From an uncultured Pseudomonadota bacterium (GTDB taxonomy: Bacteria; Myxococcota_A; UBA796; GCA-2862545), in NCBI GenBank assembly GCA_913061235.1, contig CAJXTB010000024.1, positions 1 through 64,000 of the forward strand: 64,000 bases of DNA. Reading direction: 5' to 3'. Below are positions 1-64,000 of this stretch, one piece after another. The notes beneath the pieces were generated by a model. That model was not told where the DNA came from and made no database searches. It worked only from the letters and a program-made list of their open reading frames with translations. Numbering within the stretch: the first letter of the stretch is position 1; each line of letters begins with the position of its first letter. The translations under genes and the position numbers were made by a program.

Positions 1-49
1 ACGAGATCATGCCTAGTCTCGTGGGCTCGGAGATGTGTATAAGAGACAG
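1..49 (+). other. Illumina Nextera i7 adapter (non-genomic)
   Basis: These bases are the tail of the Nextera i7 adapter. Bases 1-7 are the end of the P7 segment (ACGAGAT), 8-15 are the index CATGCCTA (as I recall it, Nextera index N706 in adapter orientation), 16-30 are GTCTCGTGGGCTCGG, and 31-49 are the 19-bp transposon mosaic end AGATGTGTATAAGAGACAG. True insert sequence begins at about 50. The contig end is therefore an assembly break and not a biological boundary. Confidence 0.98.
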
Positions 50-405
50 TCATACGTCCGGGTTACCCGCTGATTGCTGACCTAGTAACTGGGTCGTTGG
101 GCCCTGTGGGACTGTATGTCCGCCCTGAACAGGTGTCAACCTCCTACGCCCGAGGTTCCAGGAGGGCGCGAATCTATTCAGAGTGTGGGTTTGTCGCTGT
201 TTCTGGCCCGCATGAGGGTCCAAAGCTGTCGCGGCGGTTCTGGACTGGTCTTGTCCATCGCGCGGGCGACAAGACCGTCTAGGCGAGCGGAAACCGACAA
301 AACAAACTTGTCAAAATGCCGACCACACGCAGAGAATCCCGACGTGCAGGGCAGGTCGGGTGTCGCGGTGGGTTGGGGGAGCAGCGAGTGGCCTGCGTGG
401 CCGTC
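50..405. other. No gene recognised; left flank of the element
   Basis: No open frame here looks like a protein. Frames on both strands lack a convincing start, ribosome site or domain. It lies downstream of the minus-strand replication gene, so it may hold that gene's 3' end and terminator or part of a neighbour cut off by the contig end. I see no clear hairpin with a T-run. Confidence 0.5.
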
Positions 406-1524
406 TCACTCGCTGCAGGTGAGCCTGATGGGTATGTCGACCGCTTCCCAGTCGACCTCCGCAATCTTGCCCTCGACGAATTCCAGGTAGAACCGGTTCG
501 GGAACTCAACGACCAGGCGGCCGTCCTCGACGGAGGTGCATCGGCCCTTGGACAACCACACCTCGTCGAAGCGCGGGTCGTCAACGAAGGGCGTGATCTG
601 TTGGCGTGTGCGCTGCCAGGCATCGCTCATCGAGCCGAGGGGACTCGGTAGGCATCCGGCGCCCTTGTCCAGGACCGGAAGCGGACCTTCTGGGAGGGCC
701 GCCGGGTCGGTACCTGTGATGCGAAGGATCGAACCCTGGCGTGCTGCGCCCAGGAGCTGGCCCCAGCCGGCCGCGGAGCTGATGCGCAGGGGTTTGGAGC
801 CGTCTGACGGCTTGGCACCGCGTCTGACCCACATCACGAGGTCCGACTGCTCGTTTCGAATCATGTTCGCGACAAGCGTGCAGTCCCGGAACCACGCTGC
901 ATTCGACCGGTCGTCACCAACGCGGTCCTTGAACAGCCGCCCGCCGGCACGGTTGCCGGCAGCGAGCTCGGGCCACTCGGCGAAGGCTTCCGCGAAGATG
1001 CGGCCGACGGACTTGTCGCGCCAGGCTTCGGGCGCGTAGTCGTCCTGGGTGGCGCCTGCCAAAATCTCAGCGTCCTTCTCGGCGCCTTGGGTCTGGTGGT
1101 AGTCCGAGTCTCGAAGCACTAAGGTCGCCCGGCTTCGCTTGCGGGCTCGCTGGGCTTCCATGAGGGTGAGGCCATGGCGTCCGGATTCGATGACGGCTTT
1201 CGCATCCACCTCGAATTCGTTGGTGCTCCACGGCCGCTGTACGGTCTTGATGAAGCCCACCGTCTCCAGTCCGACCCGAACGCGGCGGAGCTGACGCACT
1301 GAGCAGTTGCACTCGTTCGCCCACTTGGACATGGTCAGGCCGTCCCAAATCCACTTGCCACCGTCGTTGTTGAGATGGGTGATCAGGACAACGAGTGCCA
1401 GCTTCGCGAGAGACTGGCTGACGCTTGACATACGCGGCATGAACATCGCACGCGTGGCATCGCTCAATACGATGTGGTCAGCATCTAAGAGGTCGACCTC
1501 GTAGAAGGGAACGCGCTTCACCAT
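406..1524 (-). CDS. Replication initiator-like protein with DnaA N-terminal-like C-terminus
   Basis: A 372-aa protein. Residues about 35-105 look like a winged-helix DNA-binding domain of the kind found in phage and plasmid initiators. The last 75 residues resemble the DnaA N-terminal domain (DnaA_N), with an aromatic-rich helix and then the signature VEFPNRFYLEFVEGKI, the part of DnaA that contacts helicase and partners. The combination suggests a protein that binds an origin and recruits host replication machinery. I chose the ATG at 1524; the frame also opens from a TTG at 1587, but those 21 residues are proline/arginine-rich and unlike a domain. Its upstream region carries a phased repeat array (1704-1766), which fits an initiator next to its own origin. 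Inference, not proof: it could instead be a phage regulator with a DnaA-like interaction domain. Confidence 0.65.
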   Translation of the reverse strand: MVKRVPFYEVDLLDADHIVLSDATRAMFMPRMSSVSQSLAKLALVVLITHLNNDGGKWIWDGLTMSKWANECNCSVRQLRRVRVGLETVGFIKTVQRPWSTNEFEVDAKAVIESGRHGLTLMEAQRARKRSRATLVLRDSDYHQTQGAEKDAEILAGATQDDYAPEAWRDKSVGRIFAEAFAEWPELAAGNRAGGRLFKDRVGDDRSNAAWFRDCTLVANMIRNEQSDLVMWVRRGAKPSDGSKPLRISSAAGWGQLLGAARQGSILRITGTDPAALPEGPLPVLDKGAGCLPSPLGSMSDAWQRTRQQITPFVDDPRFDEVWLSKGRCTSVEDGRLVVEFPNRFYLEFVEGKIAEVDWEAVDIPIRLTCSE

Positions 1525-1843
1525 GCGGGGCACCGGTCGACCGACGCACGCGGTCGTCGGCCGGGGCGAAGGCGAGACCGCGTACAAGGGCCTGTGCGAG
1601 ACGTGGTTGGCAGTTCGGTCGCAGAAGTCATGACGAACGTCATAGCGTTGCTACTGAGCCAAGAACGGAACATTCGGTAGCAGCGGGATGGCACAGTTCC
1701 CGCGCTAGTAGACAACGAGGCCATGCTAGTGGACACAATCGCGGTGCTAGTGCCCCTCAGAGTGGGCACAGTACATCGGTCAGGTTTGGCCGATAAGTAC
1801 GCTGGCACCTGGCTAGCATATACAAAAGTGTAGTGGGTTTTTA
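1525..1843. promoter_or_regulatory. Candidate replication-origin / control region
   Basis: A 319-bp gap between the initiator-like gene and the small membrane-protein gene, with no protein-like frame. It holds three GCTAGT-headed repeats in exact 21-bp phase, an inverted repeat GTGCCC (1750-1755) / GGGCAC (1764-1769), and an A/T-richer stretch around 1812-1845. Repeats plus A/T-rich DNA beside an initiator gene is the usual layout of an iteron origin. The same bases must also contain the promoter of the initiator gene, so the repeats could be operator sites. Confidence 0.5.
1704..1766 (+). repeat. Three 21-bp-phased direct repeats (iteron-like)
   Basis: GCTAGT occurs at 1704, 1725 and 1746, exactly 21 bp apart (two helical turns, so all on one face of the DNA). 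The first two copies agree further as GCTAGT-A/G-GACA-A/C; the third is weaker (GCTAGTGCCC). The exact phase and the position upstream of the initiator-like gene make chance less likely, but the copies are short and diverged. Confidence 0.55.
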
Positions 1844-2149
1844 CTAGCGCCATGGTCGCCACGGCCGTTGCTTGGAGCCATCCACGATCAGCCACAAATT
1901 CGGGAACCACAAGGGCCAAACGCTCAACCGAAATGCGGTGCCGAAAGGTCCGAGGTGGCGGGTTGCGGCCTCGACCCACCACACCAGTGGGATGACCCGG
2001 ACCAGGTATTGGTACTCCGCTGCAGCGCGCTCGTGGACGACCTGACGAGTCGTGGTTGGACCCGACAACAAGAAGGCAAACACCTCGCCTAGGCAGACTG
2101 GAGTCAGCATCCACAGCACCCAATACACCATGAGAGCGCCCCAGCTCAT
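1844..2149 (-). CDS. Small putative membrane protein, coupled to the upstream HTH gene
   Basis: A 101-aa hypothetical protein. The N-terminal 30 residues are strongly hydrophobic (MSWGALMVYWVLWMLTP...) and a second tryptophan-rich hydrophobic stretch lies near residues 70-90, so a two-segment membrane protein is likely. I chose the ATG at 2149 because it overlaps the stop codon of the HTH gene as ATGA, which suggests translational coupling. A start at 2188 would add 13 residues without benefit. No family recognised. A membrane protein paired with a repressor could be an immunity or exclusion factor; that is only context. Confidence 0.45.
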   Translation of the reverse strand: MSWGALMVYWVLWMLTPVCLGEVFAFLLSGPTTTRQVVHERAAAEYQYLVRVIPLVWWVEAATRHLGPFGTAFRLSVWPLWFPNLWLIVDGSKQRPWRPWR

Positions 2150-2418
2150 GATGCGTGTCCAGCAGGAAGCTCTAGGATGGTGGCCCACTCGCTACGGGGC
2201 ACCTGAAAGTGGCTTAGCAGGGAGATTAGGTGTGACCGGCTCACGGGAACGTCGCCTGTTTCCCAACGGCTCACACACCGCTGACTCACGCCGATGGCCT
2301 TGCCGAGCTCGGCCTGGGACTCATCGAGACCGCCTCGTTTCGTGCGAATCCACGCCGGTAGGCTCTTCGGCGGATTGACCCAGAGCTGAAAATGCGACTG
2401 GCCGGACTGCACTACCAT
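2146..2418 (-). CDS. XRE-family helix-turn-helix regulator
   Basis: A 90-aa protein. Residues about 25-75 form a Cro/C1-type HTH: SQAELGKAIGVSQRCVSRWE is the helix 2-turn-helix 3 signature. I set the start at the ATG at 2418; upstream in the same frame the sequence is basic and unstructured. It overlaps the next gene by ATGA, forming a two-gene unit of regulator plus small membrane protein. It probably controls its own promoter in 2419-2900. The HTH assignment is firm, the target is inferred. Confidence 0.75.
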   Translation of the reverse strand: MVVQSGQSHFQLWVNPPKSLPAWIRTKRGGLDESQAELGKAIGVSQRCVSRWETGDVPVSRSHLISLLSHFQVPRSEWATILELPAGHAS

Positions 2419-2900
2419 TGCCTTGCCTTGGAAATGTTTCCGGTCTGCTGTGTCCGGGCCGGGTGCGGAGCTGCTCGCACAAGTCGGGTGCGTCTGGACG
2501 GAGAATTCCGCCCAGACGCCAGATTGGCCGTGTCCCTGTCGTGGAAAACTCGGCTCAATCCACCCCGCGGATTGCGGAGCCGTGACTCGTATGTGCGTGT
2601 GCGACGCCTTCTGGGAGCCGCGTGATGCGGCATCCACTGCGTGCGTTGGCGTCGTCTTGTGCGGGCCTGTTCGGTGTTCCAGGAACGCAGAGGCATCCTG
2701 GATACGGAACTGTTCATCCTCGTTCGAGGAGTGGAGCCCATGAGTGTGTCCCACCGGCTGTGGTGGACGGGCCCCGGGGCGACCCGAGACAAGTCGTACC
2801 CATGATGAGCGCCGACCCAGAGCGTTGCGGTGCCTGACAGATGGTGAAGGAACCGGAACGGCCACCCAGCCTGTAGGAGCTGCAGCTGGACGGTGTGGTC
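2419..2900. promoter_or_regulatory. 482-bp divergent intergenic region without a gene
   Basis: This lies between the minus-strand HTH gene and a plus-strand gene at 2901, so it should contain both promoters. Frames that stay open here have compositions typical of antisense or random reading and no ribosome sites I trust. The one clear structure is a 30-bp near-perfect palindrome at 2490-2519. Confidence 0.5.
2490..2519. promoter_or_regulatory. 30-bp near-perfect palindrome (candidate operator)
   Basis: Arms GCGTCTGG (2490-2497) and CCAGACGC (2512-2519) pair perfectly; after one mismatch, CGGA (2499-2502) pairs with TCCG (2507-2510) around a GAAT centre. There is no T-run on either side, so it is not a typical terminator. 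Its place between two divergent transcription units fits an operator for a dimeric regulator, possibly the adjacent HTH protein. Confidence 0.5.
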
Positions 2901-3131
2901 ATGCGTACCGAGGAGCTCCGTGCTGGTGAACCTCTGCCGGTCGAGCCGGGACCGATTGGCCTTTGGCACGTCAATCCGTCGACGCTTCTGTGTACCATTG
3001 CAGACGAACAAAACCCTTGCGCGCCCTGGGTTACACGCCACTTGGTAGAAAGGGGCGTCCTCACACGCCGACCGGTGCTCCCGTGGTTGTACCAAATCAC
3101 GAGAGCTGAACCTCAATTCCAGGAAACCTGA
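2901..3131 (+). CDS. Hypothetical protein (76 aa)
   Basis: No family recognised. A compact soluble sequence with ILLE-type spacing (STLLCTIADE, RHLVERGVLTRRP) that could be a small helical or winged-helix domain, since the segment VTRHLVERGVLTRRP resembles a recognition helix and wing. The ATG at 2901 is preferred over the GTG at 2895 because GGACGGTG lies upstream at a usual distance. It ends one base before the next start (TGA, A, ATG), so the two genes are almost certainly co-transcribed. Confidence 0.5.
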   Translation: MRTEELRAGEPLPVEPGPIGLWHVNPSTLLCTIADEQNPCAPWVTRHLVERGVLTRRPVLPWLYQITRAEPQFQET

Positions 3132-3132
3132 A

Positions 3133-3444
3133 ATGAAATCGAAGTCCACCCCGAAAACGGGGACCCGTCGGCCTGCAGGACAGGACGAAAGCAGCAGTGC
3201 GAATCCGCTGACCCAGATTCCAAAGGGAAATATCGGCTTCCGGAGTGTTGGCAACATCCTGGCGATGCTCCGGGAAATGCCGCCCTCTGTGATGGCTCCA
3301 TGGCTAGATGCTGGCGCTCGTATGACCTGGGATGACACGTTGCGGCTCGCACTCTTCGATGCGGATGGGAACGAGCAGACATTGTCGACGGAGATGACTC
3401 CGGAGTTCATAAAACTCATTGAAGACCATGAGCCTGGGCCCTGA
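3133..3444 (+). CDS. Hypothetical protein (103 aa)
   Basis: No family recognised. The first 30 residues are basic and low-complexity (MKSKSTPKTGTRRPAG), then comes an acidic, helix-forming C-terminal half rich in Met, Leu and Asp (MTWDDTLRLALFDADGNEQ). It follows the 76-aa gene after a one-base gap and converges on the minus-strand gene ending at 3497, with 52 bp between them and no clear terminator hairpin. Confidence 0.5.
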   Translation: MKSKSTPKTGTRRPAGQDESSSANPLTQIPKGNIGFRSVGNILAMLREMPPSVMAPWLDAGARMTWDDTLRLALFDADGNEQTLSTEMTPEFIKLIEDHEPGP

Positions 3445-3496
3445 TTCTGCGCTGGTTGCCTGCTGCACCGGCGCGGGTAGTGGCAGTCAGGACGAC

Positions 3497-4354
3497 TCAT
3501 GCCTCGGCCCACTCTGGATTGCTTATCGCCCAGGGACAGTTCACATAATTGAACACAGCTACGGCAACGGTGGCCGGCTTGGGCGGTCTGGCCCACCCAA
3601 GTAAGCAGCCCTGTCCTTCGAGTGGAAAGTCCCAGAACGTCACAATGATGGGCTCGGTGACGTCCTTCGGTAGCCGCACGGAGAGCGGCCTACGAGCTTC
3701 GGTCATGGTTGCCACCGCCCCGCCTCCTTGCAGGTCCACCCACAACTGCAGCACAGTGTTGGACTTCTTCGGACGGCACCGCAGACGTAGCGTGTGCCCG
3801 TTGTGCTCAAAGATACTTATTATTTTTAAGATGAGGTCGGTGGTCCACTCCGAGACCTCTTCGGGACTTTCGATGGTTAGCTTCTCGATGCGCACGTAGC
3901 CGTAGTGTTTCTTCGTTTCTGGACAGACATAAGTTTCCATCGATAGACTCTCAAAGTCCTTCATGCTGAAATCAATGTCGTCTTCCGATGGGATTGAGAT
4001 GTCTGCCATCCCTGCACCTTCCTGAGAGCCAAAGCCAATCGCAGGACGCAGAACGCGACCCCGCGCCGTCTGAAACAGGTCCGTGTGGCCTGGGGGCTGG
4101 ATGTGGACGGAATCGCCCACCTCGCAACAATCGCCGAGGCTGCTAGCCACATGGACTCGGATGCTCTCCGAACGATGGCCACCTTGGCCTTCGGCTGCGC
4201 GAATGCCGGCCAGAAGACCGCTTGAAGTCTCCGACGCGTCATACTTCAGGGCACAAACCGACCCAAAGGAAGGCTCGACCGGCGTAGTTTGCAATACTTG
4301 TATCGTCAGCCGCGTATTGGCATCGGAGGCTTGGCTATGTGGGGTGAATGTCAT
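3497..4354 (-). CDS. Hypothetical protein coupled to an HTH regulator (285 aa)
   Basis: No family recognised. The sequence looks like a soluble beta-rich protein: the C-terminal half alternates strands (HTLRLRCRPKK, VLQLWVDLQGG, RPLSVRLPK, EPIIVTFWDFP). Two cysteines sit near residues 76-77. The ATG at 4354 overlaps the stop of the upstream HTH gene as ATGA, so regulator and partner are made together. This repeats the architecture at 2.1-2.4 kb (HTH gene then ATGA-coupled partner). A toxin-antitoxin or repressor-antirepressor pair is possible but nothing in the sequence proves either. Confidence 0.5.
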   Translation of the reverse strand: MTFTPHSQASDANTRLTIQVLQTTPVEPSFGSVCALKYDASETSSGLLAGIRAAEGQGGHRSESIRVHVASSLGDCCEVGDSVHIQPPGHTDLFQTARGRVLRPAIGFGSQEGAGMADISIPSEDDIDFSMKDFESLSMETYVCPETKKHYGYVRIEKLTIESPEEVSEWTTDLILKIISIFEHNGHTLRLRCRPKKSNTVLQLWVDLQGGGAVATMTEARRPLSVRLPKDVTEPIIVTFWDFPLEGQGCLLGWARPPKPATVAVAVFNYVNCPWAISNPEWAEA

Positions 4355-4593
4355 GTGCCCGTCGCCGCGGGTCCGCGCGGTAACTTCACAGCTTTCACGA
4401 GTTCAACCTCGTCCAAATCGAACAAGTCAATCAATCTATTAACAACATGACGGGAGATGTCGTTTTGCCCGTTTTCCCAGGCGAGCACAGTGTTGTACGA
4501 CACGCCCAGTTTGTCGGCCAACGCCATCCTAGAGAGACTGTGTTGTCCCCGAAGTTGTTGGAGCCACTGGCCGATGGTTCTGATGCTACACAT
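4351..4593 (-). CDS. XRE-family helix-turn-helix repressor (80 aa)
   Basis: A compact Cro/C1-type HTH protein; MALADKLGVSYNTVLAWENG (about residues 23-42) is the DNA-binding signature. The ATG at 4593 lies inside an inverted repeat (4585-4603), so this protein or its divergent partner probably binds over its own start and autoregulates. No Shine-Dalgarno precedes the start, so the message may be leaderless. It is divergent from another XRE gene at 4678, as in phage C1/Cro-type switches. Confidence 0.75.
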   Translation of the reverse strand: MCSIRTIGQWLQQLRGQHSLSRMALADKLGVSYNTVLAWENGQNDISRHVVNRLIDLFDLDEVELVKAVKLPRGPAATGT

Positions 4594-4603
4594 GAAACAT
4601 GTA
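4585..4603. promoter_or_regulatory. Candidate operator O1
   Basis: Contains a perfect inverted repeat ACATG-AAA-CATGT. The 19 bases match 5186-5204 at 17 positions (GCTACACAT-n-AAACATGT). It overlaps the start codon of the minus-strand XRE gene and lies between two divergent XRE genes. Confidence 0.6.
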
Positions 4604-4677
4604 TACCCCGGAACGATGAACGGGTCCACACGGAGCATGTGTTGCGATGCGCAAAACCGCGCGCCAAGTGTTTGTAT

Positions 4678-5037
4678 ATGCAATCCTATTCCGAACTGTT
4701 GGCGCTTCTTGTGGACCTGAGAAAGGCCAGTGGAGACACCCAAGCCGCTCTTGCTCCAAAGCTTGGCGTGGGCCCCAGCACAGTTGGTAACTGGGAATCG
4801 CGGAGGGCAAAGGTGCCGTTTGACACTGCCGTCGCATGGATGGATTTGTATGGTCATGAGGTACGGGCAATGCCGAGCGCTTTAGGAGCGGTCCTTTTTG
4901 GGGAAAGGAATGACGATGCCGCGGCCACGTTGATCAGGGTTGCCAACCTCCTCGCCACGCTCGACGAGAGCGCGTTGCTTGACGTTGAGGCCATTGCAGT
5001 TCGCCTCGCGCCCCGTGATGCACGGAAGCGCGCTTAG
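4678..5037 (+). CDS. XRE-family helix-turn-helix regulator (119 aa)
   Basis: Residues about 6-60 form an HTH domain (TQAALAPKLGVGPSTVGNWE), followed by a helical C-terminal half (ATLIRVANLLATLDESALLDVEAIAVRLA) that could dimerise. The ATG at 4678 starts exactly at the domain; the frame is open further upstream but that part overlaps the divergent gene. No ribosome site is visible, so it may be leaderless. With the 80-aa XRE protein it forms a divergent switch; the operon starting at 5213 lies downstream and carries a copy of the shared operator in front of it. Confidence 0.75.
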   Translation: MQSYSELLALLVDLRKASGDTQAALAPKLGVGPSTVGNWESRRAKVPFDTAVAWMDLYGHEVRAMPSALGAVLFGERNDDAAATLIRVANLLATLDESALLDVEAIAVRLAPRDARKRA

Positions 5038-5150
5038 CGACAGCTTCAAAATCAGCCGCTCTAGGCTTAAGGTATCCAGGCCTGTGAGGAGGATGTAGCC
5101 ATCTGAGAGCAGGCCGCGACGGTATGCGTCCGAACTCAATATGCTGCTAT

Positions 5151-5165
5151 ACACATGAATTGTGT
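5151..5165. promoter_or_regulatory. Inverted repeat ACACA-n5-TGTGT
   Basis: A perfect 5-bp inverted repeat with a 5-base spacer, 48 bp upstream of the 55-aa gene and 35 bp upstream of operator O2. Its half-site ACACATGAA resembles part of O1, so it may be a weaker site for the same regulator. Confidence 0.35.
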
Positions 5166-5185
5166 GGACGGTATTCGCAACGCCA

Positions 5186-5204
5186 GCTACACATTAAACA
5201 TGTG
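5186..5204. promoter_or_regulatory. Candidate operator O2 before the early operon
   Basis: This sequence matches operator O1 (4585-4603) at 17 of 19 positions. It ends within the GTGGAGG ribosome site of the gene at 5213, so bound repressor would block the start of the whole operon. Two near-identical sites, one at the regulator pair and one at the operon head, is the expected layout of a lysis/lysogeny-type control circuit. Confidence 0.6.
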
Positions 5205-5212
5205 GAGGCGAG

Positions 5213-5380
5213 ATGGATACACACGCACCGACAAACCCGTATAAAGCTGGCTTCGCTGACATCGTCGTCTGCCCGCTGTTTGTGCTTCTTTGGATGTGGG
5301 CGTTCACCTTTGACGTTGGTTCTCCGATGTCTGAGTCTGCCATTGCCTCACCAGTCGTTGATGTGGCAGGCTCACCATGA
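5213..5380 (+). CDS. Small single-pass membrane protein, first gene of the operon (55 aa)
   Basis: A short open frame with a strong ribosome site, GGAGG at 5203-5207 five bases before the ATG. The protein has a polar N-terminus, one transmembrane stretch (ADIVVCPLFVLLWMWAFTF, about residues 15-33) and a short polar tail. Its stop overlaps the next start as ATGA (5377-5380), like nearly every junction in this operon, which supports it being real. Function unknown; small membrane proteins at this place in phages can act in host exclusion or lysis, but there is no specific evidence. Confidence 0.7.
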   Translation: MDTHAPTNPYKAGFADIVVCPLFVLLWMWAFTFDVGSPMSESAIASPVVDVAGSP

Positions 5381-5580
5381 GCCCCGTGGACATCAGTGTC
5401 ACGCTGCCCCCAGATGTTGCTGACATTGTGGGAAAAGGTATCAACCAGGGCGGCGATGAGGACATCGCCTTCGCACTACGGCTGCTAGGTTTCCGGTCGA
5501 AGGCGCGACGTGCTGGTGACCTCGACACCGTGCGTCAGATTGAGCGCGACTTGGTCAGGGCGTTCGCGGTGGATGCGTGA
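5377..5580 (+). CDS. Hypothetical protein (67 aa)
   Basis: A small, largely helical protein: VTLPPDVADIVGKGINQGGDEDIAFALRLLGFRSKARRAGDLDTV. The first half resembles the short ribbon-helix type N-termini of small phage regulators, but I cannot assign a family. It overlaps the genes on both sides (ATGA before, TGATG after), so it is translated as part of the operon. Confidence 0.6.
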   Translation: MSPVDISVTLPPDVADIVGKGINQGGDEDIAFALRLLGFRSKARRAGDLDTVRQIERDLVRAFAVDA

Positions 5581-5942
5581 TGGCCTCATTTCACGCTCCG
5601 ACGCTCATCTGGGCCTTGGACTTCGCGCACACCTTAGTGTCGCGGGTTTATGAATCCGGCTTGCCACTGGTCATCTCGACTCAAGCTGTAGATGCACTGC
5701 CCGTCATCACCTTCCGTTTGACGACTGGAACGCTGCCCCTTGGGGCCTACAACCTCGTTCGCGTCGTCTTCCAATCTGGCGGTGCCGAGCTGAAGATTGT
5801 GACCTGCGCGAATGAAGATGTTGTACGTACCTACGGGCCGGCCACCCTCGACAAAGACAGTGGCGTCATCGCGGCCAATCATCTGTGGGCGGACCTACTA
5901 CACGGCCTGACGGCGTACATGAGCATCCGGGTGCCGTCATGA
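5580..5942 (+). CDS. Hypothetical protein (120 aa), operon of unknowns
   Basis: No family recognised. Pattern: an N-terminal helix (LIWALDFAHTLVSRVYESG), then several beta strands (ALPVITFRLTTG, NLVRVVFQSGGAELKIVTCA) and a C-terminal helix. This helix-then-sheet layout recurs in the next three genes. The ATG at 5580 shares a base with the preceding stop (TGATG); a GTG at 5577 is the alternative. Confidence 0.6.
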   Translation: MASFHAPTLIWALDFAHTLVSRVYESGLPLVISTQAVDALPVITFRLTTGTLPLGAYNLVRVVFQSGGAELKIVTCANEDVVRTYGPATLDKDSGVIAANHLWADLLHGLTAYMSIRVPS

Positions 5943-6307
5943 ACTGGCTGGACACCAATTGGCAGGCCGAGTTCGTGTACGGGCTGTGCGAGCTGCTGGA
6001 CCGTTGCCGGCTTCCGGCCAAGCTCGTCCACATTGAAGTCCAGCCCGCCTTTGTGCTGCGCCTGACGCCCTCGGAGGCTGGGCTGATGCCATTCGCACCA
6101 AGACCGTCGTGGATGGTTCAGCTCACGTTCGTCGGTGGCAAGTGCAGTGTCCTCGTCAGCCGGACGGATGACGCGGCAGAAGCGAAGGTGGTTCTGGTGA
6201 ACGGTACCGCCCAGGCGACTGTCCTCGGTGTCTGGGATGGCGCGCTTCATGCTGCCCTCGCGCAAGTCCAAAGTGCCGCCAACTTCATTGATGTGGAGGT
6301 GGCATGA
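5939..6307 (+). CDS. Hypothetical protein (122 aa), operon of unknowns
   Basis: No family recognised. N-terminal helix with aromatic residues (WQAEFVYGLCELLDRC), then strands beginning HIEVQPAFVLRLTP and MVQLTFVGGKCSVLV, and a C-terminal helix. The IEVQP strand resembles VEVQPS in the protein at 6699. The ATG at 5939 overlaps the previous stop as ATGA. Confidence 0.6.
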   Translation: MNWLDTNWQAEFVYGLCELLDRCRLPAKLVHIEVQPAFVLRLTPSEAGLMPFAPRPSWMVQLTFVGGKCSVLVSRTDDAAEAKVVLVNGTAQATVLGVWDGALHAALAQVQSAANFIDVEVA

Positions 6308-6702
6308 ACCGACAACCTCCCGAGCCGTTTGTTCTGACTCCGGACTTCTCCATCACGGCCGAGTGGCGAGGTTCGTTTACCCGCTCGCTCATCGCATTCG
6401 TTGCGCCGCTGAGTGGGGAGTTTGTCGTCCGGTCGGAGCACGACAGGCCCGCCGACCCGGCTGAGTGCATCACTTCCATCGGCTGCGTTTCGGCGAGATT
6501 CCTACAACTTGAATTGTACGTGACCTCTGTGGACGCTGGCCAGGCCGTGCTCTCAACCTACCTAGGCTGGTCGGGGAAGACCGGACTCGTTGCTGTTCAT
6601 TCCCAGGAGCTGCCCACTGAGCCCGAGGAGGCGGCGGAGGACTGGCTCGGAGCTGTGGGCGGCGATTGGTTGGACTTCCTTGATGCGGGAGTCCGGTCAT
6701 GA
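6304..6702 (+). CDS. Hypothetical protein (132 aa), operon of unknowns
   Basis: No family recognised. Beta-rich core (SLIAFVAPLSGEFVVRSE, FLQLELYVTSVD) and an acidic C-terminal tail (ELPTEPEEAAEDWLGAVGGDW). Both ends overlap neighbours as ATGA, so its translation is coupled. Acidic, small and soluble: it could bind a host protein, but no evidence says which. Confidence 0.6.
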   Translation: MNRQPPEPFVLTPDFSITAEWRGSFTRSLIAFVAPLSGEFVVRSEHDRPADPAECITSIGCVSARFLQLELYVTSVDAGQAVLSTYLGWSGKTGLVAVHSQELPTEPEEAAEDWLGAVGGDWLDFLDAGVRS

Positions 6703-7145
6703 GCGTTGATCTCGCCCTCCGATGGGGACAGGACCGCGTGTGGTGGGAGGCGTTCGCCGTAGAGCTGCAGGCAGACTGCTGGGACGTCGAAGTGCAGCCC
6801 AGCGTCGTTGATGACGAGTACGAAGTTGTCCTTGTGCTTGGCCACGTTCATGCCGTGTTTAGTGCCTCCATGCACGTCGACCGACTGTGTGTCGCTGTAC
6901 AAGTCGTAGGAATGGATGAAACCCTGGACTTTGAACCCTTGGAGTGGTTCAAGCCAACGGATCTATTCCGGGACAGCCCGCCGCCTGCCAGTTGCCTTGA
7001 GCGTCCAAGTCCGGACGCTGCAACCAGCCGGTTCCGGCAGACCTATCAGAACTGCATCGTCGACCTCTCGACCGCCGTTGAGCGTCTTGTTCAGGGCGAT
7101 GTCAACGTGCTCCCAGCATTTACGGAGGGGCGTAATGATGCCTAA
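6699..7145 (+). CDS. Hypothetical protein (148 aa), operon of unknowns
   Basis: No family recognised. N-terminal helix (VWWEAFAVELQADCW) followed by strands VEVQPSVVDDEYEVVLVLG and LCVAVQVVG, then a longer polar tail. The first 70 residues follow the same order as the 122-aa protein at 5939, with a shared VEVQP/IEVQP strand, so the two may be distant paralogues. The start at 6699 overlaps the previous stop as ATGA. Confidence 0.6.
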   Translation: MSVDLALRWGQDRVWWEAFAVELQADCWDVEVQPSVVDDEYEVVLVLGHVHAVFSASMHVDRLCVAVQVVGMDETLDFEPLEWFKPTDLFRDSPPPASCLERPSPDAATSRFRQTYQNCIVDLSTAVERLVQGDVNVLPAFTEGRNDA

Positions 7146-7452
7146 TCCGAGTATTTTGCGCCAACTGCGTTGGTTCAGCGATGAACAACACGTAGAACAG
7201 CCGAACCGTGATGTAGCCGTCACCTTCCGGCACGCCGCTGAGGCATTGGTGGAGAGCGCTCACGAGACTTCTCCAGAGCTGCTGCGTGCTCTTGAGTTGC
7301 TCGTCACCGCCCACGACGCCGCACAGCGTGTGGCTACGCTTTGTCATGAAGACAAGGTCCGCGAGGACATGAAGCACCTCGTTGAGGAGCCTGAAAGGGC
7401 CGGAACGATTGCAACCGCTCCATCAAACAACGCATCTCGGAGACTCTCATGA
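7135..7452 (+). CDS. Hypothetical helical protein (105 aa)
   Basis: No family recognised. Almost entirely helical: TFRHAAEALVESAHETSPELLRALELLVTAHDAAQRVATLCHED. Two adjacent ATGs (7135 and 7138) overlap the end of the upstream gene by 11 or 8 bp; GGAGGGG at 7125-7131 is too close to be ideal for the first, so the second may be used. Ends in an ATGA overlap with the next gene. Confidence 0.55.
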   Translation: MMPNPSILRQLRWFSDEQHVEQPNRDVAVTFRHAAEALVESAHETSPELLRALELLVTAHDAAQRVATLCHEDKVREDMKHLVEEPERAGTIATAPSNNASRRLS

Positions 7453-7691
7453 GTGGAAACGTATCCACATGTCGGAGCCCAGTAGACACGGACCGTGCAC
7501 CGGCCAAGGATGAGTCAATGCTTCTGTTCTTGGCCAATGCCAACGAGCTGGTGGTGTCGGATGTTCCGCGGCTGACATCCGAACGGGACCACCTTCGTTC
7601 CTGTATCAAGGCGGGTTGGCTGGTCCGAAAGGGGGCTCGCTACGTCCTCACCAGTGCGGGCGCGAAGGCGCGGATGCGAGGTTCGGTATGA
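7449..7691 (+). CDS. Small winged-helix-like protein (80 aa)
   Basis: Residues about 24-78 (MLLFLANANELVVSDVPRLT, then LRSCIKAGWLVRKGARYVLT) have the spacing of a winged helix: helix, helix, then a two-strand wing that ends YVLTSAGAKAR. This is typical of small phage or plasmid DNA-binding proteins, and a similar YxLTxxG wing is common in MarR-like folds. Inference from pattern only. ATGA overlaps on both sides. Confidence 0.5.
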   Translation: MSGNVSTCRSPVDTDRAPAKDESMLLFLANANELVVSDVPRLTSERDHLRSCIKAGWLVRKGARYVLTSAGAKARMRGSV

Positions 7692-8047
7692 CCGTCAGCT
7701 CTCCCCCGTGCCCGAAGTGTCACACCCCAGTTCCGTCCACCGAGGTCGGCTGCATGATGTGCAAGGGCCTGGAAACGTCGCCGGCGGCCGTACTCGAGCA
7801 AGCCGACCAGCCAGCCCACGGTGGTCACTGCACCGACTGCCACGTCACCGCCGTCGTGTCGGAAGAGTGGGGACGGTGTGCCGCTCACTTCGTTGTGAAC
7901 CCCGTTCGTTGCCGTGTTGACGTCTGGCTCGTCTGCCAGGACGGCACTGTTCGTTCGGTCCGACACAGTTCACAGCTCTGGGTGGACGCCGTGGACGCCC
8001 GTCTCTGTGGGCTCATGCTGGCCTTGCCTGACCGGAAGTGCGCATGA
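7688..8047 (+). CDS. Zinc-ribbon-like protein (119 aa)
   Basis: Two CxxC-type knuckles near the start (CPKCHTPVPSTEVGCMMCKG, residues about 8-27) look like a zinc ribbon, and CTDCH plus a later CAAH (about residues 48-70) form a second candidate metal site. The C-terminal part is a small beta domain. Role unknown. The start at 7688 overlaps the upstream stop as ATGA; the longer frame upstream has no coding character. It immediately precedes the DNA methylase gene with ATGA overlap. Confidence 0.55.
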   Translation: MTVSSPPCPKCHTPVPSTEVGCMMCKGLETSPAAVLEQADQPAHGGHCTDCHVTAVVSEEWGRCAAHFVVNPVRCRVDVWLVCQDGTVRSVRHSSQLWVDAVDARLCGLMLALPDRKCA

Positions 8048-9048
8048 GGCCTCTACTCAAATGGCCAGGTGGCAAAGCCAGGATGGCGCATGTGATTGCC
8101 GATGCCTTCGGAGACGACAAGCCAGAGGGATATGTCGAGCCGTTTGCCGGTGGACTCGCCGTCTTCTGGCACCTTCACGACACAACAGCTCTCCGCAGCT
8201 TGCGTCGTAGCCCCGTCCTGTCCGATGCATGCGGCAGCCTCATGGTCGCTTACCGTGCGCTGCAGCAGCGGCCTGAAGAGGTGTGCAACGCGCTGCAAGA
8301 ACTCACGAAGGGGCACAAGAAACCGCGGGAATGGACTCGCGACTACTATCGCCTTCGGAGCCAGTTCAATGCGTACCGCGCCATCGTGCTCAAGCCGGTA
8401 GCCGCAGGTGAGGGCCGGGACGTCCCAGTCGGAGATGAAGCCGTGAAGCATGCGGCGCTAATGCTCTGGATCAATCGGGCCTGCTTCAACGGACTGTGGC
8501 GGACCAACCGGAGTGGAGCGTTCAACGCTTCTGCGGGCTCGTACCAGACCGTTCGGCTCGACTACGACGCCATTCGCCGAGGTGGAAGCATTCTCGCCAA
8601 CTTCCGTGCACAGCTAGGCTGGTGCGACTGGCGTGTATCCATTCGGAACGCTGGCGAAGGCGACTGGCTCTTTGTCGATTCTCCGTACCTGCCCATGGAC
8701 CGTCAAGCGGACTCGTTCACCGGGTATTCGGCTATTCGGCCGTGGGGACACGATGAACACCGCGAGCTCGCGTTCCAGTGTTGCTTGGCGGCCCGCCGTG
8801 GTGCGGTCGTCGTGCTCACCAACCATGACGCGACCGCCACACATGAGATCTACGACCAGGTCAACGGGTGGGAGGTCTACGCGCGGCCCGAGGTGACCCG
8901 GACCATCAGCCAGTCCGCCAACCGGATGAGGGCGACCGAGGTCGTTCTGACTCTTCGGCCCCGGGACGTCGTGGTGCCGTCGAACCCCAACACACAGCTC
9001 TCAATGCTCGGTGACGCTCCCGTCGCCCTGGAGGACCTGCATGTCTGA
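8044..9048 (+). CDS. dam: DNA adenine methyltransferase, Dam/D12 class
   Basis: A 334-aa protein of the D12 class (N6-adenine, alpha order). Motif I region starts at the N-terminus with KWPGGKARM and continues as YVEPFAGGLAVFWHL (AdoMet binding). The catalytic motif IV is DSPY in FVDSPYLP, where most relatives have DPPY. A C-terminal motif VVVLTNHD fits motif VI. Target is probably a short site such as GATC by analogy with Dam, but specificity cannot be read from the sequence. The ATG at 8044 overlaps the previous stop as ATGA; GTG at 8038 is an alternative. No matching restriction endonuclease is adjacent, so it is likely an orphan phage-type methylase that protects or regulates the element's DNA. 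Confidence 0.85.
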   Translation: MRPLLKWPGGKARMAHVIADAFGDDKPEGYVEPFAGGLAVFWHLHDTTALRSLRRSPVLSDACGSLMVAYRALQQRPEEVCNALQELTKGHKKPREWTRDYYRLRSQFNAYRAIVLKPVAAGEGRDVPVGDEAVKHAALMLWINRACFNGLWRTNRSGAFNASAGSYQTVRLDYDAIRRGGSILANFRAQLGWCDWRVSIRNAGEGDWLFVDSPYLPMDRQADSFTGYSAIRPWGHDEHRELAFQCCLAARRGAVVVLTNHDATATHEIYDQVNGWEVYARPEVTRTISQSANRMRATEVVLTLRPRDVVVPSNPNTQLSMLGDAPVALEDLHV

Positions 9049-9505
9049 TGCACAGGCCATTGATGTCGCTTCACTGCAGAATGACCCCCTTGCCTGCAAG
9101 CTGCTCGCCATCATCGGGCGGTCGCCTGATGGGGTTCTGGACTCAGAGTTGGAGACCAGAGTCAAAGACCCACGGTTCCACGATGTACTGGACCGCCTGG
9201 CGTCGTCGGGACTGGTCACAACGGAGAGCGAGACCACTTCTACGCGTGACCGCCTACGACACCGGGTACCCGTCGCCGCTCTGCGGTTTCGGTTGGCACC
9301 TCCTGGATTCAAGCCGGACACTGCGCATGCCCACAACCCTGTTGGGGCAGCCCGTTCAGGCTCTGATTTGCAGGGGCTCTGGCGCGAACACACGAGGCTT
9401 CGTCGGCTTGCGCGGCAACACAATCGAAAGGCCACTCTTGTCCTAGGCGAGATTCGCTCGCTCTCCTGCAAGCTCGATGAGGAGTCGCCGCCATGCGAGT
9501 CCTAG
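9041..9505 (+). CDS. Hypothetical helical protein, possible winged helix (154 aa)
   Basis: No firm family. Residues about 18-75 (LLAIIGRSPDGVLDSELETR, then VLDRLASSGLVTTES) have the order of a winged helix. The C-terminal third is basic and coiled-coil-like (LWREHTRLRRLARQHNRKAT). The ATG at 9041 overlaps the dam stop by 8 bp and gives the domain a natural start; a longer frame upstream has no support. Confidence 0.5.
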   Translation: MSDAQAIDVASLQNDPLACKLLAIIGRSPDGVLDSELETRVKDPRFHDVLDRLASSGLVTTESETTSTRDRLRHRVPVAALRFRLAPPGFKPDTAHAHNPVGAARSGSDLQGLWREHTRLRRLARQHNRKATLVLGEIRSLSCKLDEESPPCES

Positions 9506-9867
9506 CCGCGCCACGCTCGCTCACCTTGCGTCGCGGCTCCAAGCCCGGCACTCGTCACCGGTGGTGGCTTGGTGGGCGCGAGATTCAAGAGAACGTGGAG
9601 CTTCTGGTCCAGATGGTCCAACAGTCCAGCTACGTCACCCGTCCTGGTTTCGGCCGGTATGTGTGTACCGAGGTCGACTGGTTGCCGGTCCGTGCCACCT
9701 TCCAAGACATCGAAGATGCCCCCGAGGTCTCGAAGGGCGCCGCAAAGGCAGATGGGCGTCTGTTGTGCCTCAAGCTTCCGTTCCGATGCGGCGGGACCGT
9801 CTTGGTCCCTGCACAGACGTCCATGCAGTTCGCGTGGCCCGGCCCTACAGCGACAAGGGCGGCGTGA
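9493..9867 (+). CDS. Hypothetical protein (124 aa)
   Basis: No family recognised. A basic N-terminus (LRRGSKPGTRHRWWLGGREI) is followed by a mixed alpha/beta region with two cysteines. It overlaps the previous gene by 13 bp and the exonuclease gene by one base (TGATG), consistent with the operon. The basic, Trp-rich start suggests nucleic acid contact, but that is a guess. Confidence 0.5.
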   Translation: MRVLAAPRSLTLRRGSKPGTRHRWWLGGREIQENVELLVQMVQQSSYVTRPGFGRYVCTEVDWLPVRATFQDIEDAPEVSKGAAKADGRLLCLKLPFRCGGTVLVPAQTSMQFAWPGPTATRAA

Positions 9868-10475
9868 TGGACCTTCCTGTCATCGTCATTGACACAGAGA
9901 CGACCGGTCTGCCAGAGCACCCCGATGCGGTCGCCATCGAGATTGCGCTGGTGCTTCTCATGCCGGATGGCTCCAAGCCGTTCGCACTGTCTTCGTTGCT
10001 CAGGCCGGAAGACCCCAACGAGATTGTCTGGACCCACACTCATGTTCGCGAGACCATGACCATCCACGGCATCACGCCGGCGCATGTTGCACTCGCTCCT
10101 GTGGCCAAGCGCGTCGATGACCTGCTCGACTACACCCGTCGATATGCTGTGGGCTGCTACGGCCAACAGTGGCCCTGCGAAGACTTGGCTTGGACGAGCT
10201 GGCGTACCGAGTTCGAAGCCGAGATGTTCCGGCGGTCGCTTCCGAAGGTTGCTGGTTGGCAGACCGCTCCGTGCATTTGGGAACTCGCCCGCGAGTCGTT
10301 CCGTCCGGAAGACTTGGCGAAGCCTCACTATCCATCCATCAAGACGACAGCGCATGCGCTTGGCCTTCAGGCAGACCGAAACACGCACCGTGCGTTGCCA
10401 GATGCTCTGCTCGCGGCTGATGTCCTCTACGCCCTCATCCATCGAGACTCAACCCAACCATTGGAGGTGAGCTGA
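9867..10475 (+). CDS. DnaQ-like 3'-5' exonuclease (DEDDh)
   Basis: A 202-aa protein of the RNase T/DnaQ superfamily. Exo I is VIVIDTETTGLPEH (residues about 5-18) with the metal-binding D and E; Exo II falls in the middle with the D of VDDLLDYTRRYAVG; Exo III has H and D in NTHRALPDALLAADVL, the DEDDh arrangement. It would remove nucleotides from 3' ends of DNA or RNA. Stand-alone copies like this occur in phages and islands as repair or host-DNA-degrading nucleases. The ATG at 9867 shares its first base with the upstream stop. A near-perfect ribosome-site sequence (GGAGGTGA, 10463-10470) lies within its last codons. Confidence 0.85.
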   Translation: MDLPVIVIDTETTGLPEHPDAVAIEIALVLLMPDGSKPFALSSLLRPEDPNEIVWTHTHVRETMTIHGITPAHVALAPVAKRVDDLLDYTRRYAVGCYGQQWPCEDLAWTSWRTEFEAEMFRRSLPKVAGWQTAPCIWELARESFRPEDLAKPHYPSIKTTAHALGLQADRNTHRALPDALLAADVLYALIHRDSTQPLEVS

Positions 10476-10567
10476 TGTCTCTGTCACGCCGAACTGTCCG
10501 CCGTGTCCGAAACTACCTCGTACGTGAAGGTGCCATTTCCACGGTGCCCCGGCTTTGGAACACGTCT

Positions 10568-11020
10568 TTACTCGTCGCCGGACCGCTGTTGCATGCGCGT
10601 TCCGTCCAAGAACCAGACCCGGTCGTCGTGGAGCTGGAAGAGCCGGTCGAGGTAGTCGATGCTCCACCAGTCAAGGGTGGCTCGGCGTTGGGGTTTTGCG
10701 ACCTTGGACAGCACGTTCAGCAGTCCAACAACGTCGGGAGTCCCACCGGGAGCTCGCCGGACCAGGTCCACCAAGCCGATGAGCAGCTCGTCCGTTCCAT
10801 CTTGCTCCTCGCGCTTGTCTTCGGGGAGTCCGGACTCCCGCAGGTAGTGCCCGACGCCCAGAAGCAGCAGCTCGTAAGGCTCCGCTGCCGTCTGCTTACC
10901 GACCCTGAAGTCGGAGGGGGCGTCGGCAGCATCGAGTTCGGCGACTGCGCGTGCAGCGTGGCCAGCGCCTTGAAGCAAGACCTCCATCGTCATCCGCTTG
11001 CGAAAGGGGCTCCCGTTCAT
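10568..11020 (-). CDS. Hypothetical protein on the opposite strand (150 aa)
   Basis: No family recognised. A soluble helical protein with a regular heptad-like core (AEPYELLLLGVGHYLRESGL, LLIGLVDLVRR, VVGLLNVLSK) and a conserved-looking C-terminal WWSIDYLDRLFQL. It starts at 11020 behind a good ribosome site (GAGGAGAAG, six bases before ATG) and its codon choice matches its neighbours, so I prefer it over the 225-codon frame on the plus strand that covers the same bases. It is transcribed against the long plus-strand operon and divergently from the ParB-like gene. Confidence 0.65.
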   Translation of the reverse strand: MNGSPFRKRMTMEVLLQGAGHAARAVAELDAADAPSDFRVGKQTAAEPYELLLLGVGHYLRESGLPEDKREEQDGTDELLIGLVDLVRRAPGGTPDVVGLLNVLSKVAKPQRRATLDWWSIDYLDRLFQLHDDRVWFLDGTRMQQRSGDE

Positions 11021-11034
11021 GACTTCTCCTCACA

Positions 11035-11083
11035 GACGGGGGCTTCGTCTCCTCGGTGTGTCCGCACCGAGGAGACACCCGTC
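11035..11083. promoter_or_regulatory. Long inverted repeat in the divergent gap before the ParB-like gene
   Basis: A perfect 12-bp stem GTCTCCTCGGTG (11047-11058) / CACCGAGGAGAC (11065-11076) with a 6-base loop, extended outward by GACGGG (11035-11040) / CCCGTC (11078-11083). There is no T-run, and it sits between two divergent starts (11020 minus, 11142 plus), so a terminator is unlikely. An operator or a centromere-like (parS) site for the ParB-like protein would fit. Confidence 0.55.
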
Positions 11084-11141
11084 TCTGGGGCCTCTCTAGC
11101 CGATTCAACCCCACCCAGTCTCAATCAACCGGAGCAAGACG

Positions 11142-12542
11142 ATGACCGCTAGATCTCCCCGTGAATTGGTCGCTCAGCGCCTCACACTCCCGGTCAAGTC
11201 CCTGACCTTCGACCGTGCTCTACAGTGTCGTGTGGAGATGGATGATGCCATCGTTGACGAGTACGCGGCCGCGATGAAGGACGGGGCCGTCTTCCCGGCC
11301 ATCGATGTGGTGGACGTAGACGGCAAGCGCTTTGTTGTGGATGGCTGGCACCGTGCCTACGCCACGAAGAAGGCAAAGCTCAAGCAGATCGAAGCAGTGG
11401 TGAAGAAGGGAACGCGCCGCGATGCCATCCTTCATGCGGTCCACGCGAACGGCGACCACGGTGTCCGTCGTTCACACGATGACAAGCGGAGGGCCGTCCG
11501 CACGCTGCTCATGGACCCAGAGTGGGCGAAGATGAGCAACCGGAACCTCGCAGGCCTTGGGCGAGTCAGTCATGCGTTCGTGGGCCTGGTGCGTAAGCAC
11601 TACCAGCTCGGCAGTGGGGAACTGCTCACCGAAGAGCGCATTGATGAGATTGACGGTGAACCACCCCAGGAGTGGTTGGACCTGTGTGCGGGCCTGCCCG
11701 AGTGGGACAAAGCGAATGTGCTGCGGCTCCGACAGTGCTTCAATTTGTCGGCGCTAGAGCTGGCTTTGCCGTACAACTACCGGTCGGAACACATGATTGC
11801 GGCGATTGGAATGCAGCTCACGCGAATCGCTGGTCGGTCTGGAGACCCGTGGCCGTGGCCCGCGGACAAGATGCCGCATCAGCGCGAAGTTCGTGTTCGG
11901 CACCTAGTGGACTCGTTGGACATGTCTGCAGCGCTTCAGTCGCCGGCGTGTCCGGAGCGAGTGGAGCTGTTCTTTGTCTGGGTCAAAACGAAGGGTCTGG
12001 AGAACCTGCAGGACCACAGCATCGACAAGCTACTCGAGGACTTTTCCGAATGGCCTGCGTTCGTCCGGATGCTCAAGCTTCGTCGCTCTCAGCTCAAAGC
12101 GGACCGGGAGGCTAAACCGCCCTCTGACTGGGACCAGGCCAAGGCAATCGAAGGCGAGCGGGATGCTACCCGCCAAGCGACAGCCATTCGGTCTGCCGAA
12201 ACGCAAGTGTTGAAGCATGTGCGAGCGAGAGGCTTGCAGTCTGCTTCTCGAAATGTGCTTCGAGAGGTCAACGGCGAAGCGGCCAACGCGGAGTGCTCCA
12301 ACGCTGCGTGTGACGGTTGGATGGTTTCCCAGGTGTACGGTGAGCCGCTGTGTTCGGTCTGCAACAAGTCGGCGTGCAGGACAGTTGAGCTTCATGATTG
12401 GGCGTTTGAATACGTTCAATCCCAAGTGCGGGCAGGTGTTGACCTGGTCATTGATGGCCGTGTGCTGTCGATGGAAACGTTGCCACTGCTACCGCAGAGC
12501 GAGACGTCTGTTGCCACCGAATCTGGAGTGGTCGCCAAGTGA
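11142..12542 (+). CDS. ParB/sulfiredoxin-fold DNA-binding protein
   Basis: A 466-aa protein with a ParB-type N-terminal domain. Residues about 10-95 hold the ParB/Srx fold, with FVVDGWHRAYATKKA matching the GxHR-type motif (here DGWHR) that binds nucleotide in this superfamily. A helical region follows (VRRSHDDKRRAVRTLLMD..., then NRNLAGLGRVSHAFVGLVRK), which resembles an HTH. Near the C-terminus, CSNAACDGW...CSVCNKSAC looks like a zinc site. Proteins like this in phages and islands act in partition or as DNA-binding nucleases. No parA is adjacent. Start ATG 11142 has GGAG seven bases upstream. Confidence 0.75.
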   Translation: MTARSPRELVAQRLTLPVKSLTFDRALQCRVEMDDAIVDEYAAAMKDGAVFPAIDVVDVDGKRFVVDGWHRAYATKKAKLKQIEAVVKKGTRRDAILHAVHANGDHGVRRSHDDKRRAVRTLLMDPEWAKMSNRNLAGLGRVSHAFVGLVRKHYQLGSGELLTEERIDEIDGEPPQEWLDLCAGLPEWDKANVLRLRQCFNLSALELALPYNYRSEHMIAAIGMQLTRIAGRSGDPWPWPADKMPHQREVRVRHLVDSLDMSAALQSPACPERVELFFVWVKTKGLENLQDHSIDKLLEDFSEWPAFVRMLKLRRSQLKADREAKPPSDWDQAKAIEGERDATRQATAIRSAETQVLKHVRARGLQSASRNVLREVNGEAANAECSNAACDGWMVSQVYGEPLCSVCNKSACRTVELHDWAFEYVQSQVRAGVDLVIDGRVLSMETLPLLPQSETSVATESGVVAK

Positions 12543-12581
12543 AGCCGGCTCGTGCCATGTCTAGAGTTGGCGAGCATCCAC

Positions 12582-13046
12582 ATGGGTGAGACCGGAAACG
12601 TGGTGCGGTTTCCTGGCGTGAAGGGGCGTTTGGCGTCTCCTGTGCGCTTCCGCGCCACCGATCAGGACATCCTCGCCTTGTTGGGCGGAACGCTGAGAAC
12701 ACTGCAACGTAGGGTGAAAGAGACCACCCACGCGAAGCTCGCCAGGCCGTGGCGGATGTACGGTGGCCGTCGCCGATGGAATTTGGCGGCACTCGATCAG
12801 TGGTTGGAGGACACAGAACAATGGCGAGCACAAGAACGTACACGACGAAAACGGGCGCGAAACGGTGGTCGGTCCGCTGGCGAGATCCAGACGGCGCACA
12901 GCGGGAAAGGCGAGGACTTCCCGACAAGAGGTCTGCCACAGCGCTCAAAAAAGACGTCGAGGCCGCAGTCGGGCAAGGCTTCAGATGGGAGCCGCGGGAT
13001 GCTCGACCGGTACCGACGCTCTGGGACCTCTCAGAAGACCTCCTGA
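12582..13046 (+). CDS. Excisionase-like HTH protein overlapping the integrase
   Basis: A 154-aa frame whose first 85 residues form a plausible MerR/excisionase-type HTH (RATDQDILALLGGTLRTLQR ... WNLAALDQWLEDTEQW), the class that directs excision with a tyrosine recombinase. From 12821 on, this frame overlaps the integrase gene out of frame for 226 bp, and residues beyond about 85 are basic and low-complexity (RTRRKRARNGGRS), as expected when another gene constrains the DNA. The ATG at 12582 is preferred; GTG 12552 and ATG 12557 are possible. Xis role is inferred from the HTH and the position before int. Confidence 0.55.
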   Translation: MGETGNVVRFPGVKGRLASPVRFRATDQDILALLGGTLRTLQRRVKETTHAKLARPWRMYGGRRRWNLAALDQWLEDTEQWRAQERTRRKRARNGGRSAGEIQTAHSGKGEDFPTRGLPQRSKKTSRPQSGKASDGSRGMLDRYRRSGTSQKTS

Positions 13047-14002
13047 TCGAGTGTCGCGTGCGTGGATTGCGGCCCCGAAGCATCGAACGAAAGGCCCAGT
13101 CCATTGGCCTATGGTTGCGCTGGCTGGAGGATTCGCTTGGACGAGCCCCCATCTGCGAAGATCTCGACCGAAAGATGCTCACCGCATTTGCTGTTTCTTT
13201 GGCCGATCCGGTCACGGGACGGCATCTACATGGCCGAGCTGCCAGTACGATCTATAAGCATGTCGCAGAGGTCGAACTGGCTTGGCGTTGGTTCTGGGAC
13301 CGCGCGGACGAGGAGAAGTATCCGTGTCCGCGCCCACGCACGATTGGGCTGCGAAATCCGCCGCCGGCGGAGCGGCCGTCGCCCAGTTGGTCGGACATGG
13401 ACGCCGTGTGTCTGGCCGCTGCCCGCATTCCGATTCGCTCCTCCTCGCTTCTTCGTTGTGGCTTGGACCGGCACCCGTTGCACTACATCGCCGTTACTAT
13501 GCGGTACACCGGACTTCGGGTTCAGCAGGTCATGGACCTCCGATGGTCCGACTTTGACCTGGAGCATTGCATCATGACCGTGCGCCCAGAGTTGGGAAAG
13601 AGCCAGCAAGAGCGCCGTGGCCGCGACGTTCCCCTGTCCGCGCATTTCGTTGCCGAGCTCAAGACCTGGCCACTCGCCAGCGAGTGGCTGGTTCCCACCT
13701 GGCAAGCGGGGAGCAAACCACGTGTGGTTCGTGCCCGCGACATGGTGAAGGCGTGGATTGCGGCTGGCATCGACGAAGCCAAGTGGAAGGGCCGCCCTGA
13801 TCACGCATTCCGAGCTGGCCTGCAGAGTGGCCTGAAGCGTTTGCGGGCTGACGATGAGGCCGTGAAGCAGCTGGTTGGACACTCACGCGGTGTCCGCGGG
13901 CGCTACGTAGATGCGCCTTCGTTGCCAATGCACGAAGCCGTAGGGCTGATTCCACCGCGTTTGACTGACTCAGTTATGCGTGAGACAGAGGCTGCAGCAT
14001 GA
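12821..14002 (+). CDS. int: Tyrosine recombinase / integrase
   Basis: A 393-aa phage-type integrase. Residues about 4-50 are an arm-binding domain (TYTTKTGAKRWSVRWRDPDG), about 80-190 the core-binding SAM-like domain, and about 215-370 the catalytic domain. Catalytic residues: Arg in RYTGLRVQQV, Lys in RPELGKSQ, the His-x-x-Arg of DHAFRAGL, the second His of LVGHSRG, and the nucleophile Tyr in RYVDA. It ends 71 bp from the 3' end of selC, so it most likely integrates and excises this element at that tRNA gene. Start ATG 12821 matches the arm-domain start. Confidence 0.9.
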   Translation: MASTRTYTTKTGAKRWSVRWRDPDGAQRERRGLPDKRSATALKKDVEAAVGQGFRWEPRDARPVPTLWDLSEDLLIECRVRGLRPRSIERKAQSIGLWLRWLEDSLGRAPICEDLDRKMLTAFAVSLADPVTGRHLHGRAASTIYKHVAEVELAWRWFWDRADEEKYPCPRPRTIGLRNPPPAERPSPSWSDMDAVCLAAARIPIRSSSLLRCGLDRHPLHYIAVTMRYTGLRVQQVMDLRWSDFDLEHCIMTVRPELGKSQQERRGRDVPLSAHFVAELKTWPLASEWLVPTWQAGSKPRVVRARDMVKAWIAAGIDEAKWKGRPDHAFRAGLQSGLKRLRADDEAVKQLVGHSRGVRGRYVDAPSLPMHEAVGLIPPRLTDSVMRETEAAA

Positions 14003-14023
14003 TGTGGGCACAGAGTGGGCACA
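14003..14023 (+). repeat. Tandem GTGGGCACA boxes next to the attachment site
   Basis: GTGGGCACA occurs at 14004-14012 and 14015-14023, 11 bp apart (one helical turn), directly after the integrase stop. The 13 bases CAGAGTGGGCACA (14011-14023) are repeated exactly at 1758-1770. Short phased repeats between int and the attachment core are typical places for arm-type integrase or excisionase binding sites; chance cannot be excluded. Confidence 0.4.
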
Positions 14024-14073
14024 AGACGATGGCGCAAAAATTAACAGAGCTTAAAGGCCTGCTATCGAATGGT

Positions 14074-14174
14074 TGGCGGCGGATGATGGGAGTCGAACCC
14101 ACCGGAGACCGCCTCTCGACGTCTCCCGACCAGTTTTGAAAACTGGGGCCGGCACCGGCCTGGCGACACCCGCC
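14074..14174 (-). tRNA. selC: tRNA-Sec (anticodon UCA)
   Basis: Selenocysteine tRNA. The anticodon stem CCAGT/ACTGG encloses loop TTTCAAA with anticodon UCA (14137-14139), which reads UGA. The acceptor stem is 8 bp (GGCGGGTG with CATCCGCC, one G-U pair) and the T stem 5 bp (GTGGG/CCCAT around TTCGACT), the 8/5 layout unique to bacterial tRNA-Sec. The long variable arm has a GGAGAC/GTCTCC stem. Discriminator G is followed by an encoded CCA. 101 nt including CCA. Its 3' end faces the integrase, and selC is a classic island insertion site, so the gene most likely doubles as the attachment site (the last bases of the tRNA would be the crossover core). Confidence 0.93.
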
Positions 14175-14191
14175 GTCAGGTGACTAACGCA

Positions 14192-16663
14192 CTACTGCTC
14201 GTCGAGTTGGTACTGCTCGGTGACCAGGGCTTCGCTAGCTGTGATGTCCGCTTCGTTGAACAATACGGGCCGGAGTCGTTCTTCGGCGTAGATCTCGGAC
14301 TGGTCGGTAAAGTGAGGCGAGTCCGGGTCTTCGCTCTGGCTGTAGACCATGATGGCGCGGGCTTCAGGGCCGTTGTCACCAAACTGCATGGTCATGATCC
14401 AGCTATTACCGGAGTTGACGACGTAGCCTTCGTCTGTCAGGTCGGTGGTTCCGTTCAGGACGGTGCCGCGCTGCACATCAGGGAACAGCGTGGTGTCGCC
14501 CCCAGTGCTGTAGTCTGCGATGCTGATGACGCCGTCTTGGTACATGCCGCCCTGGGTGGGGATGTCGTTGTCTCCAATGCGGCGGAATTGGATGTCACCG
14601 AGAGCGTCGGTGGGGGTGATTCCGGCTTCGGTCAGACGGACGGCAGCGATAGCCAGGCTGTCGAGAACCTTGTCACGGCCTTCTGTCGGGGCTGGAGCCA
14701 GCCCGTTTGGCGTGTACATGGAATCTGTGGGGTCGAACTCGCCGGCAAACAGTGGGCCGGTATGGCGCAGGTCAAACCAGGTGTAGGCGCCGGCAGACAT
14801 CCACTCGCGCATGATGTGGGCACCCTGACTGTCCACGGCGTGACGCATGTCCCACGCGCCGAGTGCGGTACACCAGGGAGAAACGTCGATAGTGCTCTCA
14901 ACGCCATCGACGGTCACGGTGACGTCGGTGACGTCGGTGCAGCGTGTCACCACCTGGTCGCGCAGGTCTTCTGCGACGCTGCTACGAGCGGACAGGGTGG
15001 CCTGCTGCAGCTCATCCAGGGTAAACACGCCATCGTCACCGGCGGCAGAGTCCGGGCCGGACTCCAAGAAGAAGCGGTTGTTCATCTTGGTGCGTGGTGT
15101 GCGCGGAACACCGGTCTCGCCGTACATCCATGAGTAGCCAGTGAGGGGAGCCTGCGGGTTGGACATCCAATGGTTCTCGTTGGCATTGGTGACGAAATCG
15201 CGGCGGTCCAGCTGCGGTGCATCGTCGAACGGAACAACGCCTGGGCGCGGCGAGGCAGGGTCGTCTACCCAACGGAAGGTGTCGTTGTCACCCTCGAACA
15301 CGTACAGGCCTGCTTGCTCCCAGAACAGCTGCGCGAGAGGTTGTTCGACACGGTAGTCCAGCCAAGCTTGTTCGGCGGAGTCGGGCACGTTTGGGGTATT
15401 CGCAGAGTCGGTGTAGAAGGCGTTGCCCTGGTCGTCTGCTGCGAGGGTATGGACCCACGGAATTCCCATATGGTCGCGCTGAGCGGACTTAAACTCGTCC
15501 ATGGTGGTGGCATGGTTCATCTCAAACCAGCTGTCGTACAGCTCGATGTTGTTGATGTTGGCATCGCGGTAGCTAAAGCCGAGGATGGGCGTCCAGCCGA
15601 TGACCGGCGCGTTGAGCATGGGGCCGTACTCTGTGCGGTACATCGTTCTTGATTCTGGGGCCAAGCTGCCATCACCCTGAAGGACATCCACGGTGAAGGT
15701 ATTCGCTTCCATGGGGACGAATTGCCCACCCGACATGTATTCGGTTGGGTTGTCCGGGTTCAGTTCGTGCGCATAGAACGTAAAGCGCGGGTTTGTCGAG
15801 ACGGTATGGGTCCAGGCGATGTTCCTGTTGAAGCCGATGTTGACGACGGGAACACCAATGAGAGAGGCACCGTAGACGTCCAGTCCGTCCGGTCCCATCA
15901 TGTGGAACTCCCACCACTGGCGCTCACCCTGGGACGGGAAGTGAGTGTTCGATAGCAGCATGCCGCCATCTGTCGATGAGCGGTCAGCGCCGATTGCCCA
16001 GCCGTTGCTTCCCAGCTCCAAGTCTAGCTTGTTGAAGCGGTCAAGCTCGCTGATGTCAGGCGGTGCGCGTCGCGGACTCTGTGGCGCTGCGGGGGGCTGA
16101 GCAGTCGCGATGAAGTCGGTCAGTGCGTAGCCACTGCCGAGCAGGCCTAGGTGTAGATGGTAGGCCAGCAGGTCGATGTGGGTGATGGGCTGGACCCATT
16201 CGGCGTCCCGACAGGGCTCGGGGAGTTCGCTGGCGGGGGTGTCTGCGAGAAACTGGTTGTATCCCGCGGTGTACCCGATCAATACCTCTTGGATTTCTGG
16301 GCGAATGTCGAACCAGACTTCTTCGGCGGAAGCTTTGATACCCAACTGCAACCAAGCAAAGTCGCTGTCGAGGTTCGCATCAGCTGTGCCGGGACCAAAG
16401 TACTTGGAGCGCTGGCTCTGCGTCTTCACCAGCTGGTCTGCGAGAGTGCACACATGGTCACGGGAAAACGCACTGCCGAGACCGAAGCCCAGACTGCCGT
16501 AGTCGTCTGCTTGGATGTGTGGAATGCCGTAGTCGGTCCATCGAACGGTGGCGTCGTAGGGACCTACCTGCACGTCGTAGGGGTCGGGGCCTGGGTCGAC
16601 GTCCTCGACCTCGTCGGTTTTACAGCCGGTGAGAACCAACAGCAGCAGGCCAAACGCTTTCAT
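14192..16663 (-). CDS. Penicillin acylase family N-terminal-nucleophile hydrolase, lipoprotein
   Basis: An 823-aa member of the penicillin amidase family, which also includes acyl-homoserine-lactone acylases and cleaves amide bonds in acylated substrates. The N-terminus is a lipoprotein signal (MKAFGLLLLVLTGC, Cys14). The alpha segment covers about residues 30-218; the new N-terminus after self-cleavage would be Ser219 in LELGSNGWAIG, the family's nucleophile motif. Later motifs (SNTHFP, NIGFNRNIAWTHTVS) belong to the beta subunit. A lipidated form would be anchored at the envelope instead of free in the periplasm. I moved the start to ATG 16663 so that the signal begins the protein. The natural substrate cannot be told. 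It follows the amidohydrolase gene by 40 bp and ends 17 bp from selC. Confidence 0.85.
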   Translation of the reverse strand: MKAFGLLLLVLTGCKTDEVEDVDPGPDPYDVQVGPYDATVRWTDYGIPHIQADDYGSLGFGLGSAFSRDHVCTLADQLVKTQSQRSKYFGPGTADANLDSDFAWLQLGIKASAEEVWFDIRPEIQEVLIGYTAGYNQFLADTPASELPEPCRDAEWVQPITHIDLLAYHLHLGLLGSGYALTDFIATAQPPAAPQSPRRAPPDISELDRFNKLDLELGSNGWAIGADRSSTDGGMLLSNTHFPSQGERQWWEFHMMGPDGLDVYGASLIGVPVVNIGFNRNIAWTHTVSTNPRFTFYAHELNPDNPTEYMSGGQFVPMEANTFTVDVLQGDGSLAPESRTMYRTEYGPMLNAPVIGWTPILGFSYRDANINNIELYDSWFEMNHATTMDEFKSAQRDHMGIPWVHTLAADDQGNAFYTDSANTPNVPDSAEQAWLDYRVEQPLAQLFWEQAGLYVFEGDNDTFRWVDDPASPRPGVVPFDDAPQLDRRDFVTNANENHWMSNPQAPLTGYSWMYGETGVPRTPRTKMNNRFFLESGPDSAAGDDGVFTLDELQQATLSARSSVAEDLRDQVVTRCTDVTDVTVTVDGVESTIDVSPWCTALGAWDMRHAVDSQGAHIMREWMSAGAYTWFDLRHTGPLFAGEFDPTDSMYTPNGLAPAPTEGRDKVLDSLAIAAVRLTEAGITPTDALGDIQFRRIGDNDIPTQGGMYQDGVISIADYSTGGDTTLFPDVQRGTVLNGTTDLTDEGYVVNSGNSWIMTMQFGDNGPEARAIMVYSQSEDPDSPHFTDQSEIYAEERLRPVLFNEADITASEALVTEQYQLDEQ

Positions 16664-16703
16664 TCGAGACTCCAATGGGGGGGCAGGGGCAAGTGGGTCA
16701 GAC

Positions 16704-18083
16704 TTATTGGGCGTGGCGAGACACCCGCCGACCATCGGTCCATACATCAACAATGCGCTGTAGAGCTGTCAAATCGTGTTCCGGGTTTCCCTCGACCAAC
16801 AGCAGATCCGCCTCCCAACCGGGTCGGATGGCTCCGAAGCGGGCGTCAGGGTCGAGAAAGCGGCTGTTTTCCCAGGTGACGGCTCGGAGAACTGTGGGGC
16901 GGTCGAGCCCAGCGTCTAAGAGTGCGGCCATCTCACTGTGCAGTCCCGCTCCGGCAGGAAGGCCTAGTCCGGGTGAGTCGGACCCTACGAGCACGGTGAC
17001 GTCGTTATCTCGGAGAACCCGGAGGTTTGCGGTTCGGTCATCTAGCGCGGGTACGACCTGGTCTGCCCACTCGCCCATGACTCCGCGGAGTGGAGAGTCT
17101 CCGTCACGCATCCTGGCAAGGTCTCGAACTTGACGTCGGGTGAGCAGTTCTTGCTCTAGTGGGATGCTGGGCACTGCGCCCTGATGCACCTGTGCCACAC
17201 GCTCCCACACAATGAGGGTCGGTGTGACCTCAATGCCTGCGTCTCGGAGGGCGATGGCCTGTTCGGTGGTGATTCGGCCTTGGCTTGGTGCGTGGGCCAG
17301 AGCATCGACCCCGAGGTCTATGGCTCTCTGCACGTCCATTGGGGAGCCTACGTGAGCGACGAGGCGGTCACCCAGTGCCGTGGCGGCAAGGCGAACGCGC
17401 TGGGCGGCTTCTTCCGAGACCACGGGGGAATGGGAAGGGATGGTGTCGAGCATGATCTTTTTGAAGCCAGTTTGGCCCTGACGGAACACGGCGTCGTCGA
17501 CATCGTCTGCTGTCTCTACCGTGTTCGCGATGCGTGCGGTCGCTACCTTCACCAGGAGTCCCGGGTACAGACTGCGTATCGATGCAATGGGGTGTCCACC
17601 GGGGGCGGTGTACGGGCGTCCGCTGCGGAACAGGTCCGGGCCGGTAAGTCTTCCAGCACCGATTCTCTCATCCAACCGGTCGATAGCATCCCGCTCCATG
17701 GACAAGTCCAGGACGGTTGTGATGCCCGCGTAGAGCAGTGCCTGCAGGTTCTTCTTTGGGTTCGGAATCCGCAACCGGTCGGGTGCGGCGAACGTGGACC
17801 CTAGGTGAACATGGACGTCGATGAGGCCCGGCAGCAAGGTCCGGTTCGTACCGTCGACGACCGAGATGTTTGGGTCACTCCACCCGTTGCCGACAGACTC
17901 GATGCCAACAATGAGGCCTTCGGCAATGAGCACGTCTCGGCGGGGGCCGACGTGTCCCTCTGCGTCCATGACAGCGACGTTCGTGATGACTGTCGGTAGG
18001 GCAGGCGTGGTGCTGTCTGCAAGTGGAGCGGCTGCGCACCATGCAACGAGCAGAGCAATCACACCGCGACCGGAGTGCCGCAT
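16704..18083 (-). CDS. Exported amidohydrolase (imidazolonepropionase-like)
   Basis: A 459-aa metal-dependent hydrolase. After a signal peptide (MRHSGRGVIALLVAWCAAAPLA) comes the amidohydrolase beta-domain, then the metal motif LLPGLIDVHVHLG, the bridging-lysine region (GFKKIMLDT), a His in LVAHVG and LAHAPS, and the Asp of LVGSDSPG near the end; the last strand returns to the beta-domain (GAIRPGWEADLLLVEGNP). The family cleaves C-N bonds in cyclic amides or dipeptides; with the penicillin-acylase-like gene next to it, both may process an amide substrate in the envelope. Start ATG 18083 overlaps the end of the zinc-ribbon gene by 25 bp. Confidence 0.85.
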   Translation of the reverse strand: MRHSGRGVIALLVAWCAAAPLADSTTPALPTVITNVAVMDAEGHVGPRRDVLIAEGLIVGIESVGNGWSDPNISVVDGTNRTLLPGLIDVHVHLGSTFAAPDRLRIPNPKKNLQALLYAGITTVLDLSMERDAIDRLDERIGAGRLTGPDLFRSGRPYTAPGGHPIASIRSLYPGLLVKVATARIANTVETADDVDDAVFRQGQTGFKKIMLDTIPSHSPVVSEEAAQRVRLAATALGDRLVAHVGSPMDVQRAIDLGVDALAHAPSQGRITTEQAIALRDAGIEVTPTLIVWERVAQVHQGAVPSIPLEQELLTRRQVRDLARMRDGDSPLRGVMGEWADQVVPALDDRTANLRVLRDNDVTVLVGSDSPGLGLPAGAGLHSEMAALLDAGLDRPTVLRAVTWENSRFLDPDARFGAIRPGWEADLLLVEGNPEHDLTALQRIVDVWTDGRRVSRHAQ

Positions 18084-18826
18084 GAGGTGCACAGAATGCG
18101 GATCTGGTCGCGACTGACGTCTTTGGTGGTGCGTCCGCACGCGGGACAGACGACGTTCTTTGTGGTTTTACCCTCCGGTAGTGCCCGACGAATCAGGGTA
18201 TCGACGGCCCGAGTACCGAGTGTGCGACGGAATGACTCCAGGGTTGCGAGAACCATGTTTCGGCCGTACTCTTTCGGAGAATCGCCCTTTAGGGAGGGGG
18301 GGCAGTTGGTGTGGCCGAGAAGGGTCCTATACAGAGCTACCGCACGGGCCAGCATCTCTTTGACGACGTCGACGTCATTGGCGGACTTCAGGCGCCGCGC
18401 GGCTTGCTTGAAGCCGGACAGGGCGTCTTGCAGACCAGAGTCGAAGGTCATGAGCTCGCCGAGGACAACCTCCTCTTCCAGCCAAGCGAACTGTGCTTCC
18501 GTGGTCTTCTCGGACAACAGGTCTGGATTCATACACAGGTCTATGGCTTTCGCCTCGTACGCGAACATACGCCAGGCGCCGGGTTCATGACTGCGTCGTG
18601 CCTGCTCCATGGATTGCGCAACTACTGCTTGGCGTTTTGCCAAGAACCTCTCGCGTGGGATGTCTTCAGGATTCTCGTCGAGCTTGACCCACGTACCCAC
18701 TGCCCAAGTACCGGTACGGTCGAGCACCAACAAGGCCCCACAATCGCGGCAAAGCACAGTCAGAACCTCGGGGGCGACCTGACGGCGATTGGAGCACGAA
18801 GGGCATTCAATGTCATCGAAACGCAT
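18059..18826 (-). CDS. Double zinc-ribbon protein (255 aa)
   Basis: The protein is framed by two zinc ribbons: CPSCSNRRQVAPEVLTVLCR with a following CGA at residues about 8-31, and CPACGRTTKDVSRDQIRILC with CGT at about 228-251. Between them is a helical region (residues 60-215) without a recognised domain. The symmetric layout suggests nucleic-acid or protein binding, but the function is unknown. It lies 24 bp downstream of the 75-aa gene, in the same run as boxB. Confidence 0.7.
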   Translation of the reverse strand: MRFDDIECPSCSNRRQVAPEVLTVLCRDCGALLVLDRTGTWAVGTWVKLDENPEDIPRERFLAKRQAVVAQSMEQARRSHEPGAWRMFAYEAKAIDLCMNPDLLSEKTTEAQFAWLEEEVVLGELMTFDSGLQDALSGFKQAARRLKSANDVDVVKEMLARAVALYRTLLGHTNCPPSLKGDSPKEYGRNMVLATLESFRRTLGTRAVDTLIRRALPEGKTTKNVVCPACGRTTKDVSRDQIRILCTSCGTPVAV

Positions 18827-18850
18827 GCAACTCCCAGATGTGGGCGGGCT

Positions 18851-19078
18851 CTATTCCGTTGACGGGTACAGTCGTGGGAAACGGTTGGTCCGCCATTTGT
18901 CGAACGTGGCAAGATCTGCGTATGTGTTGCCGGCGAGGTCCGGCATTGTCACCGCAGTTCCGCACATGACCTCGACCCGGCACATGCGGACAAACTCTCG
19001 AACGGCCTTGTCGTTTTCTGGGCTCGGCTGGGCGTACTTCTTGATGAGGTCGGACAGCTGACGGTGGTGAATGTTCAT
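18851..19078 (-). CDS. Small protein coupled to boxB (75 aa)
   Basis: No family recognised. Helical N-terminus (HRQLSDLIKKYAQPSPENDK) and two cysteines in a central CRVEVMC segment. Its start overlaps the boxB stop as ATGA (19075-19078), so it is made together with the epoxidase and could be an accessory or assembly factor for it. That link rests only on coupling. Confidence 0.6.
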   Translation of the reverse strand: MNIHHRQLSDLIKKYAQPSPENDKAVREFVRMCRVEVMCGTAVTMPDLAGNTYADLATFDKWRTNRFPRLYPSTE

Positions 19079-20496
19079 CCGTCTAGCCGCACGTACTCGT
19101 ACTCGACCTCGTTCTTGTTGATGCCGCGTGCGGGTGGTGCAATCCAGTTGGCCATCTTGCCGTGCTCGTACACAGGCTTCATCAGTGAATGCACGTACAA
19201 GCGGTCGTCATCTGTCGGCAGCCAGTCGTCCTTCTTGGCGTTGAACTGCTCTTCGGTGATGGGGGTGCCTTCTAGGTCGTAGAACTGGCCGGCATACAGG
19301 CCTTGGCGGCGATGGAAGCGATGGTTGGGCAGAGTGATGCGGAACCCGCAGTCCAGCTTGTCCAGTGCGCGGTTCCAGCGCTTGAGTACCAGTTCACAAT
19401 CCTTGATGTACTCCTCTCGAAGGATCTCGTTCATTGCGTTGCGCAGTGGCACTTCGCTGTCGACTAGGACGTCGTCTTTGAGCACCTTCAAGGTCTTGCT
19501 GGCTTCGATAGCCACGTGGTCTTCCCACAGGTCGTTCTCGCGGTACCGGCCCTTGATGCCGTTTGCGAAGTAGTCGGCGGCGTTGGAGCTGATCTCCGAG
19601 CCGAACAGGTCGATGCTGTAGCTGAACCAGTAGTTGACGTACTTCTGGACGGTCTGTAGGCGAATGCCGCCTAGGTTTCGCGGGTCACCGTTGGAATCTT
19701 CCTTGGTCAGCTCGGCGCTGCGGCGCAAGACCCGCTGAATGCCACGTTCGCCAACGAACATATGGTGTGCTTCTTCCGTCAGCATGAAGCGGCAAGTGCG
19801 TGACAGTGGGTCGAATGCGGACTCGGCCAGAGAGGCGAGCTGGTACTTGCCGTCACGGTCAGTGAAGGTGGTGAAACAGAAGAACGTCAGCCAGTCTGGA
19901 CAGGTCTGGTTGAAGGCATCCAAGATGCGGGGCTTGTCTTCGTCTCCAGAGCGCCGCTCCAAGAGTGTCTCTGCTTCTTCGCGACCATCCCGGCCGAAGT
20001 AGCCGTGCAGGAGGTAGACCATGGCCCACAGGTGGCGACCTTCTTCCACGTTGACCTGGAAGAGGTTGCGTAGGTCGTAGACGGAGGGAGCGGTCTTACC
20101 TAGGAAGCGCTGCTGCTCAACGCTGGCTGGCTCCGTGTCCCCCTGGGTGACGATGATGCGCTGAAGGACGTTGCGGTACTCACCGGGAACTTCCTGCCAC
20201 ACAGGCTTTCCAGCGTGGTCACCAAATCCGATAGTGCGGTCTTTCTCGCGGTCGGCCAGGAAGATTCCCCAGCGGTACTCCGGCATTTGTACAAAGCCAA
20301 AGTTCGCCCAACCTTCGGCGTCTGTACTGACGGCGGTTCGTAGGTAGACGTCAGAGGTCTGAAATCCCTCTGGACCCATGTCTTGCCACCAATCGAGGAA
20401 TGCCGGCTGCCACTTCTCAAGCGCCCTCTGTAGACGGCGATTGTTGGACAAGTCCACATTGTTGGGAATCAGTTGTTGGTAGTCGATACCGCTCAT
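19075..20496 (-). CDS. boxB: Benzoyl-CoA 2,3-epoxidase subunit BoxB
   Basis: A 473-aa di-iron oxygenase that epoxidises benzoyl-CoA in aerobic benzoate degradation. The N-terminus IPNNVDLSNNRRLQRALEKW is characteristic of BoxB, and length fits the family. Two iron-binding ExxH motifs are visible: VEEGRHLWAMV and LTEEAHHMFVGE. BoxB needs the reductase BoxA, and its product is opened by BoxC; neither is in this window. Start ATG 20496 has GAGGGG upstream and matches the family N-terminus; 12 extra residues from 20532 are not needed. Confidence 0.9.
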   Translation of the reverse strand: MSGIDYQQLIPNNVDLSNNRRLQRALEKWQPAFLDWWQDMGPEGFQTSDVYLRTAVSTDAEGWANFGFVQMPEYRWGIFLADREKDRTIGFGDHAGKPVWQEVPGEYRNVLQRIIVTQGDTEPASVEQQRFLGKTAPSVYDLRNLFQVNVEEGRHLWAMVYLLHGYFGRDGREEAETLLERRSGDEDKPRILDAFNQTCPDWLTFFCFTTFTDRDGKYQLASLAESAFDPLSRTCRFMLTEEAHHMFVGERGIQRVLRRSAELTKEDSNGDPRNLGGIRLQTVQKYVNYWFSYSIDLFGSEISSNAADYFANGIKGRYRENDLWEDHVAIEASKTLKVLKDDVLVDSEVPLRNAMNEILREEYIKDCELVLKRWNRALDKLDCGFRITLPNHRFHRRQGLYAGQFYDLEGTPITEEQFNAKKDDWLPTDDDRLYVHSLMKPVYEHGKMANWIAPPARGINKNEVEYEYVRLDG

Positions 20497-20571
20497 GGAA
20501 AACCCCTCGAAAGATGATTTTGTATACCGCATGTGTGCTGAAACGGGATGCGCTTCGTCGTTGCACTGGTT

Positions 20572-21222
20572 CTATAGACGCACGATGACGTCGCCAAGGC
20601 TCGGTGCACAGGCTTGAACCGCTGGGGCATCACTCGACAGGTGTTGTACCTGTAGGGCGGCCGATTGACAGGAGGCCGCGTTGCTATCAGCGACCATGCG
20701 CAACGTCGTTTTGGCGGTGTGGCCGGCCAGACGAGTCCCTTCGAGGTCTACGAATCCACTGTCGTCGCCAATGAAACCGTTGAAGGTGAAGGTCCCAAGG
20801 GCGGTCTCTGCCTGAACGAGAGTCGCGCCCGGACTTAGGCCGCCGGGCAGCTCCCAGGCAGTCCCAATGACGTGCACCCAAGCCAGGGCGTCGCGCTCGG
20901 AGGTCTGCCAGACCGCGCGTAGCTCGTGGTCTGTTCCCGCATGAATGACGGTGCCGGCTTGGACCTGACCTTCGCCGATGTCGACGTCTTGGTCCTTCAG
21001 TGCACCTTCACCGAGCCGGGTGGCCAAGTCAGCTCGGGTGCTGTCGCTGCGCAGCGGGCCCACAAACTCGCCAGGCACGATGCTTCCGTGGCCTGCATCA
21101 GGGTTCTGCACGACCTGTCGGTGCACGGGTGGTGGTGCAACACCCGTGGTGCCACTCACCTGCGGTTTGTTGGTTCCGCATGCGGCGAGGGCGACGGTGA
21201 GAAAGACGAGGTTCAGTCGCAT
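20572..21222 (-). CDS. Putative lipoprotein (216 aa)
   Basis: A lipoprotein signal (MRLNLVFLTVALAACG, Cys15) is followed by a beta-rich, low-charge domain (residues 60-216). No family recognised. It overlaps the preceding gene's end by 10 bp. Its last residues (DVIVRL) look like a closing strand. Envelope location is reasonably sure, function unknown. Confidence 0.65.
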   Translation of the reverse strand: MRLNLVFLTVALAACGTNKPQVSGTTGVAPPPVHRQVVQNPDAGHGSIVPGEFVGPLRSDSTRADLATRLGEGALKDQDVDIGEGQVQAGTVIHAGTDHELRAVWQTSERDALAWVHVIGTAWELPGGLSPGATLVQAETALGTFTFNGFIGDDSGFVDLEGTRLAGHTAKTTLRMVADSNAASCQSAALQVQHLSSDAPAVQACAPSLGDVIVRL

Positions 21223-22637
21223 GTGAGTCCGTTGCGTCCGATGAGTGCGGTGACTTCTCGGCGTGTCTCTGTGTTGGCACCTGCCAATGAGCGACACAGG
21301 TAGAAGGTGGCGGCTTGCGGGTTGCCTTGGCGAATCAGACTGTAGCCGTAGCCGTAGTTGGCCTCGGCGTCCGACGGGCGTGTGGCCATTGCACTGTCAA
21401 AGGCCGCTGCTGCAGCCACTGGGTCGCTCTCCACCAATGACCAGCCTCGGTCGATCAATGCTTGTCGGCTCGGTCGAGTTGGTCTGGGAGTAGGCGCCAC
21501 GGGCTGTGGAACTGCGACCGGCTGTGGAACTGCGACCGGCTCTGGAACCGTTACCGTCTCGGAAGCGGGTTGTGTCTGAGCCTCGGGTTCGACCGAGAGG
21601 GGGGGCTCGGGGGCAGTGGCGGGTTGCGTAGCAGGGAGAGCCTCCGTGCCGTCCACGTCAATGGAGTCTGACAACGAGGTGGGAGGAGGTGCGACCTGCT
21701 CGTCAGTACCACCAGGGAGGACCAAGGGCCGTTGACCTGCGGGTATGGCTGGTGGGGGGAACCCAGCACCGGTGAGAGCGCCGCGTTGCCACGCTAAGTA
21801 CCCGACTGCAGCAAGGGCGATGAAGATGGCCAGCCATGTGGCGACGGCCACTTGCACCAAGCGTCGTCGGGCCCGTGAACGATTGCGAGTCCACTCGGTG
21901 AGCGTTGGGTCATCGAGTGCGGCGGGAGCTCGATTGGGAGGGCGCGGCGCTGTCGCTTTCTGCGACACGGGTGTGGCTTGGCGAGCAGAGTAGCCCCGGT
22001 CCACTTCTTCTGTTGCGTCTGGGTCGCGAGGCAGCTCGAAGGAAGGACCTTGGCGACCGGTTGCCGCGTTCCCAAAGTCTCCGAGTCCGGGCTCGCCTGT
22101 TGGGGCAATTTCAGGCATCAACGTCTGGGAGGACCCGCGGCGTTGAGAATCGTGGAAAATGGGCGGAGCCGGCGGTGGAGTCGGGGTGCGCATGGGGGCA
22201 GGCTGCGGCGTGCGACGACGTGGCCCAGCAGAGCGGGGCGTGTGTGCCGGTGGGGCTGGGGCCGTGGGTACAACAGTGTCTTTGGGCGCCTGCGGGGCTT
22301 GGGACTCTCGCTTTGGTGGCGGCTCACTTGTCAGTGCGTAGCCGTCGATCACAGTGGGAGCCTGGGTTTCCTCTGTTTCCGGGTCTGGCGGCAGCTGCGC
22401 CTGAACATACAGTGGCTGTGGTGGACTTGGGTCCTTGTGGATCCAGCGGGGGGGAGGGGCGCTCGGCGTGGCGGTCGACACGGGAACCGGGGTGCGGACG
22501 TCCTCACCACCCGCTGCGATGACATCGAGGTCGGACGCATCCATCAGCACAGCGCCGCACCGGACACAGGCTTCAACCTCGAAACCACGAACTTCTTTGC
22601 GAGCCGTAGGCCCACCGCAGCGACTGCACGGCTTCAC
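21213..22637 (-). CDS. Zinc-finger / Pro-rich / transmembrane / TPR-like protein
   Basis: A 474-aa modular protein. N-terminal TFIIB-like zinc knuckles (CSRCGGPT...CVRCGAVL), a long proline-rich cytoplasmic linker, one transmembrane helix (LVQVAVATWLAIFIALAAVGYLAW), a second Pro/Val-rich linker with an 18-bp repeated unit (near 21507-21545, encoding VAVPQP), and a C-terminal TPR-like helical pair (DRGWSLVESDPVAAAAAFDS). This order (zinc ribbon, linker, TM, TPR) is seen in myxobacterial signalling and motility proteins. I suggest GTG 22637 as start because the zinc site follows at once; the frame is open to 23000 but that part overlaps the divergent gene. Function unknown. Confidence 0.6.
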   Translation of the reverse strand: MKPCSRCGGPTARKEVRGFEVEACVRCGAVLMDASDLDVIAAGGEDVRTPVPVSTATPSAPPPRWIHKDPSPPQPLYVQAQLPPDPETEETQAPTVIDGYALTSEPPPKRESQAPQAPKDTVVPTAPAPPAHTPRSAGPRRRTPQPAPMRTPTPPPAPPIFHDSQRRGSSQTLMPEIAPTGEPGLGDFGNAATGRQGPSFELPRDPDATEEVDRGYSARQATPVSQKATAPRPPNRAPAALDDPTLTEWTRNRSRARRRLVQVAVATWLAIFIALAAVGYLAWQRGALTGAGFPPPAIPAGQRPLVLPGGTDEQVAPPPTSLSDSIDVDGTEALPATQPATAPEPPLSVEPEAQTQPASETVTVPEPVAVPQPVAVPQPVAPTPRPTRPSRQALIDRGWSLVESDPVAAAAAFDSAMATRPSDAEANYGYGYSLIRQGNPQAATFYLCRSLAGANTETRREVTALIGRNGLTCD

Positions 22638-22740
22638 GACATGGCCTTGGGGCGTGGAATTGGAGCGTTCACGGCCGGCATCATAACAGAGGAGGCTCAC
22701 CCTGACGTGCGGGTCGTTCCCCGGCGTGTCATGGTTGCGC

Positions 22741-23409
22741 ATGCGTTCGTTGTGCTTCACGTGTTGCTTGGGATTTCTGTTTGCTTGTCCGACTGTGGAC
22801 AGCGCGGCGGACACGTCCATCGATACGGCAGTCGCTGGAACAGATTCTACGGCGGTTGAGCCGGACACGACCGTGGAACCGGACACAGACCGTGTGCCCA
22901 CCGATCTAGACCAAGATGGTGCATTTGTACCCGATGACTGCGATGACCGTGAACCGAACGTGTTTCCCGGTGCGGATGAAATCTGGGACGGACAAGACAA
23001 TGATTGTGATGGCTACGTAGATGGTCAGGGGACGTTTGTGGGCCAGCACACCCTGATGGCCACAGCGATTGTTGAAGGTGAGACACGGCGTACGTCCGTC
23101 CTGTGTGACGTGACCTTCACCCGCGCTACGGTTGTGATTGGCTTCACGATTGCTTGTGATGTCCCAACCGATGATGAGCTGGCGATTCAGCTGTTGGGGG
23201 AGGAACTCAACATCACGCCAGACGACAACGTGGCTATCGATGGCGAGTGGAACGGTCTGGCCAGCGTTCAGAGTGTGGCCCCATGGCAGGCGACTGGCTC
23301 GGGAACGGCATCGTGGTCAGATGATATGAGTCAGCTTGTGCTGACGTCCGCACTGCAGTCCTCCAGCCTGCGCCTGAGTGGCTCGGGTGTGCTCGTCCGC
23401 GAAGACTAG
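22741..23409 (+). CDS. MopE-type metal-binding lipoprotein
   Basis: A 222-aa lipoprotein with signal MRSLCFTCCLGFLFAC (Cys16). Residues about 48-85 carry the MopE-type metal-binding repeat (DQDGAFVPDDCDDREPNVFP and DGQDNDCDGYVDG), Asp-rich with paired Cys, which in this family binds calcium or other metals at the cell surface. The rest is a beta domain of unknown kind. Such repeats are common in Myxococcota. Start ATG 22741 fits the signal peptide; GTG 22726 is an alternative. Confidence 0.75.
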   Translation: MRSLCFTCCLGFLFACPTVDSAADTSIDTAVAGTDSTAVEPDTTVEPDTDRVPTDLDQDGAFVPDDCDDREPNVFPGADEIWDGQDNDCDGYVDGQGTFVGQHTLMATAIVEGETRRTSVLCDVTFTRATVVIGFTIACDVPTDDELAIQLLGEELNITPDDNVAIDGEWNGLASVQSVAPWQATGSGTASWSDDMSQLVLTSALQSSSLRLSGSGVLVRED

Positions 23410-23452
23410 AGAGAGGCGGTTAGGACGCTGATGGAGGTGTGAACTGCTGGAC

Positions 23453-24457
23453 GTGATTGTTGTTGGCGCCGGTGTTTCCGGTCTGAGCTGTGCACGAATC
23501 CTTCATGAAGCCGGCCTAGCGGTGGAACTGTTGGAGAAGTCCCGTGGAGTCGGCGGCCGTTGCCACACACGACGAATCGAGGGCCAGCCGGTCGACATGG
23601 GGGTGACGTTCTTACATGGAGACGACCCGGTTTTTCTCACGGCACTCGGCACCTATGTTGGGCACGACGCGTTTGAGTGGCCTGTGTCGCTTGCGGGAGA
23701 CGGGCCTACGTGTGCACCTGGCTCGTTGCGGTCATCCGTGCGGAGGGTCGCGATACCAGCGGGTCTGAATGCGTTTCCCAAAGCGCTAGCGGAAGGGCTC
23801 ACCATTCACCGGGAAACCATGGCGGGTTCAATCTCGATGGCCGACGGTGTGTGCCGGGTGACGTCGACTGCAGGAGCAGTTTTTGAGTCTCGCAAGGTCG
23901 TTTTGGCCATTCCGCTGGAACAAGCCAGAGACCTCTTGGGCACTATCAACACATCGTCCAAAGACATCGCTGGCCTTCGGGCACTCATGCAAATGTCGTC
24001 GTCGTCGTCTTGTCTGACCGTCGGAGCCCTGTACCCAGTGTCCACGCCGGACCCTGAATTCGATGTCATGCACCCACCGATGTCTTCGTGTGTGGCGCTT
24101 CTAAGTCACGACTCGTCAAAGAGAACCTCCCCCGCATACCGGGCTCTGGTCATTCAAGGGCGGACGAGTTGGTCCAGAGAACGCCTAGAAGCGCCGAAAG
24201 ACCTTTGGTCGCGTGCACTTTTGGAAGAAGCCGGTCGGTTACTCGGTAACTGGGCTAGTCAGCCACTTTTCGTCCATGAACACCGCTGGCGCTTTGCACG
24301 TATCGATGGTGCACCGGCGTTTCGTCGACCAGTGCTTACGCAGGTTGGCGGCGCTATGTTGGGGGTGACCGGCGAGGGGTTTAGCGAGGCAGGAGGGGTT
24401 GCAGGCGCCTTCGTCGCAGGACATGACCTCGCCGAACGCCTTTTGGAGGGTCTGTGA
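23453..24457 (+). CDS. FAD-dependent oxidoreductase, renalase-like
   Basis: A 334-aa flavoprotein. The N-terminal Rossmann motif IVVGAGVSGLSCARILHEAG binds FAD; LLEKSRGVGGRCHTRR follows as the amine-oxidase/renalase type GG motif, and the C-terminus ends in the second FAD-contact region (GVTGEGFSEAGGVAGAFVAG). Renalase-like enzymes oxidise dihydronicotinamide isomers; the bacterial substrate here is unknown. The start is uncertain: the GTG at 23453 begins the Rossmann motif directly, while GGAGG at 23433-23437 would suit an upstream CTG (23447). Its stop overlaps ribA as GTGA. Confidence 0.75.
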   Translation: MIVVGAGVSGLSCARILHEAGLAVELLEKSRGVGGRCHTRRIEGQPVDMGVTFLHGDDPVFLTALGTYVGHDAFEWPVSLAGDGPTCAPGSLRSSVRRVAIPAGLNAFPKALAEGLTIHRETMAGSISMADGVCRVTSTAGAVFESRKVVLAIPLEQARDLLGTINTSSKDIAGLRALMQMSSSSSCLTVGALYPVSTPDPEFDVMHPPMSSCVALLSHDSSKRTSPAYRALVIQGRTSWSRERLEAPKDLWSRALLEEAGRLLGNWASQPLFVHEHRWRFARIDGAPAFRRPVLTQVGGAMLGVTGEGFSEAGGVAGAFVAGHDLAERLLEGL

Positions 24458-25164
24458 ACAAGATTAGCGAGCGCAACCTCTCGGACTTGGTCGAGCGCGA
24501 CCAAGATCACGAGTGCTCTGGATACGGCAGCAACAACGTCTGTGTCCGAGTGGTGGCTGTCGCCGACCTGCCAACTGAGTTTGGGCACTTCAAGATCGTT
24601 GCCTTTTGGAACAATCGTGACGGCAAGGACCACATTGCGATCATCAAGGGCAATGTCGTCGGAGCGACATCTGTCCCTGTTCGCATTCACAGCGAGTGCT
24701 TGACCGGAGATGCGCTGGGCTCGTTGCGTTGTGACTGCCGCGCTCAGCTGCACGCCTCTCTGCGCCGCATTGCTGACGAAGAGGTGGGCGCTGTGCTCTA
24801 CCTGCGTCAGGAAGGTCGTGGCATTGGCCTGATGAATAAGATTCGAGCCTATTCCTTACAGGACGGTGGCCTGGATACTGTGGACGCGAACCTGGCTCTG
24901 GGCTTCCGCGATGACGAGCGCGAGTACAGCGTTGCGGCCCACATGGTCAACAGTCTCGATATTCAGTCGATTCGACTCATCACCAACAACCCGAACAAGC
25001 TCGGGCAGATGCGTGAGCTCGGCATTGATGTTGAGGGGCGAATTCCCCACGTGATGCCGCTGACCCCCGAGAATGCGGATTACCTGCGTACAAAGGCTGA
25101 GCGGTCGGGACACCTGATCGAGCAAGCAGACTTGGTTCTTCCGAATTCGAGCGACCAACGCTAG
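24454..25164 (+). CDS. ribA: GTP cyclohydrolase II (RibA)
   Basis: A 236-aa enzyme of riboflavin synthesis, opening GTP to 2,5-diamino-6-ribosylamino-pyrimidinone phosphate. The zinc cysteines are in SECLTGDALGSLRCDCRAQL, catalytic residues in YLRQEGRGIGLMNKI, and substrate contacts in LITNNPNKLGQM. Not fused to RibB. The GTG start at 24454 overlaps the preceding stop as GTGA. It stands apart from other riboflavin genes. Confidence 0.93.
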   Translation: MNKISERNLSDLVERDQDHECSGYGSNNVCVRVVAVADLPTEFGHFKIVAFWNNRDGKDHIAIIKGNVVGATSVPVRIHSECLTGDALGSLRCDCRAQLHASLRRIADEEVGAVLYLRQEGRGIGLMNKIRAYSLQDGGLDTVDANLALGFRDDEREYSVAAHMVNSLDIQSIRLITNNPNKLGQMRELGIDVEGRIPHVMPLTPENADYLRTKAERSGHLIEQADLVLPNSSDQR

Positions 25165-25297
25165 CGTTGCTGTTCTGACTATCGGTGGTGTTTCTACTGT
25201 TCCGTCGTTGCCAAGGTCTGTGTTGCCCGCTCGCGGGCAGCCTAGGGCTGGGAGACGGGCGATAGGTTGAACCAATGCCAAAGTGGCAAGTGGTAGG

Positions 25298-25756
25298 GTG
25301 GGGAGTCTTCCGCCCGAGCGTTTCCGGTATCTCTTCTCCCCATTGGTGCTGCGGTAGTCGTGGGGGACCATCTTTGGCGTCCTGGCGCTGCACTTTGGGA
25401 AGCAACGGGCAGGGGGCGAGGCAGAGCAACAGCCGAACGTACTCAACGATGAAGTGCCGGACGCGCTGGTGTGCTGTGATGCGAACGTTTCGATTGTGCA
25501 GAGCAATCTTGGGCTTCAGCAGCGGCTTGGCTACCCGTCCAACATCGCGAAGGGACTGACGCTCACGCAGTTGGCCGTGGAAGGGGAGAGGCGTCGCCTG
25601 ATGTGTCGGCTGACTGCGGTCGCTGGTCCGCCAACATCCTTCGAAGTGGAGTGTCGTCGAGTGGACGGTGAGCCGTGTGCGACGGAATGGCACATTGCCC
25701 GTGGGCGTGACGACCGGATGGTCATGAGCATTCCCAGGGAACGGCAAGAGCCGTAA
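25298..25756 (+). pseudogene. Interrupted membrane-anchored PAS-like protein (in-frame TAG)
   Basis: One reading frame runs from GTG 25298 to the stop at 25754-25756 but is broken by TAG at 25355-25357. Before it: MGSLPPERFRYLFSPLVLR; after it a hydrophobic segment (WGTIFGVLALHFG) and a linker, then a PAS-like domain of about 90 residues (CDANVSIVQSNLGLQQRLGY ... VECRRVDGEPCATEW). From 25454 the intact part could be made alone from a GTG as a 100-aa protein. An alternative reading is two compensating one-base indels near 25340 and in the GGGGG at 25362-25366, which would give a smoother membrane helix (IGAAVVVG-TIFGVLALHFG). Decay or sequence error cannot be told apart from here. Confidence 0.5.
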
Positions 25757-25840
25757 GGTGGCCGTAGTCGGTATCGGTTGCGGTAATGTCGTAGATGATG
25801 GTGCTACACGCCACAGCCGTGAGCGTGCTGAATCGCGGAC

Positions 25841-26245
25841 CTACGCAAGGATTGGTAGCAAGACGATGTAGGTGAGAACATCGGTTGCGGTAGCATCTGC
25901 GGGACCATCTGCGGTCATCGCACGTGCCGCCGTCAGTGCTAGGCTTCCCGAGACGAGGATTGCCGCCGCGAGCCGTCAGTTGCCCGTTTGTCGAAGGATG
26001 AGAGGACTCAGCAGCGCGCAGTTGATGGTTGCAAAGAGCAGGCCTGTGATTGCGGGGTTGGATTCGTCGGCTGTTCCGGCGATGTGCACGATGACCGTTG
26101 TGCTGAGGAGCACAAAGAGCAGCCACATTGTCATGATGCCACGGCTCTGCTGGCGCGTAATCGGGTTGGTCAGTATGGATTGCGGGGGCAGCATGCCCGA
26201 CCAGGTGCGCCGTGTGTCCACGTCAGACGCATGTGCGTCAGGCAT
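25841..26245 (-). pseudogene. Four-helix membrane protein interrupted by in-frame TGA
   Basis: From ATG 26245 the frame gives 89 residues with two membrane helices (IMTMWLLFVLLSTTVIVHIAG and ITGLLFATINCALLSPLIL), then TGA at 25976-25978. The same frame goes on for 44 codons to TAG at 25841 and contains two more hydrophobic segments (RLAAAILVSGSLALTAARAM and TDVLTYIVLLPILA), so a 134-residue four-helix protein is read through the TGA. Options: a recent nonsense mutation, readthrough, or selenocysteine (a selC gene is 12 kb away). No clear SECIS-like hairpin right after the TGA could be found by eye. Family unknown. Confidence 0.5.
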
Positions 26246-26340
26246 GTTGCCATCCGACCCATAGTTTACGCCAAGGGAACTGCATCGCGTGGGTGACGCT
26301 TGTGGCAGGCACCGGTGTCCAAGTGACTCAAGGAGGTCAT

Positions 26341-27651
26341 ATGACACGGTCACTACTCGGTTTGGCAGCTCTGGTTGCACTGCCTGCATGGGCTCAAGAA
26401 CCTGCAGCAGAGGTGCGCACACCCTACGAGACGGTGGTCGAACGACCGCTCGGAACGACCTCCCCAGTTTCGTCGTCATCTCCTGGCGTACCGGAGGCGA
26501 GCGGCCATTCCGCGGTTGCGCCCGACGCCGGTACGCCGGAGGTGACGGCCTACGATGCCGCGATGTCCAATGCCCAACGCAGTGTTTCGCCAGCTCCTGC
26601 AAGCCTGGTCAAAGAGCCACTAGAAAGCGTCAGCACGACGGTGAGTACGACGGCCAGCGACTCTCCTTGGGCGCAAGCTGTGGCGGGGAAACAGACAGGG
26701 CTAGATTTCGAGAGTGTCGCGGCACCCACCAATCCCGTTGAGCCGGTGATTCGTGAGTCCCCAGCGCCGTTCACTCCGGCTCCGTCGGCGGTTGAAACTC
26801 CAGCTGACTTGGCGGCCTCGGCTCCAGCTCCGGCTCCAGCTGTCTTGGCGGCCCCGGCCTCGGCTCCAACTCCGTCGGCGGCTCCAACTCCGTCGGCGGC
26901 TCCAGCTCTGGTGGCGGCCCCGGTCTCGCAAGCTCCGTTGGCGGCCCCGGTCTCGCAAGCTCCGTTGGCGGCTCCTACGCTACCCGCGGTTCCAGCAGCT
27001 GTCTCACACTCAGAGGCTCCTGCGTTTATGCCTCCGGGACCGACTGAAGACGATGACCGACGCGAGCGTGCAACAAGAGTGAACGCGGAATTCCACCCGG
27101 CTCCATCTACTCCAGCTACCAAGCCAACGGGTTCAGATTCGCGGGAGGAAGCGCGCCGCGAACGTCGTGAGCAGCGAACCGTGTTTGGCCCTCGTCGGCA
27201 CACGCGGTTCGTTGGCTTGTACGGTGGCGGTTCGCTTGGTGCGCCAGGTTTTGGTGGGCCGAGCTCGGGAGCCTTGGAAGTCGGGGCACTTGTGGGTGGG
27301 TCTCTCCGTCTTGGAGCGGAATTCCGTGGCTTGTCCTACGGCCGTTCTGGACCCGATGTACGCCTGGCCTCGAGCGGCTTCGTCATCGGTTGGGCCTTCA
27401 AGACCCGGGCCATGATTCATCCGACCGCTGATGTGGTTCTGGGCGGCGGATTGGTGTCTCACCAGGATGGGCGCGTGATGGGGGCTGTTGGTCTCACCGC
27501 GGTGCGTGGTGGCGCCGAGCTGAACCTGACGCGCAGCGTTCGACTGACTGCCGCCGTTGGGTGGCGCGGGATTGCCGCTCCCAACCGTGAGGTACGCCGT
27601 GACCTAGACGGATTTGAAGGCCTGGTCGGTGTTCGGGTGGGTTGGTTTTAG
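26341..27651 (+). CDS. Exported protein with Ala/Pro repeat linker and outer-membrane barrel domain
   Basis: A 436-aa protein. Signal peptide MTRSLLGLAALVALPAWAQE; residues about 150-260 are an Ala/Pro/Val-rich linker with repeated units (PTPSAA, APVSQAPLA) that show up as DNA repeats near 26860-26980; the last 150 residues alternate strands (RFVGLYGGGSLGAPGFG, ALVGGSLRLGAEFRGLSYG) and end in ...VGVRVGWF, a terminal aromatic typical of outer-membrane barrels. AGGAGG ten bases before ATG 26341 fixes the start; the longer frame from 26212 is not needed. No specific function recognised. Confidence 0.75.
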   Translation: MTRSLLGLAALVALPAWAQEPAAEVRTPYETVVERPLGTTSPVSSSSPGVPEASGHSAVAPDAGTPEVTAYDAAMSNAQRSVSPAPASLVKEPLESVSTTVSTTASDSPWAQAVAGKQTGLDFESVAAPTNPVEPVIRESPAPFTPAPSAVETPADLAASAPAPAPAVLAAPASAPTPSAAPTPSAAPALVAAPVSQAPLAAPVSQAPLAAPTLPAVPAAVSHSEAPAFMPPGPTEDDDRRERATRVNAEFHPAPSTPATKPTGSDSREEARRERREQRTVFGPRRHTRFVGLYGGGSLGAPGFGGPSSGALEVGALVGGSLRLGAEFRGLSYGRSGPDVRLASSGFVIGWAFKTRAMIHPTADVVLGGGLVSHQDGRVMGAVGLTAVRGGAELNLTRSVRLTAAVGWRGIAAPNREVRRDLDGFEGLVGVRVGWF

Positions 27652-28008
27652 ACCGCTGGCACCGGATCCGGGACCCCATCCCCTGGATCCGCTGACCTGT
27701 GGATAACTTTATGGATTTCTTGGGCACGGCTTGTGGGGAAACTCGCGAGATCGTGCTTGAAACTTTTTTTTCGACGATAATTTGCGGAAAACACGCGTTG
27801 AATCGTTGTGGACGATCCTGGGGACTTGACAGTCACTGCGGCTAGGTTCGGTCCCGGCATGGACTGGGTCGGCGAGTGCATGACGACAGCGTTGTGTCGG
27901 TACATCGTGTGCAGCGCCGAGCGAGGCAGGTGGATGTATGGGCGGACCGGAGCGTCACGCGACAGGTGCCACATGTGACTGCCGAATTCGATCCCAAAAC
28001 GCAACAAA
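27652..28008. other. Intergenic region with a consensus DnaA box
   Basis: No protein-like frame. Contains one perfect DnaA box, TTATCCACA on the minus strand (27698-27706), a near match TGTGGGGAA a little downstream, a T8 run (from about 27763) and A/T-rich DNA. It is not near dnaA or other origin markers, so I do not call an origin. It should contain the terminator of the preceding gene, but I see no clear one. Confidence 0.45.
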
Positions 28009-28032
28009 CCCCTCAAGGAGAACCTTGAGGGG
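28009..28032 (-). terminator. Rho-independent terminator of tRNA-Gly
   Basis: A perfect 10-bp stem CCCCTCAAGG / CCTTGAGGGG with a 4-base loop, followed on the minus strand by TTTGTTGCGTTTT. It lies 11 bp beyond the tRNA 3' end. Confidence 0.85.
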
Positions 28033-28042
28033 TCTGGGTGTA

Positions 28043-28118
28043 TGGAGCGGGCGACGAGACTCGAACTCGCGACATCCAGCATGGCAAGCTGGTGCTCTAC
28101 CAACTGAGCTACACCCGC
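28043..28118 (-). tRNA. tRNA-Gly (anticodon GCC)
   Basis: A standard 76-nt cloverleaf. Acceptor GCGGGTG pairs with CGCCCGC (one G-U), the D arm has AGCTCAGTTGGTAGAGC, the anticodon stem CCAGC/GCTGG encloses TTGCCAT with anticodon GCC, and the T arm reads GCGAG-TTCGAGT-CTCGT. CCA is encoded. A terminator follows directly. Confidence 0.95.
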
Positions 28119-28177
28119 AGAGCGCCGCGTTTCTAATTCATCTACGCGCTGTGTCCACCAAAATCTGTGGGTTCATT

Positions 28178-29203
28178 TTAGGGGCTCGCTGCATTGTGAC
28201 CGTCGCGCCGTAGACGACGAATGAGCCCCGGTCCCTGAAAAATCAGAGACGAATACAACTGTACGGCAACGCAGCCTGCTTCCAACAAATCTTGCACTTG
28301 GTCCGCAGATTCAATGCCGCCCACCCCTATGACCGGGATGCGTCCTGCTGAGGCGGCCAAGGCCACCTGGATTCGGTCGCGAGCGAACGGCCACAAGGGA
28401 GCGCCTGACATTCCGCCACCTTGGTTTGGGTCGGTGGAGAGCAGGTCGCGTCGGATGGTTGTGTTGGTGGCGATGATGGCGTCGACGCCAGCGGTGTGTG
28501 CGAGCTCGACGGCGTCGTGGATGGCTTCGTCCGTCAGGTCGGGAGCGAGCTTCAGCGTTGTGGGAGTGCCGTTGGCAGCTCCAAGGACGGCATCAAGAAT
28601 GCGTCGTAGTGGATCGGCGTCTTGAAGCGATCGCAGCCCGGGTGTGTTTGGGGAGCTGACGTTGACGGTGAAGTAGTCGGCGACGTCAGCAAGGCGGCGG
28701 GCCGATGTCGCGTAGTCCTCTGCGGCGTCTTCTAGGGCCGTGACCTTGCTCTTGCCGATGTTTGCCCCCACCGGCACGCTCGGCCAGTGCCCGCGGCCCT
28801 TCAGGTGCTCCATGCGCTTGGCTAGCGCCGCACTACCGCCGTTGTTGAAGCCCATGCGATTGATGATGGCGCGTTCGTCGACCAATCGGAACATCCGCGG
28901 CTTTGGGTTGCCCGGTTGAGCATGAGCGGTGACGGTCCCGACCTCAATGAATCCGAATCCGAGCGCTGGCCAGAAGGGGATGGCCACTCCGTCCTTGTCC
29001 AGCCCGGCGGCGAGACCGATTGGGCTGGGAAGGGTGTGCCCAAACAGGGTTGTGGGCTGGGGCGGAGCGGTGCAGAGAGGGCGAGCGATTGCCCCCAGCA
29101 GCCGAGGCGCAGCGCCCAACGTGCTGAGCGTTAGGTGATGGGCGGTCTCAGCGTCCAGTGAGAACAGCAACGGTCGACCCAAGGCCCACAGCGCGTTCAT
29201 CAT
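28178..29203 (-). CDS. pyrD: Dihydroorotate dehydrogenase (class 2, quinone-linked)
   Basis: A 341-aa enzyme oxidising dihydroorotate to orotate in pyrimidine synthesis. The N-terminal helices (ALWALGRPLLFSLDAETAHH) are the class 2 membrane/quinone-binding extension. FMN and substrate motifs: PIGLAAGLDKDG, NRMGFNNGG, NVSSPNTPGLRSLQ (with the catalytic Ser), IATNTT, and IGVGGIESADQVQDLLEAG. The start is one of two adjacent ATGs (29203 and 29200) overlapping the upstream gene's stop, so the two are translationally coupled. Confidence 0.94.
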   Translation of the reverse strand: MMNALWALGRPLLFSLDAETAHHLTLSTLGAAPRLLGAIARPLCTAPPQPTTLFGHTLPSPIGLAAGLDKDGVAIPFWPALGFGFIEVGTVTAHAQPGNPKPRMFRLVDERAIINRMGFNNGGSAALAKRMEHLKGRGHWPSVPVGANIGKSKVTALEDAAEDYATSARRLADVADYFTVNVSSPNTPGLRSLQDADPLRRILDAVLGAANGTPTTLKLAPDLTDEAIHDAVELAHTAGVDAIIATNTTIRRDLLSTDPNQGGGMSGAPLWPFARDRIQVALAASAGRIPVIGVGGIESADQVQDLLEAGCVAVQLYSSLIFQGPGLIRRLRRDGHNAASP

Positions 29204-29820
29204 CCGCGCTTCTTCCGTAGCGGGCGGTTCTCCCACGCGTCACGCAGCGTGGGTAGGTTGCCGCGGAAGTAGTCGAAGAACGACGCTACCGTGACCAGCG
29301 TGATGAAGAACATCAGCCAGTAGGGCACTTGCTCGAGCGGCCATGCCGGGAACAGGGCTTCAAGGACGATGACTGCCATGATGAGCTGTGTGCCCACACC
29401 CTGAACGACCGCCTTTATCTTACCCGTTGGACGCGCATCAATGATGACGTCTCGAGTTGCAGCGACCGTACGGAAGAACGAGATAGCGGCATCTCGGTAG
29501 AAAATGGCAAGAACCATCCACAGGCTGGCGACATCAATCGCGTACAGGCCCAAGAAGATGGTGTACCGACAGAATGCGTCACTGAATGGGTCGTACAGCT
29601 TACCGAAGTCGGTGACGAGCTTGTAGCGACGGGCAATCCAACCATCGAGCAGGTCAGTGAGCTCTAGGACCAGTGCAAGCACAGCGGCAGCGACGGTCCA
29701 CCACACGCTGCCACCATTGTGACCAGCGACAAGTAGTGCCACAGCAACCGGCGCCAGCGGTAGCCGCAGCGAGGTCACTATGTTTGGGTCGATGGGGGCG
29801 CGCTCCATGAGTGCGAGCAT
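29200..29820 (-). CDS. CDP-alcohol phosphatidyltransferase
   Basis: A 206-aa integral membrane enzyme of phospholipid synthesis. It contains the family signature D-x2-DG-x2-AR-x8-G-x3-D-x3-D as LTDLLDGWIARRYKLVTDFG then KLYDPFSD, with about six membrane helices. It transfers a phosphatidyl group from CDP-diacylglycerol to an alcohol (glycerol phosphate, serine or similar); which one cannot be told. Start ATG 29820 (or 29808) is chosen because the upstream gene ends at 29828. A second family member is directly upstream. Confidence 0.85.
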   Translation of the reverse strand: MLALMERAPIDPNIVTSLRLPLAPVAVALLVAGHNGGSVWWTVAAAVLALVLELTDLLDGWIARRYKLVTDFGKLYDPFSDAFCRYTIFLGLYAIDVASLWMVLAIFYRDAAISFFRTVAATRDVIIDARPTGKIKAVVQGVGTQLIMAVIVLEALFPAWPLEQVPYWLMFFITLVTVASFFDYFRGNLPTLRDAWENRPLRKKRG

Positions 29821-29827
29821 AGCGCGA

Positions 29828-30361
29828 TCAGGGCAGCGCGTCTGGGCCATGGCGCAGGTAGTTGACGGTAGCGAGGATGTTGAAGGCAATGCACACCCAC
29901 GCCACATGGCTTCCGACGGCCTGCCAGTCGATGTCCAGCCAGGGCCCGTGGAACAGAAGTAAGCCCAAGGCCGTGGCTTCAAGACTCACGGCGACGCGGC
30001 CTGCAAGGTTGACATCGAAGACGCGCCCGGAGCGTCGAGCGGAAATGAACACCACGCCAGTGATGATGTCGCGGAAGATCAGCAGCCCCGCGACCCAGCC
30101 GCTGACCCAACCAGCACCCCACAACCCGATCCACGTGATGTTCGTCAGTACCTTGTCACTGATGGGGTCGAGCCACCGTCCGAGCTCTCCGGTCGCATGA
30201 AGGGCTCGGGCGAGTGCACCGTCAACAAGGTCGGTGAGCATTGCGAGAGCGAACACGGGGAACGCCCACCGGCTTGGCTCGCCCGTGAGCAACAGGGCTG
30301 CAACAACGATGCCAGCAACGCCTCGGCTCGCGGTGACTGCATTGGGCAAGTGACGCAGCAA
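29828..30361 (-). CDS. CDP-alcohol phosphatidyltransferase, second copy (PgsA-like)
   Basis: A 177-aa membrane enzyme with the same signature (LTDLVDGALARALHATGELG then RWLDPISDK). The N-terminal LPNAVTASRGVAG resembles PgsA-type (phosphatidylglycerophosphate synthase) enzymes. No ATG begins the domain; a TTG at 30361 (TTG CTG CGT CAC) gives a natural start, and the frame upstream is not protein-like. It diverges from nadB. The two adjacent enzymes are different enough to have different alcohol substrates. Confidence 0.75.
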   Translation of the reverse strand: MLRHLPNAVTASRGVAGIVVAALLLTGEPSRWAFPVFALAMLTDLVDGALARALHATGELGRWLDPISDKVLTNITWIGLWGAGWVSGWVAGLLIFRDIITGVVFISARRSGRVFDVNLAGRVAVSLEATALGLLLFHGPWLDIDWQAVGSHVAWVCIAFNILATVNYLRHGPDALP

Positions 30362-30418
30362 TCGGGAGCCTTGGGTTGGGCGACAAGTAGGATATGGACC
30401 GCGTCCAGAGAGGTTTCT

Positions 30419-32035
30419 ATGTCTAATCACACCGATACGCTGGTCATTGGATCCGGCGCCGCCGGCATGTTCTTTGCCCTCAAGGCTGCCGAGCACGGCA
30501 AGGTGACCGTCATCACCAAGACCCAAGAGGTCCAAGAGAGCAACAGTCGCTACGCGCAAGGCGGAATTGCGGCGGTGTGGTCCGATGATGATTCCTTCGA
30601 CAACCACATCTCAGACACGCTTGTAGCGGGGGCTGGATTGTGTCGGCGTGAGGCGGTGGAGTTGACGGTACGGACCGGGCCGGAGCGTGTCCGTGAGCTC
30701 ATCGAGATTGGAACGGCGTTCACGGCATCTCACGACAACCCGGACGAATACTCCCTGCACCGCGAAGGCGGACACAGCCACCGTCGAATCCTGCACGCCG
30801 ATGACCTGACCGGCGCCGAGATTGTTCGCGCCCTGCACGCTCGCTGTGCTCAACACCCCAATATCCAGGTATTGGGTGAACACACAGCCATTGACCTCAT
30901 CACGGCGGGGTGGGTCGCTCGGCGCAGTGGAGAGATTTCTCCCGTCGAGGACCGGGTGCTCGGCGCGTATGTGTTGAACCGCCAGAACGATGAAGTGGAG
31001 GCTTGGGCGGCTTCGATTGTTGTGTTGGCGACCGGTGGAGCCGGCAAGGTCTACCAGTACACCACCAACCCACCGATTGCGACGGGCGATGGGATTGCCA
31101 TGGCCTGGCGTGCGGGTGCGGAAGTCGCGAATATGGAGTTCGTTCAGTTCCATCCGACGGCTCTGTACCACCACAAGCTGACCAGCTTTCTCATCAGTGA
31201 GGCGCTTCGCGGTGACGGCGGCATCTTGAGACTGCCGAATGGTGAAGCCTTCATGGAGCGCTACGACGAGCGCAAGGACCTCGCACCCCGCGACATTGTG
31301 GCCCGAGCCATCGACAACGAGCTCAAAGAGAAGGGGCTTGATTGTGTCTATCTGGACATGCGACACCTGTCGGCAGACGAGCTTGAACGCCGATACCCCA
31401 ACATTGACAAGGCCCTAAAGTCGGTCGAAATCGACATGTCAACGGACCTGATTCCGGTCGTACCCGCAGCCCACTATTTCTGCGGTGGGGTTCGCGTGGA
31501 CCTCAACGGAGCCACCAGTGTGCGCAACCTGTACGCTATTGGCGAGACCAGCTGTACGGGGCTTCACGGGGCGAACCGTCTGGCATCCAACTCGCTTCTT
31601 GAGGCTCTGGTTTACGCGCAAGCTGCGTGCGACCAGATTGCAGCGAACCGTGAAGTTGCGGAGGACCGTCCTGAGCTGCCTGTGTGGGATGTTGGCAGTG
31701 CGGCTCACAGTGATGAGCAGGTCATCATCCAACAGACATGGGGTGAAATTCGCCGATTCATGTGGAACTACGTTGGTATTGTTCGCACGCACCGCCGCCT
31801 GAAGCGCGCTGAACGCCGAATCGCTCTGGTGCAGGAAGAAATCCAAAAGTACTACTGGGATTTCAAGATTACGTCCGACCTTATCGAGCTTCGCAACCTG
31901 GCGACCACGGCCCAGCTGGTCGTGCGGTGTGCCTTGCTGCGTCGCGAGAGTCGCGGACTGCACTACACGCTGGACTTCCCAGAGTCGGACGCCCGGTTCA
32001 TCCGCGACACGGTCATCCAAAACACACGGTACTAG
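30419..32035 (+). CDS. nadB: L-aspartate oxidase
   Basis: A 538-aa flavoenzyme that makes iminoaspartate for NAD synthesis. FAD motif TLVIGSGAAGMFFALKAAEH, the succinate-dehydrogenase-like region SNSRYAQGGIAAVW, active-site stretch REGGHSHRRILHADD, MEFVQFHPTALYHH, and the C-terminal FAD contact LYAIGETSCTGLHGANRLAS are all present. Start ATG 30419 follows AGAGAGG. Its partner nadA is not in the window. Confidence 0.94.
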   Translation: MSNHTDTLVIGSGAAGMFFALKAAEHGKVTVITKTQEVQESNSRYAQGGIAAVWSDDDSFDNHISDTLVAGAGLCRREAVELTVRTGPERVRELIEIGTAFTASHDNPDEYSLHREGGHSHRRILHADDLTGAEIVRALHARCAQHPNIQVLGEHTAIDLITAGWVARRSGEISPVEDRVLGAYVLNRQNDEVEAWAASIVVLATGGAGKVYQYTTNPPIATGDGIAMAWRAGAEVANMEFVQFHPTALYHHKLTSFLISEALRGDGGILRLPNGEAFMERYDERKDLAPRDIVARAIDNELKEKGLDCVYLDMRHLSADELERRYPNIDKALKSVEIDMSTDLIPVVPAAHYFCGGVRVDLNGATSVRNLYAIGETSCTGLHGANRLASNSLLEALVYAQAACDQIAANREVAEDRPELPVWDVGSAAHSDEQVIIQQTWGEIRRFMWNYVGIVRTHRRLKRAERRIALVQEEIQKYYWDFKITSDLIELRNLATTAQLVVRCALLRRESRGLHYTLDFPESDARFIRDTVIQNTRY

Positions 32036-32042
32036 AGCTGTT

Positions 32043-32453
32043 CTAGCGGCGAAAGGGAAGCACTTCGCCCTTCTTTGGCGGCGGCTCTGGCGCGGTGCTG
32101 TCCTCGACATCCGATGATACAAAGCGGGTGTCGCCGTAGCCGCACACCTGACAGTTCTCTTGGACCCTCACCAAACGTTGGCCAGGAGGGTCTGGCAGGC
32201 GTTCCGCCACGGTCTGCAGCGCGCCGCGACCGCAGCGGGGGCAGAAGGCGAACCGATTGCGTGAGCCGTGGGACAGAACCTCAGCGTTTGGACAGCTGGG
32301 ACAAGCCAGAACCTCGTAGGTGTGCAAGCCGTCGGGAGCGGCGAGCACGTCGAGCTTGGTCCCACAGTCCTTGCAGGCGCGATTGCGTCGTAAGAACCAG
32401 ACACCAACGAACGCGGCACTGAGGGTGAGACCCACTACGGTCGCGGCGGTCAC
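32043..32453 (-). CDS. Membrane-anchored zinc-ribbon protein (136 aa)
   Basis: One N-terminal membrane helix (TVVGLTLSAAFVGVWFL) followed by three Cys pairs: CKDCGT, CPSCPN, then CPRCGRG, and a last CQVCGYG, like a chain of zinc ribbons. No family recognised. The GTG at 32453 overlaps the peptidase stop as GTGA and is preferred over TTG 32462. It converges with nadB, leaving only 7 bp between the stops. Confidence 0.65.
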   Translation of the reverse strand: MTAATVVGLTLSAAFVGVWFLRRNRACKDCGTKLDVLAAPDGLHTYEVLACPSCPNAEVLSHGSRNRFAFCPRCGRGALQTVAERLPDPPGQRLVRVQENCQVCGYGDTRFVSSDVEDSTAPEPPPKKGEVLPFRR

Positions 32454-33838
32454 GTGCAGCAAAGACGTTCCTCCGCACTCATTCCTTGGCCAACGATAGC
32501 TTCGATGTCTGCGACAGTCTTGGGCACACCCGTGAGGACCTCTGGGCCGTTGTCGGTGATGTGGAGGTCGTCTTCAATGCGAATACCGCCAAAACCATAC
32601 CAGGAGCGCGCTTTGTCGATGTCTACAATGTCCTTGAACTGTGCGACGAGAGCGGCGTCTTCCAAGATGGCAGGGACGACATAGAAGCCGGGTTCAACGG
32701 TGATGATCCAGCCGGCCTGAAGGGGTAGGTCCATGCGCAGATAGCGCGTGCCGAAGGGCTCCGGTCGGGGCTGGCCAATCGGGTAGCTGCTGCGGTCGCC
32801 GAAGTTTTCAAGGTCGTGCACATCCATGCCCAGGTGGTGTCCAATTCCGTGGGGGAAGAACAGGGCGTGGGCGTGGCGCTCCATGGCGTCATCTACGCTG
32901 GCGGTGATGAGGCCTTCGCTGCATAGCCACTCTGTGAGCACACGGCAGGAGGCGTCATGTACGACGCGATTGCGAACCCCAACCTGTGCGGCTGCGATGC
33001 CTGCGAGCTGCGACTGAAGGACCGCTTCGTAGGCCGAGCGCTGCCGCGGCGTGAAGGTGCCGTTGACTGGCCAGGTGCGGGTGATGTCGACGCCGTAGCC
33101 ACTCGCCAGCTCTCCTCCGCCGTCCAGTAGGACCATTCGGCCTGCGGTGAGCGGGTCACCGTGATGGTGGTTGTGTAGGACTTCGCCTGACTGGGTGAGA
33201 ATCGTGTCGTACCCAGTGGTCAATCCGCGAGCTGCCAACACACCTTCAAAGAGGGCGGTCAGGCTGCGTTCATGCCCGCCAACCTGAGTACCGCGCAGCA
33301 CAGCGTCGAAGGCAGCTTCGGTGTGCTTTGCAGCTGTGCGCATAGCGTCGAGTTCTTCGGGCGCCTTTGTGCGTCGCATGTCGATGACCGCGTCCATGAG
33401 CGCTTCATCACCATGTTGGCTACCGAACTGTAGCGGTGTGCCGGTCAGAGCACTGACTTCGCGATTGATGGACTCATCGGCAACGGCGAGTGTCCGAACC
33501 GACCGTGAACCAATGGCGTCTGCGAGTGCGCTGCGAGGTTGAGCATCTGTGGCTCCGTAGCGCGCTCCGATTTGTGCCAAGGTCGTGCTGTGACCGTGCC
33601 ACAGGGCATCGTCGGCTGCGGGTTTCGGAACGAAGAGGGTGAAGTTGCCGTCTTCGAGTAGAGCAGCTGCGCCTGGGACTGCACATCCGGTGAAGTACAA
33701 GAATGTACTGTCCTGACGGAAAGACAGCTTATTCATGGGCAAGTTGCGGCTACGCTCGCCGTTCCCTAGGAGCAGAACCGGTCCATCTACACGGTGATTC
33801 AGCTCGTGGCGGCGTGGGGCGTGGTGGGCAATGTCCAT
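32450..33838 (-). CDS. pepP: Xaa-Pro aminopeptidase (M24B family)
   Basis: A 462-aa metallopeptidase removing N-terminal residues before proline. The N-terminal creatinase-like domain (residues 1-165) is followed by the pita-bread catalytic domain. Metal ligands lie in LLDGGGELASGYGVDITRTW (two Asp), HGIGHHLGMDVHD (His), TVEPGFYVVP (Glu) and GGIRIEDDLHIT (Glu). Start ATG 33838 (MDIAHHAPRRHELNHRV) fits the family; 18 upstream residues are not needed. Confidence 0.9.
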   Translation of the reverse strand: MDIAHHAPRRHELNHRVDGPVLLLGNGERSRNLPMNKLSFRQDSTFLYFTGCAVPGAAALLEDGNFTLFVPKPAADDALWHGHSTTLAQIGARYGATDAQPRSALADAIGSRSVRTLAVADESINREVSALTGTPLQFGSQHGDEALMDAVIDMRRTKAPEELDAMRTAAKHTEAAFDAVLRGTQVGGHERSLTALFEGVLAARGLTTGYDTILTQSGEVLHNHHHGDPLTAGRMVLLDGGGELASGYGVDITRTWPVNGTFTPRQRSAYEAVLQSQLAGIAAAQVGVRNRVVHDASCRVLTEWLCSEGLITASVDDAMERHAHALFFPHGIGHHLGMDVHDLENFGDRSSYPIGQPRPEPFGTRYLRMDLPLQAGWIITVEPGFYVVPAILEDAALVAQFKDIVDIDKARSWYGFGGIRIEDDLHITDNGPEVLTGVPKTVADIEAIVGQGMSAEERLCCT

Positions 33839-33909
33839 GGGGGGCTCCGTGAAGGCACAGTCCGTAACCCGCGGTCGAGCGATGGCCTGCACACCGCGTG
33901 TGGGCAGAC

Positions 33910-34485
33910 CTACGGAGACGTCTGCCAGACCAACTCGCCATTTCCGTGGCCACTTCCGACATGCATCACTACCGTCGATGGTGCCTCCACGGTTCGGTGG
34001 AACCGCGCGATGTATAGCTTCGACCAGCGGTTGTGCTGGAGGTACAGGCCCAGGTGCAACGGGGTCGGATTGCGCACTCGGTACACCGTCACCAGTTCTT
34101 GCGGTGTGCCGTCCGCAGTGAGTCGGATGTTCCAGCGGTCATCGCCGGGACCGAACTGCATCTTGGACTGTGCAGCGCTGTCTGCGCTGAACACGACCTC
34201 ATGGTACGCCGAACCGTCGTCTGCCATGCGGGCTTCGAACGTTGCTTGGTTGTCTGGAGCGGGGTCCATCAAGACTTCGCGGTAGTCGGACATGTCCGCG
34301 CGAAACGAAGGTGTGAGCAGGGTTCCGCGTAGAATGAGAGCGGTGGAGAAGTCATCATGGATGATGAGTTCTTGCGTGGCCGATTCATGCTGCTGTTGGT
34401 ACGCACGCTTTTCGCGGCGGGTAACGGGATCTGCGACAGCACTTGTTGCGACGAGAAGTCCAAGAACACACAACCAGCGGGTCAT
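33910..34485 (-). CDS. Exported hypothetical protein (191 aa)
   Basis: A signal peptide (MTRWLCVLGLLVATSAVADP) is followed by a soluble beta-rich domain with no recognised family. It could be a periplasmic binding or chaperone-like protein. It overlaps pyrE as ATGA, so it is co-translated with a nucleotide-synthesis gene, which probably reflects operon packing more than shared function. Confidence 0.65.
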   Translation of the reverse strand: MTRWLCVLGLLVATSAVADPVTRREKRAYQQQHESATQELIIHDDFSTALILRGTLLTPSFRADMSDYREVLMDPAPDNQATFEARMADDGSAYHEVVFSADSAAQSKMQFGPGDDRWNIRLTADGTPQELVTVYRVRNPTPLHLGLYLQHNRWSKLYIARFHRTVEAPSTVVMHVGSGHGNGELVWQTSP

Positions 34486-35018
34486 GTTGCCTCCAACATG
34501 TCGCGCGTGACGAGGGCGGTGAGTGTGTAGCCGGCAGCTGCGATGCGCTCACTGGCGCCTTCTTGACGGTCGACGATGGTAATGCACTGGGTCACCACGA
34601 GTCCTACCGCTTCGGCCTGTGCGACGGCTTGAAGCAATGAACCACCGGTCGTTGTGGTGTCTTCGACAATGGCCACCTTGTCGCCAGGGGACAGGTTGGC
34701 CATTCCCTCAACACGCTTGCCTGTTCCATGGCCTTTGGCTTCTTTACGAATCAGGAAGGCATGAATCGGACGGCCCTTGAGGGACGAAATGGCGCTCGTT
34801 GCACAGGCAATGGGGTCGGCTCCGAGGGTCAGGCCGCCCACCCCGACGATGTCGTCGTGCAAGACGTTCAGCACGGCCTCAGCAACGCGTACACTGCCAA
34901 TGGCGTGAAGTGTGGTCTGCCGGGCGTCGACATAGAAGTCGGAGGTCTTGCCGCTGGCCAAGGTGAAGGTGCCGAAGCGAACAGATTTTTCCCGGAGCAA
35001 CTCAATGAGTTCGGTCAT
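34482..35018 (-). CDS. pyrE: Orotate phosphoribosyltransferase
   Basis: A 178-aa enzyme adding ribose-phosphate to orotate. The PRPP-binding motif is VAIVEDTTTTGGSLLQA; the N-terminal FGTFTLASGKTSDFYVDAR and RKEAKGHGTGKR (catalytic loop) match the family. Start ATG 35018 overlaps the hydrolase stop as ATGA and its own stop overlaps the next gene likewise. It is not linked to pyrD at 28-29 kb. Confidence 0.94.
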   Translation of the reverse strand: MTELIELLREKSVRFGTFTLASGKTSDFYVDARQTTLHAIGSVRVAEAVLNVLHDDIVGVGGLTLGADPIACATSAISSLKGRPIHAFLIRKEAKGHGTGKRVEGMANLSPGDKVAIVEDTTTTGGSLLQAVAQAEAVGLVVTQCITIVDRQEGASERIAAAGYTLTALVTRDMLEAT

Positions 35019-35830
35019 GTCATGCCTGGATTGTTGGCGTTTAGCCAGTCGACAACACCTGCTAGGACTGCGGCGTTGTCGGGTTCGTTGAACACTTCAT
35101 GCCGCATATTGGCTTGGCGCGCCAGCGTGATGTCCGCGCCGTAGCGGCCAGCAAAGTCGATGAGGGACTCAATGCTGATGATGCGGTCGTCTGATCCGTA
35201 CGGAATGTAGGCGGGCGTGGTGTAGTGGGCGGCTGCGGCATGAATGCGTTGCTGCGCCTTCTGCATCTCGACGAACCAGCGAGGGGTGATGGTCGAGAAG
35301 ACGAGTGGATCTGCCTCATATGCGGCGAGCACTGCTGGGTCCGAGCAGATGTGTTCGAGCGGGATTTCATTGGACTGAGGCAAGCCGGGCCACACCTTGG
35401 AGAGGAGCTTCGCGCCTTTCAGTTTCCACATGGGAGCCTTGACCGCCACGCCTACGGTGGTGGCGCTGCCGACGTAGCCCCAGGGGGAGGCGTCGCGAAG
35501 GTGGTCGAGGCTGACCATCGTTCCCATGGAGTGGGCGACGATGGCGTGGGGACCAGGGTCGAGTGCAATCGCGGCGCGCAGATCATCAACATACTGTTCC
35601 CAGTTTTCCACGTGGCCGCGCTTGCCGTCCGACCGACCGTGGCCGCGGAAGTCGACACCGCGCACGGCATACCCAGCGTCTGCAAGAGCCTGCCCCACAT
35701 GGGCATACCTCCCCAAGTGTTCGCCGACGCCGTGAACAAGCACCACCTTTCCGACGATATCCTTGGTGGGAGTCCAGATAGTGGTGGACAGACGAGTGCC
35801 GTCCGCCGAACGGGTGGTCGCGTGGTCCAT
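35015..35830 (-). CDS. Alpha/beta hydrolase (monoglyceride lipase-like)
   Basis: A 271-aa hydrolase of the lysophospholipase/monoacylglycerol lipase type. Oxyanion region LVHGVGEHLGRYAHV, nucleophile Ser in AIVAHSMGTMVS, acid Asp in YIPYGSDDRI and catalytic His in NMRHEVFNEPD are visible. FRGHGRSDGKRGHV is typical of the family. Substrate unknown, likely an ester of a lipid. Start ATG 35830; the frame extends upstream to 35878 but begins with a low-complexity serine run. Confidence 0.85.
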   Translation of the reverse strand: MDHATTRSADGTRLSTTIWTPTKDIVGKVVLVHGVGEHLGRYAHVGQALADAGYAVRGVDFRGHGRSDGKRGHVENWEQYVDDLRAAIALDPGPHAIVAHSMGTMVSLDHLRDASPWGYVGSATTVGVAVKAPMWKLKGAKLLSKVWPGLPQSNEIPLEHICSDPAVLAAYEADPLVFSTITPRWFVEMQKAQQRIHAAAAHYTTPAYIPYGSDDRIISIESLIDFAGRYGADITLARQANMRHEVFNEPDNAAVLAGVVDWLNANNPGMT

Positions 35831-35834
35831 GGGG

Positions 35835-38087
35835 CTACTCCGGGAGGAGGAAGAGGGAGAGGGACGGGAAGGCGACAATGACAGCCAGGCAGAACAACAT
35901 CAGCACCAAGAACGGAAGCACGGAGCGAATCACCGAGGTGATGGGACGCTCGAAGACCGTTGAGGCGACGAAGAGGTTGATGCCCATTGGTGGTGTCAGG
36001 TAGCCAAGCTCCAGGTTCACAATGAAGATGATGGCGAAGTGAACTGGGTTTACGCCGTACTGTGCCGCAATGGGGGCCAGCAGTGGTGCCACAATGAGAA
36101 TCGCCGACAAGATGTCCATGACGCAGCCGAGAAGCAGCAGGAAGATGGTCACAGCAATTAGGAAGCCGGCCTTGCTCTCAACGTGCGCTGACATCCACTG
36201 AGTGGCGGCCTGGGGAATTTCTTCGAATGACATGAAGAGGTTCAGCGAGATGGCCAACACAATGATGAGGAACAACGAGCCCATCATCACAGCTGAGTCG
36301 GTGAAGACTTCGGGCAGGTCCTTGAGCTTGAGCTCGCGGTGGATGAACAGCTCAACGACCAATGCGTAGATGACGGCAATAGCGGCCGCTTGGGTGACGC
36401 CGAACTTGAGCGTGTAGCCAGTGCCTGGAATGGTGAACAGTGCGTAGATACCGCCCAGGATGAGCACGGGCAGCATCAGGCTGAAGAAGCCACGGTACAG
36501 AGCCGTTCCGACTTCCTTGCCCCAATCGCCGGTTCCGAAAGCCGCACCTTCTGGAGCGGCTCGGTCCTTGCTGATCAGCTGTGAGACCAGCGTATAGCCA
36601 ATGAGCGATAGTGCGATGAACGCGCCAGGAAGCATGCCCGCGGTGAACAACTCAGTGGGGTCGAGGTTGATGCTGCCGATTTTGGCGCCGTCTTCGTCCA
36701 AGATTGGCGCGCCGCTCACGATGACCGCGTACACAATCATGGGAATGGACGGCGGGATGATGATGCCGAGTCCACCGGCTGTCGACAACATGCCCATGCT
36801 GTAGCGCTCGGAGTACCCAGCCTTGGTGAGCATGGGGAAGAGCACGCTGCCAATGGCAATGACGGTGACGGGGGAGGAACCGCTAATCGCTGCGAACATG
36901 GCGCAGGCCAGCACTCCGGCAATGCCGAGACCACCGGGCAGGCGACCTAGGAAGGCCTTTGCGACGGCAATCAAGCGGGCTGCAATAGAGCCCTTGGTCA
37001 TCAAGTTACCGGCGAGCACAAAGAACGGAATGGCGAGAAGCTCTTCCTTCTTGGTCGCTTCAAACATGTCGGAGACGACGGAGACAACGGACCCATCGCG
37101 GATCAGAAGCCAGGCACCTACGGTACCCACGCCGACGGAGACGAACAGGGGAGCACCCATCAGCGCAAGCAAGATGCTCGCAGGTAGAAGCAGGCGGGTT
37201 TCACCGGTGTACAGGCCCCAAGCGATGGTTGCGAGGGCAAGCGGTAAGGCAAGCGCCAACGCGACACTCATGAGCGAGCGGTTCTTGCCAGAGGGCGCCG
37301 GGAGCGTCTCGTCCCGTGGTGGCGGAACCAGCACGAAGCCCAAGAATCGCAGGGCCATGATGGAGAAGAACAGGCCCAGGCCAAGAACGGGAATCCACAG
37401 CGGGAAGGGGTCGCCTGTCTCTACGTACGGAAAGGCGGGCGGCATGGTCGAGAACTCAAAGCCTTCTTCATACTTGGCGTCTTCCCAGTCGTACTGGGTC
37501 TCCCACTCAGTACCAGGACCGTATTTTTCGCCAGGCATCAGTGACACGGCACCGTTGACCATTGGCGTCATCCAGCTCCACGTTGTCACGCCTTCAAAGC
37601 TGTCGTGGGTGTGGTCGGCGTAGATGAAGTCCCAGCTTCCCTGTGCCAAAAGACCGCACAGGAGCATGGCGACGAAGGCAGTGGTTCGCTTGATGACGCG
37701 GGCTGGGCCGGGGGTCATGATGCGGTCTACGGCGTCTACAGCCAGGTGGCGCTTACGACGTGTGGCGATGGAGGCGCCTGCGAAACCAACGACGACCATC
37801 AGCATAAGAGCGAGGTTCTTTTGACCTTCGAGCTCCCACAGACCGCCGAGTGAAGTGTCGAGCGGGACCTTCAGCTCGTTCATCATGTGTTCGTTGAACA
37901 CCAAGAAGGTCATGGCGACGAGGGAGACCCCAATCGCCAGCTTCTCGAACAGAGCGATTGCCCAGTCCAAACGACGAGCGGCGCCACGGGCGAGAATACT
38001 CGCTCCCGTGGCACCGATGATGCCGTAAAACAAGATGTTTTCGAGGGGACCACCGCTGTCAGCGGATTGGCGGTTCGCGTCTGACAT
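35835..38087 (-). CDS. TRAP transporter permease, fused small and large subunits (DctQM)
   Basis: A 750-aa membrane protein. Residues about 15-270 correspond to the small DctQ subunit (four helices) but contain a longer insertion of roughly 80 polar residues between helices; residues about 280-750 are the large DctM subunit, with conserved segments GAPLFVSVGVG, PFFVLAGNLM, GSSPVTVIAIGSVLFP, GGLGIIIPPSIPMIVYAV and LTPPMGINLFVA. It forms the ion-coupled translocation part of a solute importer together with the binding protein and TatT-like lipoprotein just upstream. Its stop lies 4 bp before the hydrolase start, so the four genes plus pyrE probably form one operon. Confidence 0.88.
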   Translation of the reverse strand: MSDANRQSADSGGPLENILFYGIIGATGASILARGAARRLDWAIALFEKLAIGVSLVAMTFLVFNEHMMNELKVPLDTSLGGLWELEGQKNLALMLMVVVGFAGASIATRRKRHLAVDAVDRIMTPGPARVIKRTTAFVAMLLCGLLAQGSWDFIYADHTHDSFEGVTTWSWMTPMVNGAVSLMPGEKYGPGTEWETQYDWEDAKYEEGFEFSTMPPAFPYVETGDPFPLWIPVLGLGLFFSIMALRFLGFVLVPPPRDETLPAPSGKNRSLMSVALALALPLALATIAWGLYTGETRLLLPASILLALMGAPLFVSVGVGTVGAWLLIRDGSVVSVVSDMFEATKKEELLAIPFFVLAGNLMTKGSIAARLIAVAKAFLGRLPGGLGIAGVLACAMFAAISGSSPVTVIAIGSVLFPMLTKAGYSERYSMGMLSTAGGLGIIIPPSIPMIVYAVIVSGAPILDEDGAKIGSINLDPTELFTAGMLPGAFIALSLIGYTLVSQLISKDRAAPEGAAFGTGDWGKEVGTALYRGFFSLMLPVLILGGIYALFTIPGTGYTLKFGVTQAAAIAVIYALVVELFIHRELKLKDLPEVFTDSAVMMGSLFLIIVLAISLNLFMSFEEIPQAATQWMSAHVESKAGFLIAVTIFLLLLGCVMDILSAILIVAPLLAPIAAQYGVNPVHFAIIFIVNLELGYLTPPMGINLFVASTVFERPITSVIRSVLPFLVLMLFCLAVIVAFPSLSLFLLPE

Positions 38088-38103
38088 GAGGCCCCTCGAT
38101 AAA

Positions 38104-39120
38104 CTACTGGCTGCGTCGGCGGTCCAGCTCGGTCTGAATCGTGCTCAACAGCTCGGTACCGCCATCAACGGAGGCGGCAAAGTCGCTATGCATACCACGA
38201 CCGACCCGGCGAAACGCGGCCTTCTCGGCATCTGTGAGCGTGATGACCTCAAGCTCTTCACTGAGCATCTCTTGAAAGACATCGTTCTCGGAACGAATGT
38301 CCACGCGAGCGGAGGTTGCCAGCGCCTTTTGGGCGTCCAGAATGCCTTGCAGCTCTGGAGTCAACCCGTCGTAAAAGCGCTTGGACCACACGATCGCGGC
38401 AGGCTGGTAGATGTGCTCGCTGATGGTGTAGTACTCAAGCGGGCCAGATAGACCGCCCAAGTTTAGGAACAGGGGCGGGTTGTCGAGGCCGTTGACCACA
38501 CCCGACTGCAGTGCAGTCAGTGTCTCAGTCATTGACTTCTGAACCGCTTGCGCGCCGAAGGCGTTGTACATCGCCATGTGTACAGCGCTCTCTTGGGAGC
38601 GCATCTTGAAGCCGCGCAGGTCTTCCGGTGTGCGGATGGCCTTGCCCTTGGTGGCGAAGCTGCGGAACCCATTCTCTGACCAAGCGCCGAGCACGAAGCC
38701 ACGGCGGCCGAGAAGTTCATTGACCGGCGTCCACAACACATTGTCGAGGACGTGGTCGGCTTCGGCAAAGTCGTTGAACAAGTAGGGGAGCTCGACGACC
38801 TGTAGGGCGGCGACGTTTCCGCCTTCTGCCAAGGCTGCCGTGGTCACGGCACAACCTTGAAGGCGCTCACCGCGACGGGTCTCACGGACCATTTCCACTT
38901 CGCCCATCTGTCCTGGTGGACGGATGACAAAGTCGATTTGACCGTTGGACTGTGTCTCGATTGCACGCTCCATCGACTTGAGCATCTCCCACCACACACT
39001 GTTGGTGGGGGCGAGGCTGCCGACGGACAACTCTATGGTGCCGTCTGCTTGAGACGGGGTTGCGAATAGGGCGAAAGCGGCAGCGGATAGTGCGGCGCCA
39101 GCTGCGATAAAGCGTTTCAT
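38104..39120 (-). CDS. dctP: TRAP transporter substrate-binding protein (DctP family)
   Basis: A 338-aa periplasmic binding protein with signal MKRFIAAGAALSAAAFALFATPSQA. The body has typical DctP features: GSLAPTNSVWWEMLKSMERAI, ALQVVELPYLFNDFAEADHV, and an Arg-containing FKMRSQESAVHMAMYNAFGA that usually clamps a carboxylate. It delivers solute to the fused permease. Ligand likely an organic acid, not determinable here. Start ATG 39120 fits the signal; upstream residues are not needed. Confidence 0.9.
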   Translation of the reverse strand: MKRFIAAGAALSAAAFALFATPSQADGTIELSVGSLAPTNSVWWEMLKSMERAIETQSNGQIDFVIRPPGQMGEVEMVRETRRGERLQGCAVTTAALAEGGNVAALQVVELPYLFNDFAEADHVLDNVLWTPVNELLGRRGFVLGAWSENGFRSFATKGKAIRTPEDLRGFKMRSQESAVHMAMYNAFGAQAVQKSMTETLTALQSGVVNGLDNPPLFLNLGGLSGPLEYYTISEHIYQPAAIVWSKRFYDGLTPELQGILDAQKALATSARVDIRSENDVFQEMLSEELEVITLTDAEKAAFRRVGRGMHSDFAASVDGGTELLSTIQTELDRRRSQ

Positions 39121-39124
39121 AGGG

Positions 39125-40030
39125 TTACTCCATGCCGCCAGCGGCAGCTTCAATGGCGCTGCGGGAGAACAGCTCGCTGCGCTGGTCCAACAGGTTCTGT
39201 GCCTTAATCTTCTCAAGAGTGTTCTCTTGAGCCACAGGACCCCCGATGCCCTCTGGAGCGTCCAAGACAAAGCGAATATCTTCGTCAAACATCGCTACGT
39301 TCTCGGTCGCGACGGCCAAGTACGTGGCGCGAAGCACACGGGTGCCGAGGTAGTCGGGTGCACCTTCGATGGATGCTGTGAAGTACTCGGCGCTGCGGTC
39401 GAGGTCCTGACCGGCGAAGCTAGGAAGTACTGCGTAGTAGCTGCCCCAATAGCGGGCTGGACCGTAGTGGTAGAAGGTCGCGTTGAGCTCTTCGGCGCGG
39501 CCGATGTAGGCCTTGACGGTCGGGAGGTTCTTGAGGGTCTTGGACAGGCCCTGAATCTTGCCCCACTTGCCGATTGCGGATGCGGACCAGTACAAGCAGG
39601 GGACGTCTGCGATGGTTGCCGAGGCAACGGCGTCGCGCTCGCGCTCACCTTGCTGAATACGTTCAGCGATGTCCGGGTTGAGCGCCAGGCAGGTGGCGCC
39701 GTATTCGATGGCCTTGCCCCAGCGTTCAATCTTCGTTTCCTTCTCGTCTGCGTGGGCATCACCGTACAGGTACCAGCCGCGGGTCAGTCGCTGGAGGGCG
39801 GTGCGGTTGGCCGGGTCCATTGCCAGGACTTCTTCATAGGCGAGCAGCGTAGCGTGCAGCTTGCTGGCGTCTGAGCGAGCAGCCCACATGCCTTGGGCTT
39901 CTTCAAGCTTGGCTGCAATCGCGGTTGCGTCAGCGCTGGTGGCGGCTGGAGTGGGGGCGGTGATGGCGACGGGGGTCTTTCCACCACATGCTGTAAGGGC
40001 CAGAAAAACAGAGAGGGCGAGTGTGCGCAT
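39125..40030 (-). CDS. TatT-like TPR lipoprotein of a TRAP transporter
   Basis: A 301-aa lipoprotein (MRTLALSVFLALTACGG, Cys15) made of TPR-like helices (TLLAYEEVLAMDPANRTALQRLTRGWYLYGD and later repeats). It matches the TatT/TRAP-TPR type known from Treponema (TP0956), which forms a trimer with the DctP-like partner and is thought to hand over hydrophobic ligands. Its position directly before the binding protein and permease supports that. Start ATG 40030; an upstream extension has no signal peptide. Confidence 0.82.
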   Translation of the reverse strand: MRTLALSVFLALTACGGKTPVAITAPTPAATSADATAIAAKLEEAQGMWAARSDASKLHATLLAYEEVLAMDPANRTALQRLTRGWYLYGDAHADEKETKIERWGKAIEYGATCLALNPDIAERIQQGERERDAVASATIADVPCLYWSASAIGKWGKIQGLSKTLKNLPTVKAYIGRAEELNATFYHYGPARYWGSYYAVLPSFAGQDLDRSAEYFTASIEGAPDYLGTRVLRATYLAVATENVAMFDEDIRFVLDAPEGIGGPVAQENTLEKIKAQNLLDQRSELFSRSAIEAAAGGME

Positions 40031-40143
40031 TGGGCAGTCCTCGGGTCGATTGTGGAGGGAGTTGGTACAGGTTGCTGTGTCGTTTGTCAATGGGTTCGAC
40101 CGCCCTATGTGCCCATCGTGTGCCGCTGATTGCGGGGCAGTGA

Positions 40144-41652
<1,509 letters not shown>

Positions 41653-41667
41653 CCGGGCTTGCTCGCT

Positions 41668-43611
41668 CTAGGCGAGCTCCGACCGGTTGGCGAATGCGTC
41701 CAGGGCTTCGGGATTGGCCAGGGCATCCCGGTTCGGTACGTCTTGGCCTTGCACAACTCGGGTCACGGCGACCTCGACCTTCTTGCCGGACAAGGTCCGG
41801 GGGATGGCGGGTACGTCTAGGATGACGGCTGGAACATGACGCGGCGTGGTGTTCGCGCGAATCTGACGCTTGATCTTGGTGACCAGCTCCGCGGTCAGCG
41901 ACACGCCCTCACGCAGGACCACGAATAGCACCACGCGGACGTCATCTTGGTAGGGCTGGCCCACGACAATGCAGTCGAGCACCTCGTCCATCGCTTCCAC
42001 TTGGCGGTCAATCTCGGCGGTTCCGATTCGCACGCCACCGGGATTGAGCGTGGCATCGGAGCGGCCATAGACAATGACGCCACCCCGCTCCGTGACCTCG
42101 ATGTAGTCGCCGTGACGCCAGATGCCGGGAAAGTGGTCGAAGTATGCTCGCCGGTAGCGCTCGCCGTCGGCGTCGTCCCAGAAGCAGACGGGCATGGAGG
42201 GGAAGGGCTTGACGCAGACCAGCTCGCCCTTCTGGCCAACAACAGGTGCCCCGGTCTCGTCCCACGCTTCCACGGCCATGCCGAGTCCACGCTTCTGGAT
42301 TTCGCCGGCGTAGACCGGGTCCCAAGGGCTTCCAAGCATGAAGCACGAGACAATGTCGGTGCCGCCGGAGATAGAGGCGAGCTGAATGTCGTGTGAGACG
42401 TGAGTGTAGACCCACTCAAAGTTCTCAACGGACAGCGGAGCTCCGGTCGACAACACCGTTCGTAGAGCGGACAGGTCGAACTCGGTCCGTGGGTCAATGC
42501 CTGCGTTCTCGACGCTGGAGAGGAACTTGGGGCTTGTGCCGAAAGCGGTGACGCCTTCAGTCTCGGCCATTTGCCACAGGGTGCGGAGGTCTGGGAAGCC
42601 GGGGCTGCCGTCGTACAGCACGACTGAACAGCCGACGGACAAGCCACTGACGAGCCAGTTCCACATCATCCAGCCACAGGTGGTGAAGTAGAACAGGACG
42701 TCGTCTCGACCGAGGTCGGACTGTAGGACCAGCTCTTTGGCGTGCTGCAGAAGCGTGCCGCCGGCGCCATGTACAATGCACTTGGGGACGCCAGTGGTTC
42801 CAGAGCTGTACAAGATGTACAGCGGATGGTCGAAGGGCAGAGCCTCGAAGGTGAGCTCTGGGGCGTCTGCCTTGAGTGCTTGGGGCCAGAGTACGGCACC
42901 ACGTAGGGTCGAAACATCCGGCGTTGGGTCAACGACGGGTACTACGATGATGTGCTCAATGGCGGTGATTGCGCTCGCGACCTCGTGAACACGGGCCAGT
43001 GTATTGAAGGTCTTTCCGCCGTAGCGAACACCATCTGGAGCGACCAGAACCTTGGGGGCAATTTGACCGAACCGGTCCATCACACCATTGAAGCCGAAGT
43101 CGGGGCTGCATGATGAGTAGATGGCACCCACGCTCGTAGCGGCGAGCATAGTGATGACGGCCTCGACACGATTGGGCATGAGGGCAGCGACGCGGTCGCC
43201 TTTGCCCACTCCCCACTCACGAAAGCGTCCCGCGAGCTCACGGACGTGGTCAGCGAGCTGGGCGTAGGTCCAAGACTGACGCTCACCGGCCTCGTTGACT
43301 TGAACGATGGCAGGCCGGTCGTCGCGAAAGCGCAACAGATTCTCGGCAAAGTTCAACCGGGCGCCTGGGAACCACTCGGCTCCTGGCATGGTTGTTGAAC
43401 CGAGAACGGCGGTCGCAGGTTCGCTGGCAAGTACACCCGTGAAGTCCCACACCGCGCTCCAGAAGCGCTCGGGATGGTCCACGGACCATTGGTGCAGATC
43501 GTTGTACTCAGAAACGGAAACACCCTCCGACTGCTCGAGATGCTTCGCGAACCGGGTGAGGTTCGACGCTGCAATTCGAGCAGGGGAGGGTGTCCAGAGG
43601 GGAGCGCTCAT
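41668..43611 (-). CDS. Acetoacetyl-CoA synthetase
   Basis: A 647-aa acyl-CoA ligase activating acetoacetate. Adenylation motifs: YILYSSGTTGVPKCIVHG, the A5/A8 region GRSDATLNPGGVRIGTAEI and the C-terminal lysine loop IPRTLSGKKVEVAV. The N-terminal linker (ARIAASNLTRFAKHLEQSEG) and ERFWSAVWDFTGV are typical of the acetoacetyl-CoA rather than acetyl-CoA branch. Start ATG 43611 (MSAPLW); 43629 would add six residues. It could feed ketone bodies into polyhydroxybutyrate or lipid metabolism. Confidence 0.88.
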   Translation of the reverse strand: MSAPLWTPSPARIAASNLTRFAKHLEQSEGVSVSEYNDLHQWSVDHPERFWSAVWDFTGVLASEPATAVLGSTTMPGAEWFPGARLNFAENLLRFRDDRPAIVQVNEAGERQSWTYAQLADHVRELAGRFREWGVGKGDRVAALMPNRVEAVITMLAATSVGAIYSSCSPDFGFNGVMDRFGQIAPKVLVAPDGVRYGGKTFNTLARVHEVASAITAIEHIIVVPVVDPTPDVSTLRGAVLWPQALKADAPELTFEALPFDHPLYILYSSGTTGVPKCIVHGAGGTLLQHAKELVLQSDLGRDDVLFYFTTCGWMMWNWLVSGLSVGCSVVLYDGSPGFPDLRTLWQMAETEGVTAFGTSPKFLSSVENAGIDPRTEFDLSALRTVLSTGAPLSVENFEWVYTHVSHDIQLASISGGTDIVSCFMLGSPWDPVYAGEIQKRGLGMAVEAWDETGAPVVGQKGELVCVKPFPSMPVCFWDDADGERYRRAYFDHFPGIWRHGDYIEVTERGGVIVYGRSDATLNPGGVRIGTAEIDRQVEAMDEVLDCIVVGQPYQDDVRVVLFVVLREGVSLTAELVTKIKRQIRANTTPRHVPAVILDVPAIPRTLSGKKVEVAVTRVVQGQDVPNRDALANPEALDAFANRSELA

Positions 43612-43633
43612 AGTGGGAGCGTCCTCCATGTGA

Positions 43634-44287
43634 CTACTTCTTCACCGCGTTGCGGACGACGACGATTCCGCCGTTCGGACCAGGAACGCCACCGCGAAGG
43701 AACACGAGGTTCCGCTCTGCGTCGACCTTCACGATCTCGAGGTTCTGGATGGTCTTGCGGTAGCCACCCATGCGGCCAGGCATCTTCTTGCCCTTGAACA
43801 CGCGACCTGGGGTCAAGCGAGTACCGATGGAGCCACCATGACGGAAGAACTCGTGCGAACCATGCGTAGCGATGAAGCCAGCAAAGTTGTACTTCTTCAT
43901 GACGCCGGCGAAGCCCTTGCCCTTTGAAGTACCAATGGCGTCAGCGTAGCCGCCAACTGCGAATGCGTCTTCGACACCGAGAATTTGGCCAGGCTCGAAG
44001 CTGCTGGCCTTGTCTGCGGACAAACGGACTTCGCGGACGTGGCGGATGCCACTGGCGTTGGCCTTGGCGAAGTGACCGCGGAGAGCCTTGGTCTGGCGGC
44101 GTTCCTTCTGGATGCCGAAACCGAGCTGGATTGCGTTGTAGCGGTCGTTGCCTTCACCGGACTTGACCTGGAGGACCGTGTTGGGTCCGACTTGAACAAC
44201 CGTCACAGCGAGGGCGGCGCCATCGTCTGCAAAGATTTGGGTCATTCCGATTTTGCGGCCGATTAGGCCCATGCTTTCGTTTGCCAT
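43634..44287 (-). CDS. rplC: 50S ribosomal protein L3 (isolated gene)
   Basis: A 217-aa L3. GLIGRKIGMTQIFADDG at the N-terminus and GTSKGKGFAGVMKKYNFAGF, ATHGSHEFFRHGGSIGTRLT and PGRVFKGKKMPGRMGG identify it. In most bacteria rplC sits in the S10 operon between rpsJ and rplD; here neither neighbour is a ribosomal gene. Start ATG 44287 fits (MANESMGLIG). Either the gene has moved or this is a second copy. Confidence 0.92.
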   Translation of the reverse strand: MANESMGLIGRKIGMTQIFADDGAALAVTVVQVGPNTVLQVKSGEGNDRYNAIQLGFGIQKERRQTKALRGHFAKANASGIRHVREVRLSADKASSFEPGQILGVEDAFAVGGYADAIGTSKGKGFAGVMKKYNFAGFIATHGSHEFFRHGGSIGTRLTPGRVFKGKKMPGRMGGYRKTIQNLEIVKVDAERNLVFLRGGVPGPNGGIVVVRNAVKK

Positions 44288-44424
44288 TATGAATCCTCGC
44301 ATAGGACGACTCGATGGCCGTCATACGGGTGAAGCGGAAAGTTCCGCGTGCCAAGTGAGCTTGGCGAGCCCGCGCGTGTAACGAGTTTGGCAGTCTTCGC
44401 CAAACGGTCGCTACACGACGCTGA

Positions 44425-45135
44425 CTAGAAGGTGTACTTGAGGTACCCGGAGGCACTCATGCCGAGGTCGAAACCTAGGGCGTAGGACACGTCTACATCT
44501 GCACCCATGGAGAAGTGGGAGAGCTTGGTGTAGTACTCGAAGGTCGGGCCTGCGAACGCGATGGGGTGCGGGTTGCGGTGCACCGTGGTCGTCGTTCCCC
44601 AGTTGGCTTCCACTTCCGTGGCGAAAGCGTTCGACTCAATGAGCAGTGGGCTCAGCATGATGCCAGCACCACCGCGGATACCAATACCGATGCGTCGGCT
44701 TGGGTAGATGCTGTACTCGGCGTTGGCGGCCAGCAGGAAGGTCCGGGTGTCACCCTGGATGTTCTGCGACGGCGAACGGCCGAGAACAATCTGGTCTTCC
44801 CAGCGCTCACCGTTGTGAACGCCCTGAGTGAACTGGACTTCCCATGCAGCACTGTTCTTCTCGTTGTCGAGGAAGTCAGAACCAACGGCGAAGCCGAGTA
44901 GGGTGCCTGCGGAGAGCGTTGAGCTGTAGTTGCCCAAGTAGAACGTGCTGCCAATGTTCGACTTGAGGTAGTAGCCGCGTTCGATCTCACGAATGACTTC
45001 TCCCTCTAGGGAGTCCCGACGGCTGCTGCGGTCGCGTGCATTCGGGTCAGCATCGAGATCCGTCACGTCATCCTGTGCCACAGCGTCAGAGACGATGACA
45101 GAGGACAGGGCGAGGAGAATGGCGAGGGTCTTCAT
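44425..45135 (-). CDS. Outer-membrane beta-barrel protein of the motility block
   Basis: A 236-aa exported protein with signal MKTLAILLALSSVIVSDAVAQ. The body alternates strands (YLKSNIGSTFYLGNYSST, AAWEVQFTQGVHNGE, TFLLAANAEYSIYP, GADVDVSYALGFDLG) and ends GYLKYTF with terminal Phe, as in outer-membrane barrels. GGAG precedes ATG 45135. It is the last gene of the Glt-like run and may be the barrel partner of the small lipoprotein next door. Resembles barrels of myxobacterial gliding loci in layout; exact homologue not identified. Confidence 0.65.
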   Translation of the reverse strand: MKTLAILLALSSVIVSDAVAQDDVTDLDADPNARDRSSRRDSLEGEVIREIERGYYLKSNIGSTFYLGNYSSTLSAGTLLGFAVGSDFLDNEKNSAAWEVQFTQGVHNGERWEDQIVLGRSPSQNIQGDTRTFLLAANAEYSIYPSRRIGIGIRGGAGIMLSPLLIESNAFATEVEANWGTTTTVHRNPHPIAFAGPTFEYYTKLSHFSMGADVDVSYALGFDLGMSASGYLKYTF

Positions 45136-45248
45136 CGGGAGGCTCCAGGGCTCATACCGCGAGGGCGGGAACTAGCACTTGTCACCAGTTGCTGCCAGCC
45201 TTCGAAATCGTGTGTTGACAGGGTGTGGACGTGCTCGGTTTGTGGCTG

Positions 45249-45698
45249 TCACCACGGATAGGTGACGATCGTCCGGCCACCAGCGGCTGGTGGGGGGAAC
45301 TCTATGTCCGTGAAACAGGGCAGCAGGTCCGTCATAGTGCCGTCTTGATGCGGGATTGATGCATTTAAGACCGTGCCCATTGGACCGATCGTGTACGAGA
45401 TGGGCCCGGTAGCAGCCGTGTGGCTGCGAAGCTCTAGCTGTTCGGTCAGACAGGAACCCAGCTCCTGTTGGTGTGCACGAATGGTCTGTGCGATGGCATC
45501 TGGCGACGGCTCGATCGGTCGAGTGCGACCTTGCCAGCGCTCACCAGGAGCCGTCGGTGTCACAGGCGCCGCAGTGCTGGGGGGAGCCCCCACACTGTGA
45601 TCAGCGCTGTGGGATACCTTGGCTCGGCTTGTACACCCCAAACACAAAGCGGCCAGCAGAATGACTGCTGACCGCTTTCGTAGTGTGGCCGTGACCAA
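45249..45698 (-). CDS. Lipoprotein with minimal AgmX/PglI-like C-terminal domain
   Basis: About 149 aa from a TTG at 45698 (no ATG or GTG begins the signal). Lipobox: RSAVILLAALCLGC. Residues about 75-149 (AIAQTIRAHQQELGSCLTEQ ... SYTIGPMGTVLNASI ... TIVTYPW) follow the order of the C-terminal domain of the two larger GltG-like proteins, whose ends are SYPFLFSPG, but shorter and diverged. It may be a third member of the set that acts at the outer membrane. Start is uncertain. Confidence 0.55.
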   Translation of the reverse strand: MVTATLRKRSAVILLAALCLGCTSRAKVSHSADHSVGAPPSTAAPVTPTAPGERWQGRTRPIEPSPDAIAQTIRAHQQELGSCLTEQLELRSHTAATGPISYTIGPMGTVLNASIPHQDGTMTDLLPCFTDIEFPPPAAGGRTIVTYPW

Positions 45699-45705
45699 GC
45701 GCCTA

Positions 45706-47655
45706 TCAGCCGGGGCTGAACAGGAATGGGTAGGAAACGATGACGACACCGCCTCCACGTGGCTCTGGGAACTGCATGCGCATGAAGCGACCGGTGATGC
45801 AGCCTTCGACCGCACCGTTGCCCATGGTGGATTCCTTGACGGAAGCCTGGGACACCGAGCCGTCACCAGCGATGGTGAAGCGGATGACGACCTTACCGGC
45901 AAGGCTTGGGTCGCGGGTCAGTTCGCGCTGGTAGCAGTAGCGAATCTGGTTCATGTGCCGCTTGATGACTTCGTCAATGAGCGAACGGTCCAGAGCACCG
46001 AGGATGATGGGGTCACCACCGAAGGTACCGATAGCGCCTTCGCCACGCTCACCGAGGTTTCCACCACCGGAGCCGTAGCCAGAAGCACCTGAGCCTGCGC
46101 CCTTGGTGCCGAGACCGCCGAGGCCTTCAGCGTTGCCGCCGCCACCGAGTCCCGAACCACGGGAGCCGAGGCCACCGGAGCCGAACTGACTTCCCTTGGC
46201 GCCGATGAGGCCACCAATTCCGCCAGTCATGTTGGCGTTGAGGCCGGGAGCACCGAAGCCTGCCATGCCCGGGTCGCTGGAGAGAGCACCGAGGATACCG
46301 GCGTTCTCTGCAACTTCACGGTCCATTTCTTGCTGCTGCGTCTCGACCTTGTTGCCCTTGGCCTGTTCGACCTTGGACTCTTTCTTGCCGGTCTTGCCTT
46401 CTTCCTTCTTGGCCTTCTCGCCTTCACCAGCATCCGGGTTGTTGTCCGGGCGCTTGTTCTCCGGCTTCTCTTCGGGGGGTTGCTCCAAGAGCAGCTCCGC
46501 GAAGCGGTCGGGCGGCTCGCTGGCCGTGGTGTAGATGCCTTCGGGTAGGAGCGAGACGTACAGAACGAATGCGCCGCCGAGGAATGCCATGAAGGAGAGC
46601 AGTGCAACGAAGAGGTAGTCGACTTCAGAGCCGCGTTCGGTGCGACGAGCACCGTTTACGGTGTGTGCGAAGAAGGTGATGCCTTCGACGTCGACGACGA
46701 GGCGACGGTTCTCATCCATTGGGATGACCATCACGTCGCCTTCGATCTTGGCCTCTCCGCTTGCAACGAGCGAAGCGATGGGCTTGCGGGTCTCGCCAAT
46801 GTCGACGAATCCACCCCAGTCCTTACCAATACGAGCGACGTACTTGTCGCCTTCCCAGACGAAGAGCTTGTGGCTGTTGCCATCCGGTAGGCGCTCTTCC
46901 GGTGCGTAGAAGTCTTGGCGCCACTCGGTCTCAATGTCCGAGAGGAACGGGGGGGCGTAGCGGGCGAGGAAGCGAAGCGGGCCAGGGACCCAGCCCATGT
47001 CCACACCGAGCACGTTCCAGCGGTAGCCCATGTTCGGTCCCACAGTCACAGGGTCGCCACCAAGGGCGTAGTGACGGGTGTCGAGAAGGGTGTCGCTCCA
47101 GATTTGGTTGACTTCCAGAACCTTCGGGCGGTTCTTCTCAGTCGGGTGCGGCGGGCGTGTGTTCTGCTTGAGAATCACGTCCAACACGGCTTCACGGCTC
47201 TCGAACCCAGAGGCGGGCGCGGCGGTCGCAGTGAATGGATTCGGCGTACCCGCAGTGACCTCTTCGTGGTCAGCGTCTTCTGGGAAGTCGCCTTCGACAC
47301 CAACGACAGTCGCAACATCATCCGCGAACGGATCCGCGTTGTCGCCGAAGCGAACCACAATGCGAAGGTCACCAATCTGAACCGCGTCACCTGTAGACAG
47401 GGCGGTGTTCGACTGGATGGCCGTGCCGTTGACCTTGGTACCACCTGGGATGCCAAGGTCTAGCAGGTGCACGGCACCGTCGTCACTGCGGTTGATAACC
47501 ATGTGCAGTGGACCGATGCCTTCACCAGCAACGGTGAGCAGGGCGTCGTCGCCGGAGCCAATGGTGATGCTCTCTTCCGAGCGGTCCACCGATGAGATCA
47601 GATCGCTTCCGCGGTAGATCTCAAAGGTAAGGGGCGTTGTGTTGGAACCGGCCAT
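45706..47655 (-). CDS. gltG: GltG/PglI-like gliding-motility protein with FHA domain
   Basis: A 649-aa inner-membrane protein. Residues about 8-102 are an FHA domain (ITIGSGDDALLTVAGEGIGP ... GGTKVNGTAIQ), which binds phosphothreonine; 175-335 is a second soluble domain shared with the protein at 48419; 346-369 is a transmembrane helix (VDYLFVALLSFMAFLGGAFV); then a Glu/Lys linker and Gly-rich stretch, and about 555-649 the TonB-like AgmX/PglI C-terminal domain (IRYCYQRELTRDPSLAGKVV ... FLFSPG). In Myxococcus GltG spans the periplasm and passes motor force to the outer-membrane complex. GGAGG before ATG 47655. Family call is strong; function by homology. Confidence 0.82.
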   Translation of the reverse strand: MAGSNTTPLTFEIYRGSDLISSVDRSEESITIGSGDDALLTVAGEGIGPLHMVINRSDDGAVHLLDLGIPGGTKVNGTAIQSNTALSTGDAVQIGDLRIVVRFGDNADPFADDVATVVGVEGDFPEDADHEEVTAGTPNPFTATAAPASGFESREAVLDVILKQNTRPPHPTEKNRPKVLEVNQIWSDTLLDTRHYALGGDPVTVGPNMGYRWNVLGVDMGWVPGPLRFLARYAPPFLSDIETEWRQDFYAPEERLPDGNSHKLFVWEGDKYVARIGKDWGGFVDIGETRKPIASLVASGEAKIEGDVMVIPMDENRRLVVDVEGITFFAHTVNGARRTERGSEVDYLFVALLSFMAFLGGAFVLYVSLLPEGIYTTASEPPDRFAELLLEQPPEEKPENKRPDNNPDAGEGEKAKKEEGKTGKKESKVEQAKGNKVETQQQEMDREVAENAGILGALSSDPGMAGFGAPGLNANMTGGIGGLIGAKGSQFGSGGLGSRGSGLGGGGNAEGLGGLGTKGAGSGASGYGSGGGNLGERGEGAIGTFGGDPIILGALDRSLIDEVIKRHMNQIRYCYQRELTRDPSLAGKVVIRFTIAGDGSVSQASVKESTMGNGAVEGCITGRFMRMQFPEPRGGGVVIVSYPFLFSPG

Positions 47656-47697
47656 CGAGGGGCCTCCAATTCGGCAGCAGAAGGGTGCGGAGGGCGA

Positions 47698-47946
47698 CTA
47701 CTTGACGTCGTCGATCGACTCACGCATCTCGTTGTTGAACTCGGTACGCAGTGTGATGAGCGGGTTGAAGCTTGCGCGGCGTCGCTCCAGAAGGAGCTGG
47801 CCTTGCGGCTTGACAAGCTCACCAGAGACGTCCACTTCTTCGAAGTCGATCTCGGTGCGTTCTTGGTAGATGACGTCTTGGTCGTCCTGCGCGAAGGCGG
47901 GAGCGGCGAGGACGGTGGCAGCGATGAAGCCGATGACAATGCGCAT
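47698..47946 (-). CDS. Small exported protein s1 of the Glt block (82 aa)
   Basis: A signal peptide (MRIVIGFIAATVLAAPAFAQ) and a 60-residue domain (IYQERTEIDFEEVDVSGELV ... RRRASFNPLITLRTEFN). It is clearly related to the next small protein: both share TE(I/V)DFE-VDV, a central Q-E-R and an F-PL-LR core. AGGAGA precedes ATG 47946. Periplasmic; function unknown, presumably part of the same complex. Confidence 0.7.
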   Translation of the reverse strand: MRIVIGFIAATVLAAPAFAQDDQDVIYQERTEIDFEEVDVSGELVKPQGQLLLERRRASFNPLITLRTEFNNEMRESIDDVK

Positions 47947-48091
47947 TGTGTCTCCTGGGTCTGGACGTCTCCAGACGAGGTGCGGACCGACGAGGGTCTG
48001 GCCGCCGATACTTTGTTTGTTTTAGGGCGTTCGACAAGCATGAACGGGTCAGGTTGTCGTCAACCACTTGTCGACAGGCGTCTCAATCCTT

Positions 48092-48334
48092 CTAAAGTGT
48101 AGAGAGACTCGCTCGCATCTCTGGCCCAAAGTGACCGCGCAAGCGTACAAGTGGGGTGAAGCGAGCGCCGGCACGCTCCTGAACGACGACCATCGACGGG
48201 CGCTGCAAAGTCGCGTTGACATCTACCGCTTCGAAGTCGACCTCGGTGATGTCCGGGATCACGATGTTGGGACCGTCTTCTGCGAAAGCGGGTACGGCGA
48301 CAAGCAGGCCAAGGGATAGGAACAAGGTACGCAT
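48092..48334 (-). CDS. Small exported protein s2 of the Glt block (80 aa)
   Basis: A signal peptide (MRTLFLSLGLLVAVPAFAE) and a short domain (IPDITEVDFEAVDVNATLQR ... RAGARFTPLVRLRGHFG) paralogous to s1 at 47698. GGAGTG precedes ATG 48334; the frame upstream to 48370 is not needed. The two small proteins lie between the two GltG-like genes, so each large protein may pair with one of them. Confidence 0.7.
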   Translation of the reverse strand: MRTLFLSLGLLVAVPAFAEDGPNIVIPDITEVDFEAVDVNATLQRPSMVVVQERAGARFTPLVRLRGHFGPEMRASLSTL

Positions 48335-48418
48335 GGAACACTCCTGGTTTGGGTTGTACTGAGCAGACACGCCCGGGACCCAACGGTTCCCGAGCGTGAC
48401 GCCTCGCGATAAGAAAGT

Positions 48419-49822
48419 TCAGCCTGGAGAGAACAGGAAAGGGTAGCTGACCACAGCCATGCCACCGAGCTCCGGAAACTGCATGCGCATGAAGCGGCCG
48501 TTGATGCACGACTCCACAGACGAGTTGTTCACGCTGGACTCTTTGGTAGCGGCTCGTGAGACGCTGCCGTCCGTGGCGATTGTGAAGCCAACGACCACCT
48601 TTCCACCCAATCCTGGTGTGCGCTGCAGTTCTCGCTGGTAGCAGTAGCGAATCGCTTGCATGTTCCGCAAGACGACTTCTTGGATGAGCGAGCGGTCGAT
48701 GTGTGGCCCGCCGATCACCAATGGGTCTTCGAATCTGGCGATTCCGCCTTCTTCCTTGCTCGGGCAGTCGGCACAGCCACCATCACCGTCGCCGAATGGG
48801 TTTCCACCCGGGCCGTTGCCACGTGGACCCCAACCGCCAAGTCCTTCGACCTGGCCGCCGCCGCCTGGGCCGCGTCCGAAACGACCGAGGCCGGTACCGC
48901 GCTGAACACCCTTAGGCCCTGTCAATGAACCGATGCTATCTGCCAATCCACCCGAGAGAACTCCTTCACCAAGCGAGTCCATACCGGCGGCGGACCAAGC
49001 GCCAAAGATGCCAGCGTTGTCGACAGCGGCTTCATCCTCGCTCTGGGAGTTTCCGGTCTCTGCGGCTTCCAGCAGGGCGTCGTCTTCACCGGTCTTACCT
49101 TCGTCTTCTGCCGCTGCCTCTCCGCTCTCCGCAGCGGCTTCCTCCTCTGCCTCAACAACAGGCTCGGGCTCCTCCGGCAGGGTGAGCTGCACCATGTGTT
49201 CGCTGACGCGCTCCATGGCGGCTGTGGCGTGAAGGTGGCTCGGTGGCGGGGCGGTCCACAAGAGCAGAGCGATGATGGCGGCGGCAAATCCTGCGACGCT
49301 CATTGCGCCTACAAAGGCGTAATCGACCTCATCTGTAGGACGCGACACCAGACCTCTGGGCGCGTCGGTCAAGCGTGCTTCGACACGAATGGCAGCGTGA
49401 CTGAGGGTAAGGACTTCGCCGTCGTGCAGGGAGCAGACTCGGTCGCCATCGACCGTCTTGGCTTCGAGGGCGGAAGGGTTGCCGTCTTGGCTACGCTTGG
49501 CGGTCCACTCGGGAAGCATTCGTGCAGTGATGTCGTCTTTGTCCCACTCGAACAGGGTGTGTGGGACGTCGGAGTCGGGGCTCATCAGGGAGCAGTCCAC
49601 TCCAGTGGGCTCTACAGTCGAGAGCAGCGGGGGAGCGAACCGCAACAGTTGCTGCCAGCCACCGGACACAGTGGCGAGCGGAACACCCAGAATGCTCCAT
49701 GTGGACGTGGCGCGAGCAGCCGTTGCTACTGGCCCGTCTTCTTTGAGGTGGTGTTGCGTGTCGAGGAGCAGGTCGCCCCAGTACCAACGCAGTTCCAATG
49801 CCTTAGGTGTGTTCGCTGTCAT
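48419..49822 (-). CDS. GltG/GltJ-like protein without FHA domain
   Basis: A 467-aa inner-membrane protein related to the FHA-containing one at 45706. It lacks the FHA domain and begins with the second domain (LRWYWGDLLLDTQHHLKEDG ... LLRFAPPLLSTVEP). A membrane helix follows (VDYAFVGAMSVAGFAAAIIALLL, residues about 164-187), then an acidic linker, a Gly-rich segment with CADCP, and the AgmX/PglI C-terminal domain (IRYCYQRELQRTPGLGGKVV ... FLFSPG). Probably a second force-transmitting or structural rod. GGAGG before ATG 49822. A strong terminator separates it from the upstream gene, so it has its own promoter. Confidence 0.8.
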   Translation of the reverse strand: MTANTPKALELRWYWGDLLLDTQHHLKEDGPVATAARATSTWSILGVPLATVSGGWQQLLRFAPPLLSTVEPTGVDCSLMSPDSDVPHTLFEWDKDDITARMLPEWTAKRSQDGNPSALEAKTVDGDRVCSLHDGEVLTLSHAAIRVEARLTDAPRGLVSRPTDEVDYAFVGAMSVAGFAAAIIALLLWTAPPPSHLHATAAMERVSEHMVQLTLPEEPEPVVEAEEEAAAESGEAAAEDEGKTGEDDALLEAAETGNSQSEDEAAVDNAGIFGAWSAAGMDSLGEGVLSGGLADSIGSLTGPKGVQRGTGLGRFGRGPGGGGQVEGLGGWGPRGNGPGGNPFGDGDGGCADCPSKEEGGIARFEDPLVIGGPHIDRSLIQEVVLRNMQAIRYCYQRELQRTPGLGGKVVVGFTIATDGSVSRAATKESSVNNSSVESCINGRFMRMQFPELGGMAVVSYPFLFSPG

Positions 49823-49903
49823 CCGAGCCTCCTGTGTGGTGTACAGGGTCAGACTGGACTCGGGCAGGTAGGGTCCACGAACTTCGTCAAGCGACGGTCA
49901 ACG

Positions 49904-49936
49904 AAAAAGCGCGCGGCATCCTAGGATACCGCGCGC
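49904..49936 (-). terminator. Rho-independent terminator after the GltE-like gene
   Basis: On the minus strand an 8-bp GC stem (GCGCGCGG with CCGCGCGC, bases 49909-49916 and 49929-49936) with an extended ATCC/GGAT top is followed by five T (49904-49908 on the plus strand are A). It lies 22 bp beyond the stop of the gene ending at 49958. Confidence 0.88.
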
Positions 49937-49957
49937 CCTTGTCTGGAATATGTCAAC

Positions 49958-51451
49958 CTACTCGGGAGCAGGTGCCTCATCCACAGGGGCTTCGCCGTCC
50001 GTGGGGGCTTCGTCCATGGGAGGAGCGGGAGGCGCTCCGCCGCCGGCTTCACATGTCGAGATGGCTTCGTCCCAAACGGGGGTGTAGCCTTCAAGAAGCA
50101 TCTGGATGTCAGCCGCCATAGCCGCGTCTTCAGCGTCTACGACCATCTGGGCTTGTTCCAGAATCATTGAGCCTTCCATGGCGACCATCTCGTCCAGACA
50201 GCCAACGTTCGCGTCGAACTTGGTCTGGTAGTCGCTGATGGTGCCGGACATGCCGCTCAACAAGGCCTCGTTACGAGCCTGACGAGCTGCTTCTTCTTCG
50301 CGGCGCTGGCGTTCTTGGCGTTCGATCTCAGCTTGTGCAGCCTTGGCCGCCTGAACGGACTCCATCTGCGCGTACACTGGGTCGGTTGCGGGTAGGTCGC
50401 CGCCGCTGGCCGTGATGTAGGCTTCCAAGTACTTAATGGCCTTGTTGAAGTTCTTGGTGTACTTCTCATGCAAGGTCGCCGCATTGTAGTAAGCGAGCGT
50501 GTATTGCGGGTCAGCCTTGATGATTTCGGCGTACAAGCGGTCTGCGGCTTCCAAGTCACCCAAGCCACGCTTGGAGACGGCGAGGCCGAGCTTGGCGTCT
50601 AGGTTGCCCGGATCTGCCAGGGTCGCACGCTCAAAGCTGTCGTTGGCGAGCTGGTAGTCACCCGAGTTCAACGCAATGAACCCAAGGTTGATGTTCGGCT
50701 CAAAGGCACCGGGCGTGAGCGCCAGCGCTTCCTTGAACTTGGCAATGGCTGCGGCTTCTTCGCCTTGAACCAAGTCTGCCACACCCAGGTTGTTGATGAC
50801 ACCCGGGTCTTGGGTCTCCATCATCGACATGGCCTTCTGGCTCAACAGCTCAGCCATTCCGAAGTCGCCCTTCGCCTGGTACATAGCGGAGAGGGTCCGA
50901 TAGACCTCGACATTCGTCGGGTCTGTGAGCAGAATGCGGCTGGCCTCGGCGTGTGCATCTTCTGTGCGGCCGGCTTTGCCCAAGGCTTCGATGTACGCGA
51001 TGTGTGCGCTCATGCTGCCGGGGTTGGCTTCGAAGTTCGCCTGGTGCACGCCCAGGGCATCATCCGAGCGACCCATCTCATTGAGCAGACGGGTGTAGCT
51101 GAACACGCCGCGCTCGTAGGTGGAGTCGGCTTCGTACGCCTTCTTGTAGTGCTCAAGTGCAGCTTCATCGCGACCGAGGTGTTCTGCAACCCAGCCTGCG
51201 TTGAACGACCCCTTGGCACCGGCTCCGAGCTGTTCGGCCTTGAGGAACCAGTCATACGCGGCGGCGTAGTCGATGACTCCGTCGCGATCTGGGGTCTGCA
51301 AGACCGTAATGCCAGTCTGGAAGTTGGCAGCCGGGTCGTTGGCTTGCTCTTCGGTCAGTGCGATGGCCTTCTTGCCACCACAGCCCGATACGGACAGGGA
51401 GAGGGCGAGCGCCAGTGTGGACGCGGACGCGATGCGTAGAAATGCGTTCAT
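49958..51451 (-). CDS. gltE: TPR lipoprotein, GltE/AglT-like
   Basis: A 497-aa lipoprotein (MNAFLRIASASTLALALSLSVSGC, Cys24). Residues about 50-370 are a run of tetratricopeptide repeats (FNAGWVAEHLGRDEAALEHYK, INNLGVADLVQGEEAAAIAK, PNINLGFIALNSGDYQLAND), then a charged coiled-coil (IERQERQRREEEAARQARNE) and an acidic proline-rich tail. It matches GltE (AglT), a TPR lipoprotein of the Myxococcus gliding complex, by architecture and by position next to the GltD- and GltG-like genes. Start ATG 51451, one base beyond the previous stop. Confidence 0.72.
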   Translation of the reverse strand: MNAFLRIASASTLALALSLSVSGCGGKKAIALTEEQANDPAANFQTGITVLQTPDRDGVIDYAAAYDWFLKAEQLGAGAKGSFNAGWVAEHLGRDEAALEHYKKAYEADSTYERGVFSYTRLLNEMGRSDDALGVHQANFEANPGSMSAHIAYIEALGKAGRTEDAHAEASRILLTDPTNVEVYRTLSAMYQAKGDFGMAELLSQKAMSMMETQDPGVINNLGVADLVQGEEAAAIAKFKEALALTPGAFEPNINLGFIALNSGDYQLANDSFERATLADPGNLDAKLGLAVSKRGLGDLEAADRLYAEIIKADPQYTLAYYNAATLHEKYTKNFNKAIKYLEAYITASGGDLPATDPVYAQMESVQAAKAAQAEIERQERQRREEEAARQARNEALLSGMSGTISDYQTKFDANVGCLDEMVAMEGSMILEQAQMVVDAEDAAMAADIQMLLEGYTPVWDEAISTCEAGGGAPPAPPMDEAPTDGEAPVDEAPAPE

Positions 51452-51452
51452 C

Positions 51453-54400
51453 TTAGAGCTCCGTTTCGAAACTGAAGTTGCGGTCGGTCGACGTGGTCGC
51501 ATTCGGCGTGAGCAGTTGCTCGTCGAGTGCAGGGTACTGCTCGGGGTCGAGCTCACCCAGACGGCGCACAGCCAGCGCTGTGTTGTCGTCGTACAACGTC
51601 AGCTCGAATGCCTTGCTGAGGGCGGCCGAGTAGGCTTGAGCGGCCTTGTCGCGCTGCGGGTAGACTTGGTCTTCGATGCGCAGCTTGTAGATGTCTTCCT
51701 GAGAAGGTGTCAGGTAGAAGGGGATGTCGCCGTTGGCCAGCGTGTCGCCCATGTTCTCGTAGGCACGACCCATCTGGACCAAGCTGGCCAGACCGTACTT
51801 GCCGGAACCTGTTCCGACGATTTCGACGAACATGGCTTCGGTGCGAACCAGGCCTTCACCCTTTGCGGTGAGGGAGCCGGTCAGCGCGCGGTCTTCGCGG
51901 CTCTGATTGGTACAGCCACAGCCGGAGAGCGTGAGGGCCATGAAGGCGTCGAGCTTCGGCAGTGCCAGCTCGTACATCATCTCGGCGACGTAGTTCGTGT
52001 AAGCGCCGGGCTCGCCGCCGCCTTCGATGAACGTCTTGTACTCGGCAATCGTCTCTTCGTAGATGCGTGTGGCACGACGTTGGTCGTTTTGCGCTTCAAG
52101 CATCCGGGCGTGAGCCAATCGAGCGCGGGTGATCTGCTCGCGTGTCGCAGTCTCCGGGGCGTCGTTGTAGAACTCGTAGTACGAGCTCGCTGCGTCCGAC
52201 CAGTTCTCGTTGTCCGAGTAGGTCTTGGCAATCGACAAGCGGGTCTCGTTCACATCCGGGTGTCCCGGGAATGTGGCGATGAACTGCTGGAAGTTGGCAA
52301 CGCTCTGTTGTTCCTGACCGAGGGCCTGACGGAACAGAGCCGCACGGTAGATGGCGTTGGAAGCGCCGTCATCGAGGGTAGCGATGGCGTCAGCATCGAC
52401 TTCTTCGGCATCTGACAACTCTTCGCGGCGGTCGGGGTACAGCGAGAACAGGGTCTCGTAGTAGAAGGCCGCGCGGTCGAAGTTGGCCTGGTCTTCGTAG
52501 TCGAAGCCCAGGGAACCGAGCTGGTCGTAGTAGTACTTGGTCTTGTCACCAAAGCGCGGGTCATCGATGAGGATGTGCCGCACGCGCATCACGTCCGCCG
52601 GCTGGTTGGCCTCGCGGTAGTAGATGCTGGCGTTGTTCAAGATACGCGCGTTCTCTTCGGAGTCCGGGAACTCTTCTGCGAACAGCAAGTAGGAATCAGC
52701 GGCAACGGCGTACGCTTGTGATTCGGCAAAGTCATCTTCAATGACCTTGAGCGAAGCGCGCTGGTAGATACCGTAGACTTCCGTCTTGAAAGAGCGGCTT
52801 CCGAGTCCCTCTTGGTCGTAGAAGAACTTGGCGTTCTCCTTGAGAGCCGTGTAGTTCTCGGTCAGCACGAAGCTGTCCAAGATGAGGTTGGCAGCCTGCT
52901 CGGCTTGGCGGGTTCCCGGGTTCATCGCGATGACGCCACGGAACTGGCGCGCAGCTTCTTCGATGTGGAACTTGTTGTAGAGCAGGTAAGCCGACTTGTA
53001 GAGAATCTGCTGGATGTTTCCAGCGCCCGAATACAGAGTCGCGTACTTCTGGCAGCTGTCAACCAGACGCTGTTCCCATTCAGTAAGCGGCTGTGGCTCG
53101 CGAACTTCGGTCGAGTTGGAGGCGCCGCTGTTCAGGCCACCTTCACGCTTCACCATTTCTTCGGCGGCGAAGATGGCGGACTCGGCGCAGAACTCGGAGT
53201 GTTCGCCTTCGGAGTCGGTGTCGACGACGGCCATGTACTGGTCCCAGGCTTCGTCGAACTTCTCAATCTTGTACAGCAGCTCGGCGTACTGGTAGTGGGC
53301 GACGTAGGCGTCTTCGCTCTGCGGGTAGTTCGCTAGGAACTTGTCGTAGCCTTGGTAGGCAATCTCAAAGGCTTCCGAGGCTTGGCTGCCCGAGAGACGA
53401 CGCCCCTTGTCGTGGTAGTAGGACGCAATGCGTAGGAAGTTCGTTCCAATCTTGTCTTGCGCGTCCTGAACCTTGTCGGGGGAGCCGAGGTTGGCTTGGG
53501 CCCAAGAGGTTCCTGTGCCGTAGGTCGACAGCATACGGTCGACTTCGGCGAGCTCGGCGTCGGCGTTACCCATCTTGTGGTACGCCTGAACGATTTCGTT
53601 CTGGTAGCCAGGGTTCTCTGGTGCGTTCGGGTTCTCCGCGATCAGGCGGCGGTAGACGGAAACGGCGTCTTCCCACTTGCCCTGCTCAAAGTAGATGGCC
53701 GCGAGGCGCTTGAGCATCTTCTGGTACAGGTCGCGACGACCCAAGCCTTCAAAGTAGGCGAGGGCTTCGTCGATCTCACCGGCGTCAGCGAAGAAGCGGA
53801 CCAAGTCACGCAAGGACTCTTCTTCGAGCTGAAGGGGAGCGCCACCTGCAGATTCGCGCTGGGCTTGGCTGTAGGACACAACCTCCTTCATGGAGGTGAT
53901 GGCCTCGCCGTATTCGCCCACATTGAAGTAGGACCATGCGAGCTTGTACAGGGCGAAGCCGTACTTGTCGCAGTCGCGGTAGCCAGTGGCCTTCTTGTAT
54001 GCAATCAGCGCCTTGTAGGCGTTGTTGTTGTCGAAGTAGAACTCACCGATGTTCACGTAAGAGTCGCAGACGAAGCCGGACTCTGGGTAGACGCGGACCA
54101 AGCGGCTGAACTGCTCGACGCCTTCTTCCCGGCGGCCAACATCCTGGAGCGACGATGCCATGAAGTACATGGCCTCATCAGCGCGGGTGTAGCGCGGGTA
54201 GTTCTCGAGAATCTGCTCGTACAAGCGGATGGAGTCGTTCTGCCAGCGACGGCTGCGCGTCAGGTCCGGCTCCATGTTCTCGAAGGCACAGCCGTCGGTG
54301 TTGAAGCAGCGTTCCTGCTCGGCACCAAAGGCTTCCATTTCTTGGAAGAATACGTACCGACCTTCGTCGTAGTACAGCTCAGCGAGACGAAGCATCATCT

Positions 54401-54644
54401 CTGCTTTGCGTGTACCAGACTGGTCGCCACGGGACAGGAGCTCACGTAGGAACGTGATGGACTCCTGGCGCTTTTGCTGTGCAGCACGAGCGTAGGCGGA
54501 CTGGGTGTCCATGGTCTCGGTGTCACGCGCGCTTAGAACGCGGCGACCGTCGTCATCATCGTCTTGGGCCAAGGCCGTGTTCGATGCAGCGAGAGGTGCC
54601 AAAAGGATGGCGAGGAGTCCGAGGTTTCGGGTCCACTTATTCAT
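51453..54644 (-). CDS. gltD: Large periplasmic TPR protein, GltD/AgmU-like
   Basis: A 1063-aa exported protein (signal MNKWTRNLGLLAILLAPLAASNTALAQ without its last residues counted) built almost entirely of TPR-like helical repeats (MMLRLAELYYDEGRYVFFQE, YNEFYNDAPETATREQ-type segments, GEFYFDNNNAYKALIAYKKA, QYAELLYKIEKFDEAWDQYM, RLSIAKTYSDNENWSDAASS). Cys pair CGCTNQ near residue 930. Size, repeat content and gene order (between the GltC- and GltE-like genes) fit GltD/AgmU, a structural periplasmic part of the gliding complex. One base separates it from the GltE-like gene. Confidence 0.7.
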   Translation of the reverse strand: MNKWTRNLGLLAILLAPLAASNTALAQDDDDDGRRVLSARDTETMDTQSAYARAAQQKRQESITFLRELLSRGDQSGTRKAEMMLRLAELYYDEGRYVFFQEMEAFGAEQERCFNTDGCAFENMEPDLTRSRRWQNDSIRLYEQILENYPRYTRADEAMYFMASSLQDVGRREEGVEQFSRLVRVYPESGFVCDSYVNIGEFYFDNNNAYKALIAYKKATGYRDCDKYGFALYKLAWSYFNVGEYGEAITSMKEVVSYSQAQRESAGGAPLQLEEESLRDLVRFFADAGEIDEALAYFEGLGRRDLYQKMLKRLAAIYFEQGKWEDAVSVYRRLIAENPNAPENPGYQNEIVQAYHKMGNADAELAEVDRMLSTYGTGTSWAQANLGSPDKVQDAQDKIGTNFLRIASYYHDKGRRLSGSQASEAFEIAYQGYDKFLANYPQSEDAYVAHYQYAELLYKIEKFDEAWDQYMAVVDTDSEGEHSEFCAESAIFAAEEMVKREGGLNSGASNSTEVREPQPLTEWEQRLVDSCQKYATLYSGAGNIQQILYKSAYLLYNKFHIEEAARQFRGVIAMNPGTRQAEQAANLILDSFVLTENYTALKENAKFFYDQEGLGSRSFKTEVYGIYQRASLKVIEDDFAESQAYAVAADSYLLFAEEFPDSEENARILNNASIYYREANQPADVMRVRHILIDDPRFGDKTKYYYDQLGSLGFDYEDQANFDRAAFYYETLFSLYPDRREELSDAEEVDADAIATLDDGASNAIYRAALFRQALGQEQQSVANFQQFIATFPGHPDVNETRLSIAKTYSDNENWSDAASSYYEFYNDAPETATREQITRARLAHARMLEAQNDQRRATRIYEETIAEYKTFIEGGGEPGAYTNYVAEMMYELALPKLDAFMALTLSGCGCTNQSREDRALTGSLTAKGEGLVRTEAMFVEIVGTGSGKYGLASLVQMGRAYENMGDTLANGDIPFYLTPSQEDIYKLRIEDQVYPQRDKAAQAYSAALSKAFELTLYDDNTALAVRRLGELDPEQYPALDEQLLTPNATTSTDRNFSFETEL

Positions 54645-54697
54645 GGAGTCCCCCTAGGGCAGAGGTGAGGCGACAGGAAGGAAGAATGGGGCTTAGA

Positions 54698-54720
54698 GCC
54701 CGTCCCAAAGTTGGACGGAC
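54698..54720 (-). promoter_or_regulatory. Hairpin between the GltC- and GltD-like genes
   Basis: An 8-bp stem (GTCCGTCC with GGACGGGC on the minus strand) just after the stop at 54723. No T-run follows, so it is more likely an attenuator or an mRNA-stabilising hairpin than a full terminator; it could adjust how much of the downstream genes is made. Confidence 0.4.
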
Positions 54721-54722
54721 TC

Positions 54723-56603
54723 TTAGTTGCAGGACGTGTTCTCGGTGTACCGGTAGTACCCAAGCTCGTCGTCCCAGAACTCGCCATTGAACGGCCAGTA
54801 GATGATGTCGCGGGACGTTGCAAAGTCGACCGTACGCTCTTCGAGAGATTCGATGAGGGGGTTCGACGCGCGGTATTGGTAGTCGAGGCGCTGGGCATCG
54901 ACGACTTCGAACCGGACAATCTCGGACTGGCTGATGAGGTCGGAGATGTAGGCGTACTGCTGCGTCATTTCACGGAGCATGGCGAGGCCGGCCCGACGCT
55001 TGTACCGCTGACGGTCACGTTCCATGACCTGCTTGATGGCAGAGCCCACGGTGTCGCGCCAGACAGCTTTCTGTGCGTCGATAGCGATTTCTTCTTCGTC
55101 CATCATGTCCATGTGGCGGACGATGCCTGCAATGTCGCGGTTGCGAAGCAGGTGGAGGAAGAACGACTCGTTCAAGGTCGACGTTGTGTCAGCGTCTTCG
55201 AAGTAGTGCTCGAAGGCTTGGTCGGCGAGAGCGCGGCCCTCTTCAGTCGAGTACTCGGCCAAGAAGGACCGGAGTTCGGCCTTCATCGGTTGGTAGTCGT
55301 CTTCAAAATCTAGCAGCAGGCGCTCCACTTCGTCGTACTCGCAGAGCGAGAAGAAGGTCAGGCCCCGTAGAACCGTAGCCTCGGGAAGGAACTCCCGGTC
55401 GTCGTAGTAGGGGGTGCGCGTGGTGAGAAGAAGACCCAACGTGAGGTTGAGGTCGTTCTGCATGAACGTCGCCCACGACCGCTCGAACAACGATTGCGGC
55501 CAGTACAGGCTGCCACGGTCGACGAGAGAGTAGTAGTTGTCTGCGTTCTCGAAGCGTTCGAGTCCGTAGTAAATTCGGGCGATGTTGATGAGCGCAAGGT
55601 CCTGAAGGTCCTTGAGCTCAAGTGCAGTACGCTCGTCCGTGGCCGGAACTTCGGCCTGGTAGACGTCGCGGAAGGCCTTGACGGCGCTCTTGAACTTGGA
55701 GCGCTCATTGTGAATGACGCCCTCGAAGTACTTGCTGCGCATGTACAGCTCGGAACGTGGCGAGACCTGCTGGAAGAAGCGCAGGGCTTCGGTCAGCTCA
55801 CCTTGTTCGTACAGCTTGCGACCCATCAGGTAGGACAAGTGGTTCTTGGCCTGGCGTGGGAACTGTTCGGGCGGAATCAGCTCAACGAAGGACAGCAGCT
55901 CGGCGTCGTTTCCATTGATCTGGGCAATCGACACGAGCTTAGGCAGCGCGTACTTGAAGTACGGGTTTCGTGGACCCTGGCGAACGACTTCTTTGAAGTA
56001 GTACTGAGCGCCGTGGTACAGCTCGAGGTCGTACAGTGCTTTTGCAAGGTAGTACGTGATCTTCGACTTGTGCTCGGGGTACGTGTCAGCCTGGAGAAGG
56101 TCGAAGAGACCCTTGCTGGCCGTGAGGTACTTGCGAGCGCGGTACATCTGAACGAAGGCTTCGACTTCGCTCGGCCCTTGCTCTTCACCGAAGGCTTCGT
56201 CTTCGGGACCGTTGTCGACGGTGTCGGAGAAGTCATCCCCTCCACCGATGAAGAGGTCGTCTCCGAGGTCTTCTTCGCCAGTGTCCGGAGTGGGGTCCGG
56301 ACGCGTCATTGCGCCGCCGCTTGGCGGGGGAGTCGCAGCTGCGCCGCCCTGCATGGCTTCGGCAGCAGCGAGAACGGGGCCAGGAGCCCCACCATCGACG
56401 AGACACTGGACCTGCTCAGGGGTGTAGCCACCACCTGCGGCCTGCATGGCCTGAATGATGACGCTGTCACCAATGCCGTAGCCGACCATGGTCATGATTT
56501 CGTCGCAGGCAAGCTCTGCTTGAGCGGTCGTGGTGACACTAAGGCCGACCAGTAGCGCTACGCTCCGCAAGGGGGAGAAAAAACGGTTCGTCTTCGCGCG
56601 CAT
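54723..56603 (-). CDS. gltC: Periplasmic TPR protein, GltC-like
   Basis: A 626-aa exported protein (signal about residues 1-29, ending AQAE). An N-terminal region with CDEIMTMVGYGIGDSVIIQA and a Gly/Pro/Asp-rich linker (to about 145) precede TPR-like repeats (KITYYLAKALYDLELYHGAQ, LSYLMGRKLYEQGELTEALR, ALINIARIYYGLERFENADN). In Myxococcus, GltC works with the barrels GltA and GltB; here it follows two paired barrels directly, which supports the name. Start overlaps the barrel's stop (TAATG). Confidence 0.72.
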   Translation of the reverse strand: MRAKTNRFFSPLRSVALLVGLSVTTTAQAELACDEIMTMVGYGIGDSVIIQAMQAAGGGYTPEQVQCLVDGGAPGPVLAAAEAMQGGAAATPPPSGGAMTRPDPTPDTGEEDLGDDLFIGGGDDFSDTVDNGPEDEAFGEEQGPSEVEAFVQMYRARKYLTASKGLFDLLQADTYPEHKSKITYYLAKALYDLELYHGAQYYFKEVVRQGPRNPYFKYALPKLVSIAQINGNDAELLSFVELIPPEQFPRQAKNHLSYLMGRKLYEQGELTEALRFFQQVSPRSELYMRSKYFEGVIHNERSKFKSAVKAFRDVYQAEVPATDERTALELKDLQDLALINIARIYYGLERFENADNYYSLVDRGSLYWPQSLFERSWATFMQNDLNLTLGLLLTTRTPYYDDREFLPEATVLRGLTFFSLCEYDEVERLLLDFEDDYQPMKAELRSFLAEYSTEEGRALADQAFEHYFEDADTTSTLNESFFLHLLRNRDIAGIVRHMDMMDEEEIAIDAQKAVWRDTVGSAIKQVMERDRQRYKRRAGLAMLREMTQQYAYISDLISQSEIVRFEVVDAQRLDYQYRASNPLIESLEERTVDFATSRDIIYWPFNGEFWDDELGYYRYTENTSCN

Positions 56604-57445
56604 TACTGCATCCCGGGGAAGAAGAAGGCGACGCTGCCGAGCAGCAGGAAGTTGTTTTTCATCTCAAGATTCAGCGACTTGACGGTCTCGATGTAGACCA
56701 TGGACCGGCCTTCGATGCGGAACGCGATGTTCGGCGTCAAGAGGATTCGGAAGCCACCACCGAAGTTTGTGGTCGGGTGGTACTGATTCTGAGTCGCGAC
56801 AGCTACGGGGTCATCTTCGGCCTGAAGGGCTTCAAGGTCGTCCGAGGTGAACACGACGCCGGTACCAAAGGTACCGAAGACGTCGAAGTTCACGATGGTG
56901 CGGCCAAGGACAGCGACCTTTCCGTAGATTGGCGAGAACTGGAAGTTCACGTTCGCGTAGAACAGAATCTTCGAGATGTCGGGGGACACCTGGTTCTCTT
57001 CAACCAGCTGGCGGGTGATTGCCTTCCAGTCGCCATTTCCAAAGTCCGGGCTGAATGAGCCAATGAGCTCAATAGCGAAGACTTCGGTCAAGTGATGGGA
57101 GATACCGGCGCCGAGCAGGTAGCGATTGATGAAGGGGTCGTTGGTGACGAAACCGACGTGCGGTGCGGCTTCCCAGCGGCCAATCTTCAAGAAGCGCTTG
57201 CGGGGCAAGGCCTTGATGATGCGGCGACGGGAGCGCTCATCTTCTGGCAGGACGATTTCTTCGGAAGTGACTCCGATTCGGTCGTCCATGTCACCAGATT
57301 CGAGAGCGGCACGCTCTTCAGCAACGGTCTCTTCACGGTCAACGCCGCTTCCAAAGAGGTCGTCATCCGACTGTGCGTGTGCAACGGGAACGCCGCCCAA
57401 CAATGGGGCAACGAGGAGGGCAACTGCAAGACAAAGGGTCTTCAT
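56603..57445 (-). CDS. Outer-membrane barrel, GltA/GltB-type (second of pair)
   Basis: A 280-aa exported protein (signal MKTLCLAVALLVAPLLGGVPVAHA). After an acidic N-terminal stretch a barrel follows: GRWEAAPHVGFVTNDPFINR, GAGISHHLTEVFAIELIGSF, PIYGKVAVLGRTIVNFDVFG, ending LLLGSVAFFFPGMQ. It is paralogous to the barrel at 57463 (shared PYGKI/PIYGKV and SFFFP/AFFFP motifs, equal length). I use ATG 57445; 57463 is the alternative, overlapping the previous stop. Confidence 0.75.
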   Translation of the reverse strand: MKTLCLAVALLVAPLLGGVPVAHAQSDDDLFGSGVDREETVAEERAALESGDMDDRIGVTSEEIVLPEDERSRRRIIKALPRKRFLKIGRWEAAPHVGFVTNDPFINRYLLGAGISHHLTEVFAIELIGSFSPDFGNGDWKAITRQLVEENQVSPDISKILFYANVNFQFSPIYGKVAVLGRTIVNFDVFGTFGTGVVFTSDDLEALQAEDDPVAVATQNQYHPTTNFGGGFRILLTPNIAFRIEGRSMVYIETVKSLNLEMKNNFLLLGSVAFFFPGMQ

Positions 57446-57462
57446 GGGGGTGTGTAGCCTCA

Positions 57463-58305
57463 TCAGAAGTCAAACACGCGACGTTGCACGGTCGGGAAGA
57501 AGAACGAGACGCCGACAGAGGCGACGAACACGTTGTAAAGGCGCTGTTCGTTGACCGGAACTTCCGGGTCGTACTGCGGCTGGTTGTCAATGTAGAAGTT
57601 GAACCGACCGTCGAGCTTGATGGCCATGAGGCGGTTCACGAAGAAGTTGGTACCCAGTCCAATCGTTGGCGTGAGCTTGACCTCATTGCCATTGTCCTGG
57701 AGTGCCACGAAGTCGTTTCCGACTCCCGCTTCGTCGAAGGTCGCGAAGTAGTCAACCTTGCTGATCATGCCGAGTCCGGCGATGCCGTACAGGTCGAACG
57801 AGACAACGGTCTCACCGAGCAGGTTGATCTTGCCGTAGATTGGCGCCCAAGAAGCTGCGAAGCTTGCGGCCAGCGTGACCTTGTCCAGCGGCTGCTGGAA
57901 GTTGCTGGAGTTGGGGCCGGTACGAGCGATCTGCACGAGGGCGCGGGTCAGACCCTTGAGGTCACCCTCACCGAGGTCGGGTGAGTAGTACACCTGACCG
58001 AGCGCGCTGAACTGCTCGTTGAAGTGGTATCCGACCTGCAAACCGCCGATGTAGCGAGTCGCGAACGGGTTGTTCGGGACGTAGCCAAAGTACGGCGTGA
58101 CCTCGAACCGTTCGGTCTTCGTGAAGAACCGGTTCGTGAGAACTGGACGGTCACGGCTGGGGTTGCGGAAAGTATCCAGTGCGGCGACGCCTGGGCTCTC
58201 GTCTTCAGCTTGGGCGTATGCCGTGCTGGGGACGGCCATCAATGCTGCTGCAAAGACGGCGGAAGAGGCCAGGAACGCGCTGGCTGCGCGGCGGACCCGG
58301 GACAT
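57463..58305 (-). CDS. Outer-membrane barrel, GltA/GltB-type (first of pair)
   Basis: A 280-aa exported protein (signal MSRVRRAASAFLASSAVFAAA and on to AYAQ). Barrel strands: ERFEVTPYFGYVPNNPFATR, GGLQVGYHFNEQFSALGQVY, SWAPIYGKINLLGETVVSFD, ending SVGVSFFFP. Two such barrels in tandem are the pattern of the Myxococcus GltA/GltB pair. The ATG at 58305 has GGAG eight bases upstream; 58311 is too close to it. First gene of the Glt-like operon; 266 bp upstream hold its promoter. Confidence 0.75.
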   Translation of the reverse strand: MSRVRRAASAFLASSAVFAAALMAVPSTAYAQAEDESPGVAALDTFRNPSRDRPVLTNRFFTKTERFEVTPYFGYVPNNPFATRYIGGLQVGYHFNEQFSALGQVYYSPDLGEGDLKGLTRALVQIARTGPNSSNFQQPLDKVTLAASFAASWAPIYGKINLLGETVVSFDLYGIAGLGMISKVDYFATFDEAGVGNDFVALQDNGNEVKLTPTIGLGTNFFVNRLMAIKLDGRFNFYIDNQPQYDPEVPVNEQRLYNVFVASVGVSFFFPTVQRRVFDF

Positions 58306-58571
58306 GGGCATCACTCCGGTGCGAGTGGGGGATGTGGGAGGTCCCTGTGTTGCTTTAGACACGGATGTCATGGTGCAACGTGGGAAAATCAAAGACATGA
58401 ATAAATCCTAGTTCCCAGGGCAGATCGTAAGAACGGTCCCAACTAGCCGCGCGCCTCGGGGTGCGTCAAGTCAAGGGAAAGACACAAAGTGCGTGACAAC
58501 GGAGATGTACCCGCCAACGCTGACCCTCTTGTGGGGAGAGGCCCGGGTCCTTCAAAAAAGGTGTTGGCCGT

Positions 58572-59474
58572 TTACGGAGCTGATCGAACACGCCACTGAC
58601 GCACAATCCACGACAGGCCGCCGCGTCGGTCGCGAACGACCGCGTACCAAAACCCTTGTTCGTCCTGTAGTTCTGGGGCTGTCCAGTCAGACTGGGTGAA
58701 TGGGTAGAGCGTTGTGTCTTCCATTGCAGAGCCTTCGGTGGCGTACCAAGAGACGAACGGTTCTTCGATTCGCTCTTCAAGAACGCCGTCGGGATTGATG
58801 TACTCGTAGGTCTGGATCGTGTCTTCTGGAAGAAAGACCGCAAGCTCGTAGCCCTGTCCGCCATCCACTTCGACCACATCGTCTGGCCCGATGAGCACGC
58901 CGTCTACTGAGAACGACTCGATGAACGGATTGTCGTTCGGCGTCGCTGCTTCACTGACGATGATGCGCTTGTAGCCAGACTCGAAGGTGGCAAAGTCGAA
59001 CTCGGCGTCTGGATCTGCTCCTTCGGGGGGGAGCACAGTGGCCTGAACGGTGAATCCAAGGCCTTCGGCACGGTCTGCCTCCTCCAAGGCGTCGAGCGCG
59101 TCTTCGGGTGCGGTCCAGGCGGGAGCGAACGCGGGCTCAAACCCAATGACGCCGGCCTCAGCAAGCTCGTCGGGTGTTGCGTCGTCACCGAGCACAGAAA
59201 AATCGATGGCACAGCCAAACGGCGTGGTTTGCTCCGGACTGCACGCTACCCAGAGTGTTCCGCCAGCTTCGCCCGAGGGGTCTGCCAGGAGGGCGGTGAA
59301 GGTCGCGTCTTCGCCCGGTCGCACTTCTGGAGGCTCGGCTTGGATCGCCAAGATGCGCAGGGAATTTGTCTTCCACGTGGGCGTCAGGTCCCGCGGTCTT
59401 GGGTACTTGTCTGCGTTGATGACGCAGGCGGGCATGACGAGGCACATGGCCAGGATGAATGCTGTGTTTTTCAT
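58572..59474 (-). CDS. Lipoprotein coupled to the TonB-dependent receptor
   Basis: A 300-aa lipoprotein (MKNTAFILAMCLVMPAC, Cys17). The rest looks like two immunoglobulin-like beta domains (ILAIQAEPPEVRPGEDATFT at about 40-60, then IESFSVDGVLIGPDDVVEVD near 185-205). Start overlaps the receptor stop as ATGA, so the two are made together; it is probably a surface lipoprotein that captures substrate for the receptor, as in SusCD-like pairs. No SusD domain is visible, so this is only an analogy. Confidence 0.7.
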   Translation of the reverse strand: MKNTAFILAMCLVMPACVINADKYPRPRDLTPTWKTNSLRILAIQAEPPEVRPGEDATFTALLADPSGEAGGTLWVACSPEQTTPFGCAIDFSVLGDDATPDELAEAGVIGFEPAFAPAWTAPEDALDALEEADRAEGLGFTVQATVLPPEGADPDAEFDFATFESGYKRIIVSEAATPNDNPFIESFSVDGVLIGPDDVVEVDGGQGYELAVFLPEDTIQTYEYINPDGVLEERIEEPFVSWYATEGSAMEDTTLYPFTQSDWTAPELQDEQGFWYAVVRDRRGGLSWIVRQWRVRSAP

Positions 59475-62110
59475 GGGTACAACCTCACCTCAAAGCCAAT
59501 ATTCGGGATGAACGGTAGGCCTCGCACGTAGGCCGATTCGGTGTAGTCGGCGTTGTAGAGGGTAAACTCGGGATTGACGCCGCGGACTGCGTTGATGAGG
59601 TCCACGTAGGTGTTCAGCTGCCAGCGGCGGAAGGTCCACAGCTTGTCCAGGCGGAAGCTGGTCTGGAAGAATGGCGGCAGGCGCTGACTGTTGTAGGCAC
59701 CGAGGGCGAGCGGGTTGTAGAAGTTTCCGTCTACGTCGAACACGCCCGTGTCGAAGGGCCGGGTTGGGTTGCCGGTGACGAACTGGACCTGAGCAGACAC
59801 GGAGAAGTCGCGGGGAAGGTCGTAGCCAGCCTGTGCCGAGAAGATGTGTGTCTGGTCGAAGTCGAACAGGTAGGCCTCTTGCTCGGGACGGTCCTGGCGC
59901 TCTGACCGAGACAGGGTGTAGCTGACCCAACCGAAGAAGCGATTGACCGGAGCGTGCCGGAGGATGAACTCTGCGCCGTACGCACGCCCTTGGCCGGAGT
60001 TCACGAAGGCCGCGCTGCCGTCTCCAACAAAGTCGGGGCTCTGGACAACAAGCTGGCTGAGGTCCTTGTAGAACAGGTCCACGTCCCAAGAGATGGCGGG
60101 AGACAACTGGTGCTCAAAGCCGAGTGTTGTCGACCAGCTGCGCTCAAAGGCGAGATCGACATTGGTTCCCAAGCCGACCGATTCGAACGGCTGAGCTGGC
60201 TGGTGGAAGATGCCGGTAGCGGCTTTGAAGGTACCGCCGTCAAACGCGGTGAATCGCGTTGCGAATCGCGGGTCGAAGGAGACGCGGCTGTACGGTTTGC
60301 CAGCTCCCTCAGCAATGGAGCCGCCGTAGGTGTACAGAAGCGTATTGGCGCGTAGACCACCGGTCATAAGCCACTTGTCAGCTTGATCGAGAGGCCGCCA
60401 CTGAGCCTTGAGGTAGCTATCGATGGTCCAGGCGGTGCCGCGGCCGTCGAAGGCTACCGGGTCGCGTTCGCCGAGTGGGTCATCCAAGTCTGCGACACCA
60501 AAGGGCGAGGCGAATCGGAACTGCCAGGGGCCGCCGATGAGGTCGACGCCGGGGGTAATGGTCAGCTTTGGGTCGTGGACGTACGGAAGCTCGGCGCGGA
60601 CTTGAGCCAGGCCGTTGGTGTTGGAGAGCTGAAAGCCTTGACCCAGAGCGAAGGAGGTCGTGTCGATACCAATCGACGGGGTGACGTCCAGGCTCCAGCG
60701 GTCGGAGAGCTGGCGCCGGTACCGCGCGATGATGCGGTGGCTCTGGTACTCGGTGCGAAAAGCGCCTTGGGTGTCTTGGTCGCTTCCTTGTGCCACGTCG
60801 TCGGGGCTGGACAGCGAGATGAGGTCGTTGAACCCGTATACGAACAGGGAAAAGTACTCATTGTCGTCTTGGGTCGGTGGAACCCACTTGGCTGAGTAGT
60901 CCCAGTACCGCGGCTTGATTGTGAAGCCGGTGTTGCCGGTCACCAAGGGCAGAAAGGCATCAATGTAGGAGCGGCGGGCGGCGAGGGACAGTCCGTGCTT
61001 GTTCTCGCCTTTGCCGACGTTGCCTTCCCAATACAGCTGGCTGTCGAGGATGTCGGTTCCCCACACCAATCGGCTGTCTTCGAACTCGTCCTTGGTCTTG
61101 ACGTCCACCACGCCACCGGAGCTTCGGCCATATTGAACGCCGTAGTTGCCCGGCAGGTAGTCGACAGACTGGATGAGGTCGGGGCTTAGGACGGAGGTGG
61201 TTCCGGTCAGGTGGTAGATGATTGGGATGCGCACGCCATCTACGTACACAGCGCTGTCTTCGGGGTTGCTTCCGCGAATGACGAGCAGGCCGGTGCCAAA
61301 GGGAGAGCGTGCTGCGCCGGGTAGGGTCTGGATGACCTTGATGGGGTCGCCGAAGGTGCCTGGAATGCGGCGGGCTTCGTCCATGGTGATGGTACGGCGG
61401 GTGATTTCCTCGCGGTCCTTCTGGTAGACGGCCACGACTTCGTTGTTGCGGTAGGCCTCTGCGCGCATCCAGAAGCGAAACTCGGACTGCTCGCCTTCGA
61501 AGATTTCGATGGAGGAGTCGACCGTCACGTGCCCCGGGTGGAGGACGCGAACGAGGGTGTCGCCGACGGGAACCCCGCGCAGCTCGAAGCGCCCGTCGGC
61601 ATCGGTTCGGGTGTTCAGCTCTGTTCCGTCGACCGAGACGGTGGCCCCTTCGACCGGACGACGGGTGCCCATCTCGACGACCTCGCCGATGAGGTTGATG
61701 GGCAGTTCTGCGGGTGGAGCGTCGGGTTCTGGCGCAGCCTCGTCCAAGGTGAAGCCATAGTCGAACTCGAGAGCGACGGGCACGGGGCCTTCAGCGGTTC
61801 GTGCCGGTGTAAAACGCATCTGGCGGACCGCTTCGAGGGCGGCTTCGTCGAATCCGTTGCCAGCCGGGCCTACGACTTCTGCATGGGTCAGTGTTCCTGT
61901 CTCATCCAACTCAATGAGCAGAGTGACAACCCCCTCAATGCCGTCTGCTTCGGCTTGCTCTGGGTAGGGCGCTTCGATGTACTCCAAGACAGACGGTGCC
62001 GTGATGATCGGAAGCACTTCCGCCAGAGGGTCGTCTGACGCAGAGGGGTCTTGCGCCCAGGCGGGGGAGCTAGCGAGGCATAGAGCGGCAAGGGCGGTGG
62101 TGAGGCGCAT
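59471..62110 (-). CDS. TonB-dependent receptor with its own N-terminal TonB domain
   Basis: An 879-aa outer-membrane protein. After the signal (MRLTTALAALCLASSPAWAQ), residues about 45-115 are a TonB C-terminal-type domain (PYPEQAEADGIEGVVTLLIE ... RQMRFTPARTAEGPVPVAL), about 138-220 a carboxypeptidase-regulatory-like domain (GEVVEMGTRRPVEGATVSVD), then plug (RRIPGTFGDPIKVIQTLPGA ... VLVVRG-type strand, GRSSGGVVDVKTK) and a barrel to the C-terminus. It ends VRLYP rather than in Phe. Ligand unknown. It follows TonB by 3 bp and overlaps the lipoprotein gene as ATGA, giving one operon exbB-exbD-tonB-receptor-lipoprotein. Confidence 0.85.
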   Translation of the reverse strand: MRLTTALAALCLASSPAWAQDPSASDDPLAEVLPIITAPSVLEYIEAPYPEQAEADGIEGVVTLLIELDETGTLTHAEVVGPAGNGFDEAALEAVRQMRFTPARTAEGPVPVALEFDYGFTLDEAAPEPDAPPAELPINLIGEVVEMGTRRPVEGATVSVDGTELNTRTDADGRFELRGVPVGDTLVRVLHPGHVTVDSSIEIFEGEQSEFRFWMRAEAYRNNEVVAVYQKDREEITRRTITMDEARRIPGTFGDPIKVIQTLPGAARSPFGTGLLVIRGSNPEDSAVYVDGVRIPIIYHLTGTTSVLSPDLIQSVDYLPGNYGVQYGRSSGGVVDVKTKDEFEDSRLVWGTDILDSQLYWEGNVGKGENKHGLSLAARRSYIDAFLPLVTGNTGFTIKPRYWDYSAKWVPPTQDDNEYFSLFVYGFNDLISLSSPDDVAQGSDQDTQGAFRTEYQSHRIIARYRRQLSDRWSLDVTPSIGIDTTSFALGQGFQLSNTNGLAQVRAELPYVHDPKLTITPGVDLIGGPWQFRFASPFGVADLDDPLGERDPVAFDGRGTAWTIDSYLKAQWRPLDQADKWLMTGGLRANTLLYTYGGSIAEGAGKPYSRVSFDPRFATRFTAFDGGTFKAATGIFHQPAQPFESVGLGTNVDLAFERSWSTTLGFEHQLSPAISWDVDLFYKDLSQLVVQSPDFVGDGSAAFVNSGQGRAYGAEFILRHAPVNRFFGWVSYTLSRSERQDRPEQEAYLFDFDQTHIFSAQAGYDLPRDFSVSAQVQFVTGNPTRPFDTGVFDVDGNFYNPLALGAYNSQRLPPFFQTSFRLDKLWTFRRWQLNTYVDLINAVRGVNPEFTLYNADYTESAYVRGLPFIPNIGFEVRLYP

Positions 62111-62113
62111 TGA

Positions 62114-62920
62114 TCAGTAGTCCGTCATGGCGAAGCGGCAGGAGTAGGGGACGCCGCGTACAATCACTGGCGTACCGTCTCGCGAGCCAGGTCTCCACCT
62201 TGATGACAACAAGGCCGTTCGACAGGCTTGGTCGGCGTCGGGGTGTAGCGAGTTCACAAGGGTGACGGCCTCAACGCTTCCGTCTGCACCAATCGTCAGC
62301 TCTGCCTCCACTCGGCCCTCAATCTCTTGCTCTCGAACGGAGTCCGGAATCACGAGCGTGGGTGGGTTGCGGATTCGTGGGGCCGAGGTGACCGATGCGT
62401 AGGCCACCGTCGCAAACTCAACCTCTTCGTCAGGATTGAGCTGGGGGGCTGTGGCGGCGGTGGAGGTCGTATTGCCTGTTCTGGCTCCCATATCGATGCC
62501 GTTGTCACTCATAGAGTTGTTCGAGAGACCCTGCGTCAAGCGGCGAACGGGCTGTCGATCCGGAGGTGGAGCTTCGCTGGGAGGTTCCGCAGTCGTCTCC
62601 TCAAAATCGATCTCTTCCGGCACAGGAGGTGGGTCCGGCTGTGGGACGGGGTCCGGCAGCGGCTCAGGTTTCGGCTGTGGCTCGGGTTCCGGCTCTGGCT
62701 CGGGTTCGGGCTCTGGCTCGGGTTCGGGCTCCGGCTCTGGAGCAGGCGGAGGTCTGTTCACAATGACCTCTACCCACTGCATCTCTTCGCGTTCTGGCGG
62801 TTCGATCCGTGAAACACCGATGGCCAGGGCGACATGTGCAGCGCCAGATACTCCGAACGCAGCGAGCAGTACGAGCACCACGCGCCAGTCACGCTTCTGA
62901 ATGGCTGCAGGCACCATCAT
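62114..62920 (-). CDS. tonB: TonB-like energy transducer
   Basis: A 268-aa protein with one N-terminal membrane helix (VVLVLLAAFGVSGAAHVALAIGV), a long (Glu-Pro)n spacer, and a C-terminal TonB domain (VREQEIEGRVEAELTIGADGSVEAVTLVNS). The Glu-Pro stretch corresponds to a repetitive DNA tract near 62670-62745, prone to slippage. It links ExbBD to outer-membrane receptors. Two ATGs (62920, 62917) are possible starts, directly after the exbD stop. Confidence 0.85.
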   Translation of the reverse strand: MMVPAAIQKRDWRVVLVLLAAFGVSGAAHVALAIGVSRIEPPEREEMQWVEVIVNRPPPAPEPEPEPEPEPEPEPEPEPEPQPKPEPLPDPVPQPDPPPVPEEIDFEETTAEPPSEAPPPDRQPVRRLTQGLSNNSMSDNGIDMGARTGNTTSTAATAPQLNPDEEVEFATVAYASVTSAPRIRNPPTLVIPDSVREQEIEGRVEAELTIGADGSVEAVTLVNSLHPDADQACRTALLSSRWRPGSRDGTPVIVRGVPYSCRFAMTDY

Positions 62921-63370
62921 CTAACGACCCGCTCCCCGTCCCATCGTTGCCGGGTCCGGCTCGATGATGGCGCTTGGGTCAATGTTGAAGGCGAACTTGC
63001 TGATGCCGCTGCTCTTGATGACGTCCATGGCCCAGACAACCCTTCCGTGTGCCACCAATTCCTCGGCGGCGATGAGCACGATGGTGTCCGGGTCTTCGGC
63101 GAATGCGGTGTCTAGAGCTGCGGCGAAGGCATCTGGTGTTGTGGAGACGCCGTCCATCAGCAGACGACCGTCTTCCATGAGGGTCAGGCCAATGCTCGTG
63201 GTCTCCATCGCCTCACCCGTAGTGGCACTCGGCAGGTTCGCTTTGACGGCCATAGGAACCACAGAGGCCGTCACCATGAACACGATGAGGACGACAAGAA
63301 TGATGTCGACGAATGGGGTGATGTTGATGTCGGCGATGAGATCGTCATCACCGGCGAACTTGCTACCCAT
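62921..63370 (-). CDS. exbD: ExbD/TolR family protein
   Basis: A 149-aa inner-membrane protein with one helix, ITPFVDIILVVLIVFMVTA, containing the essential Asp of the family, and a periplasmic domain (LPSATTGEAMETTSIGLTLM ... VVWAMDVIKSSGISKFAFNI). It forms the proton-driven motor with ExbB. Relatives (AglQ/AglS) drive Myxococcus gliding; the adjacent tonB argues for the TonB role here. The start overlaps exbB by 8 bp. Confidence 0.9.
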   Translation of the reverse strand: MGSKFAGDDDLIADINITPFVDIILVVLIVFMVTASVVPMAVKANLPSATTGEAMETTSIGLTLMEDGRLLMDGVSTTPDAFAAALDTAFAEDPDTIVLIAAEELVAHGRVVWAMDVIKSSGISKFAFNIDPSAIIEPDPATMGRGAGR

Positions 63371-63998
63371 GAGACGTGACCTCGGGGTGCAAGATGGCCG
63401 TGACCTGCCGTGAGAGAGACTCTGCGCGACTGATGCGGTTCTTCACATATCGGCTCAACACGTTGTAGAGCACAACGGCAGGAATGGCGACGAGCAGACC
63501 GACCGCGGTAGCGACGAGGGCCTCGGAGATGCCGGCGATCACGGCGTCGTTGGCGCCAGCGGCTTCCATCGACAGGTCCCGCAATGCCTTGATGATGCCC
63601 AGAACGGTGCCGAACAATCCAAGAAACGGGGCGTTGGAACCGACGGTCGCCAAGATGGACAGTCCGCGCTCCATCTTCAGCTTCTCGGCGAGCGCCACAG
63701 CACCCATGGCTTCTTCAGCTGCGACCGGTCCGCGATTGGCGACGTCGACACCGGCGGTCAGCACGCGTGACTCAAACCCACCGGCTGCCGTCAGCGCGGT
63801 TCCAAAGGCGGTGGTGTCAGCGGTCTTGAAGAACTGTGTGAGGGCGGTTGACAGCGCGCCGGAGTCCGTCCGATCCCGGACAAAGTACAGCAATCGTTCG
63901 ACGGTCACCGCTACAGAGAGCACCGAAAGCCCAACAAGTAGCCACAGGACCCATCCGGCCCCGAGTAGGGCAAACGCGAGCATTCCTTCTTCAAGCAC
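63363..63998 (-). CDS. exbB: ExbB/TolQ/MotA family protein (start near window edge)
   Basis: A 211-aa inner-membrane protein with three helices (WVLWLLVGLSVLSVAVTVER, GLFGTVLGIIKALRDLS, LVATAVGLLVAIPAVVLYNV) and the family motif SNAPFLGLFGTVLGI. It is the ion channel part of the ExbBD motor. The start is GTG 63998 or ATG 63983; a start beyond the window is also possible, so it may be slightly incomplete. Confidence 0.88.
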   Translation of the reverse strand: MLEEGMLAFALLGAGWVLWLLVGLSVLSVAVTVERLLYFVRDRTDSGALSTALTQFFKTADTTAFGTALTAAGGFESRVLTAGVDVANRGPVAAEEAMGAVALAEKLKMERGLSILATVGSNAPFLGLFGTVLGIIKALRDLSMEAAGANDAVIAGISEALVATAVGLLVAIPAVVLYNVLSRYVKNRISRAESLSRQVTAILHPEVTSHG

Positions 63999-64000
63999 AG

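Follow-up and report, generated by a model that had tools for sequence, protein, structure and literature searches.

Thirteen genes, g1 to g13, occupy positions 5213–10475 of the window, by which is meant the whole 64,000-nucleotide stretch of DNA analyzed here, and all of them lie on the plus strand (Table 1), with coordinates that agree with those of an earlier sequence-only reading. That reading had described overlaps of 1–13 bp at almost every junction, and such an overlap is present at all 12, taking the form ATGA at seven junctions and GTGA at one, with the remaining four being of 11, 8, 13, and 1 bp. The GTGA junction reads TGATG instead if g3 starts at its ATG rather than its GTG codon. 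According to the figure given in a published survey, overlaps occur in about 15% of co-directional gene pairs for most groups of prokaryotes (PMC6728339), and by that figure 12 in uninterrupted succession are unusual. The run in itself points to no particular function.

A Shine-Dalgarno (SD)-like stretch is found at each of the 13 starts and in every case falls within the top 23% of positions picked at random in the operon. With 17 long ORFs from the window's host part as the reference for codon usage, the called frame ranked first of six in 10 of the 13 genes and was a close second in g6, g9, and g11. A longer form of g13 from an upstream start (9477–9866) was rejected, its frame having rank 5 by the same measure. 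The 13 genes are real by the criteria of overlap, SD site, and coding frame and, with these three lines in agreement, they appear to constitute one translationally coupled unit, as had been proposed. The forward operon probably ends before the minus-strand gene that follows g13.

Table 1. Features of the 13-gene block and its surroundings (window positions; C8 is another contig of the same genome).
Feature	Positions	Strand	Description
CI-like HTH repressor, 80-aa form	4351–4593	−	HTH_31, 1.9e-10; HTH_3, 2.4e-8; frame rank 1
Predicted operator pair 1	4588–4642		Sites at 4588 and 4626, 38 bp apart
Cro/CI-like HTH regulator	4678–5037	+	HTH_31, 4e-8; Phage_CI_repr, 0.0032; divergent from 4351–4593
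Predicted operator pair 2	5151–5205		Sites at 5151 and 5189, 38 bp apart; overlaps g1 SD
g1	5213–5380	+	55 aa; strong SD; no family by Pfam/PHROGs; possibly a small membrane protein with a single membrane helix (by eye)
g2	5377–5580	+	67 aa; frame rank 1; no family by Pfam/PHROGs
g3	5577–5942	+	Start GTG 5577 or ATG 5580; W-x3-F-x3-L at residue 11
g4	5939–6307	+	122 aa; W-x3-F-x3-L at residue 8
g5	6304–6702	+	132 aa; W-x3-F-x3-L at residue 21
g6	6699–7145	+	148 aa; W-x3-F-x3-L at residue 15; frame rank 2
g7	7135–7452	+	105 aa; phrog_5120 (unknown function), single weak match, E 0.0016
g8	7449–7691	+	80 aa; PF25213 sub-threshold only, E 0.023; possibly a winged helix (by eye)
g9	7688–8047	+	119 aa; no family at threshold; possibly a zinc ribbon (by eye, from CxxC pairs)
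g10	8044–9048	+	Dam-type N6-adenine methyltransferase; motif IV DSPY
g11	9041–9505	+	154 aa; no family at threshold; possibly a winged helix (by eye)
g12	9493–9867	+	124 aa; frame rank 1
g13	9867–10475	+	DEDDh 3′-5′ exonuclease
Minus-strand gene	10568–11020	−	Best of six frames; no family by Pfam/PHROGs
ParB-like protein	11142–12542	+	phrog_1033, 7.6e-13
Tyrosine integrase	12749–14002	+	PF00589, 1.7e-9; phrog_1, 3.1e-24
Arm-type repeat GTGGGCACANAGTGGGCAC	14004–14022	+	Other exact copy at C8:39277–39295
att core, 24 bp	14072–14095		3′ end of tRNA-Sec; identical copy at C8:39410–39433
tRNA-Sec	14078–14174	−	ARAGORN and Rfam RF01852

The methylase, the exonuclease, and proteins of no recognized family

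Most of the genes had been described as having no known family and this holds, as 11 of the 13 match no Pfam model at the cut-off and the known families are two only, a Dam-type adenine methylase (g10) and a DEDDh exonuclease (g13). The g10 protein matches PF02086 with 81.8 bits (cut-off 22), phrog_56 at 1.7e-41, and DpnM (2dpm) at E 8.7e-19, and a TIGR00571 match at E 4.5e-40, found for one of 18 proteins, is attributed to it. The likeness to the Dam family (TIGR00571, PF02086, and DpnM) extends over nearly the whole length of g10, with its motif IV, DSPY, aligning to the DPPY of DpnM. The host's own Dam-like protein, encoded on contig C5, has DPPY, unlike g10. Depletion of GATC was considered as a trace of Dam protection and was set aside, the element having 20 sites against an expected 49.9 and the host part 83 against 175.8, which is no clear difference.

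The g13 protein matches PF00929 with 35.7 bits (cut-off 24) and phrog_192 (DNA polymerase exonuclease subunit) at 4.6e-18, matches that it shares with the DEDDh exonucleases, and its sequence contains DTETTG and HRALPD, which fit the DEDDh motifs DxE and HxxxxD. A tblastn search of 50,697 phage records with a threshold of 1e-5 gave no match to it. For g1–g9, g11, and g12, known inhibitor families are absent from the Pfam and PHROGs matches, and the small proteins of the block gave no family or fold of known function, with fold searches carried out for g3.

Four neighbors with a common N-terminal signature

Four consecutive proteins, g3–g6, had been proposed to share an N-terminal aromatic helix followed by beta strands and to have arisen by tandem duplication and fast divergence. 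All four contain W-x3-F-x3-L near the N terminus, a signature that is found in 0 of 18 other proteins tested, and no shared triple of residues is present in any of the remaining eight four-gene runs tested in the operon. A shared triple as informative as this one, which was chosen after inspection of the sequences, did not arise in 2000 shuffles and was equaled by 1 of 20,000 quadruples of natural proteins. These were drawn from 415 background proteins, one of which has the motif within its first 40 residues, a rate that is approximate given that the set is unannotated and its filtering relied on codon-position GC.

Wider similarity is confined to one pair and is weak. The g3 and g4 proteins are similar with a local p of 0.033 and a global p of 0.010, and with p 0.022 for the tail beyond the motif, values that lose significance after correction over all 91 pairs, and BLASTP of g3 against g4 gave no alignment at E 100. 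The other five pairs have no significant similarity outside the motif, and the DNA repeats across g3–g6 consist of two short families that are chance-like. A profile of the four proteins, searched against 63 genomes of the order, recovered its own four members and one match at E 0.17. An I/VEVQP strand in two of the four, offered earlier as further evidence, adds little, because a match of four to five residues between two of four such proteins is by estimate expected by chance and hhalign of g4 and g6 gave p 0.055.

Structure prediction gave an alpha-beta-alpha arrangement for g4 modeled alone (pLDDT 42) and for g3 modeled with g4 as its alignment (pLDDT 54), both of low confidence. The two models have a helix, strands, and a helix in common and are not independent, because that of g3 took g4 as alignment. 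In a Foldseek search of the PDB the best match to the g3 model had E 0.33, and a search of viral structures gave as best match (E 0.0064) an uncharacterized protein of 100 aa. With VIA the best Z was 7.4, with frataxin CyaY at 7.2 and the C-terminal domain of T4 MotA at 5.8, values below 8 that may reflect merely a common arrangement and are not taken as evidence.

What stands of the earlier proposal is the common N-terminal helix signature, with little beyond it for either kinship of the four or tandem duplication. From their sequences g3 and g4 are likely to be of common descent, and for all four this is possible. That the four proteins are unrelated and acquired the motif by convergence or chance would explain why similarity is confined to it in five of the six pairs and why the profile found nothing else convincing in 63 genomes. 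We find this somewhat doubtful, given the rarity of comparable natural quadruples, the eight other runs with no such triple, the weak alignment of g3 and g4 along their length, and the helix, strands, and helix shared by their low-confidence models. A much bolder proposal is that g3–g6 constitute a new tandem-duplicated family of alpha-beta-alpha early proteins, each copy directed at a different host target and the whole acting as an inhibitor set made by coupled translation, and this is improbable. The targets in such a set might be a defense enzyme or part of the host polymerase.

A predicted switch and a probable integrated element

The operon adjoins a pair of divergent regulators of the CI/Cro type, and four operator-like palindromes of the type ACACATGAAACATGT, located with the pattern ACACATNNANNATGTG allowing up to two mismatches, are arranged as two pairs. 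More than two such sites per 650 bp were found in none of 200 Markov-1 sequences of window length. The first pair is located at the divergent regulators and overlaps the start of the repressor, whose start codon is the analysts' choice, and the second adjoins g1, the first gene of the operon. A sigma-70-like promoter was looked for ahead of g1 and was not found. Taken together, the regulators and operator pairs have the layout predicted for a lysogeny switch, whose early operon would be formed by the 13 genes.

Downstream of the operon are an excisionase-like ORF (phrog_66, E 3.1e-5) and the integrase, the true start of which is probably downstream of 12749. The arm-type repeat has two exact copies only in the 7.18 Mb genome, one beside each att core and each on the element side. 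Because the att core and arm repeats match, which is the sole basis for joining them, C8:1–39433 and positions 1–14095 of the window's own contig (C24) are inferred to carry opposite ends of a single integrated element that is ∼53 kb or longer, in the right end of which the 13-gene block would sit. Both contigs break inside the element. The DNA past the att copy of C8 is chromosomal-looking, with an RNA-binding protein (by eye) as its first gene.

Contig C8 encodes a DarB-like antirestriction protein, a VapE-like domain (C8:27058–28407), a glycosyl hydrolase 46, a polymorphic-toxin-type protein, an Abi_alpha protein, and a resolvase. Of these genes, the VapE-like, the polymorphic-toxin-type, and the Abi-like ones would fit a satellite or a genomic island as well. 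Among the C8 and window proteins scanned no virion gene was recognized (in one scan, among the best 25 of 33 families), and for the terminase phrog_2 the search yielded a single weak match, which lies on a different contig (C14).

We consider it probable, at about 75%, that a temperate phage or phage-like element has integrated at tRNA-Sec in a Myxococcota-type bacterium and that g1–g13 form its early operon, on the lytic side. The element can be inferred to be a phage, and the broader wording is used because no virion gene was recognized. The operon and its overlaps, the divergent regulators, the operator pairs, the integrase, and both att copies were read directly from the DNA. The matches of the methylase and exonuclease to phage families (phrog_56 and phrog_192) support this explanation, as do the DarB-like protein of C8, the precedent of the adenine methylase gene mox in Myxococcus phage Mx8 (PMC6070905), and the 19 viral-contig loci at which relatives of the neighboring ParB-like protein occur. 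Counting against it are the failure to recognize a virion gene, the splitting of the element over contigs, and the lack of a sigma-70-like promoter before g1.

Some of the same observations would be accounted for if the element were a phage satellite or other integrative island with a CI/Cro-type switch, the operon being its own early excision and replication region. VapE is common in satellites, and the VapE-like domain and island-like cargo of C8 are consistent with such an element, as is the failure to find terminase and capsid in the scanned parts. However, neither contig includes the middle of the element, a gap that may hold virion genes, and the DarB-like protein and phage-type exonuclease fit a full phage. 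On balance a satellite or island is unlikely.

On the favored reading of the block as a phage or phage-like early operon, the repressor would occupy the operators in the lysogen and g1–g13 would be silent. Upon induction a single transcript would begin just upstream of g1, and its 13 genes would be translated by stop-start coupling. The Dam-type methylase would methylate the DNA of the element, perhaps shielding it from host restriction, the exonuclease would serve replication or recombination, and the small proteins, four of which may share one ancestor, would redirect or block host functions. For the small genes host takeover or an anti-defense role is plausible, a fair guess drawn from position alone, and takeover would fit their operator-controlled early place in the element. 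An antirestriction protein, the DarB-like one, is encoded on C8 at the other end of the element, but the small proteins themselves match no family of known function.

The small genes might instead be defense cargo that is expressed in the lysogen and protects the host from other phages, a role suggested by their adjoining a methylase and by the Abi_alpha family gene elsewhere on C8. Against this, the block begins directly behind operators of the predicted lytic switch, under which it seems to be placed, and runs as one unit with an exonuclease of DNA metabolism. In addition, a joint PADLOC search of 18 proteins matched, among the best 25 of 36 families, chiefly models for methylases, exonucleases, and regulators, with weaker matches to PDC-S48, PD-Lambda-5_B, and RmrA, and we regard defense cargo as very unlikely.

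Relatives and known systems

The joined proteins g1–g9 and g11–g13 (g10 left out) had no match in the phage collection at E 0.01 and none in the plasmid collection. In 377 genomes of the phylum, a weak search in which at most two candidates were scored per genome, joined g1–g8 had a sole other match (G230:C313, E 1.4e-4, 32% over 75 residues), which runs from the end of g4 into the first residues of g5. Scans of viral contigs, which require short, nearly exact peptides, found no relative of the g3/g4 alignment, g4, g5, g6, g10, or g13.

Of 63 genomes of the order, 7 have a relative of the ParB-like protein, a count that includes the genome of the window itself. Relatives were also located at 18 loci of named genomes and at 19 loci of viral contigs, one of the latter (L055) having a CI-like match upstream. 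At the ParB-bearing loci there was no match to g1–g10, g12, or g13 at E 0.05 and g11 was matched at 0.048 only. An eight-residue identity between the starts of g8 and of a ParB relative (L018) had E 0.43 and was taken as chance. Walking along overlap chains upstream of the relatives' ParB genes found short runs in some and nothing comparable to the block, with a greedy choice of starts that missed g11–g12 in the window too. Among these loci the ParB neighbor recurs and the early genes do not. Phage early regions are usually not shared where their neighbors recur.

The arrangement is an ordinary one, in which most of the small proteins resemble nothing known in the collections searched. Early operons are a frequent source of novel inhibitors of host functions, and here 11 compact proteins of no assigned function stand in one unit with a predicted switch, where the g3–g6 set could illustrate the origin of such proteins through duplication. 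We judge the temperate phages of Myxococcota to be thinly sampled. As described in the published account of one of them, Myxococcus phage Mx8 carries an adenine methylase gene, mox (PMC6070905), and by that description it shares with the element an integrase and an HTH protein besides the methylase, and is temperate, as the element probably is. The Mx8 attP is there placed inside int (PMC6070905), whereas the att core of the element is the 3′ end of tRNA-Sec. The 11 small proteins and the exonuclease, joined, also set the element apart, being without a match in the phage collection. Operons of the lambda type are under CI/Cro control, with divergent regulators, paired operators, and one early polycistronic operon. 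The element likewise has divergent regulators, paired operator-like sites, and what is probably a single early polycistronic operon, whereas its operator sequence and accessory genes differ from those of lambda-type operons and are its own.

Contig start and neighboring genes

A 34-base match to a Nextera sequencing adapter lies at window 16-49, and positions 1-49 are probably untrimmed adapter bases rather than genome. One member of the protein set that includes the product of the replication-initiation-like gene matched DnaA_N, and this match probably belongs to that product. The minus-strand gene between the early operon (13 overlapping genes) and the ParB-like gene parB has a codon signal of 0.35, the highest among the genes tested.

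Features on the second contig

C8 is the contig of the same genome inferred to carry, with the window's contig, the two ends of one integrated element; L025-L027 are loci extracted from it. The arm-type repeat beside its att core is adjoined by a tRNA-like 3' half, read by eye, at which ARAGORN called no tRNA, and which is perhaps a remnant of another integration.

Features of the window, C8 and the host locus L002
Feature	Position	Strand	Details
Replication-initiation-like protein	window 406-1587	-	phrog_270, E 1.2e-4
Dam-type protein g10	window 8044-9048	+	
Unknown gene	window 10568-11020	-	
DarB-like antirestriction / methyltransferase-helicase protein	L026:4756-9849 (C8)		1697 aa; C8 part assigned to element
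Very large secreted-type ORF	C8:15483-23867 (L026/L027)		FG-GAP repeats; weak Pfam match to TcdB middle-domain
Polymorphic-toxin-type protein	L027:8895-10160, near C8 end		PT-HINT, Ntox10
Abi_alpha family protein	L027:13733-14512, near C8 end		
tRNA-like 3' half	L025:1300-1347 (C8 about 39210-39257)		
Host's second Dam-like gene	L002:1016-1894	-	

Motif IV of the Dam-type protein

Motif IV of g10 reads DSPY, whereas the host's second Dam-like gene has DPPY.

Follow-up and report, generated by a model that had tools for sequence, protein, structure and literature searches.

Islands in tRNA and tmRNA genes, as defined for the Islander collection, have an intact tRNA gene, a displaced 3' fragment of that gene, in the same orientation and outside any other tRNA or conserved protein domain, and a tyrosine integrase between the two, with both ends on one replicon and 2-200 kb apart (PMC4383910). 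For the islands in selC, the selenocysteine tRNA gene of E. coli, the displaced repeat of selC is reported as 24 bp (PMC6174562). The locus described here has all three of the Islander features, and differs from the single-replicon interval in that its ends lie on two contigs, C24 and C8, with at least 14.0 kb of the island on the first and 39.4 kb on the second. It is like the E. coli islands GIselC17584/1 and LEE in its insertion downstream of selC with a 24-bp direct repeat at the far end, and also in its integrase, its mosaic cargo and the splitting of its ends over contigs in a draft assembly (PMC6174562). It is unlike them in cargo and host, and while the E. coli selC islands often have a CP4-type integrase, PF00589 is the only Pfam match of the integrase here, and XerC-like scores are weak. 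A further feature of CP4-type integrases is an N-terminal PF13356 domain, and the integrase here is not of the CP4/P4 type by which enterobacterial selC pathogenicity islands are recognized. Mechanistically this is ordinary tRNA-gene integration of the site-specific kind, and selC is an established target for it in other bacteria; the integrase clade and the host lineage are new instances of it.

Based on the data presented below, we put forward a model in which the window (the whole 64,000-nucleotide stretch that was analysed, from contig C24 of 93,632 bp in a genome of 7.18 Mb) contains one end of an integrative element, prophage-like and no shorter than 53 kb (the sum of the C24 and C8 parts), that probably entered the only selC of the host by site-specific insertion at its 3' end. 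The mapping of both junctions would extend precise selC integration from the enterobacteria to an environmental lineage with another integrase clade, and it shows how att cores and arm sites can serve to link two contigs in a draft genome.

selC, the adjoining integrase and the host selenocysteine system

The features at the C24 junction are as follows.

14074..14174, minus strand: selC, tRNA-Sec (UCA), intact, with attB in its 3' end (ARAGORN tRNA-SeC (tca); Rfam RF01852)
14072..14095, minus strand: att core CGACTCCCATCATCCGCCGCCAAC, 24 bp (attL), with an exact second copy, attR, at C8:39410-39433, plus strand
14003..14022, minus strand: arm-type repeat pair GTGCCCACTCTGTGCCCACA with an 11-bp period, its only exact partner genome-wide being C8:39277-39296, plus strand
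12821..14002, plus strand: tyrosine integrase, 393 aa from the ATG at 12821 (PF00589, E 1.7e-9; phrog_1, E 3e-24; alignment)
50..14071, no strand: island part on C24, which extends beyond the end of the contig and most simply resumes on C8:1-39409
14192..16663, minus strand: penicillin amidase (PF01804), host flank upstream of selC

The sequence-only reading had described a tRNA with a UCA anticodon, 8/5 acceptor and T stems and a long variable arm, a description on which ARAGORN, RF01852 and direct reading agree. The gene scores 60.8 bits against RF01852 (E 6.9e-10; gathering cut-off 47 bits) over the full model, 1-91, and is the sole tRNA-Sec above that cut-off in the genome, the runner-up scoring 42.5 bits. 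Bacterial tRNA-Sec has an 8-bp acceptor stem and a 5-bp T stem; those of selC, read directly from the sequence, are GGCGGGUG/CAUCCGCC and GUGGG/CCCAU, and CCA is encoded in the gene, which folds alone at -50.4 kcal/mol (z -2.55 against shuffles). The integrase had been placed 71 bp from the tRNA 3' end, and with its stop at 14002 and the tRNA end at 14074 the spacing (14003-14073) is exactly that, the two 3' ends facing each other. A longer reading of the integrase starts at the GTG at 12749, and in the alignment the TGLR, HAFR, GH and Y motifs are conserved. On the host side, the penicillin amidase is followed by an amidohydrolase and a PaaA/C-like gene, and homologues of the latter two are found near selC in relatives.

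It had also been predicted that the host encodes selA, selB and selD together with UGA-containing genes; the three sel genes, each scoring above its curated cut-off, and one UGA-containing gene were found.

C14:54366: selA (373 bits)
C9:116594: selB (309 bits)
C1:370690: selD (196 bits)
C1:429991-430194: Rdx/SelW-like gene with one in-frame TGA in a CxxU motif (CVVU)

By its gene content the host is thus evidently a Sec user, and its retention of a complete-looking Sec system fits the rule that integration of this kind preserves the tRNA. A 140-nt stretch at the SelW-like gene has no special RNA stability (z -0.85). Formate dehydrogenase-type molybdopterin oxidoreductases were considered as selenoproteins and rejected, with none of the four PF00384 genes having an internal stop. 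The selD region (C1:370690-371535, L100) lies within a 720-aa open frame that is about twice the usual size and thus may encode a fusion protein.

The displaced selC tail and the matched arm repeats

Base 1 of the window is the first base of contig C24, which bears out the earlier view that the left end of the island is missing, and since the window starts at a contig end the other end must be located elsewhere. The prediction for that end had been a duplicate of the selC 3' end. When the whole genome was searched with this region, a single further match came up, of 30 bases at 93% identity (C8:39410-39439), and this contains the expected copy, exact over 24 bp at C8:39410-39433, with matching arm sites nearby. 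In the core CGACTCCCATCATCCGCCGCCAAC, the 3' end of selC is followed by the two bases that come after its CCA. The copy on C8 is oriented as a displaced 3' fragment should be, is not inside any tRNA and gives no tRNA call, and falls in the space between two gene calls, of approximately C8:38134-38742 and C8:39818-40183. Reading selC 5' to 3' enters the island on C24, which runs down to base 1, and reading C8 from base 1 arrives at the displaced fragment in the same orientation and then at host-like genes, the first of which, named from sequence reading, are an RRM protein and an arginyltransferase-like gene.

Each core copy has an arm pair with the layout GTGCCCAC-N3-GTGCCCACA beside it. On the selC strand, GTGCCCACTCTGTGCCCACA comes directly after the integrase stop codon, just inside the C24 core, and GTGCCCACTATGTGCCCACA lies at C8:39277-39296, just inside the C8 core; the pairs are 49 bp (C24) and 113 bp (C8) from the cores, on opposite sides. 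The pattern GTGCCCACNNNGTGCCCACA has two perfect matches in 7.18 Mb and one match with a single mismatch, and the reversed control has 0. On a simple 4^24 estimate, a genome of this size should contain some 5e-8 exact second copies of a 24-mer, and this expectation together with the control of 0 for the arm pair rules out chance. The single-mismatch match to the arm-site pair lies at C44:7493-7512 (L137).

A lambda-type attP leaves, after integration, direct arm repeats on either side of the core. We therefore regard the arm repeats as candidate binding sites of the element's own integrase, and their pairing with both selC tails as the strongest evidence, on comparison of the sequences, for both ends belonging to one element. 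In the mechanism that we propose, attP would consist of a 24-bp copy of the selC tail between two arm sites of the GTGCCCAC-N3-GTGCCCACA type, to be bound by that integrase. Recombination would rebuild an intact selC at attL, on C24 beside the integrase gene, and the original selC 3' end would be pushed to the far end to become attR (C8:39410-39433). With the assembly broken inside the element, each end would have come to lie on a contig of its own. What is seen on C24 and on C8 would then form one continuous element, with both junctions presumably made by the C24 integrase.

The two contigs and the genes beyond attR

The contig starts of C24 and C8 share no 15-mers in a direct overlap comparison, and no contig joins them. 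It could be argued that they come from different organisms and were binned together, in an assembly that has 72 contigs, a contamination estimate of 2.08% and adapter remains at the C24 start: the stretch at window 1-49, GTCTCGTGGGCTCGGAGATGTGTATAAGAGACAG, ends in what we take to be a Nextera transposase adapter left in the assembly, so that this contig end is partly an artefact. Since the two contigs share an exact core and arm pair and have host-like flanks of similar GC (0.607 on C24, 0.591 on C8), and the genome has one tRNA-Sec, we consider such an assembly or binning artefact barely credible.

Further observations count against the single-element model. The GC contents of island and host do not differ (0.608 versus 0.607), and the genes to the right of attR are not beside selC in any relative examined. 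About 40 selC loci of relatives were compared in a search for an empty attB, but the relatives belong to other genera and the flanks are not syntenic; a conserved right flank (RRM, arginyltransferase) was looked for and not found near selC in any of them. The selC-like core on C8 could instead owe its place to a rearrangement of the chromosome or to the use of a secondary integration site, in which case the C8 flank would not be the original right-hand flank of selC, and the finding that in relatives the right-of-attR genes (arginyltransferase-like) and selC are on separate contigs is in keeping with this. Gene order around selC also varies among these other genera, however, and so the relatives speak neither for nor against the right flank. 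Moreover, a secondary site would not normally provide a perfect 24-bp selC tail, and we regard this explanation as very improbable.

The main rival to the model is tandem accretion, in which the C24 and C8 ends derive from two elements that both used selC: the selC-proximal element would have its integrase on C24, an older outer one would end at C8:39433, and the att site between them would be lost or unassembled. C8 is a mosaic with a second integrase (35-38% identity) and a nested satellite, so that the right end could stem from another round of integration. A metagenome-assembled genome (L115/L117) has two related integrases facing one selC-type core, and a remnant of a tRNA-Asn att site lies 158 bp inside attR. 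Yet the arm pair at the C8 core matches the C24 pair and nothing else in the genome, the C8 integrase has no 11-bp-spaced repeat of this kind at its end, and a whole-genome search found no third selC-tail copy in the assembly. On balance we consider accretion unlikely, if less so than the rearrangement, and the insertion of one element into selC remains our preferred explanation.

The stretch inside attR is itself worth describing. The 85 bp at C8:39168-39252 (L002:1259-1343) are 87% identical to a tRNA-Asn junction on contig C29, and from this similarity we take them to be what is left of an att site of the tRNA-Asn type at this end of the selC island. On C29, a distance of 9.7 kb separates the tRNA-Asn gene from a partial copy of it that includes its terminator (C29:55119-55203 and C29:64856-64896; L096, L097, L098). 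This locus is probably another tRNA-gene island; by reading, its cargo includes a Fur-family-like regulator, a COG0523-like GTPase and a TonB-receptor-like gene, and no integrase was seen in it.

Contents of the element and relatives of its integrase

The C24 part of the element carries, in addition to the integrase, the following genes.

406..1533, minus strand: candidate replication-initiation protein (phrog_270 and DnaA_N-like, weak)
2146..2418, minus strand: small HTH (Cro-like) regulator (PF01381 for the longer frame, 2146-2865)
4447..5037, plus strand: HTH repressor-like protein (PF01381, PF13560), with a homologue in viral contig L120 (35% identity)
8092..9048, plus strand: Dam-type adenine methyltransferase (PF02086; TIGR00571 above cut-off)
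9834..10475, plus strand: DnaQ/RNase T-type 3'-5' exonuclease (PF00929 and phrog_192, both for the longer frame)
11142..12542, plus strand: ParB-like protein, probable element gene (phrog_1033, E 8e-13; PF02195 weak)

The Cro-like regulator points away from the repressor-like gene. On the C8 side, the DNA inside attR (C8:1-39409) is of mobile type and encodes an SNF2 helicase fused to an N6-methylase, related to phage DarB-like proteins, as well as a GH46 protein, an endolysin-like gene, VapE-like and Abi_alpha proteins, resolvases, a polymorphic toxin module (PT-HINT/Ntox10), a long gene that sequence reading suggests to be Rhs-like and a small membrane protein that is holin-like by eye only. 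The stretch C8:22648-29616 (L014/L013) has an Rhs 3' region in two 879-bp copies (77% identical), between which lies a module with a GC content of 0.70. This module contains the second tyrosine integrase together with a serine recombinase and the VapE-like protein, and is a nested satellite inside the island. Two proteins at the start of C8 (C8:175-1509, L017), beta-rich by eye, are candidate structural proteins, possibly capsid-like, that match no protein family and have no credible counterpart in the PDB.

Among the element proteins scanned against PHROGs there were no terminase, capsid, portal or tail genes, the element being partly unassembled, and among those scanned against Pfam there were no relaxase or type IV secretion genes. 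As no virion, relaxase or type IV secretion gene was recognized in the scanned proteins, prophage-like is the best label for this mosaic island, but a provisional one. A tailed-phage contig, IMGVR_UViG_3300043405_000022 (L120), has an integrase (35%), an HTH repressor (35%) and an endolysin-like protein (28%) related to those of the element; it differs in having baseplate and tail genes, none of which were recognized in the scanned parts of the element. By uniting relatives of C24-side and C8-side genes, this contig would provide a modest independent link between the two. Three other C8 proteins gave no viral relatives.

For the integrase, tblastn against 50,697 phage records gave no match and a single-protein scan of genome-collection contigs gave no relatives; a profile scan of those contigs gave four loci. 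Other integrases of the clade were found in viral contigs, in which a scan for a degenerate tRNA-Sec tail found none. When about 40 selC loci from the order were compared, one (L070/L116) had a full same-clade integrase at the tRNA-Sec 3' end, one (L071) an integrase fragment, and one (L066) a more distant integrase, 1.36 kb away. The first of these, CAIQVJ010000117.1 (G026), comes from an order-level relative deposited as an uncultured proteobacterium, and is like the present locus in that its integrase (34-35% identity) faces the tRNA-Sec 3' end. The integrases of Umea1p3_bin-980 (L115/L117), of the same clade and at 34-35% identity, are likewise directed at a tRNA-Sec tail, of 20 bp. Both loci differ from this element in having other arm repeats and in forming a supported clade of their own (100/100). 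In Umea1p3_bin-980, the two related integrases face each other across the 20-bp selC tail, and the contigs with the L115 and L117 ends overlap by 141 bp.

Direct repeats spaced by 11 bp are present at or near the integrase stop in the same-clade loci L070, L114, L115, L119 and L121, with a different sequence in each. The integrase nearest by identity (43%) adjoins a tRNA-Leu gene (L114), and the integrase tree is compatible with targeting of tRNA-Sec having arisen once or more than once. We put forward, only as a tentative suggestion that may well not hold, that these elements are an undescribed provirus lineage of Sec-using environmental bacteria, as yet with no virion genes recognized, whose integrase clade repeatedly targets tRNA-Sec, has as its diagnostic mark arm repeats spaced by 11 bp on or close to the integrase stop, and shifts between tRNA-Sec, tRNA-Leu and perhaps tRNA-Asn. 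At the tRNA-Leu locus (L114:3520-5238), the integrase reading frame stays open across the tRNA-Leu gene (4953-5038).
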